From an uncultured Deferribacteres bacterium (GTDB lineage: Bacteria; Zhuqueibacterota; JdFR-76; DREG01), in contig CAJVYQ010000033.1 in the NCBI GenBank assembly GCA_913009825.1, forward strand, positions 1-56,318: 56,318 bases of DNA. Reading direction: 5' to 3'. Every line of letters starts with the position of its first letter. Positions within the stretch are counted from its first letter, which is position 1. The notes below the pieces were generated by a model. That model saw only the letters and a list, made by a program, of their open reading frames with translations. It was not told where the DNA came from and ran no database searches. Of the stretch, positions 1-56,318 are shown one piece after another. The position numbers were made by a program, and so were the translations under genes.

Positions 1-571
1 GCATAAAACAAGTATCCGTATGTTTCCGGGACAATCCCTGTTCATTGATTTATATCCTGCGAGCCCTGAAAGGGCGGAATATACCAGCCCGGGGCAACGC
101 CCCCGGGGGAAAAAAACAACGGAGTCAGGCCCCTGAAGGGGCGGAATACAAAATTCAAATGAACAGATCGTACCGGCACAGGTAAATATTCCGCCCTTTC
201 AGGGCTTGTTATTCTTTTTCCTCTTTTCCCCCACGAATTGACACGAATGTACACGAAAAAAACAAGGGTATCAGGCAAAACCTGTCCGGCAACCGGCAAT
301 AGCCGTCAACCGAATGGCCTATTTCATTAATAGGATCTGAAATTACATGTCGTCTCTAAAGGGATTTCAGCTCATTGGATTTGGCACTTCGTTATAAACA
401 TTGCGTCCCTACGGGACTTTCAAGAAACTTGAATTTTAAAGTTTCTCATATAAAATCAGATGCGTTGCTTTTACGAATCTCCGGTACGATAGAGCCCGTT
501 CATTGAACCGATAGAGTTGGTTTTTTTAGCTTGATCGAACACAAAGAAAGCTGCAGGATGATAGAGCCGCT
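1..571. other. Intergenic region with palindromic repeats
   Basis: I see no convincing gene here; reading frames through it are low-complexity translations of repeats. It holds the inverted-repeat element at 62-206. Around 395-425 there is a short palindromic motif (GCGTCCCTACGGGAC). The segment lies downstream of the minus-strand phosphoesterase gene and may contain its transcription end. Confidence 0.6.
62..206. repeat. REP-like element with 21-bp perfect inverted ends
   Basis: The left end at 62-82 (AGCCCTGAAAGGGCGGAAT plus two bases) is the exact reverse complement of 186-206. A third related unit in direct orientation lies at about 126-147 (CCCCTGAAGGGGCGGAAT), and a GC-rich hairpin (CCCGGGGCAACGCCCCCGGG) sits between. 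A relative containing CGCCCCTTCAGGGCT and CCCGGGGCGTTGCCCCGGG is at about 25334-25420. It looks like a dispersed palindromic repeat, with no coding capacity. Confidence 0.7.
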
Positions 572-1471
572 TCATTTTAACAGCAACACCCTGTCCGGTT
601 CTCTGCCGTAGCCGGTTACTTTCAGACTGTCCGGATACGCCTCGATCACGGCAAAAGCATTTTGATCCGGTGTTTCCACCATCCCTTTCAGGTTCAGATA
701 ATGAACGCCGTTATACAACGCATATCCGCCCTGATGATTGTGTCCGGTGATGAAAGCCGCCACACATCCGGCCGATTCAATCACCTTTCTCACTTCGTCC
801 CCGTTCCAAAGCGTATGCATTTCCAGGGGAAAAACCGGGTGATGGCAAAACAGGATAACCCGCTCTCCCGCTTTCTTTGCCTTCTGCAGTGTGCTCTCCA
901 ACCATTGTAACTGTTCGACGCCTACAGCGCCATCCCAAACCTGAGCGTTGGGAGCATTCTGTTCTTTTAGTTTGCGGAAGAGAGAATCGTCCATCCGCCA
1001 TTTTTCACTCCCCTCCTCATTGGCATAAAAACTGACATCGTTGCCATCCAGCACAATGAAGCGCCAGGATTTAATCCGGAAATCATAATACCGGTTTTGC
1101 ATGCCAAGTTTTTCGGGGATGGATTTTTTATTCTCTTCCGCCACGGCAAAATCGTGATTACCCAGCACATGGTAGGCAGGCATCTCTAATTTTCTGTAAA
1201 TCGCCAGAACCGTGTCAAAACTCTGCCAATCCCGGTCGATGAGATCACCCAACTGAATCGAGAAAGACAACTTCTGTGCATTCAGAGTTTCAACACAATC
1301 GGTCAATTTTTGCAGCGATGCACGGTAAAATCTTGTCCCGGTTGGTTCACAATCACAATACTGAATATCAGCCGTCACACCGAAAACGACTTTTTCATCT
1401 GCCGGGCTGCTGCAATGAAAAAATAGGGCAGTAAAAACAAACAAAAGGAAGAAGGCGGTTCTCATTTTCAT
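572..1471 (-). CDS. Secreted calcineurin-like metallophosphoesterase (ADP-ribose/CDP-alcohol diphosphatase-like)
   Basis: A 299-residue protein with a hydrophobic N-terminal signal and a possible lipobox cysteine at residue 20, so it is probably exported and perhaps lipid-anchored. The metallophosphoesterase metal-binding motifs appear in order: D35 in TADIQ, GDLID at 75-79, GNHD at 104-107, CHHP and GHNH near the C-terminus. The motif style (ADIQYCD, GTRFYR, IQLGDLIDRD) resembles Mn-dependent ADP-ribose/CDP-alcohol diphosphatases, which hydrolyse pyrophosphate bonds in nucleotide conjugates. The exact substrate cannot be read from the sequence. It is monocistronic, about 75 bp from glpK on the same strand. 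Confidence 0.85.
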   Translation of the reverse strand: MKMRTAFFLLFVFTALFFHCSSPADEKVVFGVTADIQYCDCEPTGTRFYRASLQKLTDCVETLNAQKLSFSIQLGDLIDRDWQSFDTVLAIYRKLEMPAYHVLGNHDFAVAEENKKSIPEKLGMQNRYYDFRIKSWRFIVLDGNDVSFYANEEGSEKWRMDDSLFRKLKEQNAPNAQVWDGAVGVEQLQWLESTLQKAKKAGERVILFCHHPVFPLEMHTLWNGDEVRKVIESAGCVAAFITGHNHQGGYALYNGVHYLNLKGMVETPDQNAFAVIEAYPDSLKVTGYGREPDRVLLLK

Positions 1472-1547
1472 TTGTATTTCCTGAATTACTAAACTGAGGC
1501 CGGTGTTCTATCCCGCCTCGATAACGGGGGGAGAGAAGCTCCCGTTT

Positions 1548-3038
1548 TTACGCTTGTTTTACCCACGCTTTCGCCCGTTCAACTGCACGCTGCCAGTCGG
1601 AATAAAGAGCCGTTCTTTCCGTCTCCGTCATAACCGGTTGAAAAACACGATCCGTTTTGCTGTGGCGGATAAAATCATCCGGCGAGGTCCAAATGCCGGC
1701 AGCCAGCCCGGCCATGCCGGCGGCGCCCAAAGCAGTAGTTTCGATTATCAGCGGACGTTCCACCGGCACGCCTAACAGATCGGCCTGGAATTGCATGAGA
1801 AAATTATTCCTGCACGCGCCGCCGTCGACTTTCAACCTTTTTAGTGAATCCATCCGGCCACGAAACATGGCATCGACCGCATCTTTGGTTTGATAAGCGA
1901 TGGCCTCCAGCGCTGCCCGCGCCAAATGTGCCCGGTTGGTTCCTCTGGTTAATCCCACAATAACACCCCGCGCCTGACTGTCCCAGTAAGGCGCACCCAA
2001 TCCGGCCAGGGCAGGGACAAAGTAAACACCATCGTTTCCGCTCAGTTGCTGTGCCAATGCTTCCGTTTCTTCAGCATGGTCAATAATTTGCAGTTGATCC
2101 CGCAGCCACTGGATTGCCGCTCCGCCGATGAAGATACTGCCTTCCACGGCATATTCAATCCTTTCATCCAACGCCCAGGCAACCGTGGACAACATGCCCG
2201 GAATAAAATCGGGTTCTTGTCCCGAATGGCGCAACAGAAACAGACCGGTACCATAGGTATTCTTCACCACGCCGGGATGAAAACAGCCCTGGGCAAAGGC
2301 CGCGCTTTGCTGATCGCCGATGATTCCCGCGATGGGAATCCGGCTGCCCAAAATATCCGCATCGGTTTCTCCGACAATGCCGCTGGACTTGCTGATCGAC
2401 GGCAGCATGGCCGCAGGAATATTGAACAACCGCAACAGCTCCGGGTCCCAGTTACCGCTGTGCAGATTCATCAGCATGGTGCGCGATGCGTTGCTCACGT
2501 CTGTAGTGTGAACCTTTCCGTTGGTCAGTTTGAAAATGATCCAGGAATCGATGGTTCCGCAGAGGATGTCTCCTTTTTCCGCCTTTTTGCGCCAGGAGTC
2601 CGATTGCCGCAACAGCCAGGCTATTTTCGTTGCGGAGAAATACGGATCCAGGTAGAGACCGGTTTTCCTGTGTACCTCATCTTCCGCTCCCTGCTGCTTC
2701 AGAACGGCACAATCCTCGCCGGTGCGCCGGCACTGCCAGACTATCGCCCGGTGAACCGGTTTGCCCGACTTTTTATCCCAAAGAACCACGGTTTCCCGTT
2801 GGTTGGTGATACCAATGGCTTTTATTTGAACCTCTCCGGTCTGGGCCATTGCTTCTTTAGCAACTCGGAGGGTGGTTGAAAAGATTTCCTCCGCATCATG
2901 TTCCACCCAGCCGGCTTTGGGGAAATACTGGGTAAATTCCAGGTAAGCCTGCGCTAAAATCCGGTGCTCCCGGTTAATCACCAGAGCGCGGTTTCCGGTG
3001 GTGCCTAAATCCAAAGCTAAAATCGCTTCTGTTTTCAT
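1548..3038 (-). CDS. glpK: Glycerol kinase
   Basis: This cytoplasmic FGGY-family kinase phosphorylates glycerol to sn-glycerol-3-phosphate with ATP. The N-terminal phosphate-binding loop (LALDLGTTGNRALV), the GITNQRET and VWQCRRT motifs, GDQQSAAFAQ, the YGTG adenosine loop and the C-terminal VDGGACRN segment are all visible; the length (496 residues) is normal. I chose the ATG at 3038, which follows an AGGG ribosome site, over an upstream TTG at 3059. The loop reads DLGTTGNRA where most GlpK proteins have DQGTTSSRA, a modest divergence. No glycerol facilitator or GlpD lies nearby, so it appears to stand alone. Confidence 0.93.
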   Translation of the reverse strand: MKTEAILALDLGTTGNRALVINREHRILAQAYLEFTQYFPKAGWVEHDAEEIFSTTLRVAKEAMAQTGEVQIKAIGITNQRETVVLWDKKSGKPVHRAIVWQCRRTGEDCAVLKQQGAEDEVHRKTGLYLDPYFSATKIAWLLRQSDSWRKKAEKGDILCGTIDSWIIFKLTNGKVHTTDVSNASRTMLMNLHSGNWDPELLRLFNIPAAMLPSISKSSGIVGETDADILGSRIPIAGIIGDQQSAAFAQGCFHPGVVKNTYGTGLFLLRHSGQEPDFIPGMLSTVAWALDERIEYAVEGSIFIGGAAIQWLRDQLQIIDHAEETEALAQQLSGNDGVYFVPALAGLGAPYWDSQARGVIVGLTRGTNRAHLARAALEAIAYQTKDAVDAMFRGRMDSLKRLKVDGGACRNNFLMQFQADLLGVPVERPLIIETTALGAAGMAGLAAGIWTSPDDFIRHSKTDRVFQPVMTETERTALYSDWQRAVERAKAWVKQA

Positions 3039-3493
3039 GGCATGCCCTGTTGATTTCAATTGTTGAAATCTAAAAATTCATGGTACATTTGCAACTATTC
3101 AGGTAGATTGAAGGACCTCCTCTTAGGGATAGCTTTGCCAAGCTCGTGGTAGATTGCTAATCGATCTTCTCCGGACTTTAGCTCAAAAAGCAGATTATTT
3201 TTCACATTCTCTAAAGTCAACAACATTGCCTTTTCTGTCTTTCAGAGTTTTCGGACAGACACTAAGCAGGAGATAACATTTTAGTTTTTTGAAATTGTTA
3301 ATTCAGTTTCTTACATAAGGTAAATATTTCGACTAAGTTTATCCTGCGCTTATCGAGGGTTATCATACTTGCAATTTCGTATTATCGGCAAATAATTTTC
3401 AAAGCAATCGATTAGTACAAATTTATTTGGTATAATTAGTACACAAAGGTTCGACCGCTAACGGATCAAAACAAATTTTTGCCGCCGACACAA
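3039..3493. other. Intergenic repeat remnants
   Basis: This gap holds an isolated end of a repeat family at 3091-3104 (GCAACTATTCAGGT, compare 17510 and 25592), a short open frame (3095-3226), a fragment related to the 5416-5545 element (CGGACAGACACTA near 3253-3265), and one copy of a 60-bp dispersed sequence (3273-3332) that recurs inverted at 9473-9532. It reads as a landing site for small elements. Confidence 0.5.
3095..3226 (-). CDS. Hypothetical 43-residue ORF, possibly a truncated gene
   Basis: Read from an ATG at 3226 with AAAAGG just upstream, this encodes MLLTLENVKNN...ending RSFNLPE. The composition looks protein-like (amphipathic, charged) and I do not recognise a family. Its TAG stop falls inside the repeat end at 3091-3104, so the original 3' end may have been replaced by an insertion. 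It could equally be chance; no neighbour supports a function. Confidence 0.25.
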   Translation of the reverse strand: MLLTLENVKNNLLFELKSGEDRLAIYHELGKAIPKRRSFNLPE

Positions 3494-3985
3494 CTACTGA
3501 AATTTCAGCTCGGCAAAATAGATTCCGGTGCCGGCAAGTTTTCCGGCATAGGTCCTGCCGTCCCAACCAAATTGATGCAACCGGTAGTGGCGTATCGTTT
3601 CTGTTTTGGAAAGAGTTTCCGGCCCGTCAAATTGAAAATTGCCACAGACAGATCGCCGGGTCTCTTCAGCAAAATTCCGTCTGAAATTTGGCAGTCGACC
3701 GGTGTACCGCCGGCGGCAAAAAAATCGGCATTAATTGCGCCGACAATTCAACAGCCTTTCCGGTTATTTCGTTTCGCCATAGCGCTGGTTTTTTCCCGCC
3801 CAACGATACGACCTTTATAAAGGATTGGACAGGTTCACTTTCAAAACATCGATAGCCCGGGGGCCTTCGGTAAAATAAAATTTCCGGTGTTTTATCCCCG
3901 GCCCGGCATGGCGGTTTGCCAACTCGTCATCGAAAACGATACCGGTAAAAATAAAAATCAGAATGCAGGCAATAAATTTACGCAT
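3494..3985 (-). pseudogene. Phosphodiester glycosidase (NAGPA-like) with FlgD/T9SS C-terminal domain, internally deleted and frameshifted
   Basis: Translating in pieces recovers an exported protein. An ATG at 3985 gives MRKFIACILIFIFTGIVF (signal peptide) and then GPRAIDVLKVNLSNP before a stop. After a frame change comes GAINADFFAAGGTPVDCQ, the signature of the phosphodiester glycosidase / NAGPA fold. This runs directly into LSVAIFNLTGRKLFP and, after another frameshift, WDGRTYAGKLAGTGIYFAEL, a typical FlgD-like / Por-secretion C-terminal domain. The middle of the enzyme is missing, so this is a dead remnant with at least two frame changes and a large deletion. It starts 17 bp after the fabH stop and was probably co-transcribed with it. 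Confidence 0.75.
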
Positions 3986-4002
3986 GGATCACTATCTCAT
4001 TC

Positions 4003-4998
4003 TTACCAGCGAATCGCTGCCGAACCCCAGGTAAACCCGGAACCGAAAGCGGCCAGAATCACGATATCTCCGTTATGAATCAAACCTTCCTCGAGTGCTT
4101 CGTCCATGGCAATGGGGATGGAAGCCGCCGTAGTATTGCCGTATTTGCGAATATTACTGTACACTTTCTCTTTTGGTAACTGCAATCTCTGCCGCACAGC
4201 TTCGGTGATTCTGTCATTTGCCTGATGGGGAATTACCAGTCCCACGTCTGCACGGGTGAGATTGTTTGTTTTCAGAGCCGTGTCGATCACCTGGGGAAAA
4301 CGAATCACTGCGTGTTTGAAAACCTCTCTGCCATGCATTTTAGCGAAAAACCGTCTCTCATCGATCAAATCCTGGGAGATCAATTTGGGTGTGGAGCTTC
4401 CCATACATTCATCCCACAACATTTTGGCGTATCTGCCATCCGAGTGTAAATGAGTGGAAAGGATACCCCTGTCCTGTTCATCCGTGCCTTCCAGGACAAC
4501 CGCTCCCGCGCCGTCGCCAAACAGAACGGCAATATCGCGGCCTTCGGTGGACAGGTTTAATCCTTTGGATTGCACTTCCGCACCCACTACCAAAATACGG
4601 TTGTACATTCCGGTGCGGATAAACTGATCCGCTACGGACAGAGCGTAAATAAAACCGGTGCATTGATTGCGGACATCCAGCGCGCCTATTTCTCTGATTC
4701 CCAGTTTTTCCTGTACCAGTACACCGGCGCCGGGGAAATAATAATCGCTGCTCAGAGTGGCCATTACGATAAAATCTATATCGTCGGGTACCAAATTTGC
4801 ATTTTCAATCGCTCTTTTCGAGGCCTCAAAACCAAGATCAGACGTGGATGTGTTTTCATCAACCCAATGACGTTCCACAATTCCGGATCGTTCCCTGATC
4901 CATTCATCACTTGTATCCATTATTTTTTCGAGATCTAAATTTGTCACAACTCGTTCGGGAACATAATGCCCGACACCAACAATGCGGGATTTTCTCAT
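4003..4998 (-). CDS. fabH: 3-oxoacyl-[ACP] synthase III
   Basis: This condensing enzyme starts fatty-acid chains by joining acetyl-CoA (or another acyl-CoA) to malonyl-ACP in the cytoplasm. The thiolase-fold catalytic triad is visible: Cys113 in NQCTGF, His258 in IPHQAN and Asn288 in YGNTTAAS. The length of 331 residues is normal and the C-terminal GSGFTWG motif is intact. The start is fixed by a perfect GGAGGT at 5003-5008, four bases before the ATG. No other fab genes are adjacent, so it may be a second, specialised paralogue. Confidence 0.93.
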   Translation of the reverse strand: MRKSRIVGVGHYVPERVVTNLDLEKIMDTSDEWIRERSGIVERHWVDENTSTSDLGFEASKRAIENANLVPDDIDFIVMATLSSDYYFPGAGVLVQEKLGIREIGALDVRNQCTGFIYALSVADQFIRTGMYNRILVVGAEVQSKGLNLSTEGRDIAVLFGDGAGAVVLEGTDEQDRGILSTHLHSDGRYAKMLWDECMGSSTPKLISQDLIDERRFFAKMHGREVFKHAVIRFPQVIDTALKTNNLTRADVGLVIPHQANDRITEAVRQRLQLPKEKVYSNIRKYGNTTAASIPIAMDEALEEGLIHNGDIVILAAFGSGFTWGSAAIRW

Positions 4999-5033
4999 TC
5001 ATACCTCCGAAGTTAATAATCTGTTCAATCATA

Positions 5034-5151
5034 CTTGAATCGAGCGATTGCAGGCCGATTCGCTGAATCGTCAACAGGATTTGCATTAAAAAATGAAAAC
5101 CCGTTTGGTGACAGCACCAAGCTTAAAAACAAGAGAAGCGCTCAATCCAGG
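5034..5151. mobile_element. MITE family A, copy 1
   Basis: A 118-bp element with ends CTTGAATCGAGCGATT and GCGCTCAATCCAGG, flanked on both sides by TCATA (5029-5033 and 5152-5156), a 5-bp target-site duplication. It contains a CGATTCGCTGAATCG palindrome shared with the REP sequences near 40.8 and 41.25 kb. It has no coding capacity, so it would need a transposase supplied in trans. Confidence 0.75.
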
Positions 5152-5169
5152 TCATAGTAAAACAACTTA

Positions 5170-5346
5170 CAATTTTTGCCTGTTGGTTGCAAGTACTAAG
5201 AAAAATTCAATTATGATATCAACATCACTCTCTTCTTTGCTCTATTTTTTAAATGAACCCAATAGCCCGATAGCATTAATACCATACTTATCAGCATTTT
5301 CATTCTTATCTTTCTTTAGGATGTCAAGTATTTATGAATGATTCAC
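5170..5346 (-). pseudogene. MNT-type nucleotidyltransferase remnant
   Basis: Read on the minus strand this gives ILDILKKDKNENADKYG, then INAIGLLGSFKK, a stop (TAG at 5242-5244), then SKEESDVDIIIEF. GSF plus SDVD is the GS...DxD active-site signature of minimal nucleotidyltransferases, commonly the MntA half of MNT-HEPN toxin-antitoxin pairs. Another in-frame stop precedes ILDILKK, and similarity is lost after IIIEF close to the family-A element. The gene is therefore broken at both ends and in the middle, and no HEPN partner is visible. Confidence 0.6.
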
Positions 5347-5415
5347 CGGATTAGTCTCAATTTGCATTTTTTTTCAATAATTCAAGAAAATTCTCACAAA
5401 TATCAAAGATATTTA

Positions 5416-5545
5416 GTGTCTGAACGAAAACGTGACACAAGCCTCTGGCTTGTGAAATTTGACTTAGTTAATCCTTTGTTTTGCTATCAAACAAACGCAA
5501 GCAAGATGCTTACGTTACATTTTCTATGTGTTTTCGTTCAGACAC
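5416..5545. mobile_element. MITE family C, terminal-inverted-repeat element
   Basis: The ends GTGTCTGAACGAAAAC (5416-5431) and its exact reverse complement (5530-5545) bound a 130-bp element flanked by TATTTA on both sides (5410-5415 and 5546-5551), consistent with a target-site duplication. It is non-coding. A diverged half-copy (TTTTCGGACAGACACTA) is visible near 3249-3265. Confidence 0.75.
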
Positions 5546-5723
5546 TATTTAGGGATATTATTTAAAGCCCTAACATATTGCAGTTAAATTGCACAAACAG
5601 CAGGCGGCAAACTTTTTAGAATAGAAAGATACTGAACCAAGCTTCACTGAAAAACTCTAAAAACAACAGATGGTTGTATCAACTTGAACTATGGGTCATA
5701 CCGCCCCTTAGCTAAATTTGCGT

Positions 5724-6116
5724 TTACCAAATAGTTTTTAATTTTGATTGTAGTAAATTTTTATCTGCTGTTATTAATGGCGTGTTTGTAATAATTGATG
5801 TGGCCGAAATAATACGATCAGCAGGATCTTGATTTATTTCATTCGGTAAATTTACTGAGAGTTCAGCTATCTTTGGTGTTATACCTTTAAAAATATAATT
5901 ATTTGAAGCTTTTAGTAATCCAATGAATTCCTGATAGGAAATATCGATTATTATTCTTTGTTTTCTCATGAGCATCGCTATTTCCCACAATGAAATCTCA
6001 CAAAAAATAATTCCTTCAGTTTGATTGGCTTTTCTTATTTCTTCTTACGCTTTTCTACTTACCAATTTGGGGTTCAATGCATCCCAGATGATGACATGGG
6101 TATCCAGGGTTATCAT
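5724..6116 (-). pseudogene. VapC-like PIN-domain toxin with an in-frame stop
   Basis: The frame starting at ATG 6116 reads MITLDTHVIIWDALNP, a classic PIN N-terminus with the first catalytic Asp, to a TAA at codon 24 (6045-6047). It continues in the same frame through EISLWEIAML, DPADRIISAT and ITADKNLL to a normal end. Only the one nonsense codon interrupts an otherwise complete 130-residue RNase toxin. An internal start could express the part from about 5990, but that product lacks the first acidic residue. Its ATG overlaps the antitoxin stop, the usual operon arrangement. Inactivation is predicted unless the stop is suppressed or is a sequencing error. Confidence 0.8.
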
Positions 6117-6346
6117 TATTCCATAACCTTCCATTGAACGTCGATAGGTGAAATTACATCATTAATAACAGCCGTTTTACTTATTTCTTTCAATTTATTC
6201 TTTGCATTTTCCCTACTATATTCCGGAGGGATAAGTTTAGCAACGACCTTCCCTCTTGAGGTAATATTGATTATTTCCCCGTGTTCTATTTCTTTTAAAA
6301 TCTTCATCAAATTAGCTCTTAGATAACTTACAGCAATTGTTTCCAT
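6116..6346 (-). CDS. Phd/YefM-type antitoxin
   Basis: A 76-residue antitoxin beginning METIAVSYLRANL, with the Phd/YefM DNA-binding N-terminus (ANLMKILKEIEHGEIINITSRGKVVAKLIP) and a charged C-terminal toxin-binding tail. I chose ATG 6346 because GGAGG sits five bases upstream; the TTG at 6361 has no such site. The stop overlaps the vapC start (TAATG). It is intact although its toxin partner is broken. It probably represses its own promoter through the inverted repeat at 6368-6386. Confidence 0.85.
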   Translation of the reverse strand: METIAVSYLRANLMKILKEIEHGEIINITSRGKVVAKLIPPEYSRENAKNKLKEISKTAVINDVISPIDVQWKVME

Positions 6347-6367
6347 AATATCCTCCGACAATGTATC

Positions 6368-6386
6368 TGTACATTTTAAATGTACA
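6368..6386. promoter_or_regulatory. Putative operator of the antitoxin-toxin operon
   Basis: A perfect 9+1+9 inverted repeat (TGTACATTT, one base, AAATGTACA) lies 22 bp upstream of the antitoxin start. Its position and symmetry fit autoregulation by a dimeric Phd-type antitoxin, which is known for the family. Binding itself is inferred. Confidence 0.5.
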
Positions 6387-6550
6387 TAACATCTAATGGT
6401 AATTCAAACTATTTTTAAGATCCAAAATAAAATTATTCGTAACAACTCAGTATGCCCGCTAAATACACGAAAAACACAAAAATATCTTTAATTATTCAGT
6501 ATAGACAAAAAGGCTCTACAATTCTGCGGTTCAAATTCATCGTACCCATC

Positions 6551-8296
6551 TCATTTATTTACGGAGAAAGAGACTATCAATTCACTTCCGCTGCCGTTGG
6601 TTCTGTTCCCGGTGTTATTGAGAAAATGATGATCCTTGTGGTAATAGTAAGCTGTTTTGAAATAAGTGTTGCGAAAAAGTTCATAAGAAATAGAAAACCA
6701 GACGGTCTGCCGTTTTTCCAATTCACCGGCAAGCGCTTTCTGGCTGGTGGCATCAAAAATCCGGTGCGGCTGCTCCAGGTCACCGCCCACATTGCCGCCC
6801 GGAGGATTTGCGCCATGACGGTAATCATCCAACCCGGCCCGAAACAGGAGATTTTTCGAGCGGCGGTAATCCAATTCCAGCGAGAAAGTCTCTGTGTTAG
6901 GCCCGGCCCGGTAACCCAGCGGAGAAGTGAAATGCTTGTACACATTTACCGAAAAACGATGGGTATAAACGTAAGGTCTGACTTTGCTCCATTCAAAATG
7001 AAGATCCAAATTGGCTAAACCCGCCACATCGATCATGCTGAATCCGGTTAACAGTGCCCACTTGTTGCCGTACCAATCGGTGCCCAATTTTCCGGTTTGC
7101 AAATCGTCCAGGAAAAGTTCACCGTACAACTTCAAATTCCAACCGGGGAACCAGGTAAAATCGGCGCCCAAAGCGGAGTTGTCCTGATCCCCCAGATAAT
7201 GTTCCGCCGACCAGTAAAAGTTAATGGGATTGAGGTAAGCCGGCTCCAGGTTGCGCTCGCCGTAAATCAACGTTTCATGCAGGCCAAAAATCAGAGTTGG
7301 AAACGGCGCGAACTCCAACCGGTGCGCGGCCAGATATTTATGCGCCTGTACCTGCCTCGTGTAATTACCCGTATCATACTGAAGCCCGATAAGGGGAGGA
7401 TAGCTGCGTAAAAATCCGGTTACGGCGGTAAACTGGATTTTTTCCCAGTGAAGATACAGTTTGATTTGATCATAGGAAGTTGCCCAATCGGAAAGCGCCA
7501 ACGCGCCGAACCGGCCGGGCCCCCAGCGATTTTTCTCTTTGCCGATCATCACCTGGTAAAACGAACGCCCCAGAAACAGACCGGTATTGGTCTCATCGAA
7601 CGATACCTTGCCGTTTTGTGCGCTGACAAACCCCATCCGCTCAAAAGACCAGTTTTTATTGACTGCCGGATAACGCCCTCCCCGTTCCGTGCCGTCGCGA
7701 AAATCAAAATAGTACTGCACATTGGCGCCCCAGTTGCCCCACAAAAATATCCCCCGGCGTTCGCGCATAACGGTTCGATCCGTTAGATAAGAAGATTGCC
7801 GCCGATCCGTTTTGTAGAATAAAATGAAATCGCCATTAAGACTGAGATTGCGATTATTCAGAGAAAAATGATTGCGTCCGTTTTGCAGGACAAAATCCGG
7901 AAGAATTTTGCGCAGTAATGTTTTGTTGCGCAGGTAGGTCAATCGCCGGTCTTTTTGATCCTCTGTATCAACTCCCAAACAAGATAATTCCTCGCGAAAT
8001 TCAAATTTGAGATATTTCAGTTGGGCCAATTCCACTTCATTCAGACCGGTTTGCATCGTGGCGCTCTTCATCACCGGAGCCAGCGCCCGGGCAATTTGAA
8101 GCCGCGTGTACGGTTTGGTGCCCGGAAGGAAATGCTGTAGTTTATGCTTCGCCTGCAAGCGGTTCAAAAATTCATAAACCCAGTGGTTGGCGGGGAATGA
8201 AGAGCTTTGCGCAAGCAGAGGAGAAATCGAGAAGAAGAAAACGATCAGCAAAGTAATCGGATAACCGGCCGCTTTTTTCGTTGTCCGGGTCAGCAT
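6551..8296 (-). CDS. Wzi-like capsule assembly outer-membrane beta-barrel
   Basis: A 581-residue exported protein with a clear signal peptide (TLLIVFFFSISPLLAQ). It has an S-layer/SLH-like N-terminal segment (NHWVYEFLNRLQAKHKL) and a long stretch of alternating aromatic beta-strands (e.g. GFVSAQNGKVSFDETNTGLF, NLDLHFEWSKVRPYVYTHRF), ending in an outer-membrane-type strand. This matches the capsule assembly Wzi family, which helps attach or export surface polysaccharide at the outer membrane. It overlaps the end of the epimerase gene by 7 bp, so the two are translationally coupled. Confidence 0.75.
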   Translation of the reverse strand: MLTRTTKKAAGYPITLLIVFFFSISPLLAQSSSFPANHWVYEFLNRLQAKHKLQHFLPGTKPYTRLQIARALAPVMKSATMQTGLNEVELAQLKYLKFEFREELSCLGVDTEDQKDRRLTYLRNKTLLRKILPDFVLQNGRNHFSLNNRNLSLNGDFILFYKTDRRQSSYLTDRTVMRERRGIFLWGNWGANVQYYFDFRDGTERGGRYPAVNKNWSFERMGFVSAQNGKVSFDETNTGLFLGRSFYQVMIGKEKNRWGPGRFGALALSDWATSYDQIKLYLHWEKIQFTAVTGFLRSYPPLIGLQYDTGNYTRQVQAHKYLAAHRLEFAPFPTLIFGLHETLIYGERNLEPAYLNPINFYWSAEHYLGDQDNSALGADFTWFPGWNLKLYGELFLDDLQTGKLGTDWYGNKWALLTGFSMIDVAGLANLDLHFEWSKVRPYVYTHRFSVNVYKHFTSPLGYRAGPNTETFSLELDYRRSKNLLFRAGLDDYRHGANPPGGNVGGDLEQPHRIFDATSQKALAGELEKRQTVWFSISYELFRNTYFKTAYYYHKDHHFLNNTGNRTNGSGSELIVSFSVNK

Positions 8297-9357
8297 AGTT
8301 TCTTTTCCAGAATGTGGACAATTTTTTTGCCGGCAGCGCCGTTGCCGTAGGAAAAAGTGCGCGGCGTATCGGGATGAAAATTCCGCAGCGCCGTGAGAAT
8401 TTTATCGTAATCTGCGCCCACCAGTACGTTCCAGCCTTGTTCCACAGTTTCCACCCATTCCGTTTCATCACGCAAAGTGATGCAGGGCGTACCCCACAAA
8501 TAGGCTTCCTTTTGCATGCCGCCGGAATCGGTCAGCAGGGTGCGGGCGGATTTTTCCAACAGCAGAATTTCCAGGTAACTCAGCGGTTCCGTCAAAATCA
8601 GATTCTCTTTGCCGGAATTTGTTAACCCGTGCTGCTGTAAAAATTGGCGGGTACGCGGATGAACCGGAAAAATGATTTTCTCTCCGCTATCCCGAAAAGC
8701 GGCCAGAATACTCTTCAAATGCTGCGGATTGTCCGTATTGGCCGGCCGGTGGATGGTGGCGACGGAGTAGGACTTCTCCCGTACACCGAATTTCGTCAAC
8801 GGATCAACTTTTTTCTGGGCAATTTTGCTGAAATGATACAGAGCATCCACCATCACATCACCAACCAAATAAGATTTTTGCGCCAATCCTTCGGTGCGCA
8901 GGTTTGCCATAGCCGTTTGGGTGGGACAAAAGAGAAATTGTGAAATGCGATCTGTGACGATCCGGTTGATCTCCTCCGGCATATCCCAGTTGAAACTGCG
9001 CAGTCCCGCTTCCACATGGGCAACCGGAACATGCAGTTTCGTTGCGGCCAGCGCCGCGGCGACGGTTGAATTGGTATCGCCGTACAACAGCACCAGATCA
9101 GGCCGTTCCTCCACAACCGCTTTTTCGATGCCCACCATCATTTCGGCCGTCTGGGCGGCATGGGAAGCGGAGCCCACATTTAAATTAAGATCCGGCCGTG
9201 GAATTTCCAGATCGTCAAAAAATATTTTTGACATATTCCCGTCATAATGCTGTCCGGTATGGAGCAAATATTCCTGATGATTTTGGCGTAGAGCACGGGA
9301 CAGCGGCGCCGCTTTAACAAATTGCGGCCGCGCCCCGATGATGGAGATGATTTTCAT
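8290..9357 (-). CDS. wecB: UDP-N-acetylglucosamine 2-epimerase (non-hydrolysing)
   Basis: Interconverts UDP-GlcNAc and UDP-ManNAc to feed surface polysaccharide synthesis. The 355-residue sequence has the family landmarks: GARPQFVKAAP at the N-terminus, HTGQHYD, GDTNSTVAAALAA, HVEAGLRSF, EEINRIVTDRIS, HPRT and TDSGGMQKEA with the catalytic-site loop near the C-terminus. It has the GT-B fold and is cytoplasmic. It is coupled to the Wzi-like gene and sits in the EPS block. Confidence 0.93.
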   Translation of the reverse strand: MKIISIIGARPQFVKAAPLSRALRQNHQEYLLHTGQHYDGNMSKIFFDDLEIPRPDLNLNVGSASHAAQTAEMMVGIEKAVVEERPDLVLLYGDTNSTVAAALAATKLHVPVAHVEAGLRSFNWDMPEEINRIVTDRISQFLFCPTQTAMANLRTEGLAQKSYLVGDVMVDALYHFSKIAQKKVDPLTKFGVREKSYSVATIHRPANTDNPQHLKSILAAFRDSGEKIIFPVHPRTRQFLQQHGLTNSGKENLILTEPLSYLEILLLEKSARTLLTDSGGMQKEAYLWGTPCITLRDETEWVETVEQGWNVLVGADYDKILTALRNFHPDTPRTFSYGNGAAGKKIVHILEKKLC

Positions 9358-9377
9358 GGAATCCCTTCTTCGAAAAG

Positions 9378-9533
9378 TTGTAACATTTTAGTTCTTTAAA
9401 AATTAGTTATTTGTAACGAGAAAGAACAAATAGACCCTTCGATTTCATTCCGATGGTTTTTGTCGGAACGGAGTCGAAACATCTGCCTTATGTAAGAAAC
9501 TGAATTAACAATTTCAAAGAACCAAAATATTAC
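9378..9533. mobile_element. Inverted-repeat element family D, copy 1
   Basis: The ends GTAACATTTTAGTTCTTTAA (from 9378) and, inverted, GTAATATTTTGGTTCTTTGA (ending 9533) bound a 156-bp non-coding element that fills most of the 293-bp gap before the Wzz-like gene. Its right 60 bp (9473-9532) also occurs inverted at 3273-3332, and a second copy is at 25768-25911. No clean target duplication is visible. Confidence 0.6.
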
Positions 9534-9650
9534 AAAGATTCACTAGTTTCCGGTTAGGCCTCTGCTGCAATGCCGTCCCGTGGTGAACTGCGGAACTAAT
9601 TTTATAAATTGCAGGGATAAAAAAACCTAACCATAAATTACCGGCAAAGA

Positions 9651-10847
9651 TTAACTCTTCTTCCTCCGGCGTAAAAATTTTCTTTTATCCCCGGCAATTA
9701 GTTTTTTCAATTCATCCCATCTGTGGTATTCTTCGGGATTTTGTTGCTTCAGCGCGCGGCTATACTGTTCACTAACCAGCCGGAGCGTAAAAACGAGCCC
9801 GCCTATCAGAAATCCGGTGGCGGCGATCAACATGCGCAACGGCCGTGATTTTTTTTCCGGCACCTTCGCTTCGTCCAGCACCTGGATTGTGGGCGTATCT
9901 TTCGCTTCTTCTATTTTTGCCTGGTAAAACTGCTGATTCAGCAATTGGAACACGGTCTCTTTTATTTTCACGCTGCGCATCAGGTCCGCAAGCCGGAGGG
10001 CAACTTCCGGAGCCTCGGCAAACGCAATATAAAATTCATGCCGTTCGGTCAATGGTTTTTCACCGCCAAACTGAAGCCGGTCATATTGAATCTGCAGTTG
10101 CTGTATTTCGGATTTCACCTCCATCACCCGGGGATTGCCGGCTTTCATGGTTTGCAGCATCACACCTAACTGCACCCGTTTAGCAATAATCTTGCCTTTC
10201 AGTGCGCCTGCCTGTTCAATGGCGGTGGTCAATTGTTCCTGTAACGCGATGGCTTTATGCTGCAACTGATAATCAGCCAGTTGGCGGGACGCCGTTTTCA
10301 ACTCCCTTTCCGTCTGGTGCAGTTGATCCGAGATGTAAATCCGTGCATTCCTTGCCCGGGAACTGTTGGTTTCCTGATTCACCCGGTCTAACTCTTCGAT
10401 ATAAGCATTGGCAACTTGTGCGGAGAGTTGCGGATCTTTTGCTTCAAAACTAAGCAGGATCATCCCTTCCCGCGTGGCAACCATGGCAACCAGTGAAGTT
10501 AGCCGTTTAAGCGCCTTCTCTTCGCTGTTTATCCCCCACAGTTCTTTCAGTTTGAACCGTGCAATGATGCGCTCCCCTACCGTTCGACTCTTCAAAATCT
10601 GAATGAACAAATCGGTTTTGTTTTCGTTTGGCGCAAAACCCAACATGGGTAAAACAGGCTGCAGCGAACCCAAATTCAGATCGGGACCGGTAGCAGAATC
10701 AGGCAGAACGGAAATTTTCGCCTCGTAATATTTGGGCAGAAGAAAACTGGACAGGTAAAATAAAATACCCGTCAGCAGAGCCGTTAAAAATAGTTTTCCT
10801 TTTTTTCGATAAATGGGAATCAGATAATCCGTTACATGTTGTTCCAA
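9651..10847 (-). CDS. Wzz/GumC-type polysaccharide chain-length protein
   Basis: A 398-residue inner-membrane co-polymerase. There is an N-terminal transmembrane segment (LFLTALLTGILFYLSSFLL), a large periplasmic coiled-coil region rich in Glu/Gln/Lys (residues about 140-300), a proline-rich motif (PEKKSRPLR) and a second transmembrane helix (LIAATGFLIGGLVFTLRL) followed by a short basic cytoplasmic tail. No tyrosine-kinase domain is fused. It lies 16 bp downstream of the SLBB export gene and sets chain length of the polymer exported by it. Confidence 0.88.
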   Translation of the reverse strand: MEQHVTDYLIPIYRKKGKLFLTALLTGILFYLSSFLLPKYYEAKISVLPDSATGPDLNLGSLQPVLPMLGFAPNENKTDLFIQILKSRTVGERIIARFKLKELWGINSEEKALKRLTSLVAMVATREGMILLSFEAKDPQLSAQVANAYIEELDRVNQETNSSRARNARIYISDQLHQTERELKTASRQLADYQLQHKAIALQEQLTTAIEQAGALKGKIIAKRVQLGVMLQTMKAGNPRVMEVKSEIQQLQIQYDRLQFGGEKPLTERHEFYIAFAEAPEVALRLADLMRSVKIKETVFQLLNQQFYQAKIEEAKDTPTIQVLDEAKVPEKKSRPLRMLIAATGFLIGGLVFTLRLVSEQYSRALKQQNPEEYHRWDELKKLIAGDKRKFLRRRKKS

Positions 10848-10863
10848 TGAAATTCCTCTTCAT

Positions 10864-12402
10864 TTATTTTATGGCTGTTTTTACTACCAGATAAAGGGTA
10901 GCGCCCTGGGCGGCAACGGTCATAAACTGGCGGAAGCGCAGCCACCAGTCTCGTTCCGGTTTTTCCGGCACCCAGATGGTATCGCCCGGTTCCAACCGTT
11001 TTACCGATGTTTTTTTGACCCATTCGCCTGTGCGCGCCTTAATAATCCGTAGTTTGTTTTTCCGCGCATTCCAGGAAAATCCGCCGGCAAGCCGGATATA
11101 ATCGTCTATTCCTAAGTTGGGATGGTAGGTAATATTTCCGGCAAAAAGCACTTGACCGGAAACGAGGATATAGTTGCGCAGGTGCGGGATTATAACACGG
11201 TCGCCATCCTGCAGCACAATATCCTGCGCCAGATCACCGCGGGTGAACAGACGCTCGAAATCCACTGCCATGGCGCCCGGGATTTCCTGGGATTTATTTT
11301 TGAAATAGGAATATTCCATTTCGTTCATATCGGCAGGATTCATTTTTTTCAGACGTTCAAACTCCGGGTCTGTGCGGGAAGCCTCCGGTCCGCGAATCAC
11401 TCTCGCTTCCACCAGAGAGGCTTCATCGGTAAACCCACCGGCCGCGTCAATCGATTCGGACAAAGTGGTCTCACCCCGGTTGATGGCATAGTATCCCGGA
11501 TGATATACTTCGCCTTCAATCCACACTCCGCGCTTAAAATGCCATTTTGCCCGGCGGCGCACCATAAGCCGGTCATCTTTTTGCAATTTCCAGGAAGGCG
11601 CAGCCGCATTCCAGTTTAAGATCAGCTTTTCAATTTGAAAGCCGTTTTCATCAAATCTTGCCAGCTCTATGGAATCCAACAGAGCTTCCGCCACAAAACC
11701 ACCGGTGAAGGGCAAAATATCCGCGATGGTTTCACCGGGAATTATTTCATAATCACCTTTTTTGTGAATGGCGCCCCAAAAGGAAATCACATCTTTCAGC
11801 ACCGGGACAAAAATAACATCTCCCTCGCGTAAAAACGGATTTTCATCTTCCCGGCCTAAATCCCAAAAAGCGGCAAGATCCACGGCCAGCGTATCTGTGC
11901 CGCGTACAACCTGCAGCCTTCGTTTTGAAGCGTTATCCAGTAAACCGCCGGCTTGCTGGATAATATCCGAGGCCCGATCCATGGCCGAAGCGAGATAGAC
12001 GCCGGGATGTTTCACCTCCCCGGCAACGGTTGCGCGGAAAATCCGCACCCTTTTTAAGGTCAGCGTGACATCAACACGGGTAAACACTTTCTGCACTTTT
12101 TCGATCACCAACTCCCGCAGCCTGGTAATAGTGACATGGTTTACAGCAATGCTGCCGACTTCGGGAATCAGAAGATTGCCTTCTATTGAAACCGGCAATT
12201 CATAAACAAATTTTTTCTCGCCCCAAATACCCACGGCAAACAGATCGCCGGGACCGACCACATACTTATCCGGATCAACCTGCCCCGCTACAGCCTGGGA
12301 TTTGACAGTTGCCCAGGCTTCCAGATCCTGTGCCGGTAAGTGAGAAGGGAGGAAATAAACAAGGACAAACAAAAAAAGCGGTACTTGAAAAGATAATTTC
12401 AT
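10864..12402 (-). CDS. SLBB-domain polysaccharide export protein (Wza-like)
   Basis: A 512-residue exported protein with signal peptide (LFLFVLVYFLPSHLPAQ) and the polysaccharide biosynthesis/export domain (KYVVGPGDLFAVGIWGEKKF). Several SLBB repeats follow (e.g. ATVAGEVKHPGVYLA, WIEGEVYHPGYYAI, LVSGQVLFAGNITY). A C-terminal hydrophobic helix (AAQGATLYLVVKTAI) may cross the outer membrane as in Wza. It forms the export channel for the polysaccharide made by this locus and is the promoter-proximal gene of the wza-wzz pair. Confidence 0.88.
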   Translation of the reverse strand: MKLSFQVPLFLFVLVYFLPSHLPAQDLEAWATVKSQAVAGQVDPDKYVVGPGDLFAVGIWGEKKFVYELPVSIEGNLLIPEVGSIAVNHVTITRLRELVIEKVQKVFTRVDVTLTLKRVRIFRATVAGEVKHPGVYLASAMDRASDIIQQAGGLLDNASKRRLQVVRGTDTLAVDLAAFWDLGREDENPFLREGDVIFVPVLKDVISFWGAIHKKGDYEIIPGETIADILPFTGGFVAEALLDSIELARFDENGFQIEKLILNWNAAAPSWKLQKDDRLMVRRRAKWHFKRGVWIEGEVYHPGYYAINRGETTLSESIDAAGGFTDEASLVEARVIRGPEASRTDPEFERLKKMNPADMNEMEYSYFKNKSQEIPGAMAVDFERLFTRGDLAQDIVLQDGDRVIIPHLRNYILVSGQVLFAGNITYHPNLGIDDYIRLAGGFSWNARKNKLRIIKARTGEWVKKTSVKRLEPGDTIWVPEKPERDWWLRFRQFMTVAAQGATLYLVVKTAIK

Positions 12403-12810
12403 TTTCTATCAATTCCCTGATAAATGAAGTACTATATTCCCGGTTGATGTAATTTAAAAAAGAATAGTGTCTTAGTCAATTTAAATTATATTGCTGCGAT
12501 GACTGATGGTAAAATGTTGCAATTGGAAATTAGAAATTGGTGAATTGCCCGTAACATTTCGTAGTTTTAGTGGGCTTAATTGTTACCAATTCCCCAAAAT
12601 TTTTACTTTGACTTGAATTGAGCGATTCTCTTGTTTTTGAGCTTGCTATTTCTACCAAATGGGTCTTCATTTTTTGGATAAATCCTGTTGGCGATTCAGC
12701 GAATCGCCCTACAATCGCTCAATTCAGGTTTGATGAAAACGATGCGGATGTTTATAAGCACACACCTGAATTATCACATTATACTGCAAGCTGAAAGCCC
12801 TTGTCTAGTC
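12403..12810. other. Intergenic region with a MITE
   Basis: Between the response-regulator stop and the export-protein start there is one family-A element (12612-12728). I see no gene in the rest; 12403-12600 is AT-rich and should hold the promoter of the wza-like operon. Confidence 0.55.
12612..12728. mobile_element. MITE family A, copy 2
   Basis: A 117-bp element with ends CTTGAATTGAGCGATTCTC and ATCGCTCAATTCAGG, flanked by TTTGA on both sides (12607-12611 and 12729-12733). Like copy 1 it carries an internal GGCGATTCAGCGAATCGCC palindrome. It is non-coding. Confidence 0.8.
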
Positions 12811-13167
12811 TTACGCGGAAGAAAATTCGGAAAGTAATTTTTTGAATTGTTGTAAACGGATCGGCTTTTCCAGATACGGCCGGCCGGTTTTTTGGTACGA
12901 AATATCTGCATTGCCTTCATCTCCGCTGGTAAAAATGACTTTCCGGGCATAGTGTGGCTTTTGTGTATTTATTTTATCGAAGAATTCGATACCGGACATA
13001 TTGGGCATTTGAACATCACAAATAATCATATCATATTCTTTATGCAATAACATCTTGTATCCCTGTGTCCCGGATCCTGCCACTTCCGGACGATGCCCTT
13101 CCAGGCGAAGCACCCTCGATAAAAAATCACTCACGATCTTTTCATCATCCACAATCAGAATATTCAT
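12811..13167 (-). CDS. Single-domain response regulator
   Basis: A CheY-like receiver of 118 residues with no output domain: MNILIVDDEK (acidic pocket), YDMIICDVQMP (phospho-acceptor Asp), the TSGD switch region and the KPI lysine. I chose ATG 13167, which follows GGGGAAAGAG, because upstream codons would overlap the kinase and add a non-family extension. It lies 22 bp after the hybrid kinase stop and is probably the partner receiving phosphate from its HPt domain. Confidence 0.88.
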   Translation of the reverse strand: MNILIVDDEKIVSDFLSRVLRLEGHRPEVAGSGTQGYKMLLHKEYDMIICDVQMPNMSGIEFFDKINTQKPHYARKVIFTSGDEGNADISYQKTGRPYLEKPIRLQQFKKLLSEFSSA

Positions 13168-13189
13168 CTCTTTCCCCGGTTTCAAATGA

Positions 13190-16100
13190 TCATTTACAAT
13201 TATGAAGCTCCAAAATGTCATGGGTCAAATATTGCTGCACACGATCGAATTCCTGTTTCAGCGGAGAGAAAAGCACTGTTGCATCCCGAACATTGTGCGC
13301 TTCTCCGGCATCCTCTAACTTTTGACAAAGTTCGTACAATTGGGCAGCACCGATACCTCCGCTGGCTCCTTTGAGAGCATGCGCCTCTCTCTCGATAAGA
13401 TCGCAATCCTGTTTTTTTAGAGCTTTTACCAAATTTTTAATTCTGCCGCGGGAGTTTCCCAAAAATAACCCGATCATTTCTGCTATCATATCCAGGTCAT
13501 CCCCAATCACTTCGTACAATACTTTTAGATTCACCGGCTTCGCATTTCCCGGAGTAGTGGTTTTTTCTATTTTAACCGGTTCCTCAGGCGCATCGATATG
13601 GCCAACCCAGCGTGTCAAGGCTTTCGTCACTTCTGCAGGTTTAATTGGTTTGGCCAGATAGTCATCCATGCCGGCTTCCAGGCAGCGTTCACGATCCCCC
13701 TTCATAGCGTGAGCAGTCATGGCAACAATGGGGATATGCACATTGGATTTTTCTTCCGCACGAATGATAGCGGTTGTTTCAAATCCATCCAGCTCGGGCA
13801 TCTGCACATCCATCAAAATCAGATCGTAATGTTTATCCTGCAGTGCCCGCAACACTTCCTTTCCATCGGCAGCCACATCCGCCTTGTAGCCATTTTTCTC
13901 CAGTAATTTAAGCGCCAACTTCTGGTTAACCACATTATCCTCGGCCAGCAATATTTTTACATGATCCCGGTTGACCTGTTGCTGAGGCTTGTTATTCCTC
14001 CGCTTGATTTCAACAGCCGGTTTACCACTCACCACCAGATCCAACAAATTGTAAACCTGATCCAGTTTAACAGGTTTAACCAGATACCCGAAAAAACTCA
14101 AATCGTGACATTGCCTGTACTCTTTTCGCTGTTCGATGGAAGTCAAAATCACTATGGCAACTTCCTGAATTTTGGGTGTTTCCTGCAGCAGTTTGATGGT
14201 CTGAATGCCATCCATGCCGGGCATTTGCGCATCCATGATAACCAGGCGGAAAGGAGTACCGGCTCGCTGTGCCAAAACAATTTCCTGGTATGCATCCACA
14301 CCCGATTCCGCCTGTACAGTTTTACATTTAAAACCGTGCAGGTAATCGCACAAAATTTTTCGGCTGACGGCATTATCATCCACAACCAAAACCGGCAAAT
14401 TCTCAAAATCAGCCGGGGGAAAAGTCCGGTTGCCGTTTTTCCCCCGTTGTTTTTTCAGGGTGATACGAAAGGAAAAATTGCTGCCTTCGCCAAATTTACT
14501 CTCCACCCAGATACGGCCGTTCATCATTTCAACCAACTGCTGGGATATACTCAACCCCAAACCGGTACCGCCAAATTTGCGTGTAGTATTGCCGTCGGCC
14601 TGGGTGAAACTTTCAAAAATTTTATTTAGACGATCTTCTTTGATGCCAATGCCCGAATCGATGATAGAGAACCGCAGCGTAGTTCCTTCTTTATTTTCTT
14701 CTTCCGTTTGAATTTGAATTTGAACTTGTCCGGTCTCCGTAAACTTGATAGCGTTGCCGGCCAAATTGACCAGGATCTGACGAATCCGCACCGGATCACC
14801 TATCAGGGTAGTTTGCATAGTCGGCGGAATATAGCAAAAAATCTCAATCCCTTTTTGGTAAGCCCGGAACGCCAATGTATCGGTAACGTTTTCTGCAAGT
14901 TGGCGCAGATCAAAATCGATCTCCTCCAACTCCATTTTACCGGCTTCAATTTTGGAAAAATCCAGAATGTCATTGATAATGGTTAACAGAGCATTGCCGC
15001 TGGTTTTTACTGCAGCGGCAAAATCTTTCTGTTCCTCGCTGAGCTCCGTTTCCAGCAGTAAATCAGTCATCCCGATGATCCCGTTCATTGGAGTGCGGAT
15101 TTCGTGGCTCATATTGGCTAAAAATTCGCTTTTTGCCTTGTTGGCCGCATTGGCCAGTTGCGCATTCTCTTTTGCGCTGTTGAAGAGCCGCATGTTTTCA
15201 ATGGCAATGGCAATCTGATCCGACAGAATCTGCATCGCCTGTTCATCATTTTCGGAAAAATCGTTCAGTTGATGGCTGCCCAGCACCAGAGCGCCCAGGA
15301 GATTTTGCCCTGACAAAACCGGCACAATTAATTCGGACTGAATTTCAGGAATCATCGCCTTGTAGAGCGATTCACGCCGGACATTGGGAATATTGATTAA
15401 TTTTTGTTCCCGAACCGCTTTGCCCAGAACGCCTTCGAAAACCGGCAAGCGCTGCCCCACGGGAACAGCGCCTTCATATTTTCCGTTTTGATGGGTTACT
15501 ACTAACTCCTGTGTCTCTTCATCGAAGGACAACAGAACCACATGAGTATATTCAAATTTCTCGTGAAGCAGCGCAGTCAGGATGGCGGCAAATTGATTGA
15601 AATCGAAAGACGAAGCGATGTTTTTCGTCACCTCGCTGATCAGGTAAAAATGATTGGCGCGCCTTTTCTGGATTTCCAGTAAACTTGCATTTTCCAGAGA
15701 GATGGCCGTTTGCCGGGCGATAATGGTTAATATGTTAAGCTGCTTATCAGAGAATTGCCCGGTTCCCGCTTTTTTTACCGAGAGAACACCTATTTTCTTA
15801 TTTTCGATCAACATGGGCACCGCCAGCGCAGATTCATTCTTCTGTGCCACAAAATTTCCGGACAATTCCTGCTCCGGATCGCCGGCAATCTGTCCCCTGC
15901 CACTTTGCAGAACTGCTCCGATGAAACCCTGTCCCAACGCAACCGGTTTGGCCGGCTCGTAAAAATTTTGCTGATGCTGCCGTTCACTGCCATAATTCTC
16001 CAAGCGGGGATACAACTGTTTATCGTATTCACTCCAGAGATAGACGCGGCACAGATCAAAATCGATCAGGTTTTTGATCCCTTCAACCAGCGATTTGATG

Positions 16101-17473
16101 ATCTCATCCCGGCTGACGATCCGGTTTAATCTTTCGGATAAAATGTTAACGGTTTCCAGAGAATTTTTCCACTCCACCGTCTCATGATAAACCTGTTCCA
16201 ATTTTTGCCGGTTTTTTTCGATCTCGGTGATATCCGTAAAGTACCAAACCCGGCCATAAAGGGAATCGTCCCGGTCTTTGATCGGCAGGGATGTGGACGA
16301 GATGATTCTCCCGTCTTTCAGATAAATAACCTCATTTTGCCGGATACTCAGAGGATTTTCAGAGATTTCATCAATGTAGCAGGTAAAATTATCAGGATTC
16401 TCAAGTTTGGGCAGAATATAGCCGACCAATCCCCGGCTGTCCCCGTTTTCCAGAATCTCCGGTAGTACTTCCCAAATTTCTATAAACCTCCGGTTATGAC
16501 CGATGATCTTCCCCTGTAAATCAACAATCAGAATCCCATCAAAAGTGGCATCCTGCTGAGCGCTTAAAATAGCGTAAGCCTGATTCAGAGCTTTATCCGC
16601 CTCTTTCCGTTTGGAGATGTCACGGATGCTCAGAGTAAAGTAAATTTCATTAAGTGTATTCCAGGCGGAAATTGATATTTCCAACGGGAATTTTTGTCCG
16701 TCTTTTTTTATCCCTTCAATTTCGGTTGTTTTTTTAAAAAGGTCTTTATCTTTCGTTTCAATGAAGTGAGAAAATTTTGTTTTGTAATCAGTAAGATATT
16801 CTTCGGGAATCAACGGGTCCAACGAGGAACCGATCATTTCCAGTGCAGAATAACCGAAAGCCTTTTCTGCCGCCAGGTTGTAAAAAATGATCTGGCCGTA
16901 TTCGTTCACGGTAAGGATCGCATCGCTGGCCGATTGGGTCAGGGTTCGGAACCTAAGTTCCGACTCTTTCAACGCCTGTTCATTGATTTTGCGCTCCGTG
17001 ATATCGCGAATGGAGCCCTGCATCGCCTTCTCGCCTTTATACATGATCGCGTTTACCTTCACTTCACAATAACGGATAGTGCCGTCTTTGCGCAGTAAAC
17101 GAAGATCAAAACTGCCGTCTGTTTTTCTGTTATCATCCTGTTCCGCAATTAACTGCTGCAACCACTCCTGATCTTCCGGATAAATATTTTTCCAGAAACT
17201 TAATTCATACAAGTCTTTAACCGAACGAGCAGTAAGCAGAGCGAGTCCTACATTGGCATAAATCAGGCGGTCGTTATGCAGCACAAAAATTCCATCCCTG
17301 GTTTGATCTATCAGGCTAAAAAATTGAGATTTGGTCTCCTGTAGTTCGTTAGATTCGGTTTCCAGTTCATATTTTAGCCGGGCATTCTTTTTTTTAATTT
17401 TTGCAATCCAAAACCAAAAGAGCAAAGACACAACCAACCAGGATAAAAGGAGCGCTGAAATCTCAATCCACAC
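13190..17473 (-). CDS. Hybrid sensor histidine kinase (TM-PAS-GAF-HisKA-HATPase-REC-REC-HPt)
   Basis: A 1427-residue phosphorelay kinase. One N-terminal transmembrane helix ([19 protein letters not shown]) anchors it. Three PAS domains follow (residues about 45-420; SIRDITERK and [12 protein letters not shown] mark their ends), then two GAF domains (about 445-770). The HisKA domain has His790 in [12 protein letters not shown], and the ATPase contains [13 protein letters not shown]. The first receiver has its acceptor at Asp1081 ([10 protein letters not shown]), the second at Asp1222 ([10 protein letters not shown]), and the HPt domain has His1365 (AHALKGAS). All phospho-sites are present. It sits between export and nucleotide-sugar genes and may control exopolysaccharide, which is an inference from position. 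Confidence 0.93.
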
Positions 17474-17509
17474 AGGAATTTCCTTCTTTTTGAAAATATA
17501 AATTTCCCC

Positions 17510-17666
17510 GTAACTATTCAGGTCGTCCTATGGTGAACCATAGAGCTAAGAATAGAAAGGACACTGAAGCACCCTGCATTGATGGCGCCATTCATAGCGC
17601 TTGCTGTTATTAGCCTGATGGTTCACTATCAGCCGGAATAATTTTCCTGAAAACCTGAATAGTTAC
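17510..17666. mobile_element. MITE family B, copy 1
   Basis: The ends GTAACTATTCAGGT (17510-17523) and exact inverse ACCTGAATAGTTAC (17653-17666) bound a 157-bp non-coding element. Inside is an inner inverted pair (TATGGTGAACCATAG and TGGTTCACTATCAG). A second copy is at 25592-25722, and a lone end is at 3091-3104. No certain target duplication is visible. Confidence 0.65.
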
Positions 17667-17757
17667 ATTTTTCGCAACGAATCACAGGGTAATTTACTTT
17701 TGATTTTTTATGAGTCACCTTCTTATTTTTCAACATTTTTACACCCCCCGTACTCTC

Positions 17758-17790
17758 CTCAAGGAGGGATTTTAGAAATCCCTCCTTGAG
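17758..17790 (-). terminator. Strong hairpin, possible terminator of the guanylyltransferase gene
   Basis: A perfect 15-bp stem (CTCAAGGAGGGATTT, loop TAG, AAATCCCTCCTTGAG) lies about 220 bp downstream of the guanylyltransferase stop. It also resembles the ends of the 20633-20893 element (ACACCCCC then CTCAAGG), so it may be a repeat remnant that happens to terminate transcription. Confidence 0.4.
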
Positions 17791-18012
17791 GGGGATATTT
17801 ACAATTGATCAATGGCTTTTGCAACCTTAAAACCATAACCCTGTGACCGGTTACCATTTTTTCTATTTAATACATATAAACCTATCAACATACTTCTAAT
17901 ACGACTCTTTTATTTTATCGACACAAATAAAAAATATTCTTAGTCGATATGCAAAAAGATGTGAATTGTTTTTTAAAATTGAAGGTTTAAGATATGGTAA
18001 GGAAACCGCCGG

Positions 18013-20535
18013 TTATTTCATTACCGGTAAGTTTAGCTCACTGCGGTTAATTTCAGAAATTTTTGTTGTATATTCATCCAGAATACGGTTCACCCTTTCC
18101 CGTGTAACACCCTCTGCGATTAGCGAAACGGCCGGCGTCGGTTGGGTGGGAGTAACCAATAGCCATCCATCCGGAAATGTAAATTTTACACCATCGAGAG
18201 TGGTGACGACATCCGTCTGCGCCGAATCCACCAATTCACGAAGAATCTGCCCGATATTGTCCCGTGCAACGGGAATCCTTTTCCTATCCATAATCGGAGC
18301 CGGAATCGATTTGCGCAGGTCTTTGAACCGAACGTCGTTAAGCGCCAACAGCTCCAAAATTTTACCAATGGCAAACATGCCGTCGCTGGCAAAATGAAAT
18401 TCAGGGAATATAAATCGACCGTCACCGTCACTGACGTAAGATAATTGATGCTTTCTGATGATTTCTGCAATGGAGCGCAGATCGATTTGTGTGTTGATAA
18501 TGTGTGTGCCGCTCTGTTCAGCAAATTTATACAAGATCATGGGTGTAGATGCGGGCATGCCAATGGCAGAATGGCGAAACACCTGTAAAAACAATCTTGT
18601 AATCAGAACCAATAAGTACTCATTTTTCAGGAAATGGCCTTCTTCATCAACCACAAAAATTCTCTCCGTGGCAGGATCGATGAGAAAACCGGCATCCGCT
18701 TTCAGAGAAGTTACAATATTACCCAATTGCAGCAGAGCATAGCGAAAATCCGACCAGCGTTTGACGGTATGTTTGGTGTCCAGATAAGCATTCAAGGCGA
18801 TCACTTCACAATCCAGAGAGCTTAAAAGAGAAGGTAAAATTAAACTGGCCGGACCAAATGAATAATCGATCACAATCTTGAACTTTGCATTCTCTATCTG
18901 TTTAGTGGCAAGATTTTTTAAATACTGTTCCTGGTAGGACTCAACCACCCGCACCGGGAAATCCAATTGACCGATTTCCTTAAAATCCACCCTGGAAAAA
19001 TCCTCCTGAATGAACAACCTTTCCACCGATTTTACTTGTTGCGCAGACAGGTTCTGACCGTTAGCCTGAAAAAATACGATTTCCAGAAAATTGTCTTTAC
19101 GTCGCGCCCGGCTAACCTGTACACCGCCTTCTGCAGTTCCCGTCTGCAGAGCGTAACGTAATACAGGAGCCGGCATCACCCGTAAATCACCTACATGCAC
19201 ACCGGTTGACATGAGACCGCAGATAATCGCCCGGTTTATCATCCGCGCCGCTGCCGAACCGTCCCAACTCACCAAAACCGTTTCTCCCTTACCCAGATAA
19301 GCGCCAAAAGCTGCACCTAACTTGGCGCCAAATTCAGGCGATATCTCCCGGTTCACCAATCCCATTACCCGTGGACCGATAAAAAAATCACGCAGCCAGC
19401 GGTCACCCCAAACCATACTGCTGGTTACGGTGGAACCTGATTCCACCTCTTTTTCCGGCCAGATTTTCACATTCGATTTTAGAACGGACAGAGCGCCAAT
19501 GCGGCTTTTTTCGCCGACAAAAACATGATCGTCAAAATAAACATGTTCCCCGATTACACTCCCTTCCGCAATAACATCGTTCACAATTCTTGTCCCCGCG
19601 CCAATGGTTACGCCGGACCAGATGACGCTGTCGTAAATCGCCACACCGGCGCCAATTTTAACATTGCTGCCGATAATGCTCCTGACAATACGGCTGCCCT
19701 CTTCAACAACGCATTGATCGCCGGTGATTACCGTTCCTTCAAATGTCACATTTTTATGACAGGAGAAATCTTTCCCCGTATTCAGCCGGTCGATTTTTAC
19801 CGGATAAGCCGGTAGTGAGAATGTGCCATTGAGATATTCATGCTGGGAGTAGAGATATTGGTGCAAATCGCCAATATCATGCCAGTAACCGGAATAAACA
19901 TAGCCGTATACGGGGACAGAATCCTGCAAGAGAAGTGGGAAAATATCCATGGCAAAAGAAGCAGGGTGATTTTCCGGAATATAGCGTAGAATTTCCGGTT
20001 CAAAAACATAAATCCCCGCATTTATCAGATCGCTGATCATCTGCGGGTAGGAGGGTTTTTCCACAAATTCTTTAATGCGGGAATCATCGTCCAATATAGC
20101 AATGCCGAAGGGAAGCGGGTTTTTCACTTTGGCCAGAAAGATGGTGGCAAGTCCCCCTTTTTTTTGATGAAATTTCAGAATTTCCGCGATATTCACATCC
20201 GTTACAACATCCCCATTCATGACAATAAATGTGGTTTGCAGTTCATCCGCCATCTTTTTAACGGAACCGGCCGTGCCCAAATCTTCTTCCGTTTGATTAA
20301 AATAGAGATTCACACCCAACTCATTTCTATTTTCGAAATATTGAATAATTTTTTCCGGTTGATAATGAAGCAACAAGTGAATTTGGGAGATGCCTGCCTG
20401 CGTCAGCAACCGGATGGAATGTTCCAGGATGGGCCGATTGGCAAAAGGTACCATCGGTTTGGGCAAGTTGATGGTTAAAGGTTTTAGCCGGGTGCCATAC
20501 CCTCCGGCTAAAATAAGCGCTTTTGTTTTCGGCAT
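18013..20535 (-). CDS. Mannose-1-phosphate guanylyltransferase fused to a degenerate phosphomannomutase domain
   Basis: An 840-residue fusion. The N-terminal nucleotidyltransferase has the signature LILAGGYGTRLKPLT and KPMVPFANRP, plus MNGDVVTD for metal binding. Left-handed beta-helix hexapeptides follow (about 250-370), then a full phosphohexomutase-like region. The mutase half lacks the catalytic TASHNP serine loop (GGVQVSRARRKDNF instead) and has DPATER where active enzymes have the DGDADR metal loop, so it is unlikely to isomerise sugars. Such fusions with inactive mutase halves are known, for example in cyanobacteria. ATG 20535 has GGAAG upstream. The likely product is GDP-mannose or a related NDP-sugar for the polysaccharide block. 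Confidence 0.85.
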   Translation of the reverse strand: MPKTKALILAGGYGTRLKPLTINLPKPMVPFANRPILEHSIRLLTQAGISQIHLLLHYQPEKIIQYFENRNELGVNLYFNQTEEDLGTAGSVKKMADELQTTFIVMNGDVVTDVNIAEILKFHQKKGGLATIFLAKVKNPLPFGIAILDDDSRIKEFVEKPSYPQMISDLINAGIYVFEPEILRYIPENHPASFAMDIFPLLLQDSVPVYGYVYSGYWHDIGDLHQYLYSQHEYLNGTFSLPAYPVKIDRLNTGKDFSCHKNVTFEGTVITGDQCVVEEGSRIVRSIIGSNVKIGAGVAIYDSVIWSGVTIGAGTRIVNDVIAEGSVIGEHVYFDDHVFVGEKSRIGALSVLKSNVKIWPEKEVESGSTVTSSMVWGDRWLRDFFIGPRVMGLVNREISPEFGAKLGAAFGAYLGKGETVLVSWDGSAAARMINRAIICGLMSTGVHVGDLRVMPAPVLRYALQTGTAEGGVQVSRARRKDNFLEIVFFQANGQNLSAQQVKSVERLFIQEDFSRVDFKEIGQLDFPVRVVESYQEQYLKNLATKQIENAKFKIVIDYSFGPASLILPSLLSSLDCEVIALNAYLDTKHTVKRWSDFRYALLQLGNIVTSLKADAGFLIDPATERIFVVDEEGHFLKNEYLLVLITRLFLQVFRHSAIGMPASTPMILYKFAEQSGTHIINTQIDLRSIAEIIRKHQLSYVSDGDGRFIFPEFHFASDGMFAIGKILELLALNDVRFKDLRKSIPAPIMDRKRIPVARDNIGQILRELVDSAQTDVVTTLDGVKFTFPDGWLLVTPTQPTPAVSLIAEGVTRERVNRILDEYTTKISEINRSELNLPVMK

Positions 20536-20991
20536 GTTGTCTTCCGTTATCATTAAACCGGTTTTTTGCTTTCGTCTCCAATTACAGGGTTTCAATTAAA
20601 AAGCAGCAAGGTTTTTTATTAATCGGCTATTAACACCCCCTGTACCCCCCTCAATGGGGGACTATTATAATTACCCCTTGAGGGGTAATGTTGTTGACTT
20701 AAGAAATTTCCAACGTCCGCCCCACGATAAATCACGGGGTTAAAATTAGCAAGCGCCATAAATGACGCTCAAGATACAGGGAGATTGTCCACCTCAGGCG
20801 GATCCTTCCTATTTCTAGTCCCGAAGCTTATTTCGGGATGACATTTTCCCCTTAAGTCAACAATATTGCTCTTGAGGGGAGTACAGGGGGTGTAAAAAAT
20901 TTGAACGATTAAATAAATTTGGTCTTTGACTCCCTGATTGGTTAACCGCTCTGTCATTTAAATTAAACAATTTCAGGCGGAAATGCAATCC
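20536..20991. other. Intergenic region with an inverted-repeat element
   Basis: It is dominated by the 261-bp inverted-repeat element (20633-20893). The remaining bases up to the asparagine-synthase stop (20992) show no gene. Confidence 0.55.
20633..20893. mobile_element. Inverted-repeat element family E
   Basis: The ends ACACCCCCTGTACCCCCCTC (from 20633) and the inverse of ACACCCCCTGTACTCCCCTC (ending 20893) match at 21 of 22 positions. Just inside is a second inverted pair (GTTGACTTAAG and CTTAAGTCAAC). The element is non-coding, and a half-copy lies near 17741-17765. Confidence 0.6.
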
Positions 20992-22839
20992 TCAATCGAC
21001 TTGAAAAACCCGCGCCCAATGTTCTAAAATAAAAAAGCGAAAATAAAAAGAGGCGGGTCTCCGCGTAATCTTTCCGCCAAAATCGGCAGCAAAAGATTTT
21101 TTAAGGGTGTTTAAATTGACAAACCGGTCAATGAACCTCGTATTGCGGAAGGTTTTCGAAACGGGTTCCAGTAATATTTTTCTGAACCAGGCATCCTCCG
21201 GCACCTGAAAACCCAATTTACTTTTTCTCAACTGAATTTTTCTTGGCAAAACGCCGCTTAAACCACGGCGCATCACATATTTTGTCCAACCGGAATTCAT
21301 TTTCTGCGAGAATGGTAAAGATGCCAGGAATTCAACAAACTCGTGATCCAGAAAAGGAACACGGGATTCAACCGAAAAAGCCATGGAATTGCGGTCTTCG
21401 TGGCGCAAAAGAACCGGTATGCTGAAACGTGTCATATCCAACTTAATTCTTTCTGCTAAATTCCCCGCATAACCCAGCGGTAATTCCCGCCCGGAATAAC
21501 GGCGGGCGAACCCGGCATCTAAAAAATCCACGGAATGAGCACGGTTCGAACCGAAAAGAGAATAACGCTGCACCGCCTGCCGGAGCTGCAAATCTAAAAA
21601 GAATGAGATTGAACCCAAAAGAGATGCCGCCTCTCTGATTGCGTGTGACCACTGTTTTCTTTTAAGAAGTTCGGACAAGTAGAAATAATAAAATTTTCGA
21701 TAGCCGCACAATTGTTCGTCCGCACCCTGTCCGTCCAAGACTACTTTAACGCCCTGATGCCGCACTTCCCGCATGAGGCACCACTGTGCGTAAATACTCA
21801 TTCCGGCGAACGGTTCTTCCTGATGATAGATCAGATTGTCCATTTCATGCAAAAAAGCGCCGGCCCGGGGCACAACAAAATGATTGGGAATTCCGGTTTG
21901 CTGCAAAACTTCCCGGATAAACGGAGCTTCATCCAACCGGGTAAAAGGGAAATGAGCGGAAAAGGTAGAACGCCGTTCCGGACTTTGACCGGATCTTTTT
22001 TTCTCCACCTCATCCGCCATACAGACAATTGCAGAAGAATCCAGTCCGCCGCTCAACAAAAATCCTACGGGAACATCGCTGCGCAGGTGCCGGCGAATCA
22101 CCCGTTCAAATTGTTCTCTGAACCGTTCGGCGCCTTCTACTGAATCGTAAATCTCCCGGGACACCTTAAAATCCCAGTATTTTTTCAAAGTGAATCCCTG
22201 CCCGGAAACCAGCAAATAGTGCGCCGCCGGCAACTGTTTTATAGCGGCAAAAAAACTGTTTTCGGTGTGATCCAGCATCCCCCAGTTGAGAAAATCGTAG
22301 ATAATCTCTTCGTTTGCCTGTCTTGAAATTTTCGAATGCAGAAGCAGCGCTTTCATTTCCGAAGCGAAGGCAAATACGACACCGTCATCAAAATAATAAA
22401 ACGGCTTTATGCCAAAACGGTCCCGCGCACAAAACAGTTGCTTTTGAGGTTGATCCCAGATGGCAAAGCTGAACATGCCGCTCAGTTTTTTCAGGCAGTC
22501 TGTCCCCCACTGCCGGTAAGCCTGTAAAATTACTTCCGTATCGGATTGGGAACGGAACGGCTGCCCAAGTGAGCGGAGTTCTTTTCGTAACTCGGGATAA
22601 TTGTAAATTTCACCGTTAAATACAATAGTCAGGCCGCCGTCGTGAGAGTGCATCGGCTGATGACCGCCGGCGGAAAGATCGATGATGCTCAGCCGGCGGT
22701 GAACTAATCCCACGTTCTCGAGGGTGAACAGTCCGTCATCATCTGGTCCGCGATGTTTGATCGATTCACTCATGCGCTGTAAAAGAGAACGGTCGATTAG
22801 CTGCCCGTCTAAATTAAAAATTCCGGCTATACCACACAA
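20992..22839 (-). CDS. asnB: Asparagine synthase (glutamine-hydrolysing)
   Basis: A 615-residue class-II glutamine amidotransferase. MCGIAGIFN gives the N-terminal Cys2 nucleophile, GPDDDG and FNGEIYNY belong to the glutaminase half, and LSGGLDSSAIV is the ATP-pyrophosphatase P-loop of the synthetase half. In exopolysaccharide loci such paralogues often amidate uronic acids or other sugar components rather than make free asparagine; the location near EPS genes makes that possible here but does not prove it. The length is normal. Confidence 0.9.
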   Translation of the reverse strand: MCGIAGIFNLDGQLIDRSLLQRMSESIKHRGPDDDGLFTLENVGLVHRRLSIIDLSAGGHQPMHSHDGGLTIVFNGEIYNYPELRKELRSLGQPFRSQSDTEVILQAYRQWGTDCLKKLSGMFSFAIWDQPQKQLFCARDRFGIKPFYYFDDGVVFAFASEMKALLLHSKISRQANEEIIYDFLNWGMLDHTENSFFAAIKQLPAAHYLLVSGQGFTLKKYWDFKVSREIYDSVEGAERFREQFERVIRRHLRSDVPVGFLLSGGLDSSAIVCMADEVEKKRSGQSPERRSTFSAHFPFTRLDEAPFIREVLQQTGIPNHFVVPRAGAFLHEMDNLIYHQEEPFAGMSIYAQWCLMREVRHQGVKVVLDGQGADEQLCGYRKFYYFYLSELLKRKQWSHAIREAASLLGSISFFLDLQLRQAVQRYSLFGSNRAHSVDFLDAGFARRYSGRELPLGYAGNLAERIKLDMTRFSIPVLLRHEDRNSMAFSVESRVPFLDHEFVEFLASLPFSQKMNSGWTKYVMRRGLSGVLPRKIQLRKSKLGFQVPEDAWFRKILLEPVSKTFRNTRFIDRFVNLNTLKKSFAADFGGKITRRPASFYFRFFILEHWARVFQVD

Positions 22840-23158
22840 TTTTTCATCTCTGTTTTTTTATGCAACGATATTTATAATATTACAGCGTAAAATCTATAAC
22901 CGCCAAATTCGGTTGGATTATTATTGCCAACATCTAATCATGCAACCTTTTGAAAGTAAAAATCGACCGACTTTATTTGGTTTAAAGGTTTTTAACGAAT
23001 TGAGCATTTTTTGTGTGACAAAGAAATCTGATTTTCCTTTTTCAAAAAGTAATTCTACTGAATCACAATCCAGTTGTGCAAACTTTTCCGGTAAGGTATT
23101 CAGAGAACCAGGAACGTGATTCATATAGTCATTATTTCCGGAAGGTTAGAAGCAAAGT
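22840..23158. other. Intergenic region, no confident gene
   Basis: An AT-rich gap between the barrel-protein stop and the asparagine-synthase start. A 67-codon minus-strand frame (22921-23124) exists, but it has no clear ribosome site and no recognisable domain, so I do not call it. The asnB promoter is expected just above 22840. Confidence 0.5.
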
Positions 23159-24373
23159 TCAAAAAGAATATTTAAACCGTATAAACAGAGAATTGCCGAA
23201 TTCTCCGAATTCTGTGAAACGATCCCCGGAAGTGAGAAAACCGATCAATAACATATCCAGGTTGGTGGCTGCCGACCAGGTGACGGAAGGCAGCACAACG
23301 ATGGATCTGTCGTTGGGATTGAAAATGCCGAAAACAGAGCCTCTGACCAGCGGCGTTATGTCGTAAGTGAACTCCTGAAAGAGCGACCAGCGTGCCGGGG
23401 AAAGCATGCCGATTTGTTGTGCCTGGTAGTAAAAAAGTCCGGCATTTTTCTTTTTGCCGTTGCTGTTGAAAAGCAATTCCGAGTGAATATAAAAAGAATT
23501 GCTGAACGTGTAATCGCCGGAAAGCACGAAATGAGTTGTGGATTTTGTGCCGGCAGTCAATGAACCGCCGAACATAGCCGGTAAAGGAAAAGCGGCCGTT
23601 TTGCTTTTTTCCGGTGCCTCGCTGAAAATAAATTCCCCGCGGAAACCGGCGCCGGCAATATCTCCGGCCCAGGCGCCGCCCAAAACTTTGCGATTGTTTT
23701 TTACGCCGGCAATGACAAAAAAATCGTATCCGGCTTTATTAAATGACCACAGCCCGGCGACGGTTCTGGTGTATCTGCTTTTACCGGGTTTAAAAACCGC
23801 CTCGATTTTAGCAACGGCGCCGGTGTAAAATTGCGCCCGCAGCGCATCGCTTCCCGGTTTTTCTTCGTAGTCAAAGTCCAGAATTGATTTCGGATTGAAC
23901 AAGTCCGTCACATTCCACACCAGGGCGGTGCCCCAGGCGATCCGCTGGCGGCCGGCGGTGATCTGCAGATTGCCGGCGGTGTAGTCCAGATTCAGCCGGT
24001 CAATCTGGGCATAACCCAGGGAGCTGCCGCTCTTCCATAATTGAGCGTCCAGGTTTGAATATTCGTAATTGTCTTTAATCCACTCTGAAAATCCGGGCAT
24101 GTATTTCACCGAGCCGCCGTAAAATCCCCGCAATCGGAATTCCACCGCACCGGTCAGATTTGGTGTCGGGTACCAGCGGGTGTTGATGCGGGCATGGAGA
24201 AGATGGTCGTTCAACCGTTGGGTGACAGCCGGCATTTTGGTGGTACTGAACATGTATTTTACATACCCGTAAATATCGTACTTATGTTGCTGCGCTGTTC
24301 CCGGAGCCGGTTGGAAGAGAAAAATAATGAGCAGGAACTTTACGATTAATTTCATATTTTTTTGCAATTTCAT
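23159..24373 (-). CDS. Outer-membrane beta-barrel protein of an ABC export operon
   Basis: A 404-residue exported protein with signal peptide (LIVKFLLIIFLFQPAPGTAQQ). Repeated amphipathic strands follow (YDIYGYVKYMF, LTGAVEFRLRGFYGG, LQITAGRQRIAWGTALVWNV) and it ends in an aromatic Phe (FIRFKYSF), as outer-membrane porin-like barrels do. RQRIAWG resembles alginate-export/DUF1302-type barrels. The start overlaps the ATPase stop by 4 bp (ATGA), showing coupling. It is probably the outer-membrane element of the lipid or lipoprotein export system encoded just upstream; the substrate is unknown. Confidence 0.7.
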   Translation of the reverse strand: MKLQKNMKLIVKFLLIIFLFQPAPGTAQQHKYDIYGYVKYMFSTTKMPAVTQRLNDHLLHARINTRWYPTPNLTGAVEFRLRGFYGGSVKYMPGFSEWIKDNYEYSNLDAQLWKSGSSLGYAQIDRLNLDYTAGNLQITAGRQRIAWGTALVWNVTDLFNPKSILDFDYEEKPGSDALRAQFYTGAVAKIEAVFKPGKSRYTRTVAGLWSFNKAGYDFFVIAGVKNNRKVLGGAWAGDIAGAGFRGEFIFSEAPEKSKTAAFPLPAMFGGSLTAGTKSTTHFVLSGDYTFSNSFYIHSELLFNSNGKKKNAGLFYYQAQQIGMLSPARWSLFQEFTYDITPLVRGSVFGIFNPNDRSIVVLPSVTWSAATNLDMLLIGFLTSGDRFTEFGEFGNSLFIRFKYSF

Positions 24374-25056
24374 GCGGCCGGCACGTCGGATTTTATCGAT
24401 CCGTCCTCCAGGGTAACAACACGGCGGGCTCGTTTGATCACTTTTTGGTCATGTGTGGAAAAGATGAAGGTCATCTGATATTTCCCGTTGAGTTCCTCCA
24501 TCAAATCCAGCAGTGATTCAGCGGTTACGGAGTCCAGATTTGCTGTGGGCTCATCGGCCAGCACAAAAGCGGGCCGCGATGCCAGCGCCCGCGCCACGGC
24601 AACCCGCTGCTGCTGGCCGCCGGAAAGCCGGGACGGGCGCGTATCCACCCGGTTCTGCAGACCCACCGCCGTCAAAAGCTCCAGCGCGCGTTGGCTTCTC
24701 TTCTCTTTGGGTACGCCCTGGAGCAGCATGATGAATTCCACATTTTCCCGGGCGGTAAAAACCGGAATCAGATTGTAGGCCTGAAAAACGAAACCGATAT
24801 TGTGCAGCCGGTAGTCGATCAATTTGCCGGAGCGGAGCGTGGAAATATCTACCCCGTCGATCACCACATTGCCGGCGGTGGGTTTGTCCAGTCCGCCGAT
24901 GAGATTGAGCAAAGTGGTCTTCCCCGAACCGGACGGACCGACAATGGCGGTGAATTCCTGCTTCTCCACTTTCAAAGTCACCTGTTTAATTGCCTGCACG
25001 GGAACCGCAGTAGTGTTGTAGATTTTGTCCAGTTGATTCACTTCGATGAGTGACAT
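24370..25056 (-). CDS. ABC transporter ATP-binding protein (LolD/MacB type)
   Basis: A 228-residue ATPase with Walker A ([12 protein letters not shown]), Q-loop ([20 protein letters not shown], the wording typical of the LolD/MacB class), signature [14 protein letters not shown], Walker B ([13 protein letters not shown]) and H-switch (STHD). ATG 25056 has GGAGAG upstream; the GTG two codons earlier is less likely. It powers the two FtsX-like permeases encoded further upstream, from which it is separated by 0.9 kb of repeats. Confidence 0.92.
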
Positions 25057-25137
25057 TTTCACTCTCTCCTATGTTTTAGTAATTTATGATTTCACAAAGA
25101 TTTTAAAGTATCCTGCTTGAATATATTCTTACTCATA

Positions 25138-25287
25138 CCTGAATTGAGCGATTCTCATGTCATTCCGTAGGAATCTTGTTGGTTTAGTGCACAGAACTAA
25201 CAAGATTCTTTCCCGCCTGCGGTCGGGCAGGCAGAATGACAAAACTCTTTGGGTGGTTGTTTCAAACTAAAAATCACTCAATTTAGG
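25138..25287. mobile_element. MITE family A, copy 3
   Basis: A 150-bp element with ends CCTGAATTGAGCGATTCTCA and AAATCACTCAATTTAGG, flanked on both sides by TCATA (25133-25137 and 25288-25292). The interior (ATGTCATTCCGTAGGAATCT, GAATGACAAAACTCTTTGGG) is nearly identical to the copy at 50881-51010, apart from a hairpin-like insertion (CCTGCGGTCGGGCAGG). It is non-coding. Confidence 0.8.
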
Positions 25288-25591
25288 TCATACTTTGAAA
25301 TATTGAACACGGTGGCTGTCTCATACAATTTATTTCGCCCCTTCAGGGCTAACTTATTCGTCTTGTTCATCTTTTCCCGGGGCGTTGCCCCGGGCTATTA
25401 TATTTCAGCCTTTCAGGCTTTTCTTTCTCTTTTACGAAAATTGCTCTCCTTTTATTTGTATCACATCTGTTTTTGATCTCTCTTTTTCTTTCAGAAAAAC
25501 GAAAAGAGAAATTAAGAGCCGCAATCTTGAAGATTGTGGATTTAAAAACAACCCAGGCCTTCAGCGGCGTTTATTCAATTTATCCAATTTT

Positions 25592-25722
25592 GTAACTACT
25601 CAGGTATGGATGTTATTTGATGCGTAATAAGCCTTCGACTTCGCTCAGTCTTGCTTAATCGCCATACTGAGCAGAGTCGAAACGTGATCGCAGTTAATTT
25701 TTAGGCATACCTGAGTAGTTAC
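25592..25722. mobile_element. MITE family B, copy 2
   Basis: The ends GTAACTACTCAGGTAT (25592-25607) and exact inverse ATACCTGAGTAGTTAC (25707-25722) bound a 131-bp non-coding element. An internal hairpin (TTCGACTTCGCTCAGT and ACTGAGCAGAGTCGAA) is of the type common in dispersed bacterial repeats. Confidence 0.65.
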
Positions 25723-25767
25723 CTAATTTTCACAGAACAGCAATGTTGTCCAAATTTCACTTATTTT

Positions 25768-25911
25768 GTAACCCTTTAATTCTTTGAAAATACAGCAGGC
25801 AATTATAGGGCTGTCATTCCCGAATGCTCCTATCGTCCTGTCTGCACAGGCAGGCCGCTTAAAACATGCGGGAATGACAATTTAGTGTCGCTTCAAAAAC
25901 TAAAGTGTTAC
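25768..25911. mobile_element. Inverted-repeat element family D, copy 2
   Basis: The left end GTAACCCTTTAATTCTTTGA and the inverse of GTAACACTTTAGTTTTTGAA match the ends of the 9378-9533 element. A hairpin (CCTGTCTGCACAGGCAGG) and an ATTCCCG/CGGGAAT pair lie within. It is non-coding. Confidence 0.5.
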
Positions 25912-25975
25912 CTTTTTTTACCATGCACAACTCACCATCCACAATCCATACTTTATCGTTCATCGTTCATCGATC

Positions 25976-27190
25976 TCAGTACGTCCGGATCGCTTCGGAC
26001 GGCTGCAGATGAGTTGCTTTCCAGGCGGGATAAATCGCCGCTATGTTTGCCGCAATGATGATCATTACCGTCAGCATTATATACATGAAACCCGGCAGGA
26101 AAGGATTTAGCACGGCGCTGGCGCCAAAACTTCCCATACTGGAGGCTACGGCGGACAGATTGATACCCTGGCGCGAAACATAAGCGATGGATAGCCAGCC
26201 TAAAAAAATACCACCCAAACCGCCCGTTATCGACAGATAGATCGTTTCCAGCAGGATCATCAGAAACACCCTGCTCTTTTTCATGCCGATGGCGATCAGC
26301 ACGCCCAACTCCCGGGTACGGTCCAGCACGGACATCAGCATGGTGTTGGTGATGCCGAACAGCAGGGCAAAAAGAATAATGGCGACAAAAAGATAAGTGA
26401 AACTCTCCATTGTTTTGGACAGGAAGGCAATTTCCGGCGCAATCCGGAGCCAGGTCTGCACGTCCAGTGTTTTGTAGCGTTCCTGTAAAAGTTGATGGGT
26501 CTGATTCAGCAGGGAAGCGGATTGCAGCCGGATGGCAATCTCGTGGATAATCGGCGGCGAATTCAAAATGCGGCAGAGATCATCCTGCCGGACAAATACA
26601 TGTCTTTCATCAAATTGAGCGGAAACGGTTTTATAGATGCCGATAACCCGGCAGGCGAAGTAATCGATGGCGCCGTTCAGACCCTGAAAACTGAGGACAA
26701 TTTTGGCGTGAAGTTTCAAATTTAACCGCCGGGCAAGTTTCTGACTGATCACGATCTGGTTTTTTCGTTTCGAACCGAAATAACCGCCGTCGATAATGCT
26801 TTGTTGAATGCTGGTTACTTTTTTTGCATCCTCCGGATCGATGCCTATAATTTTTACGCCAAATGTTGAGGCGGGAGATGCTGCTATGCCGTAAATGATG
26901 GTTCTGCCGGAAACCGCTTTTACACCGGCTGTTTGTGCAGTCGATTTTAATACGGCTATGCCGTCCGGAATATAGTTCTCAATCTCTTTGTTTTTGGTAA
27001 ATCCTTTCTGATGAATCTGGATATGGCTAAGGTCACGGTTAATGGCGGTATCGACGATGGATTCGCCCATGCCCATCATGATCGCGCCGGACATGAGACC
27101 GCCCCACAAACCGAATGCAATGGCGAGAAGGATGATCAAACTGCGTTTTTTATTTCTCCAGATATTTTTCCAGGCGAGTGAAAGTAACAT
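25976..27190 (-). CDS. ABC transporter permease (FtsX/MacB fold), second
   Basis: A 404-residue permease with the MacB/FtsX topology: N-terminal helix preceded by LAWKNIWRNKKRS, a large periplasmic domain (about residues 45-265), then three C-terminal helices (FVAIILFALLFGITN, LMILLETIYLSITGGLGGIF, FMYIMLTVMIIIAANIAAIY). It contains VLDRTRELGVLIAIGM, the coupling motif of this family, and ends with the typical PAWKATHLQPSEAI. It pairs with the preceding permease gene, 15 bp away. Confidence 0.88.
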   Translation of the reverse strand: MLLSLAWKNIWRNKKRSLIILLAIAFGLWGGLMSGAIMMGMGESIVDTAINRDLSHIQIHQKGFTKNKEIENYIPDGIAVLKSTAQTAGVKAVSGRTIIYGIAASPASTFGVKIIGIDPEDAKKVTSIQQSIIDGGYFGSKRKNQIVISQKLARRLNLKLHAKIVLSFQGLNGAIDYFACRVIGIYKTVSAQFDERHVFVRQDDLCRILNSPPIIHEIAIRLQSASLLNQTHQLLQERYKTLDVQTWLRIAPEIAFLSKTMESFTYLFVAIILFALLFGITNTMLMSVLDRTRELGVLIAIGMKKSRVFLMILLETIYLSITGGLGGIFLGWLSIAYVSRQGINLSAVASSMGSFGASAVLNPFLPGFMYIMLTVMIIIAANIAAIYPAWKATHLQPSEAIRTY

Positions 27191-27205
27191 GACGAAACTC
27201 CTTGT

Positions 27206-28420
27206 TTAGCGACGGAAAGCAGTTACCGGTTTCAGTTTGCGGATGAACAGAACCGGGTAAATGGCTGTGATCAACGCAATAATCAGGACAATCAGTGCTT
27301 GATGGAGCAGAAGAGAAAAATCTGTGCTGAAGTTGAAAATCGCTTCGATCCCCAGGGAGTCGAAGGTTTTTGCCGCTTCCCCGGTTATGGGAATCGGATG
27401 GTTGTGGAGATACCGGATCAGCGGAATACTGGCAAGGATGCCGGTGACGACGCCGAGGAAGGAAACAAGGATCGTTTCGATGGTGGTCACAAAGATCAGG
27501 CGGTATCTTTTCATCCCCACAGCAATCAGGATGCCGAACTCCTTTTCACGCTCGGAGATCATCATCATCACCGTACCGAAAACACCGAACCCGATGACGA
27601 TATACAAAATCGCCAGCATGATCAAACCGCTGGCGTTGTCCAGTTGGATACTTTGCACCAGATCGGGCATCATCTCATCCCAGGTCATAATTTCATATTT
27701 TTTATCTACAACATCCCGCACGCCGGCCAGAACCTGCGACAGATTTTTAACGTTGTCGATCAGGATCGGAAAAGAAGTGATCCGCCCGTAAGCGGCAAAG
27801 ATATCCTGCGCATTCGCAAGAGTTAAAAATACCATGCCGTTATTCATCTCCTGAAACGGCAGTTTTACCACTCCGGTCACCGGCAGATTCGCCGCAGCAA
27901 TCTGGCCGTGGTAACCCTGACCATACAAAATGATGCTGTCCCCGACGGATACGTGCAGCATTTCCGCCAACCCTGCCGCGATGAGAACACCCCGGTCCGC
28001 CCCGGTGAAATAGCTCCCGGCGATCAGTTTCTTTTTTAATCCCGTCATCCTGCTTTCCCGTTCAGGCTGGATACCGACCACCTCCGCTACTTTCGTTGAA
28101 TTTCCGTTTGAGATCAGTGAGAACGATTCGAGCCTGCCGGTGAAATGGGTAAGATGAGGGACGGCGGCAATTTTGTCGGTGGTTTGCTTATTCAAAACAA
28201 TACTCTTATCGATGGAACGGTTTTCCCAATAACCTTTTCCCTGAATCTGCAGGTATCCGGTAAAAAGTTTGGCCGAGGAATCGATCATATAACTGTACGA
28301 ACCGTTCTGGGAGGAACGCATTACACAGGCCAACAGCACGGCGAAAAAAACGGAAGCTGCTGCAATGATTGTCCGTTTTTTATTGCGCCAGATATTTCTC
28401 CAGCTAAACGCTAAATACAT
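27206..28420 (-). CDS. ABC transporter permease (FtsX/MacB fold), first
   Basis: Also 404 residues and a clear paralogue of the next gene: SWRNIWRNKKRTIIAA at the N-terminus, a periplasmic domain, SEREKEFGILIAVGMKRYR before the last helices, and a C-terminal helix running into PVLFIRKLKPVTAFRR. Together the two permeases would make a heterodimeric MacB/LolCE-like transporter that uses the downstream ATPase to move lipid-like or envelope substrates. It starts 13 bp after the LolA-like gene. Confidence 0.88.
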   Translation of the reverse strand: MYLAFSWRNIWRNKKRTIIAAASVFFAVLLACVMRSSQNGSYSYMIDSSAKLFTGYLQIQGKGYWENRSIDKSIVLNKQTTDKIAAVPHLTHFTGRLESFSLISNGNSTKVAEVVGIQPERESRMTGLKKKLIAGSYFTGADRGVLIAAGLAEMLHVSVGDSIILYGQGYHGQIAAANLPVTGVVKLPFQEMNNGMVFLTLANAQDIFAAYGRITSFPILIDNVKNLSQVLAGVRDVVDKKYEIMTWDEMMPDLVQSIQLDNASGLIMLAILYIVIGFGVFGTVMMMISEREKEFGILIAVGMKRYRLIFVTTIETILVSFLGVVTGILASIPLIRYLHNHPIPITGEAAKTFDSLGIEAIFNFSTDFSLLLHQALIVLIIALITAIYPVLFIRKLKPVTAFRR

Positions 28421-28433
28421 ATTCTTATCCTTT

Positions 28434-29186
28434 CTACCTGACCCGTTTCATATTTTGTTGTGAAAAGAAATTGCGGTTGATCTTCACATTGAATTGGATA
28501 GAATGATAATCAAACACGGTTTTCCGGCCCGGTTTGTTATGAGGGATCATTTCCCAATGGGTGGGAATGGTTCTACCGCCCATTTGCTGCACGTTACTGC
28601 CCACCATCGATTTCACCAGTGTGCTGTCCTCGTCATAATAGTCCGCCCTTATTTCCATGAATCCTTTTTTGGTGATGAAGGAGATGATCTTTCCCCAGAC
28701 AACGCCTGCTTCCGGTTTGGGGATAAGCTGAATCCGGTAGCAATCGTATCCGTCCATATTTTCTGAGCCGTCGATGCTGTGTTCGTAATCTTTAACGACG
28801 GAAGATTGCCACACCAAATCGTCATTGGTAAAATCGGAACCCATCCATGGCTGCAGCATCATCGACGGTGGAATTTTGATGACACGCCGGATGGCGGGGA
28901 TCCAGTTCCATACCTCTTTTTTTCGTTTCAGCGTGACAGTCCCCTTGTCCCTGGCAGGTTTGGTGATCAGCACCAGGGAATAATCCGGTTCCAGAGACCA
29001 GATTTTCATGGATATTTCCCGGCTCCAGTCCGGTTTGATCACTTTCATGGTCGCTTCGGAAATACTGCTGTTGGACCGCAGCAGTTCATTGGCTTTTTTT
29101 ACGATCTCTTTTGCGGATTGGCCGTTCGCTTCGCTAAACAAAAGCAGAAAAAACAAGCTGAACAGAATCGGTTTCGCGGTTTTCAT
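28434..29186 (-). CDS. Outer-membrane lipoprotein-sorting (LolA-like) periplasmic protein
   Basis: A 250-residue exported protein with signal peptide (PILFSLFFLLLFSEANGQ) and the motifs of the LolA-like 'outer membrane lipoprotein-sorting' family (SWSL-type start at MKIWSLEPDYSLVLITKPARDKGT, WNWIPAIRRVIKIPPSMM, WMGSDFTNDDL). It probably carries a hydrophobic cargo between the permease complex and the outer-membrane barrel encoded in the same operon. Substrate identity is not deducible. Confidence 0.85.
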   Translation of the reverse strand: MKTAKPILFSLFFLLLFSEANGQSAKEIVKKANELLRSNSSISEATMKVIKPDWSREISMKIWSLEPDYSLVLITKPARDKGTVTLKRKKEVWNWIPAIRRVIKIPPSMMLQPWMGSDFTNDDLVWQSSVVKDYEHSIDGSENMDGYDCYRIQLIPKPEAGVVWGKIISFITKKGFMEIRADYYDEDSTLVKSMVGSNVQQMGGRTIPTHWEMIPHNKPGRKTVFDYHSIQFNVKINRNFFSQQNMKRVR

Positions 29187-29221
29187 TTTTATTCTCCCGG
29201 TTGGATGAAAAAAATATTGTT

Positions 29222-29833
29222 TTATTTTCTGATTCCATTCAGCAAACTGTCTAACAGCACGTCGCCCACATGGTTTATATCGAATAATTCCCGGTTAATG
29301 ATCCATTGCAGCATAATCCCGTCCAGAGTAGCGATGATAAGGGCGGACACGGAAGTTGTGTCTACGCTGCGAAAAACACCCTGCCGAATGCCGTCGTTGA
29401 GGATGTTGCCGATCATGCGGCGGTACTCGGTATAGATCTGTTCCAGATTAATGATACCCAGGATGTTTTCATCTTTGTTGCGAATTCCTTCCGCCCAAAA
29501 ATCCATTATGATGCCGGCGAAACGGGCGTCTGTATCCAGCCAAATATGCGCAGAAATTTTGATGAAAGCTTGCAGTTTCTCAATGGGATCTTCTGTCTTT
29601 TCCAGCGCTTCCGTAATTTCCTGTTCAATTCTGCCGAAGAAATTCAGGAAAGCGTTGCCAAAAATATTCTCTTTGCTGCGAAAATATTCGTAGATGGTTC
29701 CTTTGCCAATTCCGGCGGCATTTGCGATGTCCATCATTTTGGTCTTTGCCACACCTTTTTGGGCAAACACCTGCATGGCTGCCTGCAATATTTCCGCCTT
29801 TTTTACTTCCTTATCCACAATTTTCGGAGACAT
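29222..29833 (-). CDS. TetR/AcrR-family transcriptional regulator
   Basis: A 203-residue repressor. The N-terminal helix-turn-helix is clear (ILQAAMQVFAQKGVAKTKMMDIANAAGIGKGTIYEYFRSKENIF) and is followed by a helical ligand domain. ATG 29833 is preceded by AAGGTGATT, a good ribosome site; an ATG four codons upstream (29845) is the alternative. As first gene of the LolA-like/ABC operon with an operator-like palindrome just upstream, it likely controls the whole transporter set and itself. Confidence 0.9.
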   Translation of the reverse strand: MSPKIVDKEVKKAEILQAAMQVFAQKGVAKTKMMDIANAAGIGKGTIYEYFRSKENIFGNAFLNFFGRIEQEITEALEKTEDPIEKLQAFIKISAHIWLDTDARFAGIIMDFWAEGIRNKDENILGIINLEQIYTEYRRMIGNILNDGIRQGVFRSVDTTSVSALIIATLDGIMLQWIINRELFDINHVGDVLLDSLLNGIRK

Positions 29834-29853
29834 AATCACCTTCATCTTATTAT

Positions 29854-29869
29854 GACCGACTGTTCGGTC
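29854..29869. promoter_or_regulatory. TetR-type operator palindrome
   Basis: GACCGACTGTTCGGTC has perfect 6-bp arms (GACCGA/TCGGTC) around a 4-bp centre and closely resembles TetR/AcrR operators. It sits at the head of the regulator gene, in the divergent region shared with the plus-strand orphan gene, so it could influence both directions. Confidence 0.65.
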
Positions 29870-29982
29870 GATTGAAATATATTGAAATATTTTCTTGTTA
29901 TCAAGAGAAAATTTGTTTAATTTGAAATTTTAGTTTTACTAAAATGTGAGATGTGAAATGTAACGGATCAAAATTGAGGAAA

Positions 29983-31005
29983 ATGATGAAAATTACGGAA
30001 GTCAGAAAAGTGATCGAAAAATATTCGGATCAGCAGTTGCGGCTGATGGTGGTTGAACTTTACCGTGTCATCCCCAAAAAAATCAAAGAAGAGAAATCCG
30101 TGGATACGCTTGTGGCAGATCCGGATAAATTTGTGGCAGAAAAAAAGCGTGGGGGAAGAACGGTGAAACTGCCGGATATTGATCTCTTACAAGATGAAAC
30201 AGGATGGTTCATCGCTGATGTGCGGGAAGGTTACTATTTTGGCCCGAACCGGGTGGTACCCAAAAGCCAGCGCGCAAAATGGCGGTTCACGGTGAAAAAA
30301 TTCTACAAAGAATGGGTTACGGTGGCTGCCAAAGAAGAAAACCGGGATACGGCTATAGAATATCTTGAAAAGCTGTACATTCTCCTCTGTAATGCGGAAG
30401 AAAAGTATCTTTTTGTTTCGGATGAACCGTTTCAGGCTATCGGCATTGCAAAAGAAGAATTTTTACGGCAGATTTTCGCCCTTAAATTTGCAACGACGGA
30501 TAAAGAAAAAGTGATCGAAGAATCCATCAAATTAATTGTTGATCACACTGATTACCCGCAAACAGAAGAACTCACCGCTTTGGTTGATTTTCTGAAAACA
30601 CCCGATCTGAAAGATATGTCTATTGCCCGGGCAAAAAAGATACTGGAACAGTACAGACAAAAACATAATTTGAAAAAGATAACCGGAAAGTCAGGGTATA
30701 ATTGGTCCGGGGATTTTGAATACAAAAAAAAGATGGAACTGTTAGCAACATTGGGATTCATCTGTTACTGTTATCTGAACGAGTTTGACAATGCAGCGGC
30801 TTTTTTAAAAAAAAATATTGTTGAACGGGACAGGGAGGTAAAGCTTTACATATTGCTGCGCTTATTATTTGATTTCAATCTGCCCGGCCTGTGGCTGTCA
30901 GAATATGAAGCGGCGGTTGCCGGCAAGGTTCAGCCGCGGGATGGTTTGAAAAAAACGTACCGGTACATCAAGGAAAACGGCACTCTTCCCGAATATTTCT
31001 CTTGA
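29983..31005 (+). CDS. Hypothetical protein of about 340 residues, unknown function
   Basis: I do not recognise a family with confidence. The N-terminus (ITEVRKVIEKYSDQQLRLMVVELYRVIPKKIKEE) is a helical segment like those in some uncharacterised DUF proteins. The rest is helical and charged, with a FGPNRVVPKSQRAKWRFTVKKFYKEW patch and repeated Leu-rich helices suggesting a TPR/HEAT-like scaffold. The start is the ATG pair at 29983/29986 after TTGAGG; the in-frame GTG at 29953 lacks a site. It is divergent from the TetR operon and 187 bp upstream of cas6. No signal peptide or membrane segment is seen. Confidence 0.7.
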   Translation: MMKITEVRKVIEKYSDQQLRLMVVELYRVIPKKIKEEKSVDTLVADPDKFVAEKKRGGRTVKLPDIDLLQDETGWFIADVREGYYFGPNRVVPKSQRAKWRFTVKKFYKEWVTVAAKEENRDTAIEYLEKLYILLCNAEEKYLFVSDEPFQAIGIAKEEFLRQIFALKFATTDKEKVIEESIKLIVDHTDYPQTEELTALVDFLKTPDLKDMSIARAKKILEQYRQKHNLKKITGKSGYNWSGDFEYKKKMELLATLGFICYCYLNEFDNAAAFLKKNIVERDREVKLYILLRLLFDFNLPGLWLSEYEAAVAGKVQPRDGLKKTYRYIKENGTLPEYFS

Positions 31006-31192
31006 TTGAAAATATGACAAAAATGTAACTTGCTTTTTGTTGATTCTTTATTATTTTAAAACTGCGCTGCCGTTTGCGTGAAATTATTTCTATCCACTGA
31101 ATATGCGGATCCATTATTTCATAAATTACAACCGTTCCATGAAATCCGTATTTTGAACCGAAATAATTCTTTTTATCCCCTGGGGGGGAATG

Positions 31193-32017
31193 ATGAGATT
31201 AAAACTGTATTTGCAGCCGGAATCATCCACGCCGTTTTTACCGTTTAATTACCAGTACTATCTGTCTTCGACAATCTACAACATTTTGGCGAAAGCCTCG
31301 CCGGAATACAGCCGTTTTCTGCATGAACGCGGCTATCCTGCGCCCAGCGGCCGCTTTCAAAAACTGTTCACTTTTTCCAAATTATTTATCCCTGACGGTT
31401 TCCGCGCCGGCGGAGGAATTACCACACGTTCCCGGCGCCCGTGGATTCTGCACGTTTCCAGTCCCATGAACGAAGAGTTTGTGCAAAATTTTGTCTTGGG
31501 GCTTTTTGAGGGGAATAAAATCTCCCTGCGTTTCCTGAGGAGAGATTTGTCGCTGCTTATTTCCCAAATAGAAGCGCTGCCCGCGCCCGAATTTAAGGAA
31601 AAAATCTACTGTAAGACCCTGTCTCCCGTCGTGCTTTCCACGGTGATCGATACGGAGAGCGGACGAAAAATCTATTATTACCGGCCGGATAATCCCGGGC
31701 TCGCCGCCGCCGTAGAACGAAATTTGCAGGAAAAACTGGCCATTGTGCAGCCGGAGCAGGAGAAAAATTTTAACATTCGTTTTCAACCTGACGAAGCATA
31801 TTTGCGCAATAGAATGGAAGCAGGCAAACGGGTGACGAAAAAAATCACCATCAAACAGGGAACGCCGCAGGCCACGGAAATTATCTGTTTCGAAATGCCG
31901 TTCAGTCTAAAAGGCAATACGGAACTGATGCGGGTCGCTTACGAATGCGGCGTGGGCGAGCATACCGGTCAAGGGTTTGGTATGATTGAAGTGGCGGGAA
32001 AAGAAAGTAGAAAGTAG
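31193..32017 (+). CDS. cas6: CRISPR endoribonuclease Cas6
   Basis: Cas6 cuts pre-crRNA within each repeat, leaving an 8-nt tag. The 274-residue sequence begins MRLKLYLQP and shows the ferredoxin-like Cas6 layout. The N-terminal domain includes YYLSSTIYNILAKASPEYSRFLHERGY, and the glycine-rich loop lies near the end (GVGEHTGQGFGMIEV). Two ATGs are adjacent; the second (31193) is better spaced from the G-rich ribosome site. It is the only cas6 in the window, so it probably serves both the type I-B and III-A complexes. Confidence 0.92.
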   Translation: MRLKLYLQPESSTPFLPFNYQYYLSSTIYNILAKASPEYSRFLHERGYPAPSGRFQKLFTFSKLFIPDGFRAGGGITTRSRRPWILHVSSPMNEEFVQNFVLGLFEGNKISLRFLRRDLSLLISQIEALPAPEFKEKIYCKTLSPVVLSTVIDTESGRKIYYYRPDNPGLAAAVERNLQEKLAIVQPEQEKNFNIRFQPDEAYLRNRMEAGKRVTKKITIKQGTPQATEIICFEMPFSLKGNTELMRVAYECGVGEHTGQGFGMIEVAGKESRK

Positions 32018-32311
32018 AAAGTAAAAAGTGATTTGGGACAATTCGGGAAGTCGGCTTATGATGAACCTGAGAAATACATTCGCCACGAAGGCACGAAGAC
32101 ACGAAGACACGAAGACACAAAGGGAAAATTAAACAAGATGCTTTATGAGATTGCATTAGCATAAGAAGTTATGAGAAAAAGAAATTGAGTTTGAAACAAT
32201 ATTGGGCTTAACTTTTATATTATTAATGACTTGGTGCCTTTGTGGCAAAAATTCATGCATTATTCAGGTTAAAAACAATGTAAAGTAATCAATGCAAAAT
32301 ATGAGGAAACA
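32018..32311. repeat. Intergenic region with short tandem repeats
   Basis: After the cas6 stop there is an AAAGTAG-like run (about 32003-32030) and a tandem 8-bp repeat (CGAAGACA units, about 32083-32122). The same CACGAAG phrasing is common in spacer DNA of related genomes. No gene is seen. Confidence 0.5.
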
Positions 32312-33235
32312 GTGGATCAACAGTTGGATATGATTAATGAAGCGGCTATCCGTCATAAAAAGAAGGCGGGAAACGCGCTGATCCGGTTACAATTTGATCT
32401 GTTTCAAACGGAGATATCACAGGCGATCAAGATTCAACCGTATTTGGCGGATCTGCAAACACTGAAATCCGTGGGGAAGTATCTAAAAAACCGGTTCAGC
32501 GCCATAGCCGGGATTCCGGATTTTCTGGCGCAGGTCTGGTATGACATCCCCGCAGCCATAGACCGGAGCGAACTGACGCCCGGGATGGGAAGGTACACCG
32601 ATCATTTACTGGCGAAGGCAGCGCAGGTGAAGAATGTAGTAACGGAGCAGCCGTTTATCGACAGCAGGGAAAGACTGCACCACAGTTGTCTGTTGATGGC
32701 TGCCGGCAATTATGAAACGGCCAGAAAACACTTGTTGGAAACACTGATTTCAACCCATCCACTGCGCGCCGGTCTGTGGGGCTATTACGGCGATGTGAAT
32801 GTTCTGTTGAGTAATTTCCCGGAAGCGGGTAAAGCTTATATCCGTGCACTCATTCTGGCGCCGAAGCAACTTGACCTGTTCCGGTTGAAGTCAGAGGAAC
32901 TGCGACATCTGTACACCACGCTCAGACGGAAATACTCAGATGCGGAAGCCCGTTCTTTGTTGCTGATTATTGGCTGGTTGGAGGGTATTATCACAATTCC
33001 AAAAGGCGGAGACTGGTTAGCGCAGCAGTTTAAAGGTTTGCAGGATCAACTGACGCAAGCCCTTCCTTCCAACAAACACGAACGCTGGCACCGCTTTTCT
33101 ATCTGTCTTTATTTAGACCAGTCAAAACCTATTGGCCAAATTGACTACGAAGCCCGTGAACAGATGATGGAATTGGACAGGGAGTTGTTTGAGAAGTATT
33201 TGGGGAAGTTGGAAAAAGACCTCAAAGGTTTTTAA
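32312..33235 (+). CDS. TPR-like protein of unknown function within the cas operon
   Basis: A 307-residue soluble, helical protein starting at a GTG with GAGG six bases upstream. The central part has TPR-like helical hairpins (RLHHSCLLMAAGNYETARKHLLETL, LWGYYGDVNVLLSNFPEAGKAYIRALILAP), which usually mediate protein-protein contacts. I know of no standard cas gene matching it. It lies between cas6 and cas8b on the same strand. The last residues and the TAA stop are encoded by the left arm of a REP palindrome (33217-33249), so the native C-terminus may have been altered. A CRISPR-related role is inferred from position only. Confidence 0.6.
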   Translation: MDQQLDMINEAAIRHKKKAGNALIRLQFDLFQTEISQAIKIQPYLADLQTLKSVGKYLKNRFSAIAGIPDFLAQVWYDIPAAIDRSELTPGMGRYTDHLLAKAAQVKNVVTEQPFIDSRERLHHSCLLMAAGNYETARKHLLETLISTHPLRAGLWGYYGDVNVLLSNFPEAGKAYIRALILAPKQLDLFRLKSEELRHLYTTLRRKYSDAEARSLLLIIGWLEGIITIPKGGDWLAQQFKGLQDQLTQALPSNKHERWHRFSICLYLDQSKPIGQIDYEAREQMMELDRELFEKYLGKLEKDLKGF

Positions 33236-33249
33236 AACCTTTGAGGTCT
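33217..33249. repeat. REP-A palindrome, copy 1
   Basis: A perfect 16+1+16 palindrome (AGACCTCAAAGGTTTT, one base, AAAACCTTTGAGGTCT). It overlaps the end of the TPR-like gene and can form a strong hairpin, possibly ending its transcript. The same CCTCAAAGGT core occurs at 41847, 42124 and 42506. Confidence 0.8.
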
Positions 33250-33333
33250 ATTGGCTAATGTATATTATACGAATGTAGATCGATTTGATAAATTGACCAA
33301 AATAAATACGTATATAATATAGGAGTATAAATT

Positions 33334-35451
33334 ATGCTAGATACAGTTCTTCAAATAGGAAAAGCTTTGAGAGCATCGCCAACAGGTTTGAAACATTTTC
33401 AGTATGTAAGACCCTGCCCTGAAGATACTGATAGAGAAACTGTTTTTAGAATTGCAATACCTGTAAGGGAGGATTATACATTTGATTGGGAAAATGTTTA
33501 TGAGATTAATAACGAGTATGAGCTTAAGAAATTATATTATCTAACCTTTAAAACTTCAAATAATGATGGCCTTGTAAAGTACATGTTTGGAGATATTTAT
33601 TACACACGAATAGCAAAAATTAAAACAGGCAATATTTTGTTTGGAGAAGCTGGATTTTTTCGTTTGGACAATCCCCAAGCAAAGGGAGTTTACAAGTTCA
33701 ATTCATTCTTAAGAGCAGAAAAGGACTATCAAGGAATTAAGGTTATACCTACAGAGCTTGAAGATTTTCGTCGTGCCTTTAAAGAAAATTATGATTACTT
33801 TGAAAAAATATTAAAATATTTTCCAGGAATAGAGGATTTTTTAAAAGAAAAAGCTGGAAGTAAAAATACGCAATTTTTTGAAAAATTCATTCAAAATGAA
33901 GAAGAGATATTAAAATACACTGGCGAGGCTGTATTTAAGAAAATAAAATCCTCAAAAAGCAAAGCAAAAGACTTTAAAATACTATTCGATGATGAAAAAC
34001 CAGAATGGGATTATGTTAAGAATTCAGAAGATAAAGTAAAAAAGTTGGCAAATTTTGTTAGTGGAAGCATTTTTATTCATTTTCAATTCGGAAATAATTC
34101 AGAACACAAACATTGGTATGATTTGAAAGATGCATACAAGATATTGAAAAGTAAGATATTTGATGATTTTGTGGAAGAAAGCGAATGTAATGAAGAATCA
34201 TTTGTCCTAAAAAAGACCTTGTATAAAACCCTATGTTCAGGAGATGAAAAAAATGATATGCAATTCCCTGGATTTAAAGATGATGCAAAATATAAGTCTA
34301 GAGTATTTAGCAAGGAAGACCTTCAGGATTTATTTTATGCAATTGGATTTTCAGAAAAGGGAATGATTAGTTTTTTTAGCACAAATTTAACGCTAATTGT
34401 CTTACCGAAAGGTGAAAATTTAACAGCAAAAAATTATGAAGATTTTATTGATAATGGAGACGAAATAATAACGAGAAGAAGAAACGAAAAAACAAATGAT
34501 GATAATTTCTTTGTGTTATTGGATGCTTCGCAGAAAAATGATAACATTACTTCATTTGATATGATTTTTAGTAAAAAACGGAGTATGAGTGCGCCAGGTA
34601 TAGACTTTATAGAACTAAGAGGGATTCAAAAAAGTAGTCTAAACCAGATAAGAAAAAGAATTAATAGGATAAAAGATGAAGTTTATAAAAAACGAACGAA
34701 TGAACTATTTACGGATAAAAAACTTTCCTATTTCTCAGTTTTTCAATCAATACAAAATATTTTGGGTTCACCACAAACCAATAACAAAGGGAAAGTACAA
34801 TTTAAGGCAAATCCAAAATATCAATCACACTTGCTTAAGATTATCCCCAAAATTTATACTGGAAATTATTATCTTGATCCAATTTTATTACCGACTTTTA
34901 TAGAAAATGTTGAATTTTCAATACGTGCAGGTGATCCAAAATATATTTGGTTGAAATATGACCTTGAATTATTAATTAAACTTCAAAATACATCAACAGA
35001 AGGAGAACATTTTATGGAAATAATAAACTCTACCAGTTATAAAACTGGTTTATTATTAGGCAAAATGGCAAGAAATTTTTCCGGTGAGAATTCGCCAATT
35101 AAATCCTTTGAAAAAAATTATGTTGGAAATTTAACTAGGCGAATTAGTAACCTGAAAGATTTGATTGATTTTAAAAATGATCTTGAACAAAAACTAATCA
35201 TGCATGAAAAAATTAATTTTGTACGAAAGGAGGCTAACGAACTTGCAAATCTGATAAAAAGTCATACAGAAGGTGAATATGATAAAAATAAGTGCGCATT
35301 TGGTTTTTTTGAAACATATTTTGCGCCATTTAAAAAATTAAATTTCATTGAAAAGATTCAAAATCAATTAGATGTCTATAAAAATGAAAATGACTCTGAT
35401 AGTACATTAATCGAAGAAATGGAAAACCTAATTTTAAAATATGAAAAGTGA
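33334..35451 (+). CDS. cas8b: Type I-B Cascade large subunit Cas8b (Csh1/TM1802 family)
   Basis: A 705-residue protein, the expected size of Csh1. It begins MLDTVLQIGKALRASPTGLKHFQYV, the typical start of the TM1802/Csh1 group, and is followed directly by Cas7/Csh2 and Cas5. Cas8b recognises the PAM and completes the type I-B interference complex. AGGAG lies eight bases before the ATG, in a very AT-rich promoter-like stretch. The gene is visibly AT-rich, Lys/Asn/Ile-heavy, unlike cas6 and cas1, suggesting a different origin for the effector set. Confidence 0.85.
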   Translation: MLDTVLQIGKALRASPTGLKHFQYVRPCPEDTDRETVFRIAIPVREDYTFDWENVYEINNEYELKKLYYLTFKTSNNDGLVKYMFGDIYYTRIAKIKTGNILFGEAGFFRLDNPQAKGVYKFNSFLRAEKDYQGIKVIPTELEDFRRAFKENYDYFEKILKYFPGIEDFLKEKAGSKNTQFFEKFIQNEEEILKYTGEAVFKKIKSSKSKAKDFKILFDDEKPEWDYVKNSEDKVKKLANFVSGSIFIHFQFGNNSEHKHWYDLKDAYKILKSKIFDDFVEESECNEESFVLKKTLYKTLCSGDEKNDMQFPGFKDDAKYKSRVFSKEDLQDLFYAIGFSEKGMISFFSTNLTLIVLPKGENLTAKNYEDFIDNGDEIITRRRNEKTNDDNFFVLLDASQKNDNITSFDMIFSKKRSMSAPGIDFIELRGIQKSSLNQIRKRINRIKDEVYKKRTNELFTDKKLSYFSVFQSIQNILGSPQTNNKGKVQFKANPKYQSHLLKIIPKIYTGNYYLDPILLPTFIENVEFSIRAGDPKYIWLKYDLELLIKLQNTSTEGEHFMEIINSTSYKTGLLLGKMARNFSGENSPIKSFEKNYVGNLTRRISNLKDLIDFKNDLEQKLIMHEKINFVRKEANELANLIKSHTEGEYDKNKCAFGFFETYFAPFKKLNFIEKIQNQLDVYKNENDSDSTLIEEMENLILKYEK

Positions 35452-35459
35452 GGTAAATC

Positions 35460-36434
35460 ATGAACGAACAACAAAAACAAAACAATTCGGTAGAATATAA
35501 GTCTGAAATACTTTTTTTATATGAGAGCGTCTATTCTGTACCCAACGGTGATCCTTTTACTGGAGAACAAAGATATGATGAAGAAACAAAAAAGATATTA
35601 GTTAGTGATGTACGCATAAAGCGTTTTATAAGGGATTACCTTGAAGAAAATGGAGAAGATATTTATGTAAGTGATAAAACTGGTGCTGGTAAAACAACAT
35701 CAGCAGGCGCAATAAAGAATCTTTATAATAGATTTAAGAAAAAAAATGAAGAGATCAAAGATGTAGAGAAAATTTTAAAAAAATGTATTGATGTACGTTT
35801 ATTTGGCGGTATTTCAACCCTAAAAGGGGCAGATGCAAAAATAGATGATAACACATCTCTCGAGAATACACACGTACAATATACAGGACCAGTACAGTTT
35901 GCACTTTTAAGTCCTTCATTAAATGCGGTTAATCTCAGGATTCATCAAAACACTTCTCACTTCCTTTCTGGTGAGGGGAAAGGGCAAGGAGCTATAGGAA
36001 CAACCACAATTGTACCCTATGCATTAGTCCAAATTCATGGATGGCTTAATCCCAAAGTTGCAGAGAATACAGGTTTAACAGAGGATGATGTAAAAAAAAT
36101 GTTAAAAGCACTTTGGTATGGAACTAGTGGCGATGGAAGTTCACACTCGCGTAGTAAAGCCGGTCAGAATTCTATCTTGTTATTGAATATCATCTACAAT
36201 GAACCCCAGAATAAATTATACGGAATTGATAAATTGATTAGATTAACAAATAAAAACGGAAAAAAAGATGAAGAATTAAGAGGAATGGATGATTTTGAAT
36301 TCGATTTTGCTGAATTAGTTAAAGTTGCTTCTTCTGAAAAGATAAAGGAAATAGAATACTATACGGAAATAAATGATTTGTCTAATAAACTAAGACAAGA
36401 AGAGTTTAAAAAAATTGAATTTTCTAATAAATAA
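35460..36434 (+). CDS. cas7: Type I-B Cas7 (Csh2) backbone subunit
   Basis: A 324-residue RAMP protein with the Csh2 hallmarks: LYESVYSVPNGDPFTGEQRYDEETKKILVSDVRIKRFIRDYL at the N-terminus, RLFGGI and the QYTGPVQFALLSPSLNAV segment. Multiple copies line the crRNA in the type I-B complex. It lies 8 bp after cas8b and 14 bp before cas5 and is AT-rich like its neighbours. Confidence 0.92.
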   Translation: MNEQQKQNNSVEYKSEILFLYESVYSVPNGDPFTGEQRYDEETKKILVSDVRIKRFIRDYLEENGEDIYVSDKTGAGKTTSAGAIKNLYNRFKKKNEEIKDVEKILKKCIDVRLFGGISTLKGADAKIDDNTSLENTHVQYTGPVQFALLSPSLNAVNLRIHQNTSHFLSGEGKGQGAIGTTTIVPYALVQIHGWLNPKVAENTGLTEDDVKKMLKALWYGTSGDGSSHSRSKAGQNSILLLNIIYNEPQNKLYGIDKLIRLTNKNGKKDEELRGMDDFEFDFAELVKVASSEKIKEIEYYTEINDLSNKLRQEEFKKIEFSNK

Positions 36435-36448
36435 AAGGAAGGCTAAAA

Positions 36449-37150
36449 GTGAAAGGTGCAATTTTAAATATAAGAGGAAATTGGGCCCATTTTAAAAAAC
36501 CGGAAACAAATAATAATCCTCTTACTCATGATTTTATTACTAAAACAGCCTTAGTAGGTATGATGGGCGCGGTTCTGGGAATTGAGAGAGAGCAGATGAA
36601 ATCTCAATTCCCTTTACTTACCAGAGGTTTATTGTATGGAGTACAAGTAGTAAATCCGGTTAAAAAAATATCATGGGGATTTACAAGTCGATCCGCCATT
36701 CATCCAACAGCTAAGGGTTCACCTAAATACTTTGAAATATTGAAAGAACCGGAATATCGGGTAGCAATAGCAGTAAATAGCGAAAATATTATTCCGTTAT
36801 TTGCTGATTTTATTGAATCAATTAATCTATCTCAAAGTATTTATGAGCCTGTTTTAGGATGGCATAATTGTCCGGCAGATATAAAAATTGAAGAAAAAGG
36901 AGAATTTGAAGAAAAACAAACTGGTCTATTTTGTGCAAAATGTTTTTTTTCCAACAAGCATAAACCGGACTTAATCAACACTTCCCATTTCAGAGTCGGA
37001 TTTGATAAAATACCAACATTTCAGAATGATGATTTTTGGAATATACCAGAAAATTATGTAGAGGTTATTTATCCTTCTGTTGAGGAATCAATAAGCATTG
37101 AAGGTGAATTCTATAACTTTATGAATAAGGAAAAGTGGTGGTTAATATAG
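36449..37150 (+). CDS. cas5: Type I-B Cas5
   Basis: A 233-residue Cas5 that caps the 5' tag of the crRNA in Cascade. The N-terminus ILNIRGNWAHFKKPETNNNPLTHDFITKTALVGMMGAVLGIER is characteristic of the Cas5h/b group. A GTG start is used, eight bases after AAGGAAGG. The end overlaps cas3 by 16 bp, indicating coupled translation. Confidence 0.92.
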   Translation: MKGAILNIRGNWAHFKKPETNNNPLTHDFITKTALVGMMGAVLGIEREQMKSQFPLLTRGLLYGVQVVNPVKKISWGFTSRSAIHPTAKGSPKYFEILKEPEYRVAIAVNSENIIPLFADFIESINLSQSIYEPVLGWHNCPADIKIEEKGEFEEKQTGLFCAKCFFSNKHKPDLINTSHFRVGFDKIPTFQNDDFWNIPENYVEVIYPSVEESISIEGEFYNFMNKEKWWLI

Positions 37151-39513
37151 AAAAATATGAGTCTCATCCAGGGCGACCACTTTTAGTACATGCAAAAAGG
37201 GTACGAGATAATGTTAAAGATATCACCGACCTACCAATAGTAGAAATTGCAGCTATATTACATGATATCGGTAAACTTAATCCTAATTTTCAAAACAAAT
37301 TAAATGGAGTAAAAAGCGGTTATTCCAGTCATGCCTATTTGTCTGCTTTTATTTTTTACCTTGTTTGTCAAACAGATAGACAATTTCTAAATAATGAATA
37401 TAACATTAAAGAAATTGAAGAAATCATTTCTGTAATAGCTATTGTTGCACATCACCATGGTAATCTTCCGAATTTCGATCATATATTAAATGAAAATGAA
37501 TGCGATAAATTGTTCGATTTCCTGAGAAAGCATCCTGATTTACCAGTGAATAACTTCGTGCAAAAATTTTTTACAATTGAAAATTTTGAAAAACACCTAT
37601 TTAATGAAAAAGCATGGGAAAAATTTAAAATATTAGGTTATGACTCTAAAGATTCATTAAACACATTTCTATCAACCCAGTTTGTTTTTGCGTCTCTTAT
37701 TGTTTCGGATAAAGCAGATGCCGGAAATTATAAAAAGGATGAAAATAATTGTCTACAATTTTTTTCGCAATACAACACTTCACTCGAAAGATATTTGAAT
37801 CAACTTGATCAGACTACAGAGTTAAATAAACTCAGAACCGAAATGCGGAAAAAGGCTATTAAAAATATTTTAAAAAAATACGTAGAAGGAAAACGTGTTT
37901 TTTCATTAACGGCGCCCACCGGCTCGGGGAAAACATTGATGTTACTGTCTCTTGCTGGAGAAATTTTAAAAAAAGAAAACGGTTTGCGCATAATATATGC
38001 TTTGCCATTTCTCTCAATTGTTGAGCAAGTAGAAAAAGAATGTCTGGAAATTTTTCCAGAATATGAAGCTGCTATTTGCCGAATTGACTCAAAGTCAGAG
38101 AATAAAGAATTCGCTAAATTGCAAAGCATGTTGGACGAAGACCCAAGTGCAATAAATAAAATTATTTCAGCGCAATTTGCTGAAGAAATTTTTGATTACC
38201 CATTCATTATCACAACCTTTGTGCGAGTATTTGAAACCCTGTTGAGTAATAAAAATGCTACACTGCTAAAATTGCCTAACTTTGCCAACGCGATTTTTCT
38301 GATTGATGAGATTCAGGCTCTTCCTCCGAGACTTTATGGTTTTTTTACGGCCATTATTGATGTTTTTTGCCGAAAGTATAAATCTTATGCAATCCTTTCT
38401 ACAGCTACGATGCCAAATTTTTCACTTCCGGAAAATAGCAACCATGATCTCAAGGGATTTTTCCCTGAGTATATTTTGCCATCTGAATTGTTGGAATTTG
38501 AATATTTTCAAAATCCATTATTCAATCGATATAAAATTAGTCGCCACACAGTACCAATAGAAATAGATAAACTGGCTGAAATGGTTAGTAAAGAGAAGGA
38601 ATCAGTACTTATTATTTTAAACACTATTCAGGATAGCAAAGATTTATATGCGGAGCTTGTTGCGGAAAACAATAATAACAATTGTATCCTACTTAATACA
38701 CATTTTACTATTGATGACAGAAAAAACAAGATTAATAAATGCAAACAATTTTTAGAAAAACGGAAAAAAGTTATTTTGATCTCTACACAGCTAATTGAAG
38801 CCGGTGTCGATATTGATTTTCCAATTGTTTATCGTGATTTCAGCCCGATTCCGAGTTTAGTTCAGTCAGCGGGCAGGTGTAATAGAAATGGCAAACTCTC
38901 CCGAAAAGGTCATGTCAAATTGATTGATCTGCAAAAGAATCACAATAGCCGCTCAAAATTAATTTATAAAGGAAAGGATGCTTATTTCCTAAATTATGCA
39001 TTTATTAATATTCGTGATAAAAATCTTCGCGAGCCAGATATGTTTGATTTGCAAAAAAAATTTTTCCAGGATATTAAAGAGAATACGCTTTTTGGTCACC
39101 ACAATGGTGTACAATTTGAGAATGGTGAAATAGATTTTATTCAAAGAATTAAAGAATTGAAATTCGCAGAAATAGGGAAATTCAAACTAATTGATGTAAA
39201 AGATTTTGGGGAAGAAATGAGCTTTTATATCCCACAAAACGATAATGATAAAATGTTCGAAAAACTTCAAAGGTTGTTGAAAGATTTACAACGTATTGGA
39301 TTTAATAACTTCAATGATCGAAAAATTAAATCGATTGAAATTAAAAATCAGATAAAAGCAATGTCAGGGAATATCCTTAGGGTCATTATCAAACATGACG
39401 AAGCTGCCCCTCCTGTGAGTAGTGAAATGTGTTATGGTTTATTCAAGTTATCAAGAGAATATTATGACGAACATACTGGTATTCAATTGAAAAGTGGCGG
39501 GCAAATTTTGTAA
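37135..39513 (+). CDS. cas3: Cas3 HD nuclease-helicase
   Basis: A 792-residue type I effector that unwinds and degrades target DNA after Cascade binding. The HD nuclease domain is N-terminal (HAKRV, then ILHDIGK with H43-D44, later VAHHHG). The helicase has Walker A (APTGSGKT, residues 260-267), the DEIQ box (391-394), SAT in ILSTATMP, and the C-terminal STQLIEAGVDIDF plus QSAGRCNRNG motif VI. All catalytic motifs look intact. It starts at a GTG with AAGGA just upstream, inside cas5. Confidence 0.93.
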   Translation: MVVNIEKYESHPGRPLLVHAKRVRDNVKDITDLPIVEIAAILHDIGKLNPNFQNKLNGVKSGYSSHAYLSAFIFYLVCQTDRQFLNNEYNIKEIEEIISVIAIVAHHHGNLPNFDHILNENECDKLFDFLRKHPDLPVNNFVQKFFTIENFEKHLFNEKAWEKFKILGYDSKDSLNTFLSTQFVFASLIVSDKADAGNYKKDENNCLQFFSQYNTSLERYLNQLDQTTELNKLRTEMRKKAIKNILKKYVEGKRVFSLTAPTGSGKTLMLLSLAGEILKKENGLRIIYALPFLSIVEQVEKECLEIFPEYEAAICRIDSKSENKEFAKLQSMLDEDPSAINKIISAQFAEEIFDYPFIITTFVRVFETLLSNKNATLLKLPNFANAIFLIDEIQALPPRLYGFFTAIIDVFCRKYKSYAILSTATMPNFSLPENSNHDLKGFFPEYILPSELLEFEYFQNPLFNRYKISRHTVPIEIDKLAEMVSKEKESVLIILNTIQDSKDLYAELVAENNNNNCILLNTHFTIDDRKNKINKCKQFLEKRKKVILISTQLIEAGVDIDFPIVYRDFSPIPSLVQSAGRCNRNGKLSRKGHVKLIDLQKNHNSRSKLIYKGKDAYFLNYAFINIRDKNLREPDMFDLQKKFFQDIKENTLFGHHNGVQFENGEIDFIQRIKELKFAEIGKFKLIDVKDFGEEMSFYIPQNDNDKMFEKLQRLLKDLQRIGFNNFNDRKIKSIEIKNQIKAMSGNILRVIIKHDEAAPPVSSEMCYGLFKLSREYYDEHTGIQLKSGGQIL

Positions 39514-39520
39514 TAAAAAC

Positions 39521-39553
39521 AGAAACTGACCTTCTCAAAGAAGGTCAGTTTCT
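39521..39553. repeat. 15-bp-stem hairpin downstream of cas3
   Basis: A perfect inverted repeat (AGAAACTGACCTTCT, loop CAA, AGAAGGTCAGTTTCT). A nearly identical hairpin is at 40063-40095, on the other side of the SWIM gene. It lacks a long T-run, so it could be a weak bidirectional terminator or a mobile hairpin. Confidence 0.7.
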
Positions 39554-39580
39554 AATGTTTCAAAAGATAATAGGCGGAAC

Positions 39581-40045
39581 ATGCTCACTTTAAACACCCT
39601 CACAGACACCAAAATCAAAAAAGCCTGCGGTGATGTAATTTTTGAACGGGCTTTGGACTATGTGTCTACCGGTTTTCTGCGTAATCGTCTGCTATATTCC
39701 CGGGCTAACAAACTTACCGGCATAGTGGAAGGAAATTACGGTAATTACCAGACTTCCTTTCAATATTTGCAAACCGGTAATTTGCGCACATCCTGCAGTT
39801 GTCCGGCTGAAATGTATTTTTGTAAACACGCTGCCGCCCTGGGAATTACATACTTGCGGGAGCCGGAAACATTTTTTGATATGAACTCGCAGCCCCCAAT
39901 ACTTGAGCAAAAATCGCAAAAAGAGTTGCAAAATTTGCTGATTCAAATGATCGTCAAACACCCGGATTCTCTCACTCTGCTGGGAATACCGGGTTTTGAA
40001 GATGAGGAAGAAGACGAAAATGATGAAGATGACCGGCAGAGGTGA
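39581..40045 (+). CDS. SWIM zinc-finger protein
   Basis: A 154-residue protein whose centre has the SWIM signature CxCx(n)CxH (TSCSCPAEMYFCKHAAAL), a zinc-binding fold linked to DNA or protein binding. The C-terminus is very acidic (DEEEDENDEDD). There is no helicase or nuclease fusion. It sits alone between two matching hairpins, between cas3 and the ERCC4-nuclease gene. SWIM proteins are not standard Cas components; a link to the neighbouring nuclease is suggested only by adjacency. Confidence 0.82.
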   Translation: MLTLNTLTDTKIKKACGDVIFERALDYVSTGFLRNRLLYSRANKLTGIVEGNYGNYQTSFQYLQTGNLRTSCSCPAEMYFCKHAAALGITYLREPETFFDMNSQPPILEQKSQKELQNLLIQMIVKHPDSLTLLGIPGFEDEEEDENDEDDRQR

Positions 40046-40062
40046 TATTCATTGCAAAGAAA

Positions 40063-40095
40063 AGAAGCTGACCTTCTCAAAGAAGGTCGGTTTCT
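40063..40095. repeat. Hairpin matching the one after cas3
   Basis: AGAAGCTGACCTTCT, loop CAA, AGAAGGTCGGTTTCT: the same hairpin as 39521-39553 with two single-base changes that each leave a G-T pair when transcribed. It stands between the SWIM gene and the ERCC4-nuclease gene. Confidence 0.7.
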
Positions 40096-40136
40096 ATGCA
40101 GTTTCTATAAATTCCTAAACTTTTAAAGACAATATT

Positions 40137-40778
40137 TTGAAGCCGCCGCAAACCACCATCATCGCCGATGACCGCGAAGCCAATTCCGCAGTAGTAGCAG
40201 CTCTGTACGAAATGGAGCGGATCAATCTCATCATCCATCGTTTAAAGATTGGCGATTACCTGATCAATAACAATTTCCTGTTTGAGCGAAAAACGCTGAT
40301 CGATTTTGTCGCATCCATCAAAGATGGCAGGCTGTTTCAACAAACGAAGAAAATGGCAAACGGCCCGCTCAACGGGGCATTGATTTTAGAAGGTACGGCA
40401 AGTGATCTTAGTGGGAGTCGGATGACACGTGAGGCGATCCAGGGTGCGTTGATTACGGTTTCGATTCTATTTGGCGTGCCGGTTTTACGGTCGCAAGATG
40501 CGGTTGAGAGCGCCTCACTTATGATTTTCACTGCACAGCAAATGCGACGATTTTCTAACAGCGCCATTCCAAGGCATGTAAAACGTCCCAAAGGAAAACG
40601 CAAAGCACAGATATACTTGCTGCAAAGTATTCCGGAAATTGGCCCGAAGAGAGCGAAACTGTTAATTGAAAAATTCGGTAGCGCAGAGAAAATATTCCGG
40701 CAGGATTTGCAGCAACTAACTTCAGTGCCGGGAATAGGGAAGAAAGCGGCAAAAGCTATTCGCTGGATTGTTGGGTAA
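40137..40778 (+). CDS. ERCC4 (XPF/MUS81-like) nuclease with helix-hairpin-helix domain
   Basis: A 213-residue protein combining an ERCC4 nuclease fold with a C-terminal HhH pair. The nuclease part has ADDRE and FERKTLIDFVASIKDGRLFQQ, the acidic-ERK(x3)D active site; the HhH pair is IPEIGPKRAKLLIEKFGS and VPGIGKKAAKAIRWI. This is the compact architecture of archaeal XPF, which cleaves branched or flapped DNA. It starts at a TTG, since the catalytic domain begins almost at once and no nearby ATG fits. It is located between cas3 and cas4 on the same strand. A role in CRISPR defence or adaptation is an inference; it could be an unrelated repair gene. Confidence 0.85.
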   Translation: MKPPQTTIIADDREANSAVVAALYEMERINLIIHRLKIGDYLINNNFLFERKTLIDFVASIKDGRLFQQTKKMANGPLNGALILEGTASDLSGSRMTREAIQGALITVSILFGVPVLRSQDAVESASLMIFTAQQMRRFSNSAIPRHVKRPKGKRKAQIYLLQSIPEIGPKRAKLLIEKFGSAEKIFRQDLQQLTSVPGIGKKAAKAIRWIVG

Positions 40779-40784
40779 TGTAGT

Positions 40785-40823
40785 GCGATTCGCTGAATCG
40801 CAGGGTCGAATCGGCGATTCGAC
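40785..40823. repeat. REP-B doublet upstream of the truncated RAYT
   Basis: Two adjacent palindromes, GCGATTCGCTGAATCGC (40785-40801) and GTCGAATCGGCGATTCGAC (40805-40823). Related palindromes lie downstream at 41252-41289 and inside family-A MITEs, so REP and MITE sequences share a core. Confidence 0.75.
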
Positions 40824-40835
40824 CTACAATGCAGC

Positions 40836-41300
40836 ATGAACCGCGACGGAAATTATAATATGATAAGTCACGATTCTGAAATTTTCTACCGCCGTCGTCT
40901 GCCGCATTATCAGCCTCCGGATGCGACGTATTTTATTACGTTTAGATTAAACGGATCGCTGCCGGCAGAAGTGGTTGAAAAAATGATCCGGGAACGTGAA
41001 GAACAGGAAGAACAGATTGCCCAAATTAAAGATGAACAGGAAAAAGAAGAGCGGCTTGCAACCTGCCGAAAATTTTATTTTGGCAAATTCGATGCGCTGC
41101 TTGATCGCGGTGAAACCGGTCCGAAATGGCTGAAAAATCCGAAAATTGCAGAAATAGTAACGGAAGCGATACGTTACCGTGACAATCATGATTATGATTT
41201 GCTGGCGTATTGTGTTATGCCAAACCATGTGCATTTGGTATTTTATGTAGGTCGATTCGCTGAATCGACATTGCGAAACAGCGTTTCGCGTTACATTTAA
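40836..41300 (+). pseudogene. Truncated REP-associated tyrosine transposase (RAYT)
   Basis: The N-terminal two thirds of a Y1/IS200-like transposase: PHYQPPDATYFITFRLNGSLP and the HUH motif in CVMPNHVHLVF are clear. Immediately after the HUH motif the frame enters REP sequence (YVGRFAESTLRNSVSRYI) and stops, so the helix with the catalytic Tyr is missing. An insertion of charged coiled-coil sequence (REREEQEEQIAQIKDEQEKEE) is present as in many RAYTs. The protein should be inactive. ATG 40860 is an alternative start. Confidence 0.8.
41252..41289. repeat. REP-B doublet downstream of the truncated RAYT
   Basis: Two palindromes, TCGATTCGCTGAATCGA (41252-41268) and GCGAAACAGCGTTTCGC (41273-41289), overlap the end of the truncated transposase frame. 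With the upstream doublet they bracket the gene, the usual RAYT-REP arrangement. Confidence 0.75.
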
Positions 41301-41318
41301 GAGAAGGACGGGTTTTAA

Positions 41319-41819
41319 ATGGAAACAGCACCCTCCCTCACAGGCGTGCAGATCAATTACTACTTCATCTGCAAGCGCAAACTGTGGTTGTTCAGCCACG
41401 GTATTCAGATGGAACAGGAATCCGACCGGGTGTTTCTGGGAAAACTGATGCACGAGGAAAGTTACGATCGCGAAAGCAAAGAAATATTTTTAGGAGGTCA
41501 AATCCGCCTGGATCGTATTTCACCGGACGGTGTGATTCATGAAACCAAAATGACCAATAAAATGGAAAAAGCGGATATCTGGCAGCTTAAGTATTATCTG
41601 TATTATCTCAAAAAAAACAACATCTGGCCGGTAACCGGGGAAATTGATTACCCTAAATTACGCAAAACTGAAAAAATTCAATTAAGCCAATCTGATTGTG
41701 AACAGTTGGATAAAATTGTCCGGGAAATTGGTGAAGTATTAAAAAAAGAACGCCCGCCGGAAATTCAAAAAATGTCTATTTGCAAAAAATGCGCTTATTT
41801 TGAATATTGTTGGGGGTGA
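41319..41819 (+). CDS. cas4: CRISPR-associated Cas4 nuclease
   Basis: A 166-residue RecB-type nuclease that trims prespacers and checks PAMs with Cas1-Cas2. The iron-sulfur cysteines are Cys18 (YYFICKRKLW), Cys155, Cys158 and Cys164 (SICKKCAYFEYC). The active-site HETK (IHETKMTNKMEKAD) and QLKYYLYYL are also visible. GAGAAGGA precedes the start. It belongs with cas1 and cas2 but is separated from cas1 by a RAYT and its palindromes. Confidence 0.93.
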   Translation: METAPSLTGVQINYYFICKRKLWLFSHGIQMEQESDRVFLGKLMHEESYDRESKEIFLGGQIRLDRISPDGVIHETKMTNKMEKADIWQLKYYLYYLKKNNIWPVTGEIDYPKLRKTEKIQLSQSDCEQLDKIVREIGEVLKKERPPEIQKMSICKKCAYFEYCWG

Positions 41820-41846
41820 GAAAAACCTATAAACTTTAACTACGCC

Positions 41847-41879
41847 AAACCTCAAAGGTCTTCAAGACCTTTGAGGTTT
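41847..41879. repeat. REP-A palindrome, copy 2
   Basis: A perfect 16+1+16 palindrome with arms AAACCTCAAAGGTCTT and AAGACCTTTGAGGTTT, between cas4 and the intact RAYT. It is followed by two more TTGAGGTTTA half-units (to about 41910). Confidence 0.85.
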
Positions 41880-41927
41880 AGTGTTGAGGTTTAGCGTCGT
41901 TGAGGTTTACAAAAAAGCGAGGCCAAA

Positions 41928-42506
41928 ATGCAAAAAGTAGATTCTTTTTATCCAAACTGCTTTTATCATATTTACAACCGCGGCAATAATCGTGAGAACA
42001 TATTTATTGAAACTGCAAATTACCGATATTTTCTCGATTTAGTGACGAAATATATTTGTCCTATTGCCGAAATATTTGCCTATTGTCTGCTTAAAAATCA
42101 TTTTCATTTTTTGGTACGACTTAAAACCTTTGAGGTTTTAAAAACCTCAAAGGTTTATAGCCAGGCATTTTCTAATTTGTTCAACTCCTATGCCAAAGCA
42201 ATCAATAAACGGTATAACAGAACGGGCAGTTTATTCCAAACCAGATTCGGTAGAAAACAAGTCAAATCCGACGGTTATTTGGTTTATTTAATTCACTATA
42301 TTCATTTTAATCCTCAGAAACATGGGTTGGTAAAAGATTTCCGTCACTACGCTCATTCATCCTATCGATCCATTCTTTCCGTGTGGCCTACAAGGGTGGA
42401 ACGAGAGCAAGTGATTGAACTCTTCGGCGATAGGACCGGGTTTCGGAATTTTCACGAGGAAAATGACGATTTTAGTGTGATTCAGAATTTGGTAGAAGAG
42501 AATTAA
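41928..42506 (+). CDS. REP-associated tyrosine transposase (RAYT), intact
   Basis: A 192-residue Y1-family HUH transposase of the RAYT type: FYPNCFYHIYNRGNNRENIF at the N-terminus, the HUH motif in LKNHFHFLVR, SYAKAINKRYNRTGSLFQTRFGRK, and YLVYLIHYIHFNPQKHGLV with the catalytic-Tyr region. These enzymes act on single-stranded REP hairpins. REP-A palindromes lie on both sides, and one complete copy is inside the coding sequence (42124-42156), encoding LKTFEVLKTSKVY without breaking the frame. It sits between cas4 and cas1. Confidence 0.9.
   Translation: MQKVDSFYPNCFYHIYNRGNNRENIFIETANYRYFLDLVTKYICPIAEIFAYCLLKNHFHFLVRLKTFEVLKTSKVYSQAFSNLFNSYAKAINKRYNRTGSLFQTRFGRKQVKSDGYLVYLIHYIHFNPQKHGLVKDFRHYAHSSYRSILSVWPTRVEREQVIELFGDRTGFRNFHEENDDFSVIQNLVEEN
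42124..42156. repeat. REP-A palindrome inside the RAYT coding sequence
   Basis: A perfect 16+1+16 palindrome (AAACCTTTGAGGTTTT, A, AAAACCTCAAAGGTTT) placed in frame within the transposase gene, shortly after the HUH motif. It has the same core as the flanking copies. Confidence 0.85.
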
Positions 42507-42570
42507 CAGACCTCACTACACAGACCTCAAAGGTCTTAAAGACCTTTGAGGTCTGTGTAGTGAGGTCTGT
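42506..42570. repeat. Perfect 65-nt palindrome (REP-A) between RAYT and cas1
   Basis: A 32-bp arm from 42506 (starting ACAGACCTCACTACACAG), one central base at 42538, and the exact reverse complement to 42570. The inner part is the REP-A core; the outer part adds CAGACCTCACTACA. It begins in the RAYT stop codon and ends 14 bp before the cas1 start, so the cas1 leader would fold into or follow a very long hairpin. Confidence 0.9.
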
Positions 42571-42584
42571 CTACGGAGACAATT

Positions 42585-43676
42585 ATGAAACGAAACTATT
42601 ATTTGTTCAACGCCGGCCGGCTTTCCCGCAAGCAGAACACCATCTTTTTCAGGAAATATGACAAAGTTTCCGATGACGCGGTGGTTGCACGGTTCGAAGA
42701 AGAAGTGGAGAACGAACCGGAATTTACCGAAGGGGAGCCGGAAATCGAGTATAAGGTTTCCGAACAGAAAAAAGTGCTGCCGGTAGAGGATGTGGATTCG
42801 TTTTATATTTTCGGCGAAAGCGATTTTAACCGTAAGTTTCTCAATTTCTGCGGCAGTAAAGGGATACCCATTCATGTGTTCAACTATTACGGATTTTATT
42901 CCGGCACGTACTATCCGCGTGAATTTCTGAACAGCGGCGAACTGTTGCTGCGTCAGGTGCGGACTTTTGATGACAACGAATTGCGCATGGAGATTGCCCG
43001 TGCATTTATTTCCGGCGCCTCCGGCAACATTCTTAAAAATTTGCAGTATTACAACAGCCGCGGCAAGGATACGTCCCGGTTTATCGCAGAAATTTCCGGC
43101 CTGCGGGAACGGATCAAAACAGTAAAAAGGATTGATGAACTGATGGGCATTGAGGGAAATATCCGCCATTGGTATTACGAAGCCTGGCCGCTGATCATCG
43201 ACCGAACCATCGAATTTAACAAACGGGTGAAACATCCGCCGGATAATATGATCAATTCCCTGATCAGTTTTGCCAACACGCTGGTTTATACGACCTGTCT
43301 TTCGGAAATTTACCGCACGCAGTTAAGTCCGCTGATTTCTTATTTGCACGAACCGGGCACCAAGCGGTTCTCGCTGTCGCTGGATCTGGCGGAAATCTTT
43401 AAGCCGCTGCTTGCCGACCGGGCTATTTTCACGCTTTTGAACCGCAAGCAGATCACCGAAAAACATTTTACCACCAAAGGTAAAATCTGCTGGCTCAACG
43501 AAGAGGGGAAGAAAATATTTGTGCGTGATTTTGACGAACGGCTGGCCACCACATTGAAGCATCGGAAACTGGGGCGAAATGTAAGCTACCGCCGGCTGAT
43601 CCGTCTGGAATGTTACAAATTGATTAAGCATCTGCTGGGGCAGGAAAAATATAGTGCATTTCAAATTTGGTGGTAA
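42585..43676 (+). CDS. cas1: CRISPR integrase Cas1
   Basis: A 363-residue Cas1 of the type I-B kind that, with Cas2, inserts spacers next to the leader. The metal-binding catalytic residues are visible: Glu190 (GIEGNIRHWYYEAW), His255 (YLHEPGTKRFSL) and Asp267/Glu270 (DLAEIFKP). The N-terminal beta domain carries an extra acidic stretch of about 30 residues (residues 30-68, EEEVENEPEFTEGEPEIE) before the usual PVEDVDSFYIFGE. It is separated from cas2 by the whole type III-A module. Confidence 0.94.
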   Translation: MKRNYYLFNAGRLSRKQNTIFFRKYDKVSDDAVVARFEEEVENEPEFTEGEPEIEYKVSEQKKVLPVEDVDSFYIFGESDFNRKFLNFCGSKGIPIHVFNYYGFYSGTYYPREFLNSGELLLRQVRTFDDNELRMEIARAFISGASGNILKNLQYYNSRGKDTSRFIAEISGLRERIKTVKRIDELMGIEGNIRHWYYEAWPLIIDRTIEFNKRVKHPPDNMINSLISFANTLVYTTCLSEIYRTQLSPLISYLHEPGTKRFSLSLDLAEIFKPLLADRAIFTLLNRKQITEKHFTTKGKICWLNEEGKKIFVRDFDERLATTLKHRKLGRNVSYRRLIRLECYKLIKHLLGQEKYSAFQIWW

Positions 43677-43811
43677 GGATGAAATGTCATTCAGTAGGAA
43701 TCTTGTTCGTTTATTGCCTGGATTTGACAAGATTCCTCCCCTTGGGAGGCGGATAGGCTGAATGACAGGAAAAACGCTCAATGTAGGTAATAAAAAATAT
43801 GAGGTAAAATT
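43677..43811. mobile_element. Degenerate MITE family A copy between cas1 and cas10
   Basis: The interior (ATGTCATTCAGTAGGAATCT, then GAATGACAGG) and the right end (CGCTCAATGTAGG, ending 43787) match family A copies at 25138 and 50881. The left terminal repeat is missing or eroded, and no target duplication is visible. It lies directly after cas1, and the rest of the gap is the cas10 leader. Confidence 0.6.
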
Positions 43812-46154
43812 ATGGAAAAGAGTGTAGTATTTTTTGGTGCTTTACTTCACGATATCGGGAAGTTCTATGAACGGAGTAAGCAATATCACCTAAAAAAAGA
43901 CAAATCAGTTGACAGATATTCTCATGCAGAATATTCGGCTTTTGTTTTAAAAACTTTGCATGGCCAAATTGATTTTTTTAAGCAATTGCCGGAAACAATT
44001 GTTGAAATAGCCAAGACCCATCATGCTCCCCGCACGCCTGAGGGGAAAATCGTCCAATTAACTGACTGGTTATCTTCCGGTGAACGTATGGAAGATCAAT
44101 CGGTGACGGATTATTATGTGAATATCGCTCTGATTTCTGTTTTTTCACAAATTTATCCTGCCGGGAATAGTGTGGAACCGGAAAAACAATGGGGCTGCGA
44201 CTTAGTTCCTTTATCATTCGATTCGGTTTTCCCTTCAATAGAAGCCTGTGCCGGAAAAGATGCTTATCAAGCGCTGGTTGATACTTTCAATTCCCGTTTG
44301 GTTGGGATTAACTCAACAGAAGAATTGCTGGCGCTTATGGAAAAATATTTGTCGCTGGTACCGGCGCAAACTACCCGGTTTAGAGCAGATATATCTTTGT
44401 ATGATCACATGCGTGGAACGGCTGCCATCGCGCTTTGTCTGTATCATCAAATGCAGAACGGGGCGCTGGATGAGCAACAAATAGACCGGATAAGAGAAAG
44501 TTTGAATAAACAGCCTGTGGAGGATAGAAGCTTCATTTTAATCCATGCCGACTTATCCGGCATTCAGAAATTTGTGTTTAATGTGACCTCCAAAGGTGCT
44601 GCAAAGAGTTTGAAGGGAAGGAGTACTTATTTGATGCTGTTAATGGAATCCATCGCTCACTTCTTCGTTAATGAACTTGATCTGGAACCAACAAATATTT
44701 TATACAACGGAGGCGGAAATTTTTATCTATTAGCTCCGGCGGTATTTGAAGAGAAAATTCAAAATTTACGAAAAACCGTCAATCGCCGATTATTTCAAAT
44801 CCACGGCGGCGAATTGTTTTGCAATATCGGGTATTGTCAGTTCTCGGCATATCATTTTATTCAGCAATTTCAGGATATTTGGACGCAGGCAACCGCTAAT
44901 ACCGCTATATTAAAACAGCAGAAAATCTCAGAGATATGGGAAGATGAATATGATCTGTTATTCCAACCTGCCGGGGAAATCCATACCCACGCCTGCCGGA
45001 TTTGTCATTCTACCGAAAATGTGGTAATGGATGATGAAGATATTGAGATTTGCTCTTTTTGCCAATCCTTTAAAAAACTGGCCAAAGATATAAAAGATTG
45101 CCGCTATATTGGTATGAGTGATATAGAGGTGGAAGAGATCTCATTTGGAACGGTGACAGATTGGCAAGCGGCGCTGGCGGTTTTTGGCCGTGAATATTCC
45201 TTTTACAAAGAATGGCCGAAGCGGACTGAAGAAAAGGTATATGCTTTGAACAATTTTGATGATAAGAACACGCCTCTGTTTCGGTTTGGCGCCCTGCCTC
45301 TTGCCCTGGAACCGGATTTTGATATTCTGGCGGAAAATAAAAGACTGGCCTTTTTGAAACTGGATGTAGATAACCTAGGGGAAATTTTTAAGAAAGGGCT
45401 GCAACCGGCATCCATCTCCCGCGTGGCGGTGTTAAGCCGCATGCTGCGGTTGTTCTTTGAAGGCTATTTGCCGTACATGATAGACTCAAACAAAAAATAT
45501 CGCGAAGATATTTACATTGTCTTCTCCGGCGGCGACGATTCTTTTTTAATCGGAAAGCCGCAAACCATGGTTAAATTTGCCGGCGAGTTGCGCCAAAAAT
45601 TCGCTGAGTTTACAGCAGGCAATCCGAAGGTCGGTTTTTCGGCTGCCATCGGTATCTTCGGATACAAGCATCCGGTTATCCAGGCGGCAGAAACAAGCGA
45701 AGAGTGGCTGGAACAGGCAAAAAAATTCCGCACGCCGGAAGAAATGGAAAAGGATGCTCCGCCTTTAAAGAATAGAATTTTTTTGATGAATGAGGTGTTC
45801 AATTGGCTGGAGTTAGACTATATACTCGAAATCCGGGACCTGCTGACATCCATTATCGGAAAAACCGGAAAGCGCAGCCTGCTGCGCAAAGTCATCAATT
45901 CCACCCGCGGATTTAAACCGTTGCTGGAACAAGCAAAGGAAGGCCGCTTAAATATGCAAAAGGTTTGGCGGTTACGTTATTATCTGCGGGATATTAAAGA
46001 AGAAAGCGTACAAAGTGAAAAGAAAAAATTAATTAAAATTTACGAAAACATGTGGCTGCATAATTTTTACGGGAAAAATGGCCGAACCATCACTAATCAC
46101 CAGATCATTACCGCAGCCGCTAAATTAGCTGACCTAAAAACAAGGGAGAATTAA
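43812..46154 (+). CDS. cas10: Type III-A Cas10 (Csm1)
   Basis: The 780-residue signature subunit of the Csm complex. The N-terminal HD nuclease is intact (LLHDIGKF with H13-D14, SHAEYSAF, THHAP). A zinc ribbon follows at Cys395/398/414/417, then the second Palm domain with GGDD at residues 573-576 (VFSGGDDSFLIG). Both single-strand DNase and cyclic-oligoadenylate synthesis are therefore expected on target RNA binding. A downstream CARF-HEPN gene fits this. It heads a tight operon, 3 bp before csm2. Confidence 0.94.
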   Translation: MEKSVVFFGALLHDIGKFYERSKQYHLKKDKSVDRYSHAEYSAFVLKTLHGQIDFFKQLPETIVEIAKTHHAPRTPEGKIVQLTDWLSSGERMEDQSVTDYYVNIALISVFSQIYPAGNSVEPEKQWGCDLVPLSFDSVFPSIEACAGKDAYQALVDTFNSRLVGINSTEELLALMEKYLSLVPAQTTRFRADISLYDHMRGTAAIALCLYHQMQNGALDEQQIDRIRESLNKQPVEDRSFILIHADLSGIQKFVFNVTSKGAAKSLKGRSTYLMLLMESIAHFFVNELDLEPTNILYNGGGNFYLLAPAVFEEKIQNLRKTVNRRLFQIHGGELFCNIGYCQFSAYHFIQQFQDIWTQATANTAILKQQKISEIWEDEYDLLFQPAGEIHTHACRICHSTENVVMDDEDIEICSFCQSFKKLAKDIKDCRYIGMSDIEVEEISFGTVTDWQAALAVFGREYSFYKEWPKRTEEKVYALNNFDDKNTPLFRFGALPLALEPDFDILAENKRLAFLKLDVDNLGEIFKKGLQPASISRVAVLSRMLRLFFEGYLPYMIDSNKKYREDIYIVFSGGDDSFLIGKPQTMVKFAGELRQKFAEFTAGNPKVGFSAAIGIFGYKHPVIQAAETSEEWLEQAKKFRTPEEMEKDAPPLKNRIFLMNEVFNWLELDYILEIRDLLTSIIGKTGKRSLLRKVINSTRGFKPLLEQAKEGRLNMQKVWRLRYYLRDIKEESVQSEKKKLIKIYENMWLHNFYGKNGRTITNHQIITAAAKLADLKTREN

Positions 46155-46157
46155 ACC

Positions 46158-46604
46158 ATGAAACAAAACCAATATTCACAAAAGCATTCTGAAAAATTTG
46201 AGAAGAAAAAAGATAATGCTTGGGAAAACATGAATAAAATATGGCAAGAACTTGAACCGATAATTCTTAAAGTTAAGCAATTGGATAGAAATGGTTACAA
46301 TAATTTTTGTTTCCATGTACAAGAATACGTTGACAATCCTAAATTTAAAGGGACGCATGGTGTTAAAAATATTACGACCTCAAAAATTCGCAATATATTT
46401 TCGATCTTAAAAAAAATGAAAGCACCAGAAGAAGTGGTTCGTTTACGGCCGTCATTAGCTTACCTCTCTGGAAGAGATAAAAAAACGAAGTTTTTTATGA
46501 ATCACTTGGACAAGGTTATCAAAAATATCGAGACAAAAGAACAATTAGAAAGTTTTCAACAATTTTTTGAAGCCATTATTTGTTACGCAAAGGAAAACGA
46601 TTAA
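46158..46604 (+). CDS. csm2: Type III-A Csm2 small subunit
   Basis: A 148-residue helical protein with the Csm2 signature NITTSKIRNIFSILKKMKAPEE and LRPSLAYLSGRDKK. It forms the inner filament of the Csm complex along the crRNA-target duplex. It is AT-rich compared with cas10 and csm3. It lies 3 bp after cas10 and 16 bp before csm3. Confidence 0.9.
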   Translation: MKQNQYSQKHSEKFEKKKDNAWENMNKIWQELEPIILKVKQLDRNGYNNFCFHVQEYVDNPKFKGTHGVKNITTSKIRNIFSILKKMKAPEEVVRLRPSLAYLSGRDKKTKFFMNHLDKVIKNIETKEQLESFQQFFEAIICYAKEND

Positions 46605-46620
46605 TAGAGGAGAACATAAA

Positions 46621-47397
46621 ATGAAACTGATGGGAAAAATCTTTATTGACGGCATCATCGAACTGAAAACCGGACTGCACATCGGCGGTTCGTCCACTGC
46701 GCTGGATATTGGCGGTATCGACAGCAATGTGATTAAAAATGCACAGGGGATTCCCTATATTCCCGGCTCCTCCCTGAAAGGGAAGATGCGTTCATTAATG
46801 GAATTAAAATATTCTGCCTATACGCAGCGTACCGGAAAAGTTGACTCAGGTATGGAAAAAGCAGCAGATTGTAATGCCGACATTCAGCGCCTTTTCGGTT
46901 CTGTTGCCAAAGAAGCGGAAACCAAAACCCGTATCATTGTGCGCGACGCCTTTATCAGTGAAGAAACTTTACATGAAATGCAAAATAAGGAGAACGGCGA
47001 AGGGGGATTTACCAACCTGGAACTGGATTATACCGAAGGTAAATGGGAAAATACGTTGGACCGGCTTACATCTGCCGCCAATCCGCGGCAATTGGAGCGG
47101 GTTCCCGCCGGCGCGAAATTCAATTTTTCGTTAGTATTCAATATTTTTGGCGATGATGCCGCCCTGTTGAACATGGTGTTCGAAGCCCTCCGGTTGGTGC
47201 AGGACGATTATCTGGGCGGTTCAGGCAGCCGCGGTTACGGGCAGGTGGTTTTTGAAAATATTCTGTTAAGCTATAAAAGCGCAGAAAATTATAAGAAACA
47301 AGAATCGGCACAGGAAATTCGCCTGTTTCCTACTCTCGATGAGGTATCGCTCAATAATTTGCCAATTGAATGGGGAGAAAATCATGCACAGGATTAA
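46621..47397 (+). CDS. csm3: Type III-A Csm3 (Cas7-like target RNase)
   Basis: A 258-residue RAMP protein with GLHIGGSSTALDIGGIDSNVIK, IPGSSLKGKMRS and GGSGSRGYGQV. Asp34 (GGID) lines up with the catalytic aspartate known for Csm3 (Asp33 in the Streptococcus thermophilus protein), so target RNA cleavage every 6 nt is expected. ATG 46621 follows AGGAGA; longer readings into csm2 are not supported. The 3' end overlaps csm4 by 14 bp. Confidence 0.94.
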   Translation: MKLMGKIFIDGIIELKTGLHIGGSSTALDIGGIDSNVIKNAQGIPYIPGSSLKGKMRSLMELKYSAYTQRTGKVDSGMEKAADCNADIQRLFGSVAKEAETKTRIIVRDAFISEETLHEMQNKENGEGGFTNLELDYTEGKWENTLDRLTSAANPRQLERVPAGAKFNFSLVFNIFGDDAALLNMVFEALRLVQDDYLGGSGSRGYGQVVFENILLSYKSAENYKKQESAQEIRLFPTLDEVSLNNLPIEWGENHAQD

Positions 47398-48400
47398 ACT
47401 CTATCCGCCGCGGAACAACGCCTTTGTCCTGCCGGATATTCAGGTCAGCTCCGCCACTCTTTTCGGGGCGTTAACTAACAATTACGTGCTGCTGCATGGG
47501 GCGGAGCGCTTTCCGGAACTTTTGCAGTATATCCATGAAGGCCTTCGGCTATCCTGTATTTTCCCGGCTTTGCAAATTGCAGAGAAAGAAATCTTTTTTC
47601 TGCCGAAACCTTTTATCGCCTACCAGGCGGACCGTCCCGAAAATGAAGATGAATATCCCGACAAAAAAGCGCTTAAAAAATTACGCTGGTTTTCCGAAGG
47701 ATTGTTGAAACGGTTAAGAACGCATATCAAAGAAAAAGATGGACGGATAGTCCATACGCTGAATCTTGAGGATGAATCCAATTTAATCATCGGCGGACAA
47801 TTTGCCCTGACGGCATCTGAAATAGGGATGGAAAAGCCGCCTGCGAGGTTGAAGGAACTAAACCTCTTCTCTAAAAACGTCCTGCCGCGGGCCGGCGTGC
47901 CCAGATTCGGTGGTGCTGCCGAACCTTTTCATCAAAGAGAAATTTCACTGCCATGCAGAATTATTAACGGAAAGTCTTTTCGGTTATTTTTTTACTATCT
48001 GGAGAAAAATACACCGGACAGCACAAAGTGGCAGGCTGTGCGGGAGCTGTTTGCGGAAGAAGGCATTGGCGGGCTGCGCAGCCTGGGAAAGGGTTATTTC
48101 GAAAAAACCGAGGTAGAAGAACCGGAATGGCACCTCGCAACCGGACGGCAAATGTTGTTATCGGATACCATCCCGCAAAAACAGGAATTGTCATCGATCT
48201 TATCTTACGATTTTCGGCGTGACGACGGTTTTATTACTTTCGGGCAGGCCACGGAATATAAAAAAAGCGCCTTATATTTGATAAAAGCCGGCGCTGTTTT
48301 AAAGGATCGAATAAACGGAAGGATGGTTGAAGAAAAAATAGGCGGCCGTACGCTTTACCGTTACGGTCTTGCCATGTCGTGTTCTTTAAACGGAGTATGA
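47384..48400 (+). CDS. csm4: Type III-A Csm4 (Cas5-like)
   Basis: A 338-residue RAMP protein that binds the crRNA 5' tag and contacts Cas10. The N-terminus RIKLYPPRNNAFVLPDIQVSSATLFGALTNNYVLL and the internal GGLRSLGKGYFE glycine loop fit Csm4. The start is the ATG at 47384, within csm3 and after GGGGAG. It is followed 1 bp later by csm5. Confidence 0.9.
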   Translation: MHRIKLYPPRNNAFVLPDIQVSSATLFGALTNNYVLLHGAERFPELLQYIHEGLRLSCIFPALQIAEKEIFFLPKPFIAYQADRPENEDEYPDKKALKKLRWFSEGLLKRLRTHIKEKDGRIVHTLNLEDESNLIIGGQFALTASEIGMEKPPARLKELNLFSKNVLPRAGVPRFGGAAEPFHQREISLPCRIINGKSFRLFFYYLEKNTPDSTKWQAVRELFAEEGIGGLRSLGKGYFEKTEVEEPEWHLATGRQMLLSDTIPQKQELSSILSYDFRRDDGFITFGQATEYKKSALYLIKAGAVLKDRINGRMVEEKIGGRTLYRYGLAMSCSLNGV

Positions 48401-48401
48401 T

Positions 48402-49529
48402 ATGAAAACGATGGAATTGAAAATTAAAGTTAAAACACCGTTGCATATTGGTGATCATGACAGTCGCAAATGGTCGGCGTTTAGTGATTACATTGCAAAG
48501 GACGGGAAAATACAATTCGTTGATGCACGCAGACTGAACAATTTACTGGCCGGCGATGATAAATTGATGGATGCCTATCTGCAAATGATTCGCCGCGGAC
48601 AGGGAAGGGGCAGCCGCGAACAGTCTCTGGGCGCTTTTCTTAGCGCTCAAAACATTCCGGCTGAAGAAGTAATCTCTACACTCAGTCTGCAGGTCAGCGG
48701 CATAATCAGCGGCCGGGAAATAAAGCCTTTTATTGCCCGGAATGGTAAGCCATTTATTCCCGGCAGTAGTTTAAAAGGCGCTATTCGTTCCACGATGGCT
48801 TATGATTATGTGCAGCATCATCCGGAATCCAAACGACGTATTCTGAACGATATTCTTAAAAAAAACCAAAAACCTGATTTCAGAAAATTTGAACAGGAAA
48901 TATTCGGCAGCAGTCCGCATACCGATCTTCTCCGTTTTCTGCATGCAGGGGATTCATCTGACTTCGACCCTGATGACCGCTTTGTGCAAACAACCTGGAC
49001 CTATCATATTAAAAAAGGAGTTGCGGAGATACCCATTAGCAAAGAATGCCTGAAACCGGACGCGGAAGCATTCTTTCGTATTAAAAAATTAGCGCTAAAT
49101 TCTAAGGTTCACGAGGGCGGTTTCCGCACCCGGTTTGAGAAACTAAACGGCAAAGAGGATTTGTTTCATATCGTCAATGCCTTTGCCCTGCGGTTTGCCG
49201 AGAGGGAAATTGAGGAGTTAAATGGAAAACCCGGTTTAGAAAAGGTGGTGAATTTTTATCAGAAATTGATTTCTGAAATAACGGCGGAAAACGGGAAAAA
49301 GGCTTTTTTGATGCTGGGCGCCGGAACCGGCATCTTTACCAAAACCATTTTACTTATCTTCTCTTCTACAGAAATTGAACGTATCCGTGAATCAATGAAA
49401 GAAACAAAAGCAAGCCGCAATTTTGGCTGGGTAAAGGGCAAACGCAGCGAGCTTTTTCCGGTAACCCGCCATGTTTATATGTCCGGGGACAAAGTGACCG
49501 GTATTTTAGGGTGGGTGGAAATTTATTAA
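48402..49529 (+). CDS. csm5: Type III-A Csm5 (Cas7-like)
   Basis: A 375-residue RAMP protein at the 3' end of the Csm filament, involved in crRNA maturation. KVKTPLHIGDHDSRKWSAFSDYI, FIPGSSLKGAIRSTMAYDYV and RNFGWVKGKRSEL are typical of Csm5. It starts immediately after the csm4 stop and ends 15 bp before the csm6-like gene. Confidence 0.9.
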   Translation: MKTMELKIKVKTPLHIGDHDSRKWSAFSDYIAKDGKIQFVDARRLNNLLAGDDKLMDAYLQMIRRGQGRGSREQSLGAFLSAQNIPAEEVISTLSLQVSGIISGREIKPFIARNGKPFIPGSSLKGAIRSTMAYDYVQHHPESKRRILNDILKKNQKPDFRKFEQEIFGSSPHTDLLRFLHAGDSSDFDPDDRFVQTTWTYHIKKGVAEIPISKECLKPDAEAFFRIKKLALNSKVHEGGFRTRFEKLNGKEDLFHIVNAFALRFAEREIEELNGKPGLEKVVNFYQKLISEITAENGKKAFLMLGAGTGIFTKTILLIFSSTEIERIRESMKETKASRNFGWVKGKRSELFPVTRHVYMSGDKVTGILGWVEIY

Positions 49530-49544
49530 ATGAAAGGATAAAAA

Positions 49545-50885
49545 ATGAATTTATTTTTTGCAAATATTGGTTCAAGGGATATCTTGTTAAACGGCAATAA
49601 AATTATTCCCTCAAGAACAGAAGGAGAAAAAATTTACAACTCGTTACAGGAGTACAAATCCGAAATTCAATTTCCTATACTTAACCCGGCTCTGAAATAT
49701 ATTTTTGATCAAGATGTGAATAATATAGATCAAATGGTCATTTTTGTTACCGATCAGTCCGACAAGCAGTTTAAATCCGGGGATACAATTTATTTTGGTA
49801 AAATTATTAAACAGATTCTACCGAAAATATTCAAAAGTAAAATAAAGAAAATAAGTCTTCAGGTTTTGCAGGACGAAGTAAATTATTATGATTCGATGTT
49901 TAGTTATTACCGGAATTATTTTAATGAAATACAATACGCCGATGTTGATAAGGTTTTTGTATTAGCCACCGGCGGTATTCCGGCCTGTAATATGGGGTTG
50001 ATTTTTCACAGTATTGATTATTATCAGGATAAAGTGATTTCCTTATATGTCAGTGAAAAGACCCGAAAAATTATAAAAATAAATATGGGGAAGCAGCTAT
50101 TTGATCATTTTTATAAAAAGGCGATGCAGAATTATTTAGCTTCCTACGATTATCCGGCAATCACCACATTTAAACAGAGTGATAAAAATATAGCGTTTCT
50201 GGCACAGGCAGCCCAACATCGATTAAATTTTAATTTCGATACCGCTTTACAATGCCTGCATAACTATCGCTCCCTGTCTGGAAATGCAGGCTTCACCACT
50301 TTAAAGCTGCATTTGGAGAACCTGTTAAACGGAGATAGAAGTTCATTAATAATTGAATTATTAAATAATATTCGGGTTAAAATCAACAGAAAAGAATATG
50401 TGGATGTAGTAGGCCGGCTGTTCAGACTGGAAGAAGCCGTTTTAGGTCACTTTGTTGAACAGGATCTGAAAATTTCCGTTAACCGGGATAAAAAAGAGGG
50501 ATTTAAAAAGTTTGAACAAGGGGTAAAAAAATATCCTGCCCTGGAAAACAGCTTAAAAAAAATAAGAATAAGTGGGGAACCTTTAGATTATAAAACGCCA
50601 AATCGCGAGACGCTCCGCGCTATTTTGCAATTTTTACACAAAGAAAATCCCTGCAATGATAAGTATCGGCAAATAGCCGATCTATGCAACCGGTTAAAAC
50701 CATTTTCCGAACTACGAAATAATAGTATTTTGGCGCACGGATTTAAAGGTGTTTCGTCGAAAGATTTTGAAAATCTGAATCCATCTCAACTTTTGAGCGG
50801 CATGGAGTTTCTATTTGAATTCGATATTAAAACCCTTGGTTTTGAAAAAATTAATATCAGAATAAAAGAAATATTATTGACCTAA
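49545..50885 (+). CDS. csm6: CARF-HEPN ribonuclease (Csm6-like)
   Basis: A 446-residue ancillary RNase of type III systems. The N-terminal CARF domain has the ligand-loop motif VFVLATGGIPACNM (137-150), expected to bind cyclic oligoadenylate made by Cas10. The C-terminal HEPN domain has the RNase motif R(x6)H at Arg391-His398 (RNNSILAH). It is more divergent than the Csm proteins and is AT-rich. Its last residue and TAA stop come from the left end of an inserted MITE (50881). Without the insertion and its ATTGA duplication the frame would continue NKTIKQK and stop, so about eight residues were replaced. Confidence 0.85.
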   Translation: MNLFFANIGSRDILLNGNKIIPSRTEGEKIYNSLQEYKSEIQFPILNPALKYIFDQDVNNIDQMVIFVTDQSDKQFKSGDTIYFGKIIKQILPKIFKSKIKKISLQVLQDEVNYYDSMFSYYRNYFNEIQYADVDKVFVLATGGIPACNMGLIFHSIDYYQDKVISLYVSEKTRKIIKINMGKQLFDHFYKKAMQNYLASYDYPAITTFKQSDKNIAFLAQAAQHRLNFNFDTALQCLHNYRSLSGNAGFTTLKLHLENLLNGDRSSLIIELLNNIRVKINRKEYVDVVGRLFRLEEAVLGHFVEQDLKISVNRDKKEGFKKFEQGVKKYPALENSLKKIRISGEPLDYKTPNRETLRAILQFLHKENPCNDKYRQIADLCNRLKPFSELRNNSILAHGFKGVSSKDFENLNPSQLLSGMEFLFEFDIKTLGFEKINIRIKEILLT

Positions 50886-51010
50886 ATTGAGCGATTCTTA
50901 TGTCATTCCGTAGGAATCTTATTGGTTTAGTACAAAGGATTAAAAAGATTCTTACAGAATGACAAAACTCTTTGGGTGGTTATCGCAAGCTAAGAATCGC
51001 TCAATTTAGG
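50881..51010. mobile_element. MITE family A, copy 4, at the csm6-cas2 junction
   Basis: A 130-bp element with perfect 20-bp terminal inverted repeats (CCTAAATTGAGCGATTCTTA at 50881-50900, inverse at 50991-51010), flanked by ATTGA on both sides (50876-50880 and 51011-51015). This is the best preserved copy in the window. It overlaps the csm6-like stop codon and lies between that gene and cas2. Confidence 0.9.
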
Positions 51011-51101
51011 ATTGAATAAAACCATAAAACAAAAATGAAACGATCATTAGGCACAACAACGGAATTACAAACCCTTTAAAATTTGATGATAAGAGATTGC
51101 A

Positions 51102-51365
51102 ATGTACGTTATTTTGGTGTATGATGTGGAGGAGAAGCGGGTAGTCAAAGCGCTGAAATTGTGCCGTCAGTATTTAAACTGGATTCAGAACAGTGTTTTT
51201 GAAGGGGAACTAACGGAAGGGAAATTAAAAGAGCTGAAGATAAAGTTGAAAAAAATACTTGACATTGAAAAGGATTCTGTGTTAATTTTTAAAATGAGAG
51301 AAAAGAAGGCGTTTAAAAAAGAGGTGATCGGCCGGGAGAAAAATCCTCTGGACACTTTTATCTGA
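51102..51365 (+). CDS. cas2: CRISPR integrase subunit Cas2
   Basis: An 87-residue ferredoxin-fold protein with the Cas2 start MYVILVYDVEEKRVVKALKLCRQYL, including the first-strand Asp, then WIQNSVFEGELTEGKLKELK. It bridges two Cas1 dimers during spacer integration. It is placed 108 bp before the first repeat, the normal position next to the leader, but 7.4 kb from cas1. Confidence 0.94.
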   Translation: MYVILVYDVEEKRVVKALKLCRQYLNWIQNSVFEGELTEGKLKELKIKLKKILDIEKDSVLIFKMREKKAFKKEVIGREKNPLDTFI

Positions 51366-51473
51366 ACCCCGCAGTCGTCAACCTTGTGCTTACGGCAGCA
51401 GGATTGGTGGTTGACAGACATTTTTCAGTTATTTTACCCGCTAAATAACTGTTTTTTAAGGCCGTTTTTGCGG
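51366..51473 (+). promoter_or_regulatory. CRISPR leader
   Basis: A 108-bp non-coding stretch between the cas2 stop and the first repeat, AT-rich toward the repeat (AACTGTTTTTTAAGGCCG). Its position next to cas2 and upstream of repeats ending in ATTGAAAC indicates that array transcription and spacer addition occur from this side. Confidence 0.7.
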
Positions 51474-54400
51474 GTTTTAATCGAACTATGGTAGGATTGA
51501 AACGCAGTTGTCGTGCAAATTACTGTTGAGGATAAAGAGTTTTAATCGAACTATGGTAGGATTGAAACTTATGAATGGCAACAAAAAAAATGTAGGGAAT
51601 TTGTTTTAATCGAACTATGGTAGGATTGAAACGAGAACAAACAAAACATCGAAAAAACTGGAGAAAATGTTTTAATCGAACTATGGTAGGATTGAAACTT
51701 TAGAGAAAGTGCTAAAAAAATTCTTGAATCTAAAGGTTTTAATCGAACTATGGTAGGATTGAAACTGACGAGACGGCAAAAATTGTTAATCTGCTGAACA
51801 GTTTTAATCGAACTATGGTAGGATTGAAACATAGTCATAATAGTATTTGCGGGACCGGAAAAAGGTTTTAATCGAACTATGGTAGGATTGAAACCTATCT
51901 ATTTATAACGGTAGCATCAGTGGTGAAAAGTTTTAATCGAACTATGGTAGGATTGAAACGACGTCATATTGGAGAGTTGTAAACATAGTAGGATGTTTTA
52001 ATCGAACTATGGTAGGATTGAAACATCTATACGCTTTTGGGTAAGCATTAACCAGTCACGGTTTTAATCGAACTATGGTAGGATTGAAACAACTTCACCG
52101 GCTGGAATAATTGTATCTGCACAAAGTTTTAATCGAACTATGGTAGGATTGAAACGAATACCAACAATGGCCATTATTAAATTTCTGAGAGTTTTAATCG
52201 AACTATGGTAGGATTGAAACTTGGATGAAATTAAAAAGCATTTGAATAGATTAAGTTTTAATCGAACTATGGTAGGATTGAAACTTTTACCGCGATCGAT
52301 CGCGTAAAATCTGAGCTCAGGTTTTAATCGAACTATGGTAGGATTGAAACATTTTAGAGAGCCGCTTATGACACACGCACTCACACGTTTTAATCGAACT
52401 ATGGTAGGATTGAAACTAAAATGGTTTTGGGTGGGGCTGCCGGGGGGCTCTTGTTTTAATCGAACTATGGTAGGATTGAAACATCGTCTGCTTTCAATAG
52501 CAAGTGCTCGATAGGTGTTTTAATCGAACTATGGTAGGATTGAAACCCGATAATTACAAGAGCAAAAAGAGAAACCGAAAAGTTTTAATCGAACTATGGT
52601 AGGATTGAAACCCGGTTGACTTCACATAAAATATTTCATAGCCAGTTCCAGTTTTAATCGAACTATGGTAGGATTGAAACTATTTTTAACGTAACAATTT
52701 TGGTGCTTGGATCGATGAGTTTTAATCGAACTATGGTAGGATTGAAACTCCTGTCTCATCTCTCAAACCTATCCTCGTGTGCAGTTTTAATCGAACTATG
52801 GTAGGATTGAAACTCAAGTTTTTTGATGTTATTAATTATAGGAAAATAGTTTTAATCGAACTATGGTAGGATTGAAACAAAATACGACCCAACACAGCCT
52901 TGTTTTGTATTCTATTTTGTTTTAATCGAACTATGGTAGGATTGAAACCGGCATCACAGGAACAATCGAATCTTCTTCTAATTCGTTTTAATCGAACTAT
53001 GGTAGGATTGAAACATTAATTTGTGTTCACAAAAAGCCGCACCGCCGGGGGTTTTAATCGAACTATGGTAGGATTGAAACTTTGAAGTTTCTTTAATAAC
53101 CGGATTAAACCAATGTTTTAATCGAACTATGGTAGGATTGAAACTTGGCAAGGCCGGTGAAATCGGATTAATGCAAGTTTCTGTTTTAATCGAACTATGG
53201 TAGGATTGAAACGTAAGCAAGATCGATCACGTATGTTTCCTTTTCAGTTTTAATCGAACTATGGTAGGATTGAAACACAATCATTAGATAATCATTATAC
53301 AATGATTACTGTTTTAATCGAACTATGGTAGGATTGAAACAGCGGCATCCGGACTAACCGGAATGTCAATAAATCGTTTTAATCGAACTATGGTAGGATT
53401 GAAACTCTTTCGTGACCGGCTGGTCGATTAAAGAGCTTTCGTTTTAATCGAACTATGGTAGGATTGAAACGTAAGCAAGATCGATAAGATAAACTTCCTT
53501 ATCAGTTTTAATCGAACTATGGTAGGATTGAAACTTTTTAGCATATCAGTGACAAATCCTTTCTTCCAGGTTTTAATCGAACTATGGTAGGATTGAAACT
53601 CGGGATCGAATACAAGTTAAATATTGACTTGTTTTGTTTTAATCGAACTATGGTAGGATTGAAACTTTACAAAAGGATTGGGTCGATATTGGGAAAAAGT
53701 TTTAATCGAACTATGGTAGGATTGAAACTGAGTAACATAGACTTGAGCTTGAGCCAGTCGTTGGTTTTAATCGAACTATGGTAGGATTGAAACGGTGGAA
53801 CATGGCGCAGAGGGAACTCTATGCTTTAGTTTTAATCGAACTATGGTAGGATTGAAACTATGATGCGGGATATATTCCCTAAGCAGTTTTTTGAGTTTTA
53901 ATCGAACTATGGTAGGATTGAAACTGACTTGCCAGGCTTGCCTGCAGCCATCCGAACTCGTTTTAATCGAACTATGGTAGGATTGAAACCAAAAACAATC
54001 CGTCAGGCTGGCAAACATCGGCCTGCGTTTTAATCGAACTATGGTAGGATTGAAACTTTTGTTTTAGCAGTTGGTCTTTCACCTGTTGCGGTTTTAATCG
54101 AACTATGGTAGGATTGAAACTCTTAATTCTCATGTTACTTCAAACTTCTTTATCCGTTTTAATCGAACTATGGTAGGATTGAAACTAAACGTATAGTCTT
54201 CGCTTACGCCTAATTTTTCCAGTTTTAATCGAACTATGGTAGGATTGAAACGAATTCTCTGTCCTACGCAGCCTTAAGAACGGCTGAGGTTTTAATCGAA
54301 CTATGGTAGGATTGAAACGGATTTTTGTTCTGGCTACGTTTCTTTTGAGCAAGGGTTTTAATCGAACTATGGTAGGATTGAAACTTTATCAGTTTGATAC

Positions 54401-56162
54401 AATTTCTATATTTTGAGACGGTTTTAATCGAACTATGGTAGGATTGAAACTCGCTCACGCAATGCATGTGCAGGTCTTCATAGTCTGAGTTTTAATCGAA
54501 CTATGGTAGGATTGAAACTTTATACTCCTGTCGTGGCCACACGGCAGAATTTAAGTTTTAATCGAACTATGGTAGGATTGAAACTCGATGGTCCCGGCTG
54601 AGGGCCCGCCGGCGGCCCCGGTTTTAATCGAACTATGGTAGGATTGAAACGTATATGTGGGAGTGGCAAAAAATTCAAGCGGTGTTGCGTTTTAATCGAA
54701 CTATGGTAGGATTGAAACGGAGAGCATCTGCTTTCTTTGCACGCTCTGCGACTTGTTTTAATCGAACTATGGTAGGATTGAAACAGGCTTCGTATTGATC
54801 TCATACATGGCGTTAAATGTTTTAATCGAACTATGGTAGGATTGAAACCCGGGCGAATGGACCCGGGCATTTATGCGTTGGGGGCGAGTTTTAATCGAAC
54901 TATGGTAGGATTGAAACAATTGCATTTTAGGTGCGTACGTGGCAGTTGGGAAGTGTTTTAATCGAACTATGGTAGGATTGAAACTAACAGGGTTGACCAT
55001 CATAAGTATAAGTCATCCGACCGTTTTAATCGAACTATGGTAGGATTGAAACTTGTGATTGAGAAGCAATGACCTGGATAGCTGAATAGTTTTAATCGAA
55101 CTATGGTAGGATTGAAACAATAATACAACCGTATCAATTTGGAGATGAGTTTAAGTTTTAATCGAACTATGGTAGGATTGAAACTTTTGCCTCCATTTTA
55201 TTGTGTCCCTTGCAATCAGTTTTAATCGAACTATGGTAGGATTGAAACGGACTCGAACCTGCATAAAAGATGTCAATCTTTTTAGTTTTAATCGAACTAT
55301 GGTAGGATTGAAACTAATAAATACTTTAAAGAACTCAAATCTTTTTGAAGTTTTAATCGAACTATGGTAGGATTGAAACGAAAAAGTCCTTCACTCCCAG
55401 CCTTCCACCAAGGAAATGTTTTAATCGAACTATGGTAGGATTGAAACGATTCAGATTGGAGTATAGAAAAGTGTGATTATTAGTTTTAATCGAACTATGG
55501 TAGGATTGAAACTATCTTCGGCTTCTATTGTTAAGGCATATTTTATGTTTTAATCGAACTATGGTAGGATTGAAACTAGCTGGCGTACTAGTAGCTATAC
55601 TGTAATCATTGTTTTAATCGAACTATGGTAGGATTGAAACAGTATTAGTAGAGCTTGTAGTAGAGTTTGTAGGAACAGTTTTAATCGAACTATGGTAGGA
55701 TTGAAACAGTATTACGACTGTTACAGTGTCTCACTTGCGGCCAGTTTTAATCGAACTATGGTAGGATTGAAACGCGTAAAGTCACTGTCCTCTTGATTTA
55801 CGTGCATAAGTTTTAATCGAACTATGGTAGGATTGAAACATTGGTTTCCTTTTCTGTTACTAAGTGTAATATATGTTTTAATCGAACTATGGTAGGATTG
55901 AAACGAGAAAAACTGGCTTCATCACTTCAAGAAAAAATAGTTTTAATCGAACTATGGTAGGATTGAAACATTCTATCGCAGCAGTTGGACTACTTCAGCC
56001 TCTGTTTTAATCGAACTATGGTAGGATTGAAACCGTGATTTTAGAGCATCGTTGGAACGATTGAAACGTTTTAATCGAACTATGGTAGGATTGAAACAGC
56101 TATCCGCAAACCTACACAGACAAGATTCTACAGTTTTAATCGAACTATGGTAGGATTGAAAC
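51474..56162 (+). CRISPR. CRISPR array, 72 repeats and 71 spacers
   Basis: My count gives 72 copies of a 30-bp repeat (starts GTTTTAATCG, centre AACTATGGTA, ends GGATTGAAAC), with the first at 51474-51503 and the last at 56133-56162. Spacers are about 33-40 nt, mostly 34-37. I noticed no substitutions among repeats, including the distal one. The ATTGAAAC end matches the 8-nt 5' handle used by types I-B and III-A after Cas6 cleavage, and the leader-cas2 side is at the left. Open frames within this stretch are translations of the repeat and are not genes. Confidence 0.98.
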
Positions 56163-56318
56163 TAAAAATTCTGGCAAGAAGGGACGCAGAGATAAGTGGA
56201 CCCCAATGTCAAGACAAAAATTAACTAATTTTAAGGTGGTGTTGTAGTAGTAGTTTTTCTTTTTTCTTTTTTTGCTTCTTTTTGTCTTTTTTCTTTTTGT
56301 TGATATGTGGATAACACT
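56163..56318. other. Array trailer, possible start of an insertion sequence
   Basis: After the last repeat there is a short non-repeat segment. At about 56197 a GTGGACCCCAATGTCAAGAC stretch followed by AATTTTAAGGTGG resembles the end of an IS3-like element, with a transposase frame that would lie beyond the window. A pyrimidine-rich tract (TTTTTCTTTTTTC) follows. This is only a visual impression. Confidence 0.25.

What the first reader, a model, noticed from the sequence alone, without database searches (positions are those of the whole stretch)
42585..51365. cas1 and cas2 are split by a complete type III-A module with related MITEs at both junctions
Seen: the order is cas4, RAYT, cas1, MITE fragment, cas10-csm2-csm3-csm4-csm5-csm6-like, intact MITE, cas2, leader, array. 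Known: in type I-B loci cas4-cas1-cas2 are normally contiguous. Inference: a III-A cassette entered between cas1 and cas2 of an existing I-B locus, and family-A MITE copies (43677-43811 and 50881-51010) mark both edges. The right-hand MITE has its own target duplication inside the csm6-like gene, so it landed after the cassette or near its edge. The left one is eroded. The pattern could reflect recombination between dispersed MITEs or repeated insertion at a hotspot.
Basis: partly seen in the sequence, partly recalled or inferred. Interest (0 to 1): 0.85.

Follow-up and report, generated by a model that had tools for sequence, protein, structure and literature searches.

The report
CRISPR locus fusion leaves second cas1
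A bacterial immune locus that seems to have had a second system slotted between two partner genes is better read as two CRISPR loci joined end to end, because a tiny fossil of a second cas1 gene still sits next to cas2; the MITEs (small mobile DNA elements) at the edges look incidental.

Summary
The order is real: type I-B genes, cas4, RAYT, cas1, complete type III-A module (cas10-csm2-csm3-csm4-csm5-csm6), cas2, leader, array with 72 exact repeats. The separation is derived: in 48 related loci with both genes on the contig, cas1 and cas2 are neighbours; only this one is split by a module. (1) Directly upstream of cas2 lies a relic of another cas1: its last 16 codons (51045-51092, both terminal Trp codons now TGA), and probably its first 9 bases (51035-51043) overlapping the original csm6 stop. 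No false match of that strength occurs in 2.57 million control positions or 10,000 shuffles. So the layout is cas1 - III-A - relic cas1 - cas2. Type III-A loci in the same phylum run cas10-csm-cas1-cas2 (6 of 6 visible). I infer that a III-A locus with its own cas1 was joined behind the I-B cas1, probably by recombination at cas1, and the redundant cas1 decayed. (2) The right MITE is a young transposition (98-99% identical to four other copies, 5-bp duplication) into the last codons of csm6; the left one is old. The genome has dozens of copies. They do not mark the junction.

The parts
31190..32017 (+). cas6-like gene at the head of the I-B locus
   Evidence: ORF; name from the sequence and position, not profile-tested
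33334..39513 (+). type I-B effector genes: cas8 (33334-35451), cas7/csh2 (35460-36434), cas5 (36449-37150), cas3 (37135-39513)
   Evidence: NCBIfam hits for cas7, cas5, cas3; cas8 has no NCBIfam hit but is 41% identical to the gene in the same place in G030
41319..41819 (+). cas4
   Evidence: TIGR00372, 79.2 bits
41928..42506 (+). REP-associated tyrosine transposase (RAYT) between cas4 and cas1
   Evidence: NF047646 59.9 bits, below its cut-off of 80
42585..43676 (+). intact cas1, the only one found in the genome
   Evidence: TIGR03641 440.7 bits; single Cas1 in 5.1 Mb
43684..43788 (+). eroded MITE, left terminal repeat missing
   Evidence: core matches the family; best other copy 79%
43812..50885 (+). 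type III-A module cas10-csm2-csm3-csm4-csm5-csm6
   Evidence: NCBIfam hits; GGDD in Cas10 and R-x6-H in Csm6 read directly
50876..51015 (+). intact MITE 50881-51010 with 5-bp target duplication ATTGA at 50876-50880 and 51011-51015; it replaces the last 7 codons of csm6 with one
   Evidence: same 5-bp duplication pattern in the other alignable copies; restored csm6 is 452 instead of 446 aa
51035..51043 (+). probable 5' end of the cas1 relic, ATGAAACGA, overlapping the original csm6 stop TGA
   Evidence: identical to the first 9 nt of the intact cas1; short, so weaker evidence than the tail
51045..51092 (+). 3' end of the cas1 relic: last 16 codons, reading H*AQQRNYKPFKI***
   Evidence: profile score 13.07, next best in window -2.0; 0 of 10,000 shuffles; no false hit in 2.57 million positions
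51102..51365 (+). cas2
   Evidence: TIGR01573 54.3 bits; only one in the genome at E <= 1e-15
51366..51473 (+). leader
   Evidence: shares motifs with leaders of relatives, e.g. GACAGACATTTTT with G004
51474..56318 (+). CRISPR array, 72 exact repeats and 71 different spacers, running to the contig end region

Best explanation
This is a composite I-B/III-A locus made by joining two CRISPR loci that each had a cas1. Upstream part: I-B effector genes-cas4-(RAYT)-cas1. Downstream part: cas10-csm2-csm3-csm4-csm5-csm6-cas1-cas2-leader-array, the usual III-A order in this phylum. The joining put cas1 on both sides of the III-A module; a single crossover in cas1 between the resident locus and a circular III-A-bearing molecule would do this in one step. 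The redundant second cas1 was then lost by an internal deletion of about 1 kb that left its tail and probably its first bases. A MITE later jumped into the last codons of csm6. The two effector systems now share one array, one intact cas1 and one cas2. Shown: anatomy, relic, contiguity in relatives, MITE duplication. Inferred: the recombination step and the shared use of the array.
For: Relic of a cas1 3' end directly upstream of cas2, where relatives have the end of cas1; 9-nt cas1 start overlapping the restored csm6 stop; G073 has csm6, 6 nt, cas1, cas2; 6 of 6 III-A loci of the phylum with a visible downstream side carry cas1, and cas2 where the contig reaches it, after the csm genes; cas1-cas2 contiguous in all 48 other loci where both are visible; I-B effectors match G030, which has cas4-RAYT-cas1-cas2-array and a repeat 28/30 identical; single Cas1 and single Cas2 in the genome.
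Against: No phylogenetic conflict between cas1 and cas2 shows two donors: both are closest or tied closest to G004 (71% and 75%), but Cas2 is only 87 aa and its tree is unresolved. No breakpoint is visible inside cas1. No trace of a lost cas2 or array between cas1 and cas10. The relic tail is too short to assign to a lineage.
Confidence: 0.72

Rival explanations
1. The locus first had the order I-B genes-cas4-III-A-cas1-cas2, and a copy of cas1 was later placed upstream of cas10, beside cas4; the old copy decayed. Same anatomy, different history.
For: Explains the relic and the csm6-cas1-cas2 remnant equally well.
Against: The relic tail is no closer to the intact cas1 tail (27/48, hand count sequences) than to those of G004 (31/48) or G005 (30/48), so it does not look like a recent copy; G030 shows that cas4-RAYT-cas1-cas2 without III-A exists with this I-B type.
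Confidence: 0.14
2. The III-A cassette, without adaptation genes, inserted between cas1 and cas2, and the insertion event duplicated the end of cas1.
For: Cas1, Cas2 and leader all resemble G004, which has the uninterrupted pair.
Against: The cas1 start-like 9 nt coupled to the csm6 stop points to a whole cas1 after csm6; the relic tail differs strongly from the intact tail.
Confidence: 0.08
3. Recombination between dispersed MITEs brought the cassette in, and the MITEs mark its edges.
For: A MITE lies at each end of the module.
Against: The right copy has a matching 5-bp target duplication and sits inside csm6, so it arrived by transposition after csm6 was in place; the left copy differs (79% to its best match); 91 matches to a strict core pattern and at least 40 scored full or near-full copies in the genome, three in this 56-kb window.
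Confidence: 0.02
4. The contig is an assembly chimera joined at a repeated MITE.
For: Fragmented assembly of 123 contigs; the right MITE is 98-99% identical to four other copies.
Against: The 5-bp duplication joins the two flanks of the right MITE, and csm6 continues in frame across it to a stop that overlaps the cas1 relic; the left MITE has no near-identical copy.
Confidence: 0.04

Closest known systems
Type I-B locus of G030 (same phylum)
   Same: Same effector subtype (cas8 41%, cas3 52%), cas4-RAYT-cas1-cas2 order, repeat 28/30 identical
   Different: cas1 and cas2 adjacent; no type III-A module
Type III-A locus of G073 (same phylum)
   Same: cas10-csm2-csm3-csm4-csm5-csm6-cas1-cas2-array; Cas10 39% identical over the match
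   Different: cas1 intact after csm6; upstream side not visible, the contig starts at cas10
Exchange of adaptation and effector modules between CRISPR loci, with type III loci especially prone (PMC6452270, PMC4390879)
   Same: Effector modules of different types combined with one adaptation set and array
   Different: Those texts describe the exchange from phylogenies and gene order; here a gene relic appears to record the intermediate

Membership tests
Type III-A CRISPR-Cas | Cas10/Csm1 with Csm2, Csm3, Csm4, Csm5 | tested here: met
   All above NCBIfam cut-offs
Type III-A CRISPR-Cas | Csm6-type CARF-HEPN effector | tested here: inconclusive
   54.6 bits against a cut-off of 150; HEPN motif RNNSILAH read directly
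Type I-B CRISPR-Cas | Cas7/Csh2, Cas5, Cas3 and Cas8 of the I-B kind | tested here: met
   Csh2 211 bits over cut-off, Cas3 core and HD over cut-off, Cas5h 76 bits below its cut-off of 97 but generic Cas5 over cut-off; Cas8 without NCBIfam hit
Adaptation module cas4-cas1-cas2 | cas1 and cas2 adjacent | tested here: not met
   7.4 kb apart here, adjacent in 48 other loci; a cas1 relic adjoins cas2
MITE family of this genome | About 20-bp terminal inverted repeats and 5-bp target duplication | tested here: met
   Right copy and the other alignable full copies; the left copy lacks its left repeat

The most novel reading that the evidence does not exclude
The gene fossil records fusion of a I-B and a III-A locus by homologous recombination at cas1, which would make cas1 itself the crossover point by which type III effector modules are spliced into type I loci.
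Probability: 0.35. Interest if true: 0.6.

Novelty: new variant of a known kind. Interest (0 to 1): 0.42.

Why it matters
Module shuffling between CRISPR types is well accepted, but the physical steps are rarely visible. A cas1 relic between csm6 and cas2 shows that the III-A module came with, or came to lie before, its own cas1, and offers a search pattern (short cas1 tails upstream of cas2 or of effector genes) to find other fusions. It also warns that apparent insertions between adaptation genes can be fusions followed by loss of one copy.

Tried and rejected
A relict repeat between cas1 and cas10: none above background. A breakpoint inside cas1 by segment identity: none clear. Cas2 tree to find its donor: unresolved. 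nhmmer and six-frame profile searches put the relic second after the true cas1 end but with weak E-values (0.75 and 0.12), since the tail is short; the position-weight scan with large controls was used instead. Plasmid search for the III-A module: only distant Cas10 (about 23-26%) on Thermus, Limosilactobacillus and others. Papers on cas1 and cas2 split by a type III module: none found in the held library.

Full report
What is there. The window carries a I-B locus (cas6-like gene, cas8, cas7, cas5, cas3), two non-cas genes (a SWIM-type protein and an ERCC4-type nuclease), a RAYT fragment, cas4, a RAYT, cas1, a complete III-A module, cas2, leader and array. The genome has one Cas1, one Cas2 of this kind and one Cas10 at E <= 1e-30, so the split pair is the only adaptation pair detected. 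The array has 72 exact repeats with 71 different spacers.

The split is derived. In the phylum (82 genomes held) the same 11 genomes hold this Cas1 and this Cas2, and in the 10 others the two are neighbours. In 38 named loci (Jettenia and Brocadia, Clostridia, Anoxybacillus, Thermoflexus and others) with both genes on the contig they are neighbours too. The closest pair, in G004 of the same order, is separated by 7 nt between the cas1 stop and the cas2 start. The largest gap elsewhere, about 590 nt in G081, holds relict CRISPR repeats.

The cas1 relic. The 63 nt between the original csm6 stop and cas2 contain, in register, the last 16 codons of a cas1: CAT TAG GCA CAA CAA CGG AAT TAC AAA CCC TTT AAA ATT TGA TGA TAA, against for example HITGIEPYKPFKIWW* in G005; the last 27 nt differ from G005 only at the two Trp codons. 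A weight matrix from the ends of 46 related cas1 genes scores 13.07 here; the true cas1 end scores 49.8 and the next best of about 112,000 positions in the window scores -2.0. In 2.57 million positions of fetched DNA every score of that size is a true cas1 end (66 of 66), and none of 10,000 dinucleotide shuffles reaches it. Removing the MITE and one copy of its duplication restores a csm6 of 452 codons whose TGA overlaps an ATG that begins ATGAAACGA, the first 9 nt of the intact cas1. This is the layout csm6-cas1-cas2 of G073 with about 1 kb of cas1 deleted. The comparison was chosen after seeing the sequence; the controls and the position make chance very unlikely for the tail, less so for the 9-nt start.

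History. All III-A loci of the phylum whose downstream side is visible (G073, G037, G014, G009, G061, G026) have cas10, csm genes, then cas1, with cas2 next where the contig reaches it. The I-B side resembles G030, where cas4 is followed by a RAYT, then cas1-cas2-array. The present locus is the two joined, with cas1 as the common gene. A crossover in cas1 explains it in one step but is inferred; Cas2 and leader data do not decide which copy of cas2 survived.

The MITEs. The full element has 20-bp terminal repeats and a 5-bp duplication, seen at the right-hand copy and the other alignable copies. The right copy is 98-99% identical to four copies elsewhere, so it is young; it replaced the last seven codons of csm6 by one. 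The left copy's best match is 79% over about 100 bases and its left repeat is gone. A strict core pattern alone gives 91 matches in 5.1 Mb, some of them both strands of one copy. Two copies in two of the larger gaps of this gene cluster need no special explanation.

How it works. Cas10 has a GGDD motif and the Csm6-like protein an R-x6-H motif (read), so cyclic oligoadenylate signalling is plausible. One array and one adaptation pair would serve both effectors; a single adaptation module and Cas6 serving type I-A and III-B complexes is described for Sulfolobus islandicus (PMC4390879). This use is inferred here, not tested.

Limits. The window is a contig of a fragmented assembly without reads; the sampled phylum is small; the nearest Cas10 is only 39% identical, so the source of the module is unknown.

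Noticed in passing
L091 (G081:C89), about 650-750, minus strand: Two relict CRISPR repeats (28/30 and 22/30 matches, 66 nt apart) lie between cas1 and cas2, with short tandem stretches on both sides; a second case where the pair is separated, here by remains of an array.
   Followed up: partly
window 41928-42506; L076 about 13000-13550; L078 3638-4408: RAYT-like transposase genes sit between cas4 and cas1 in three genomes of the phylum.
   Followed up: no
window 41845-41879, 42122-42156, 42520-42554, 33217-33249: Palindromes of the AGACCTCAAAGGT type around the RAYT, possibly its REP targets.
   Followed up: no
window 39515-40778: A SWIM-type gene and a Hef/XPF-like ERCC4 nuclease gene lie between cas3 and cas4, with similar hairpins at 39515-39554 and 40057-40096.
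   Followed up: no
G000:C7 3345-9780: A cluster of MITE cores of the same family, often read on both strands, within about 6 kb.
   Followed up: no
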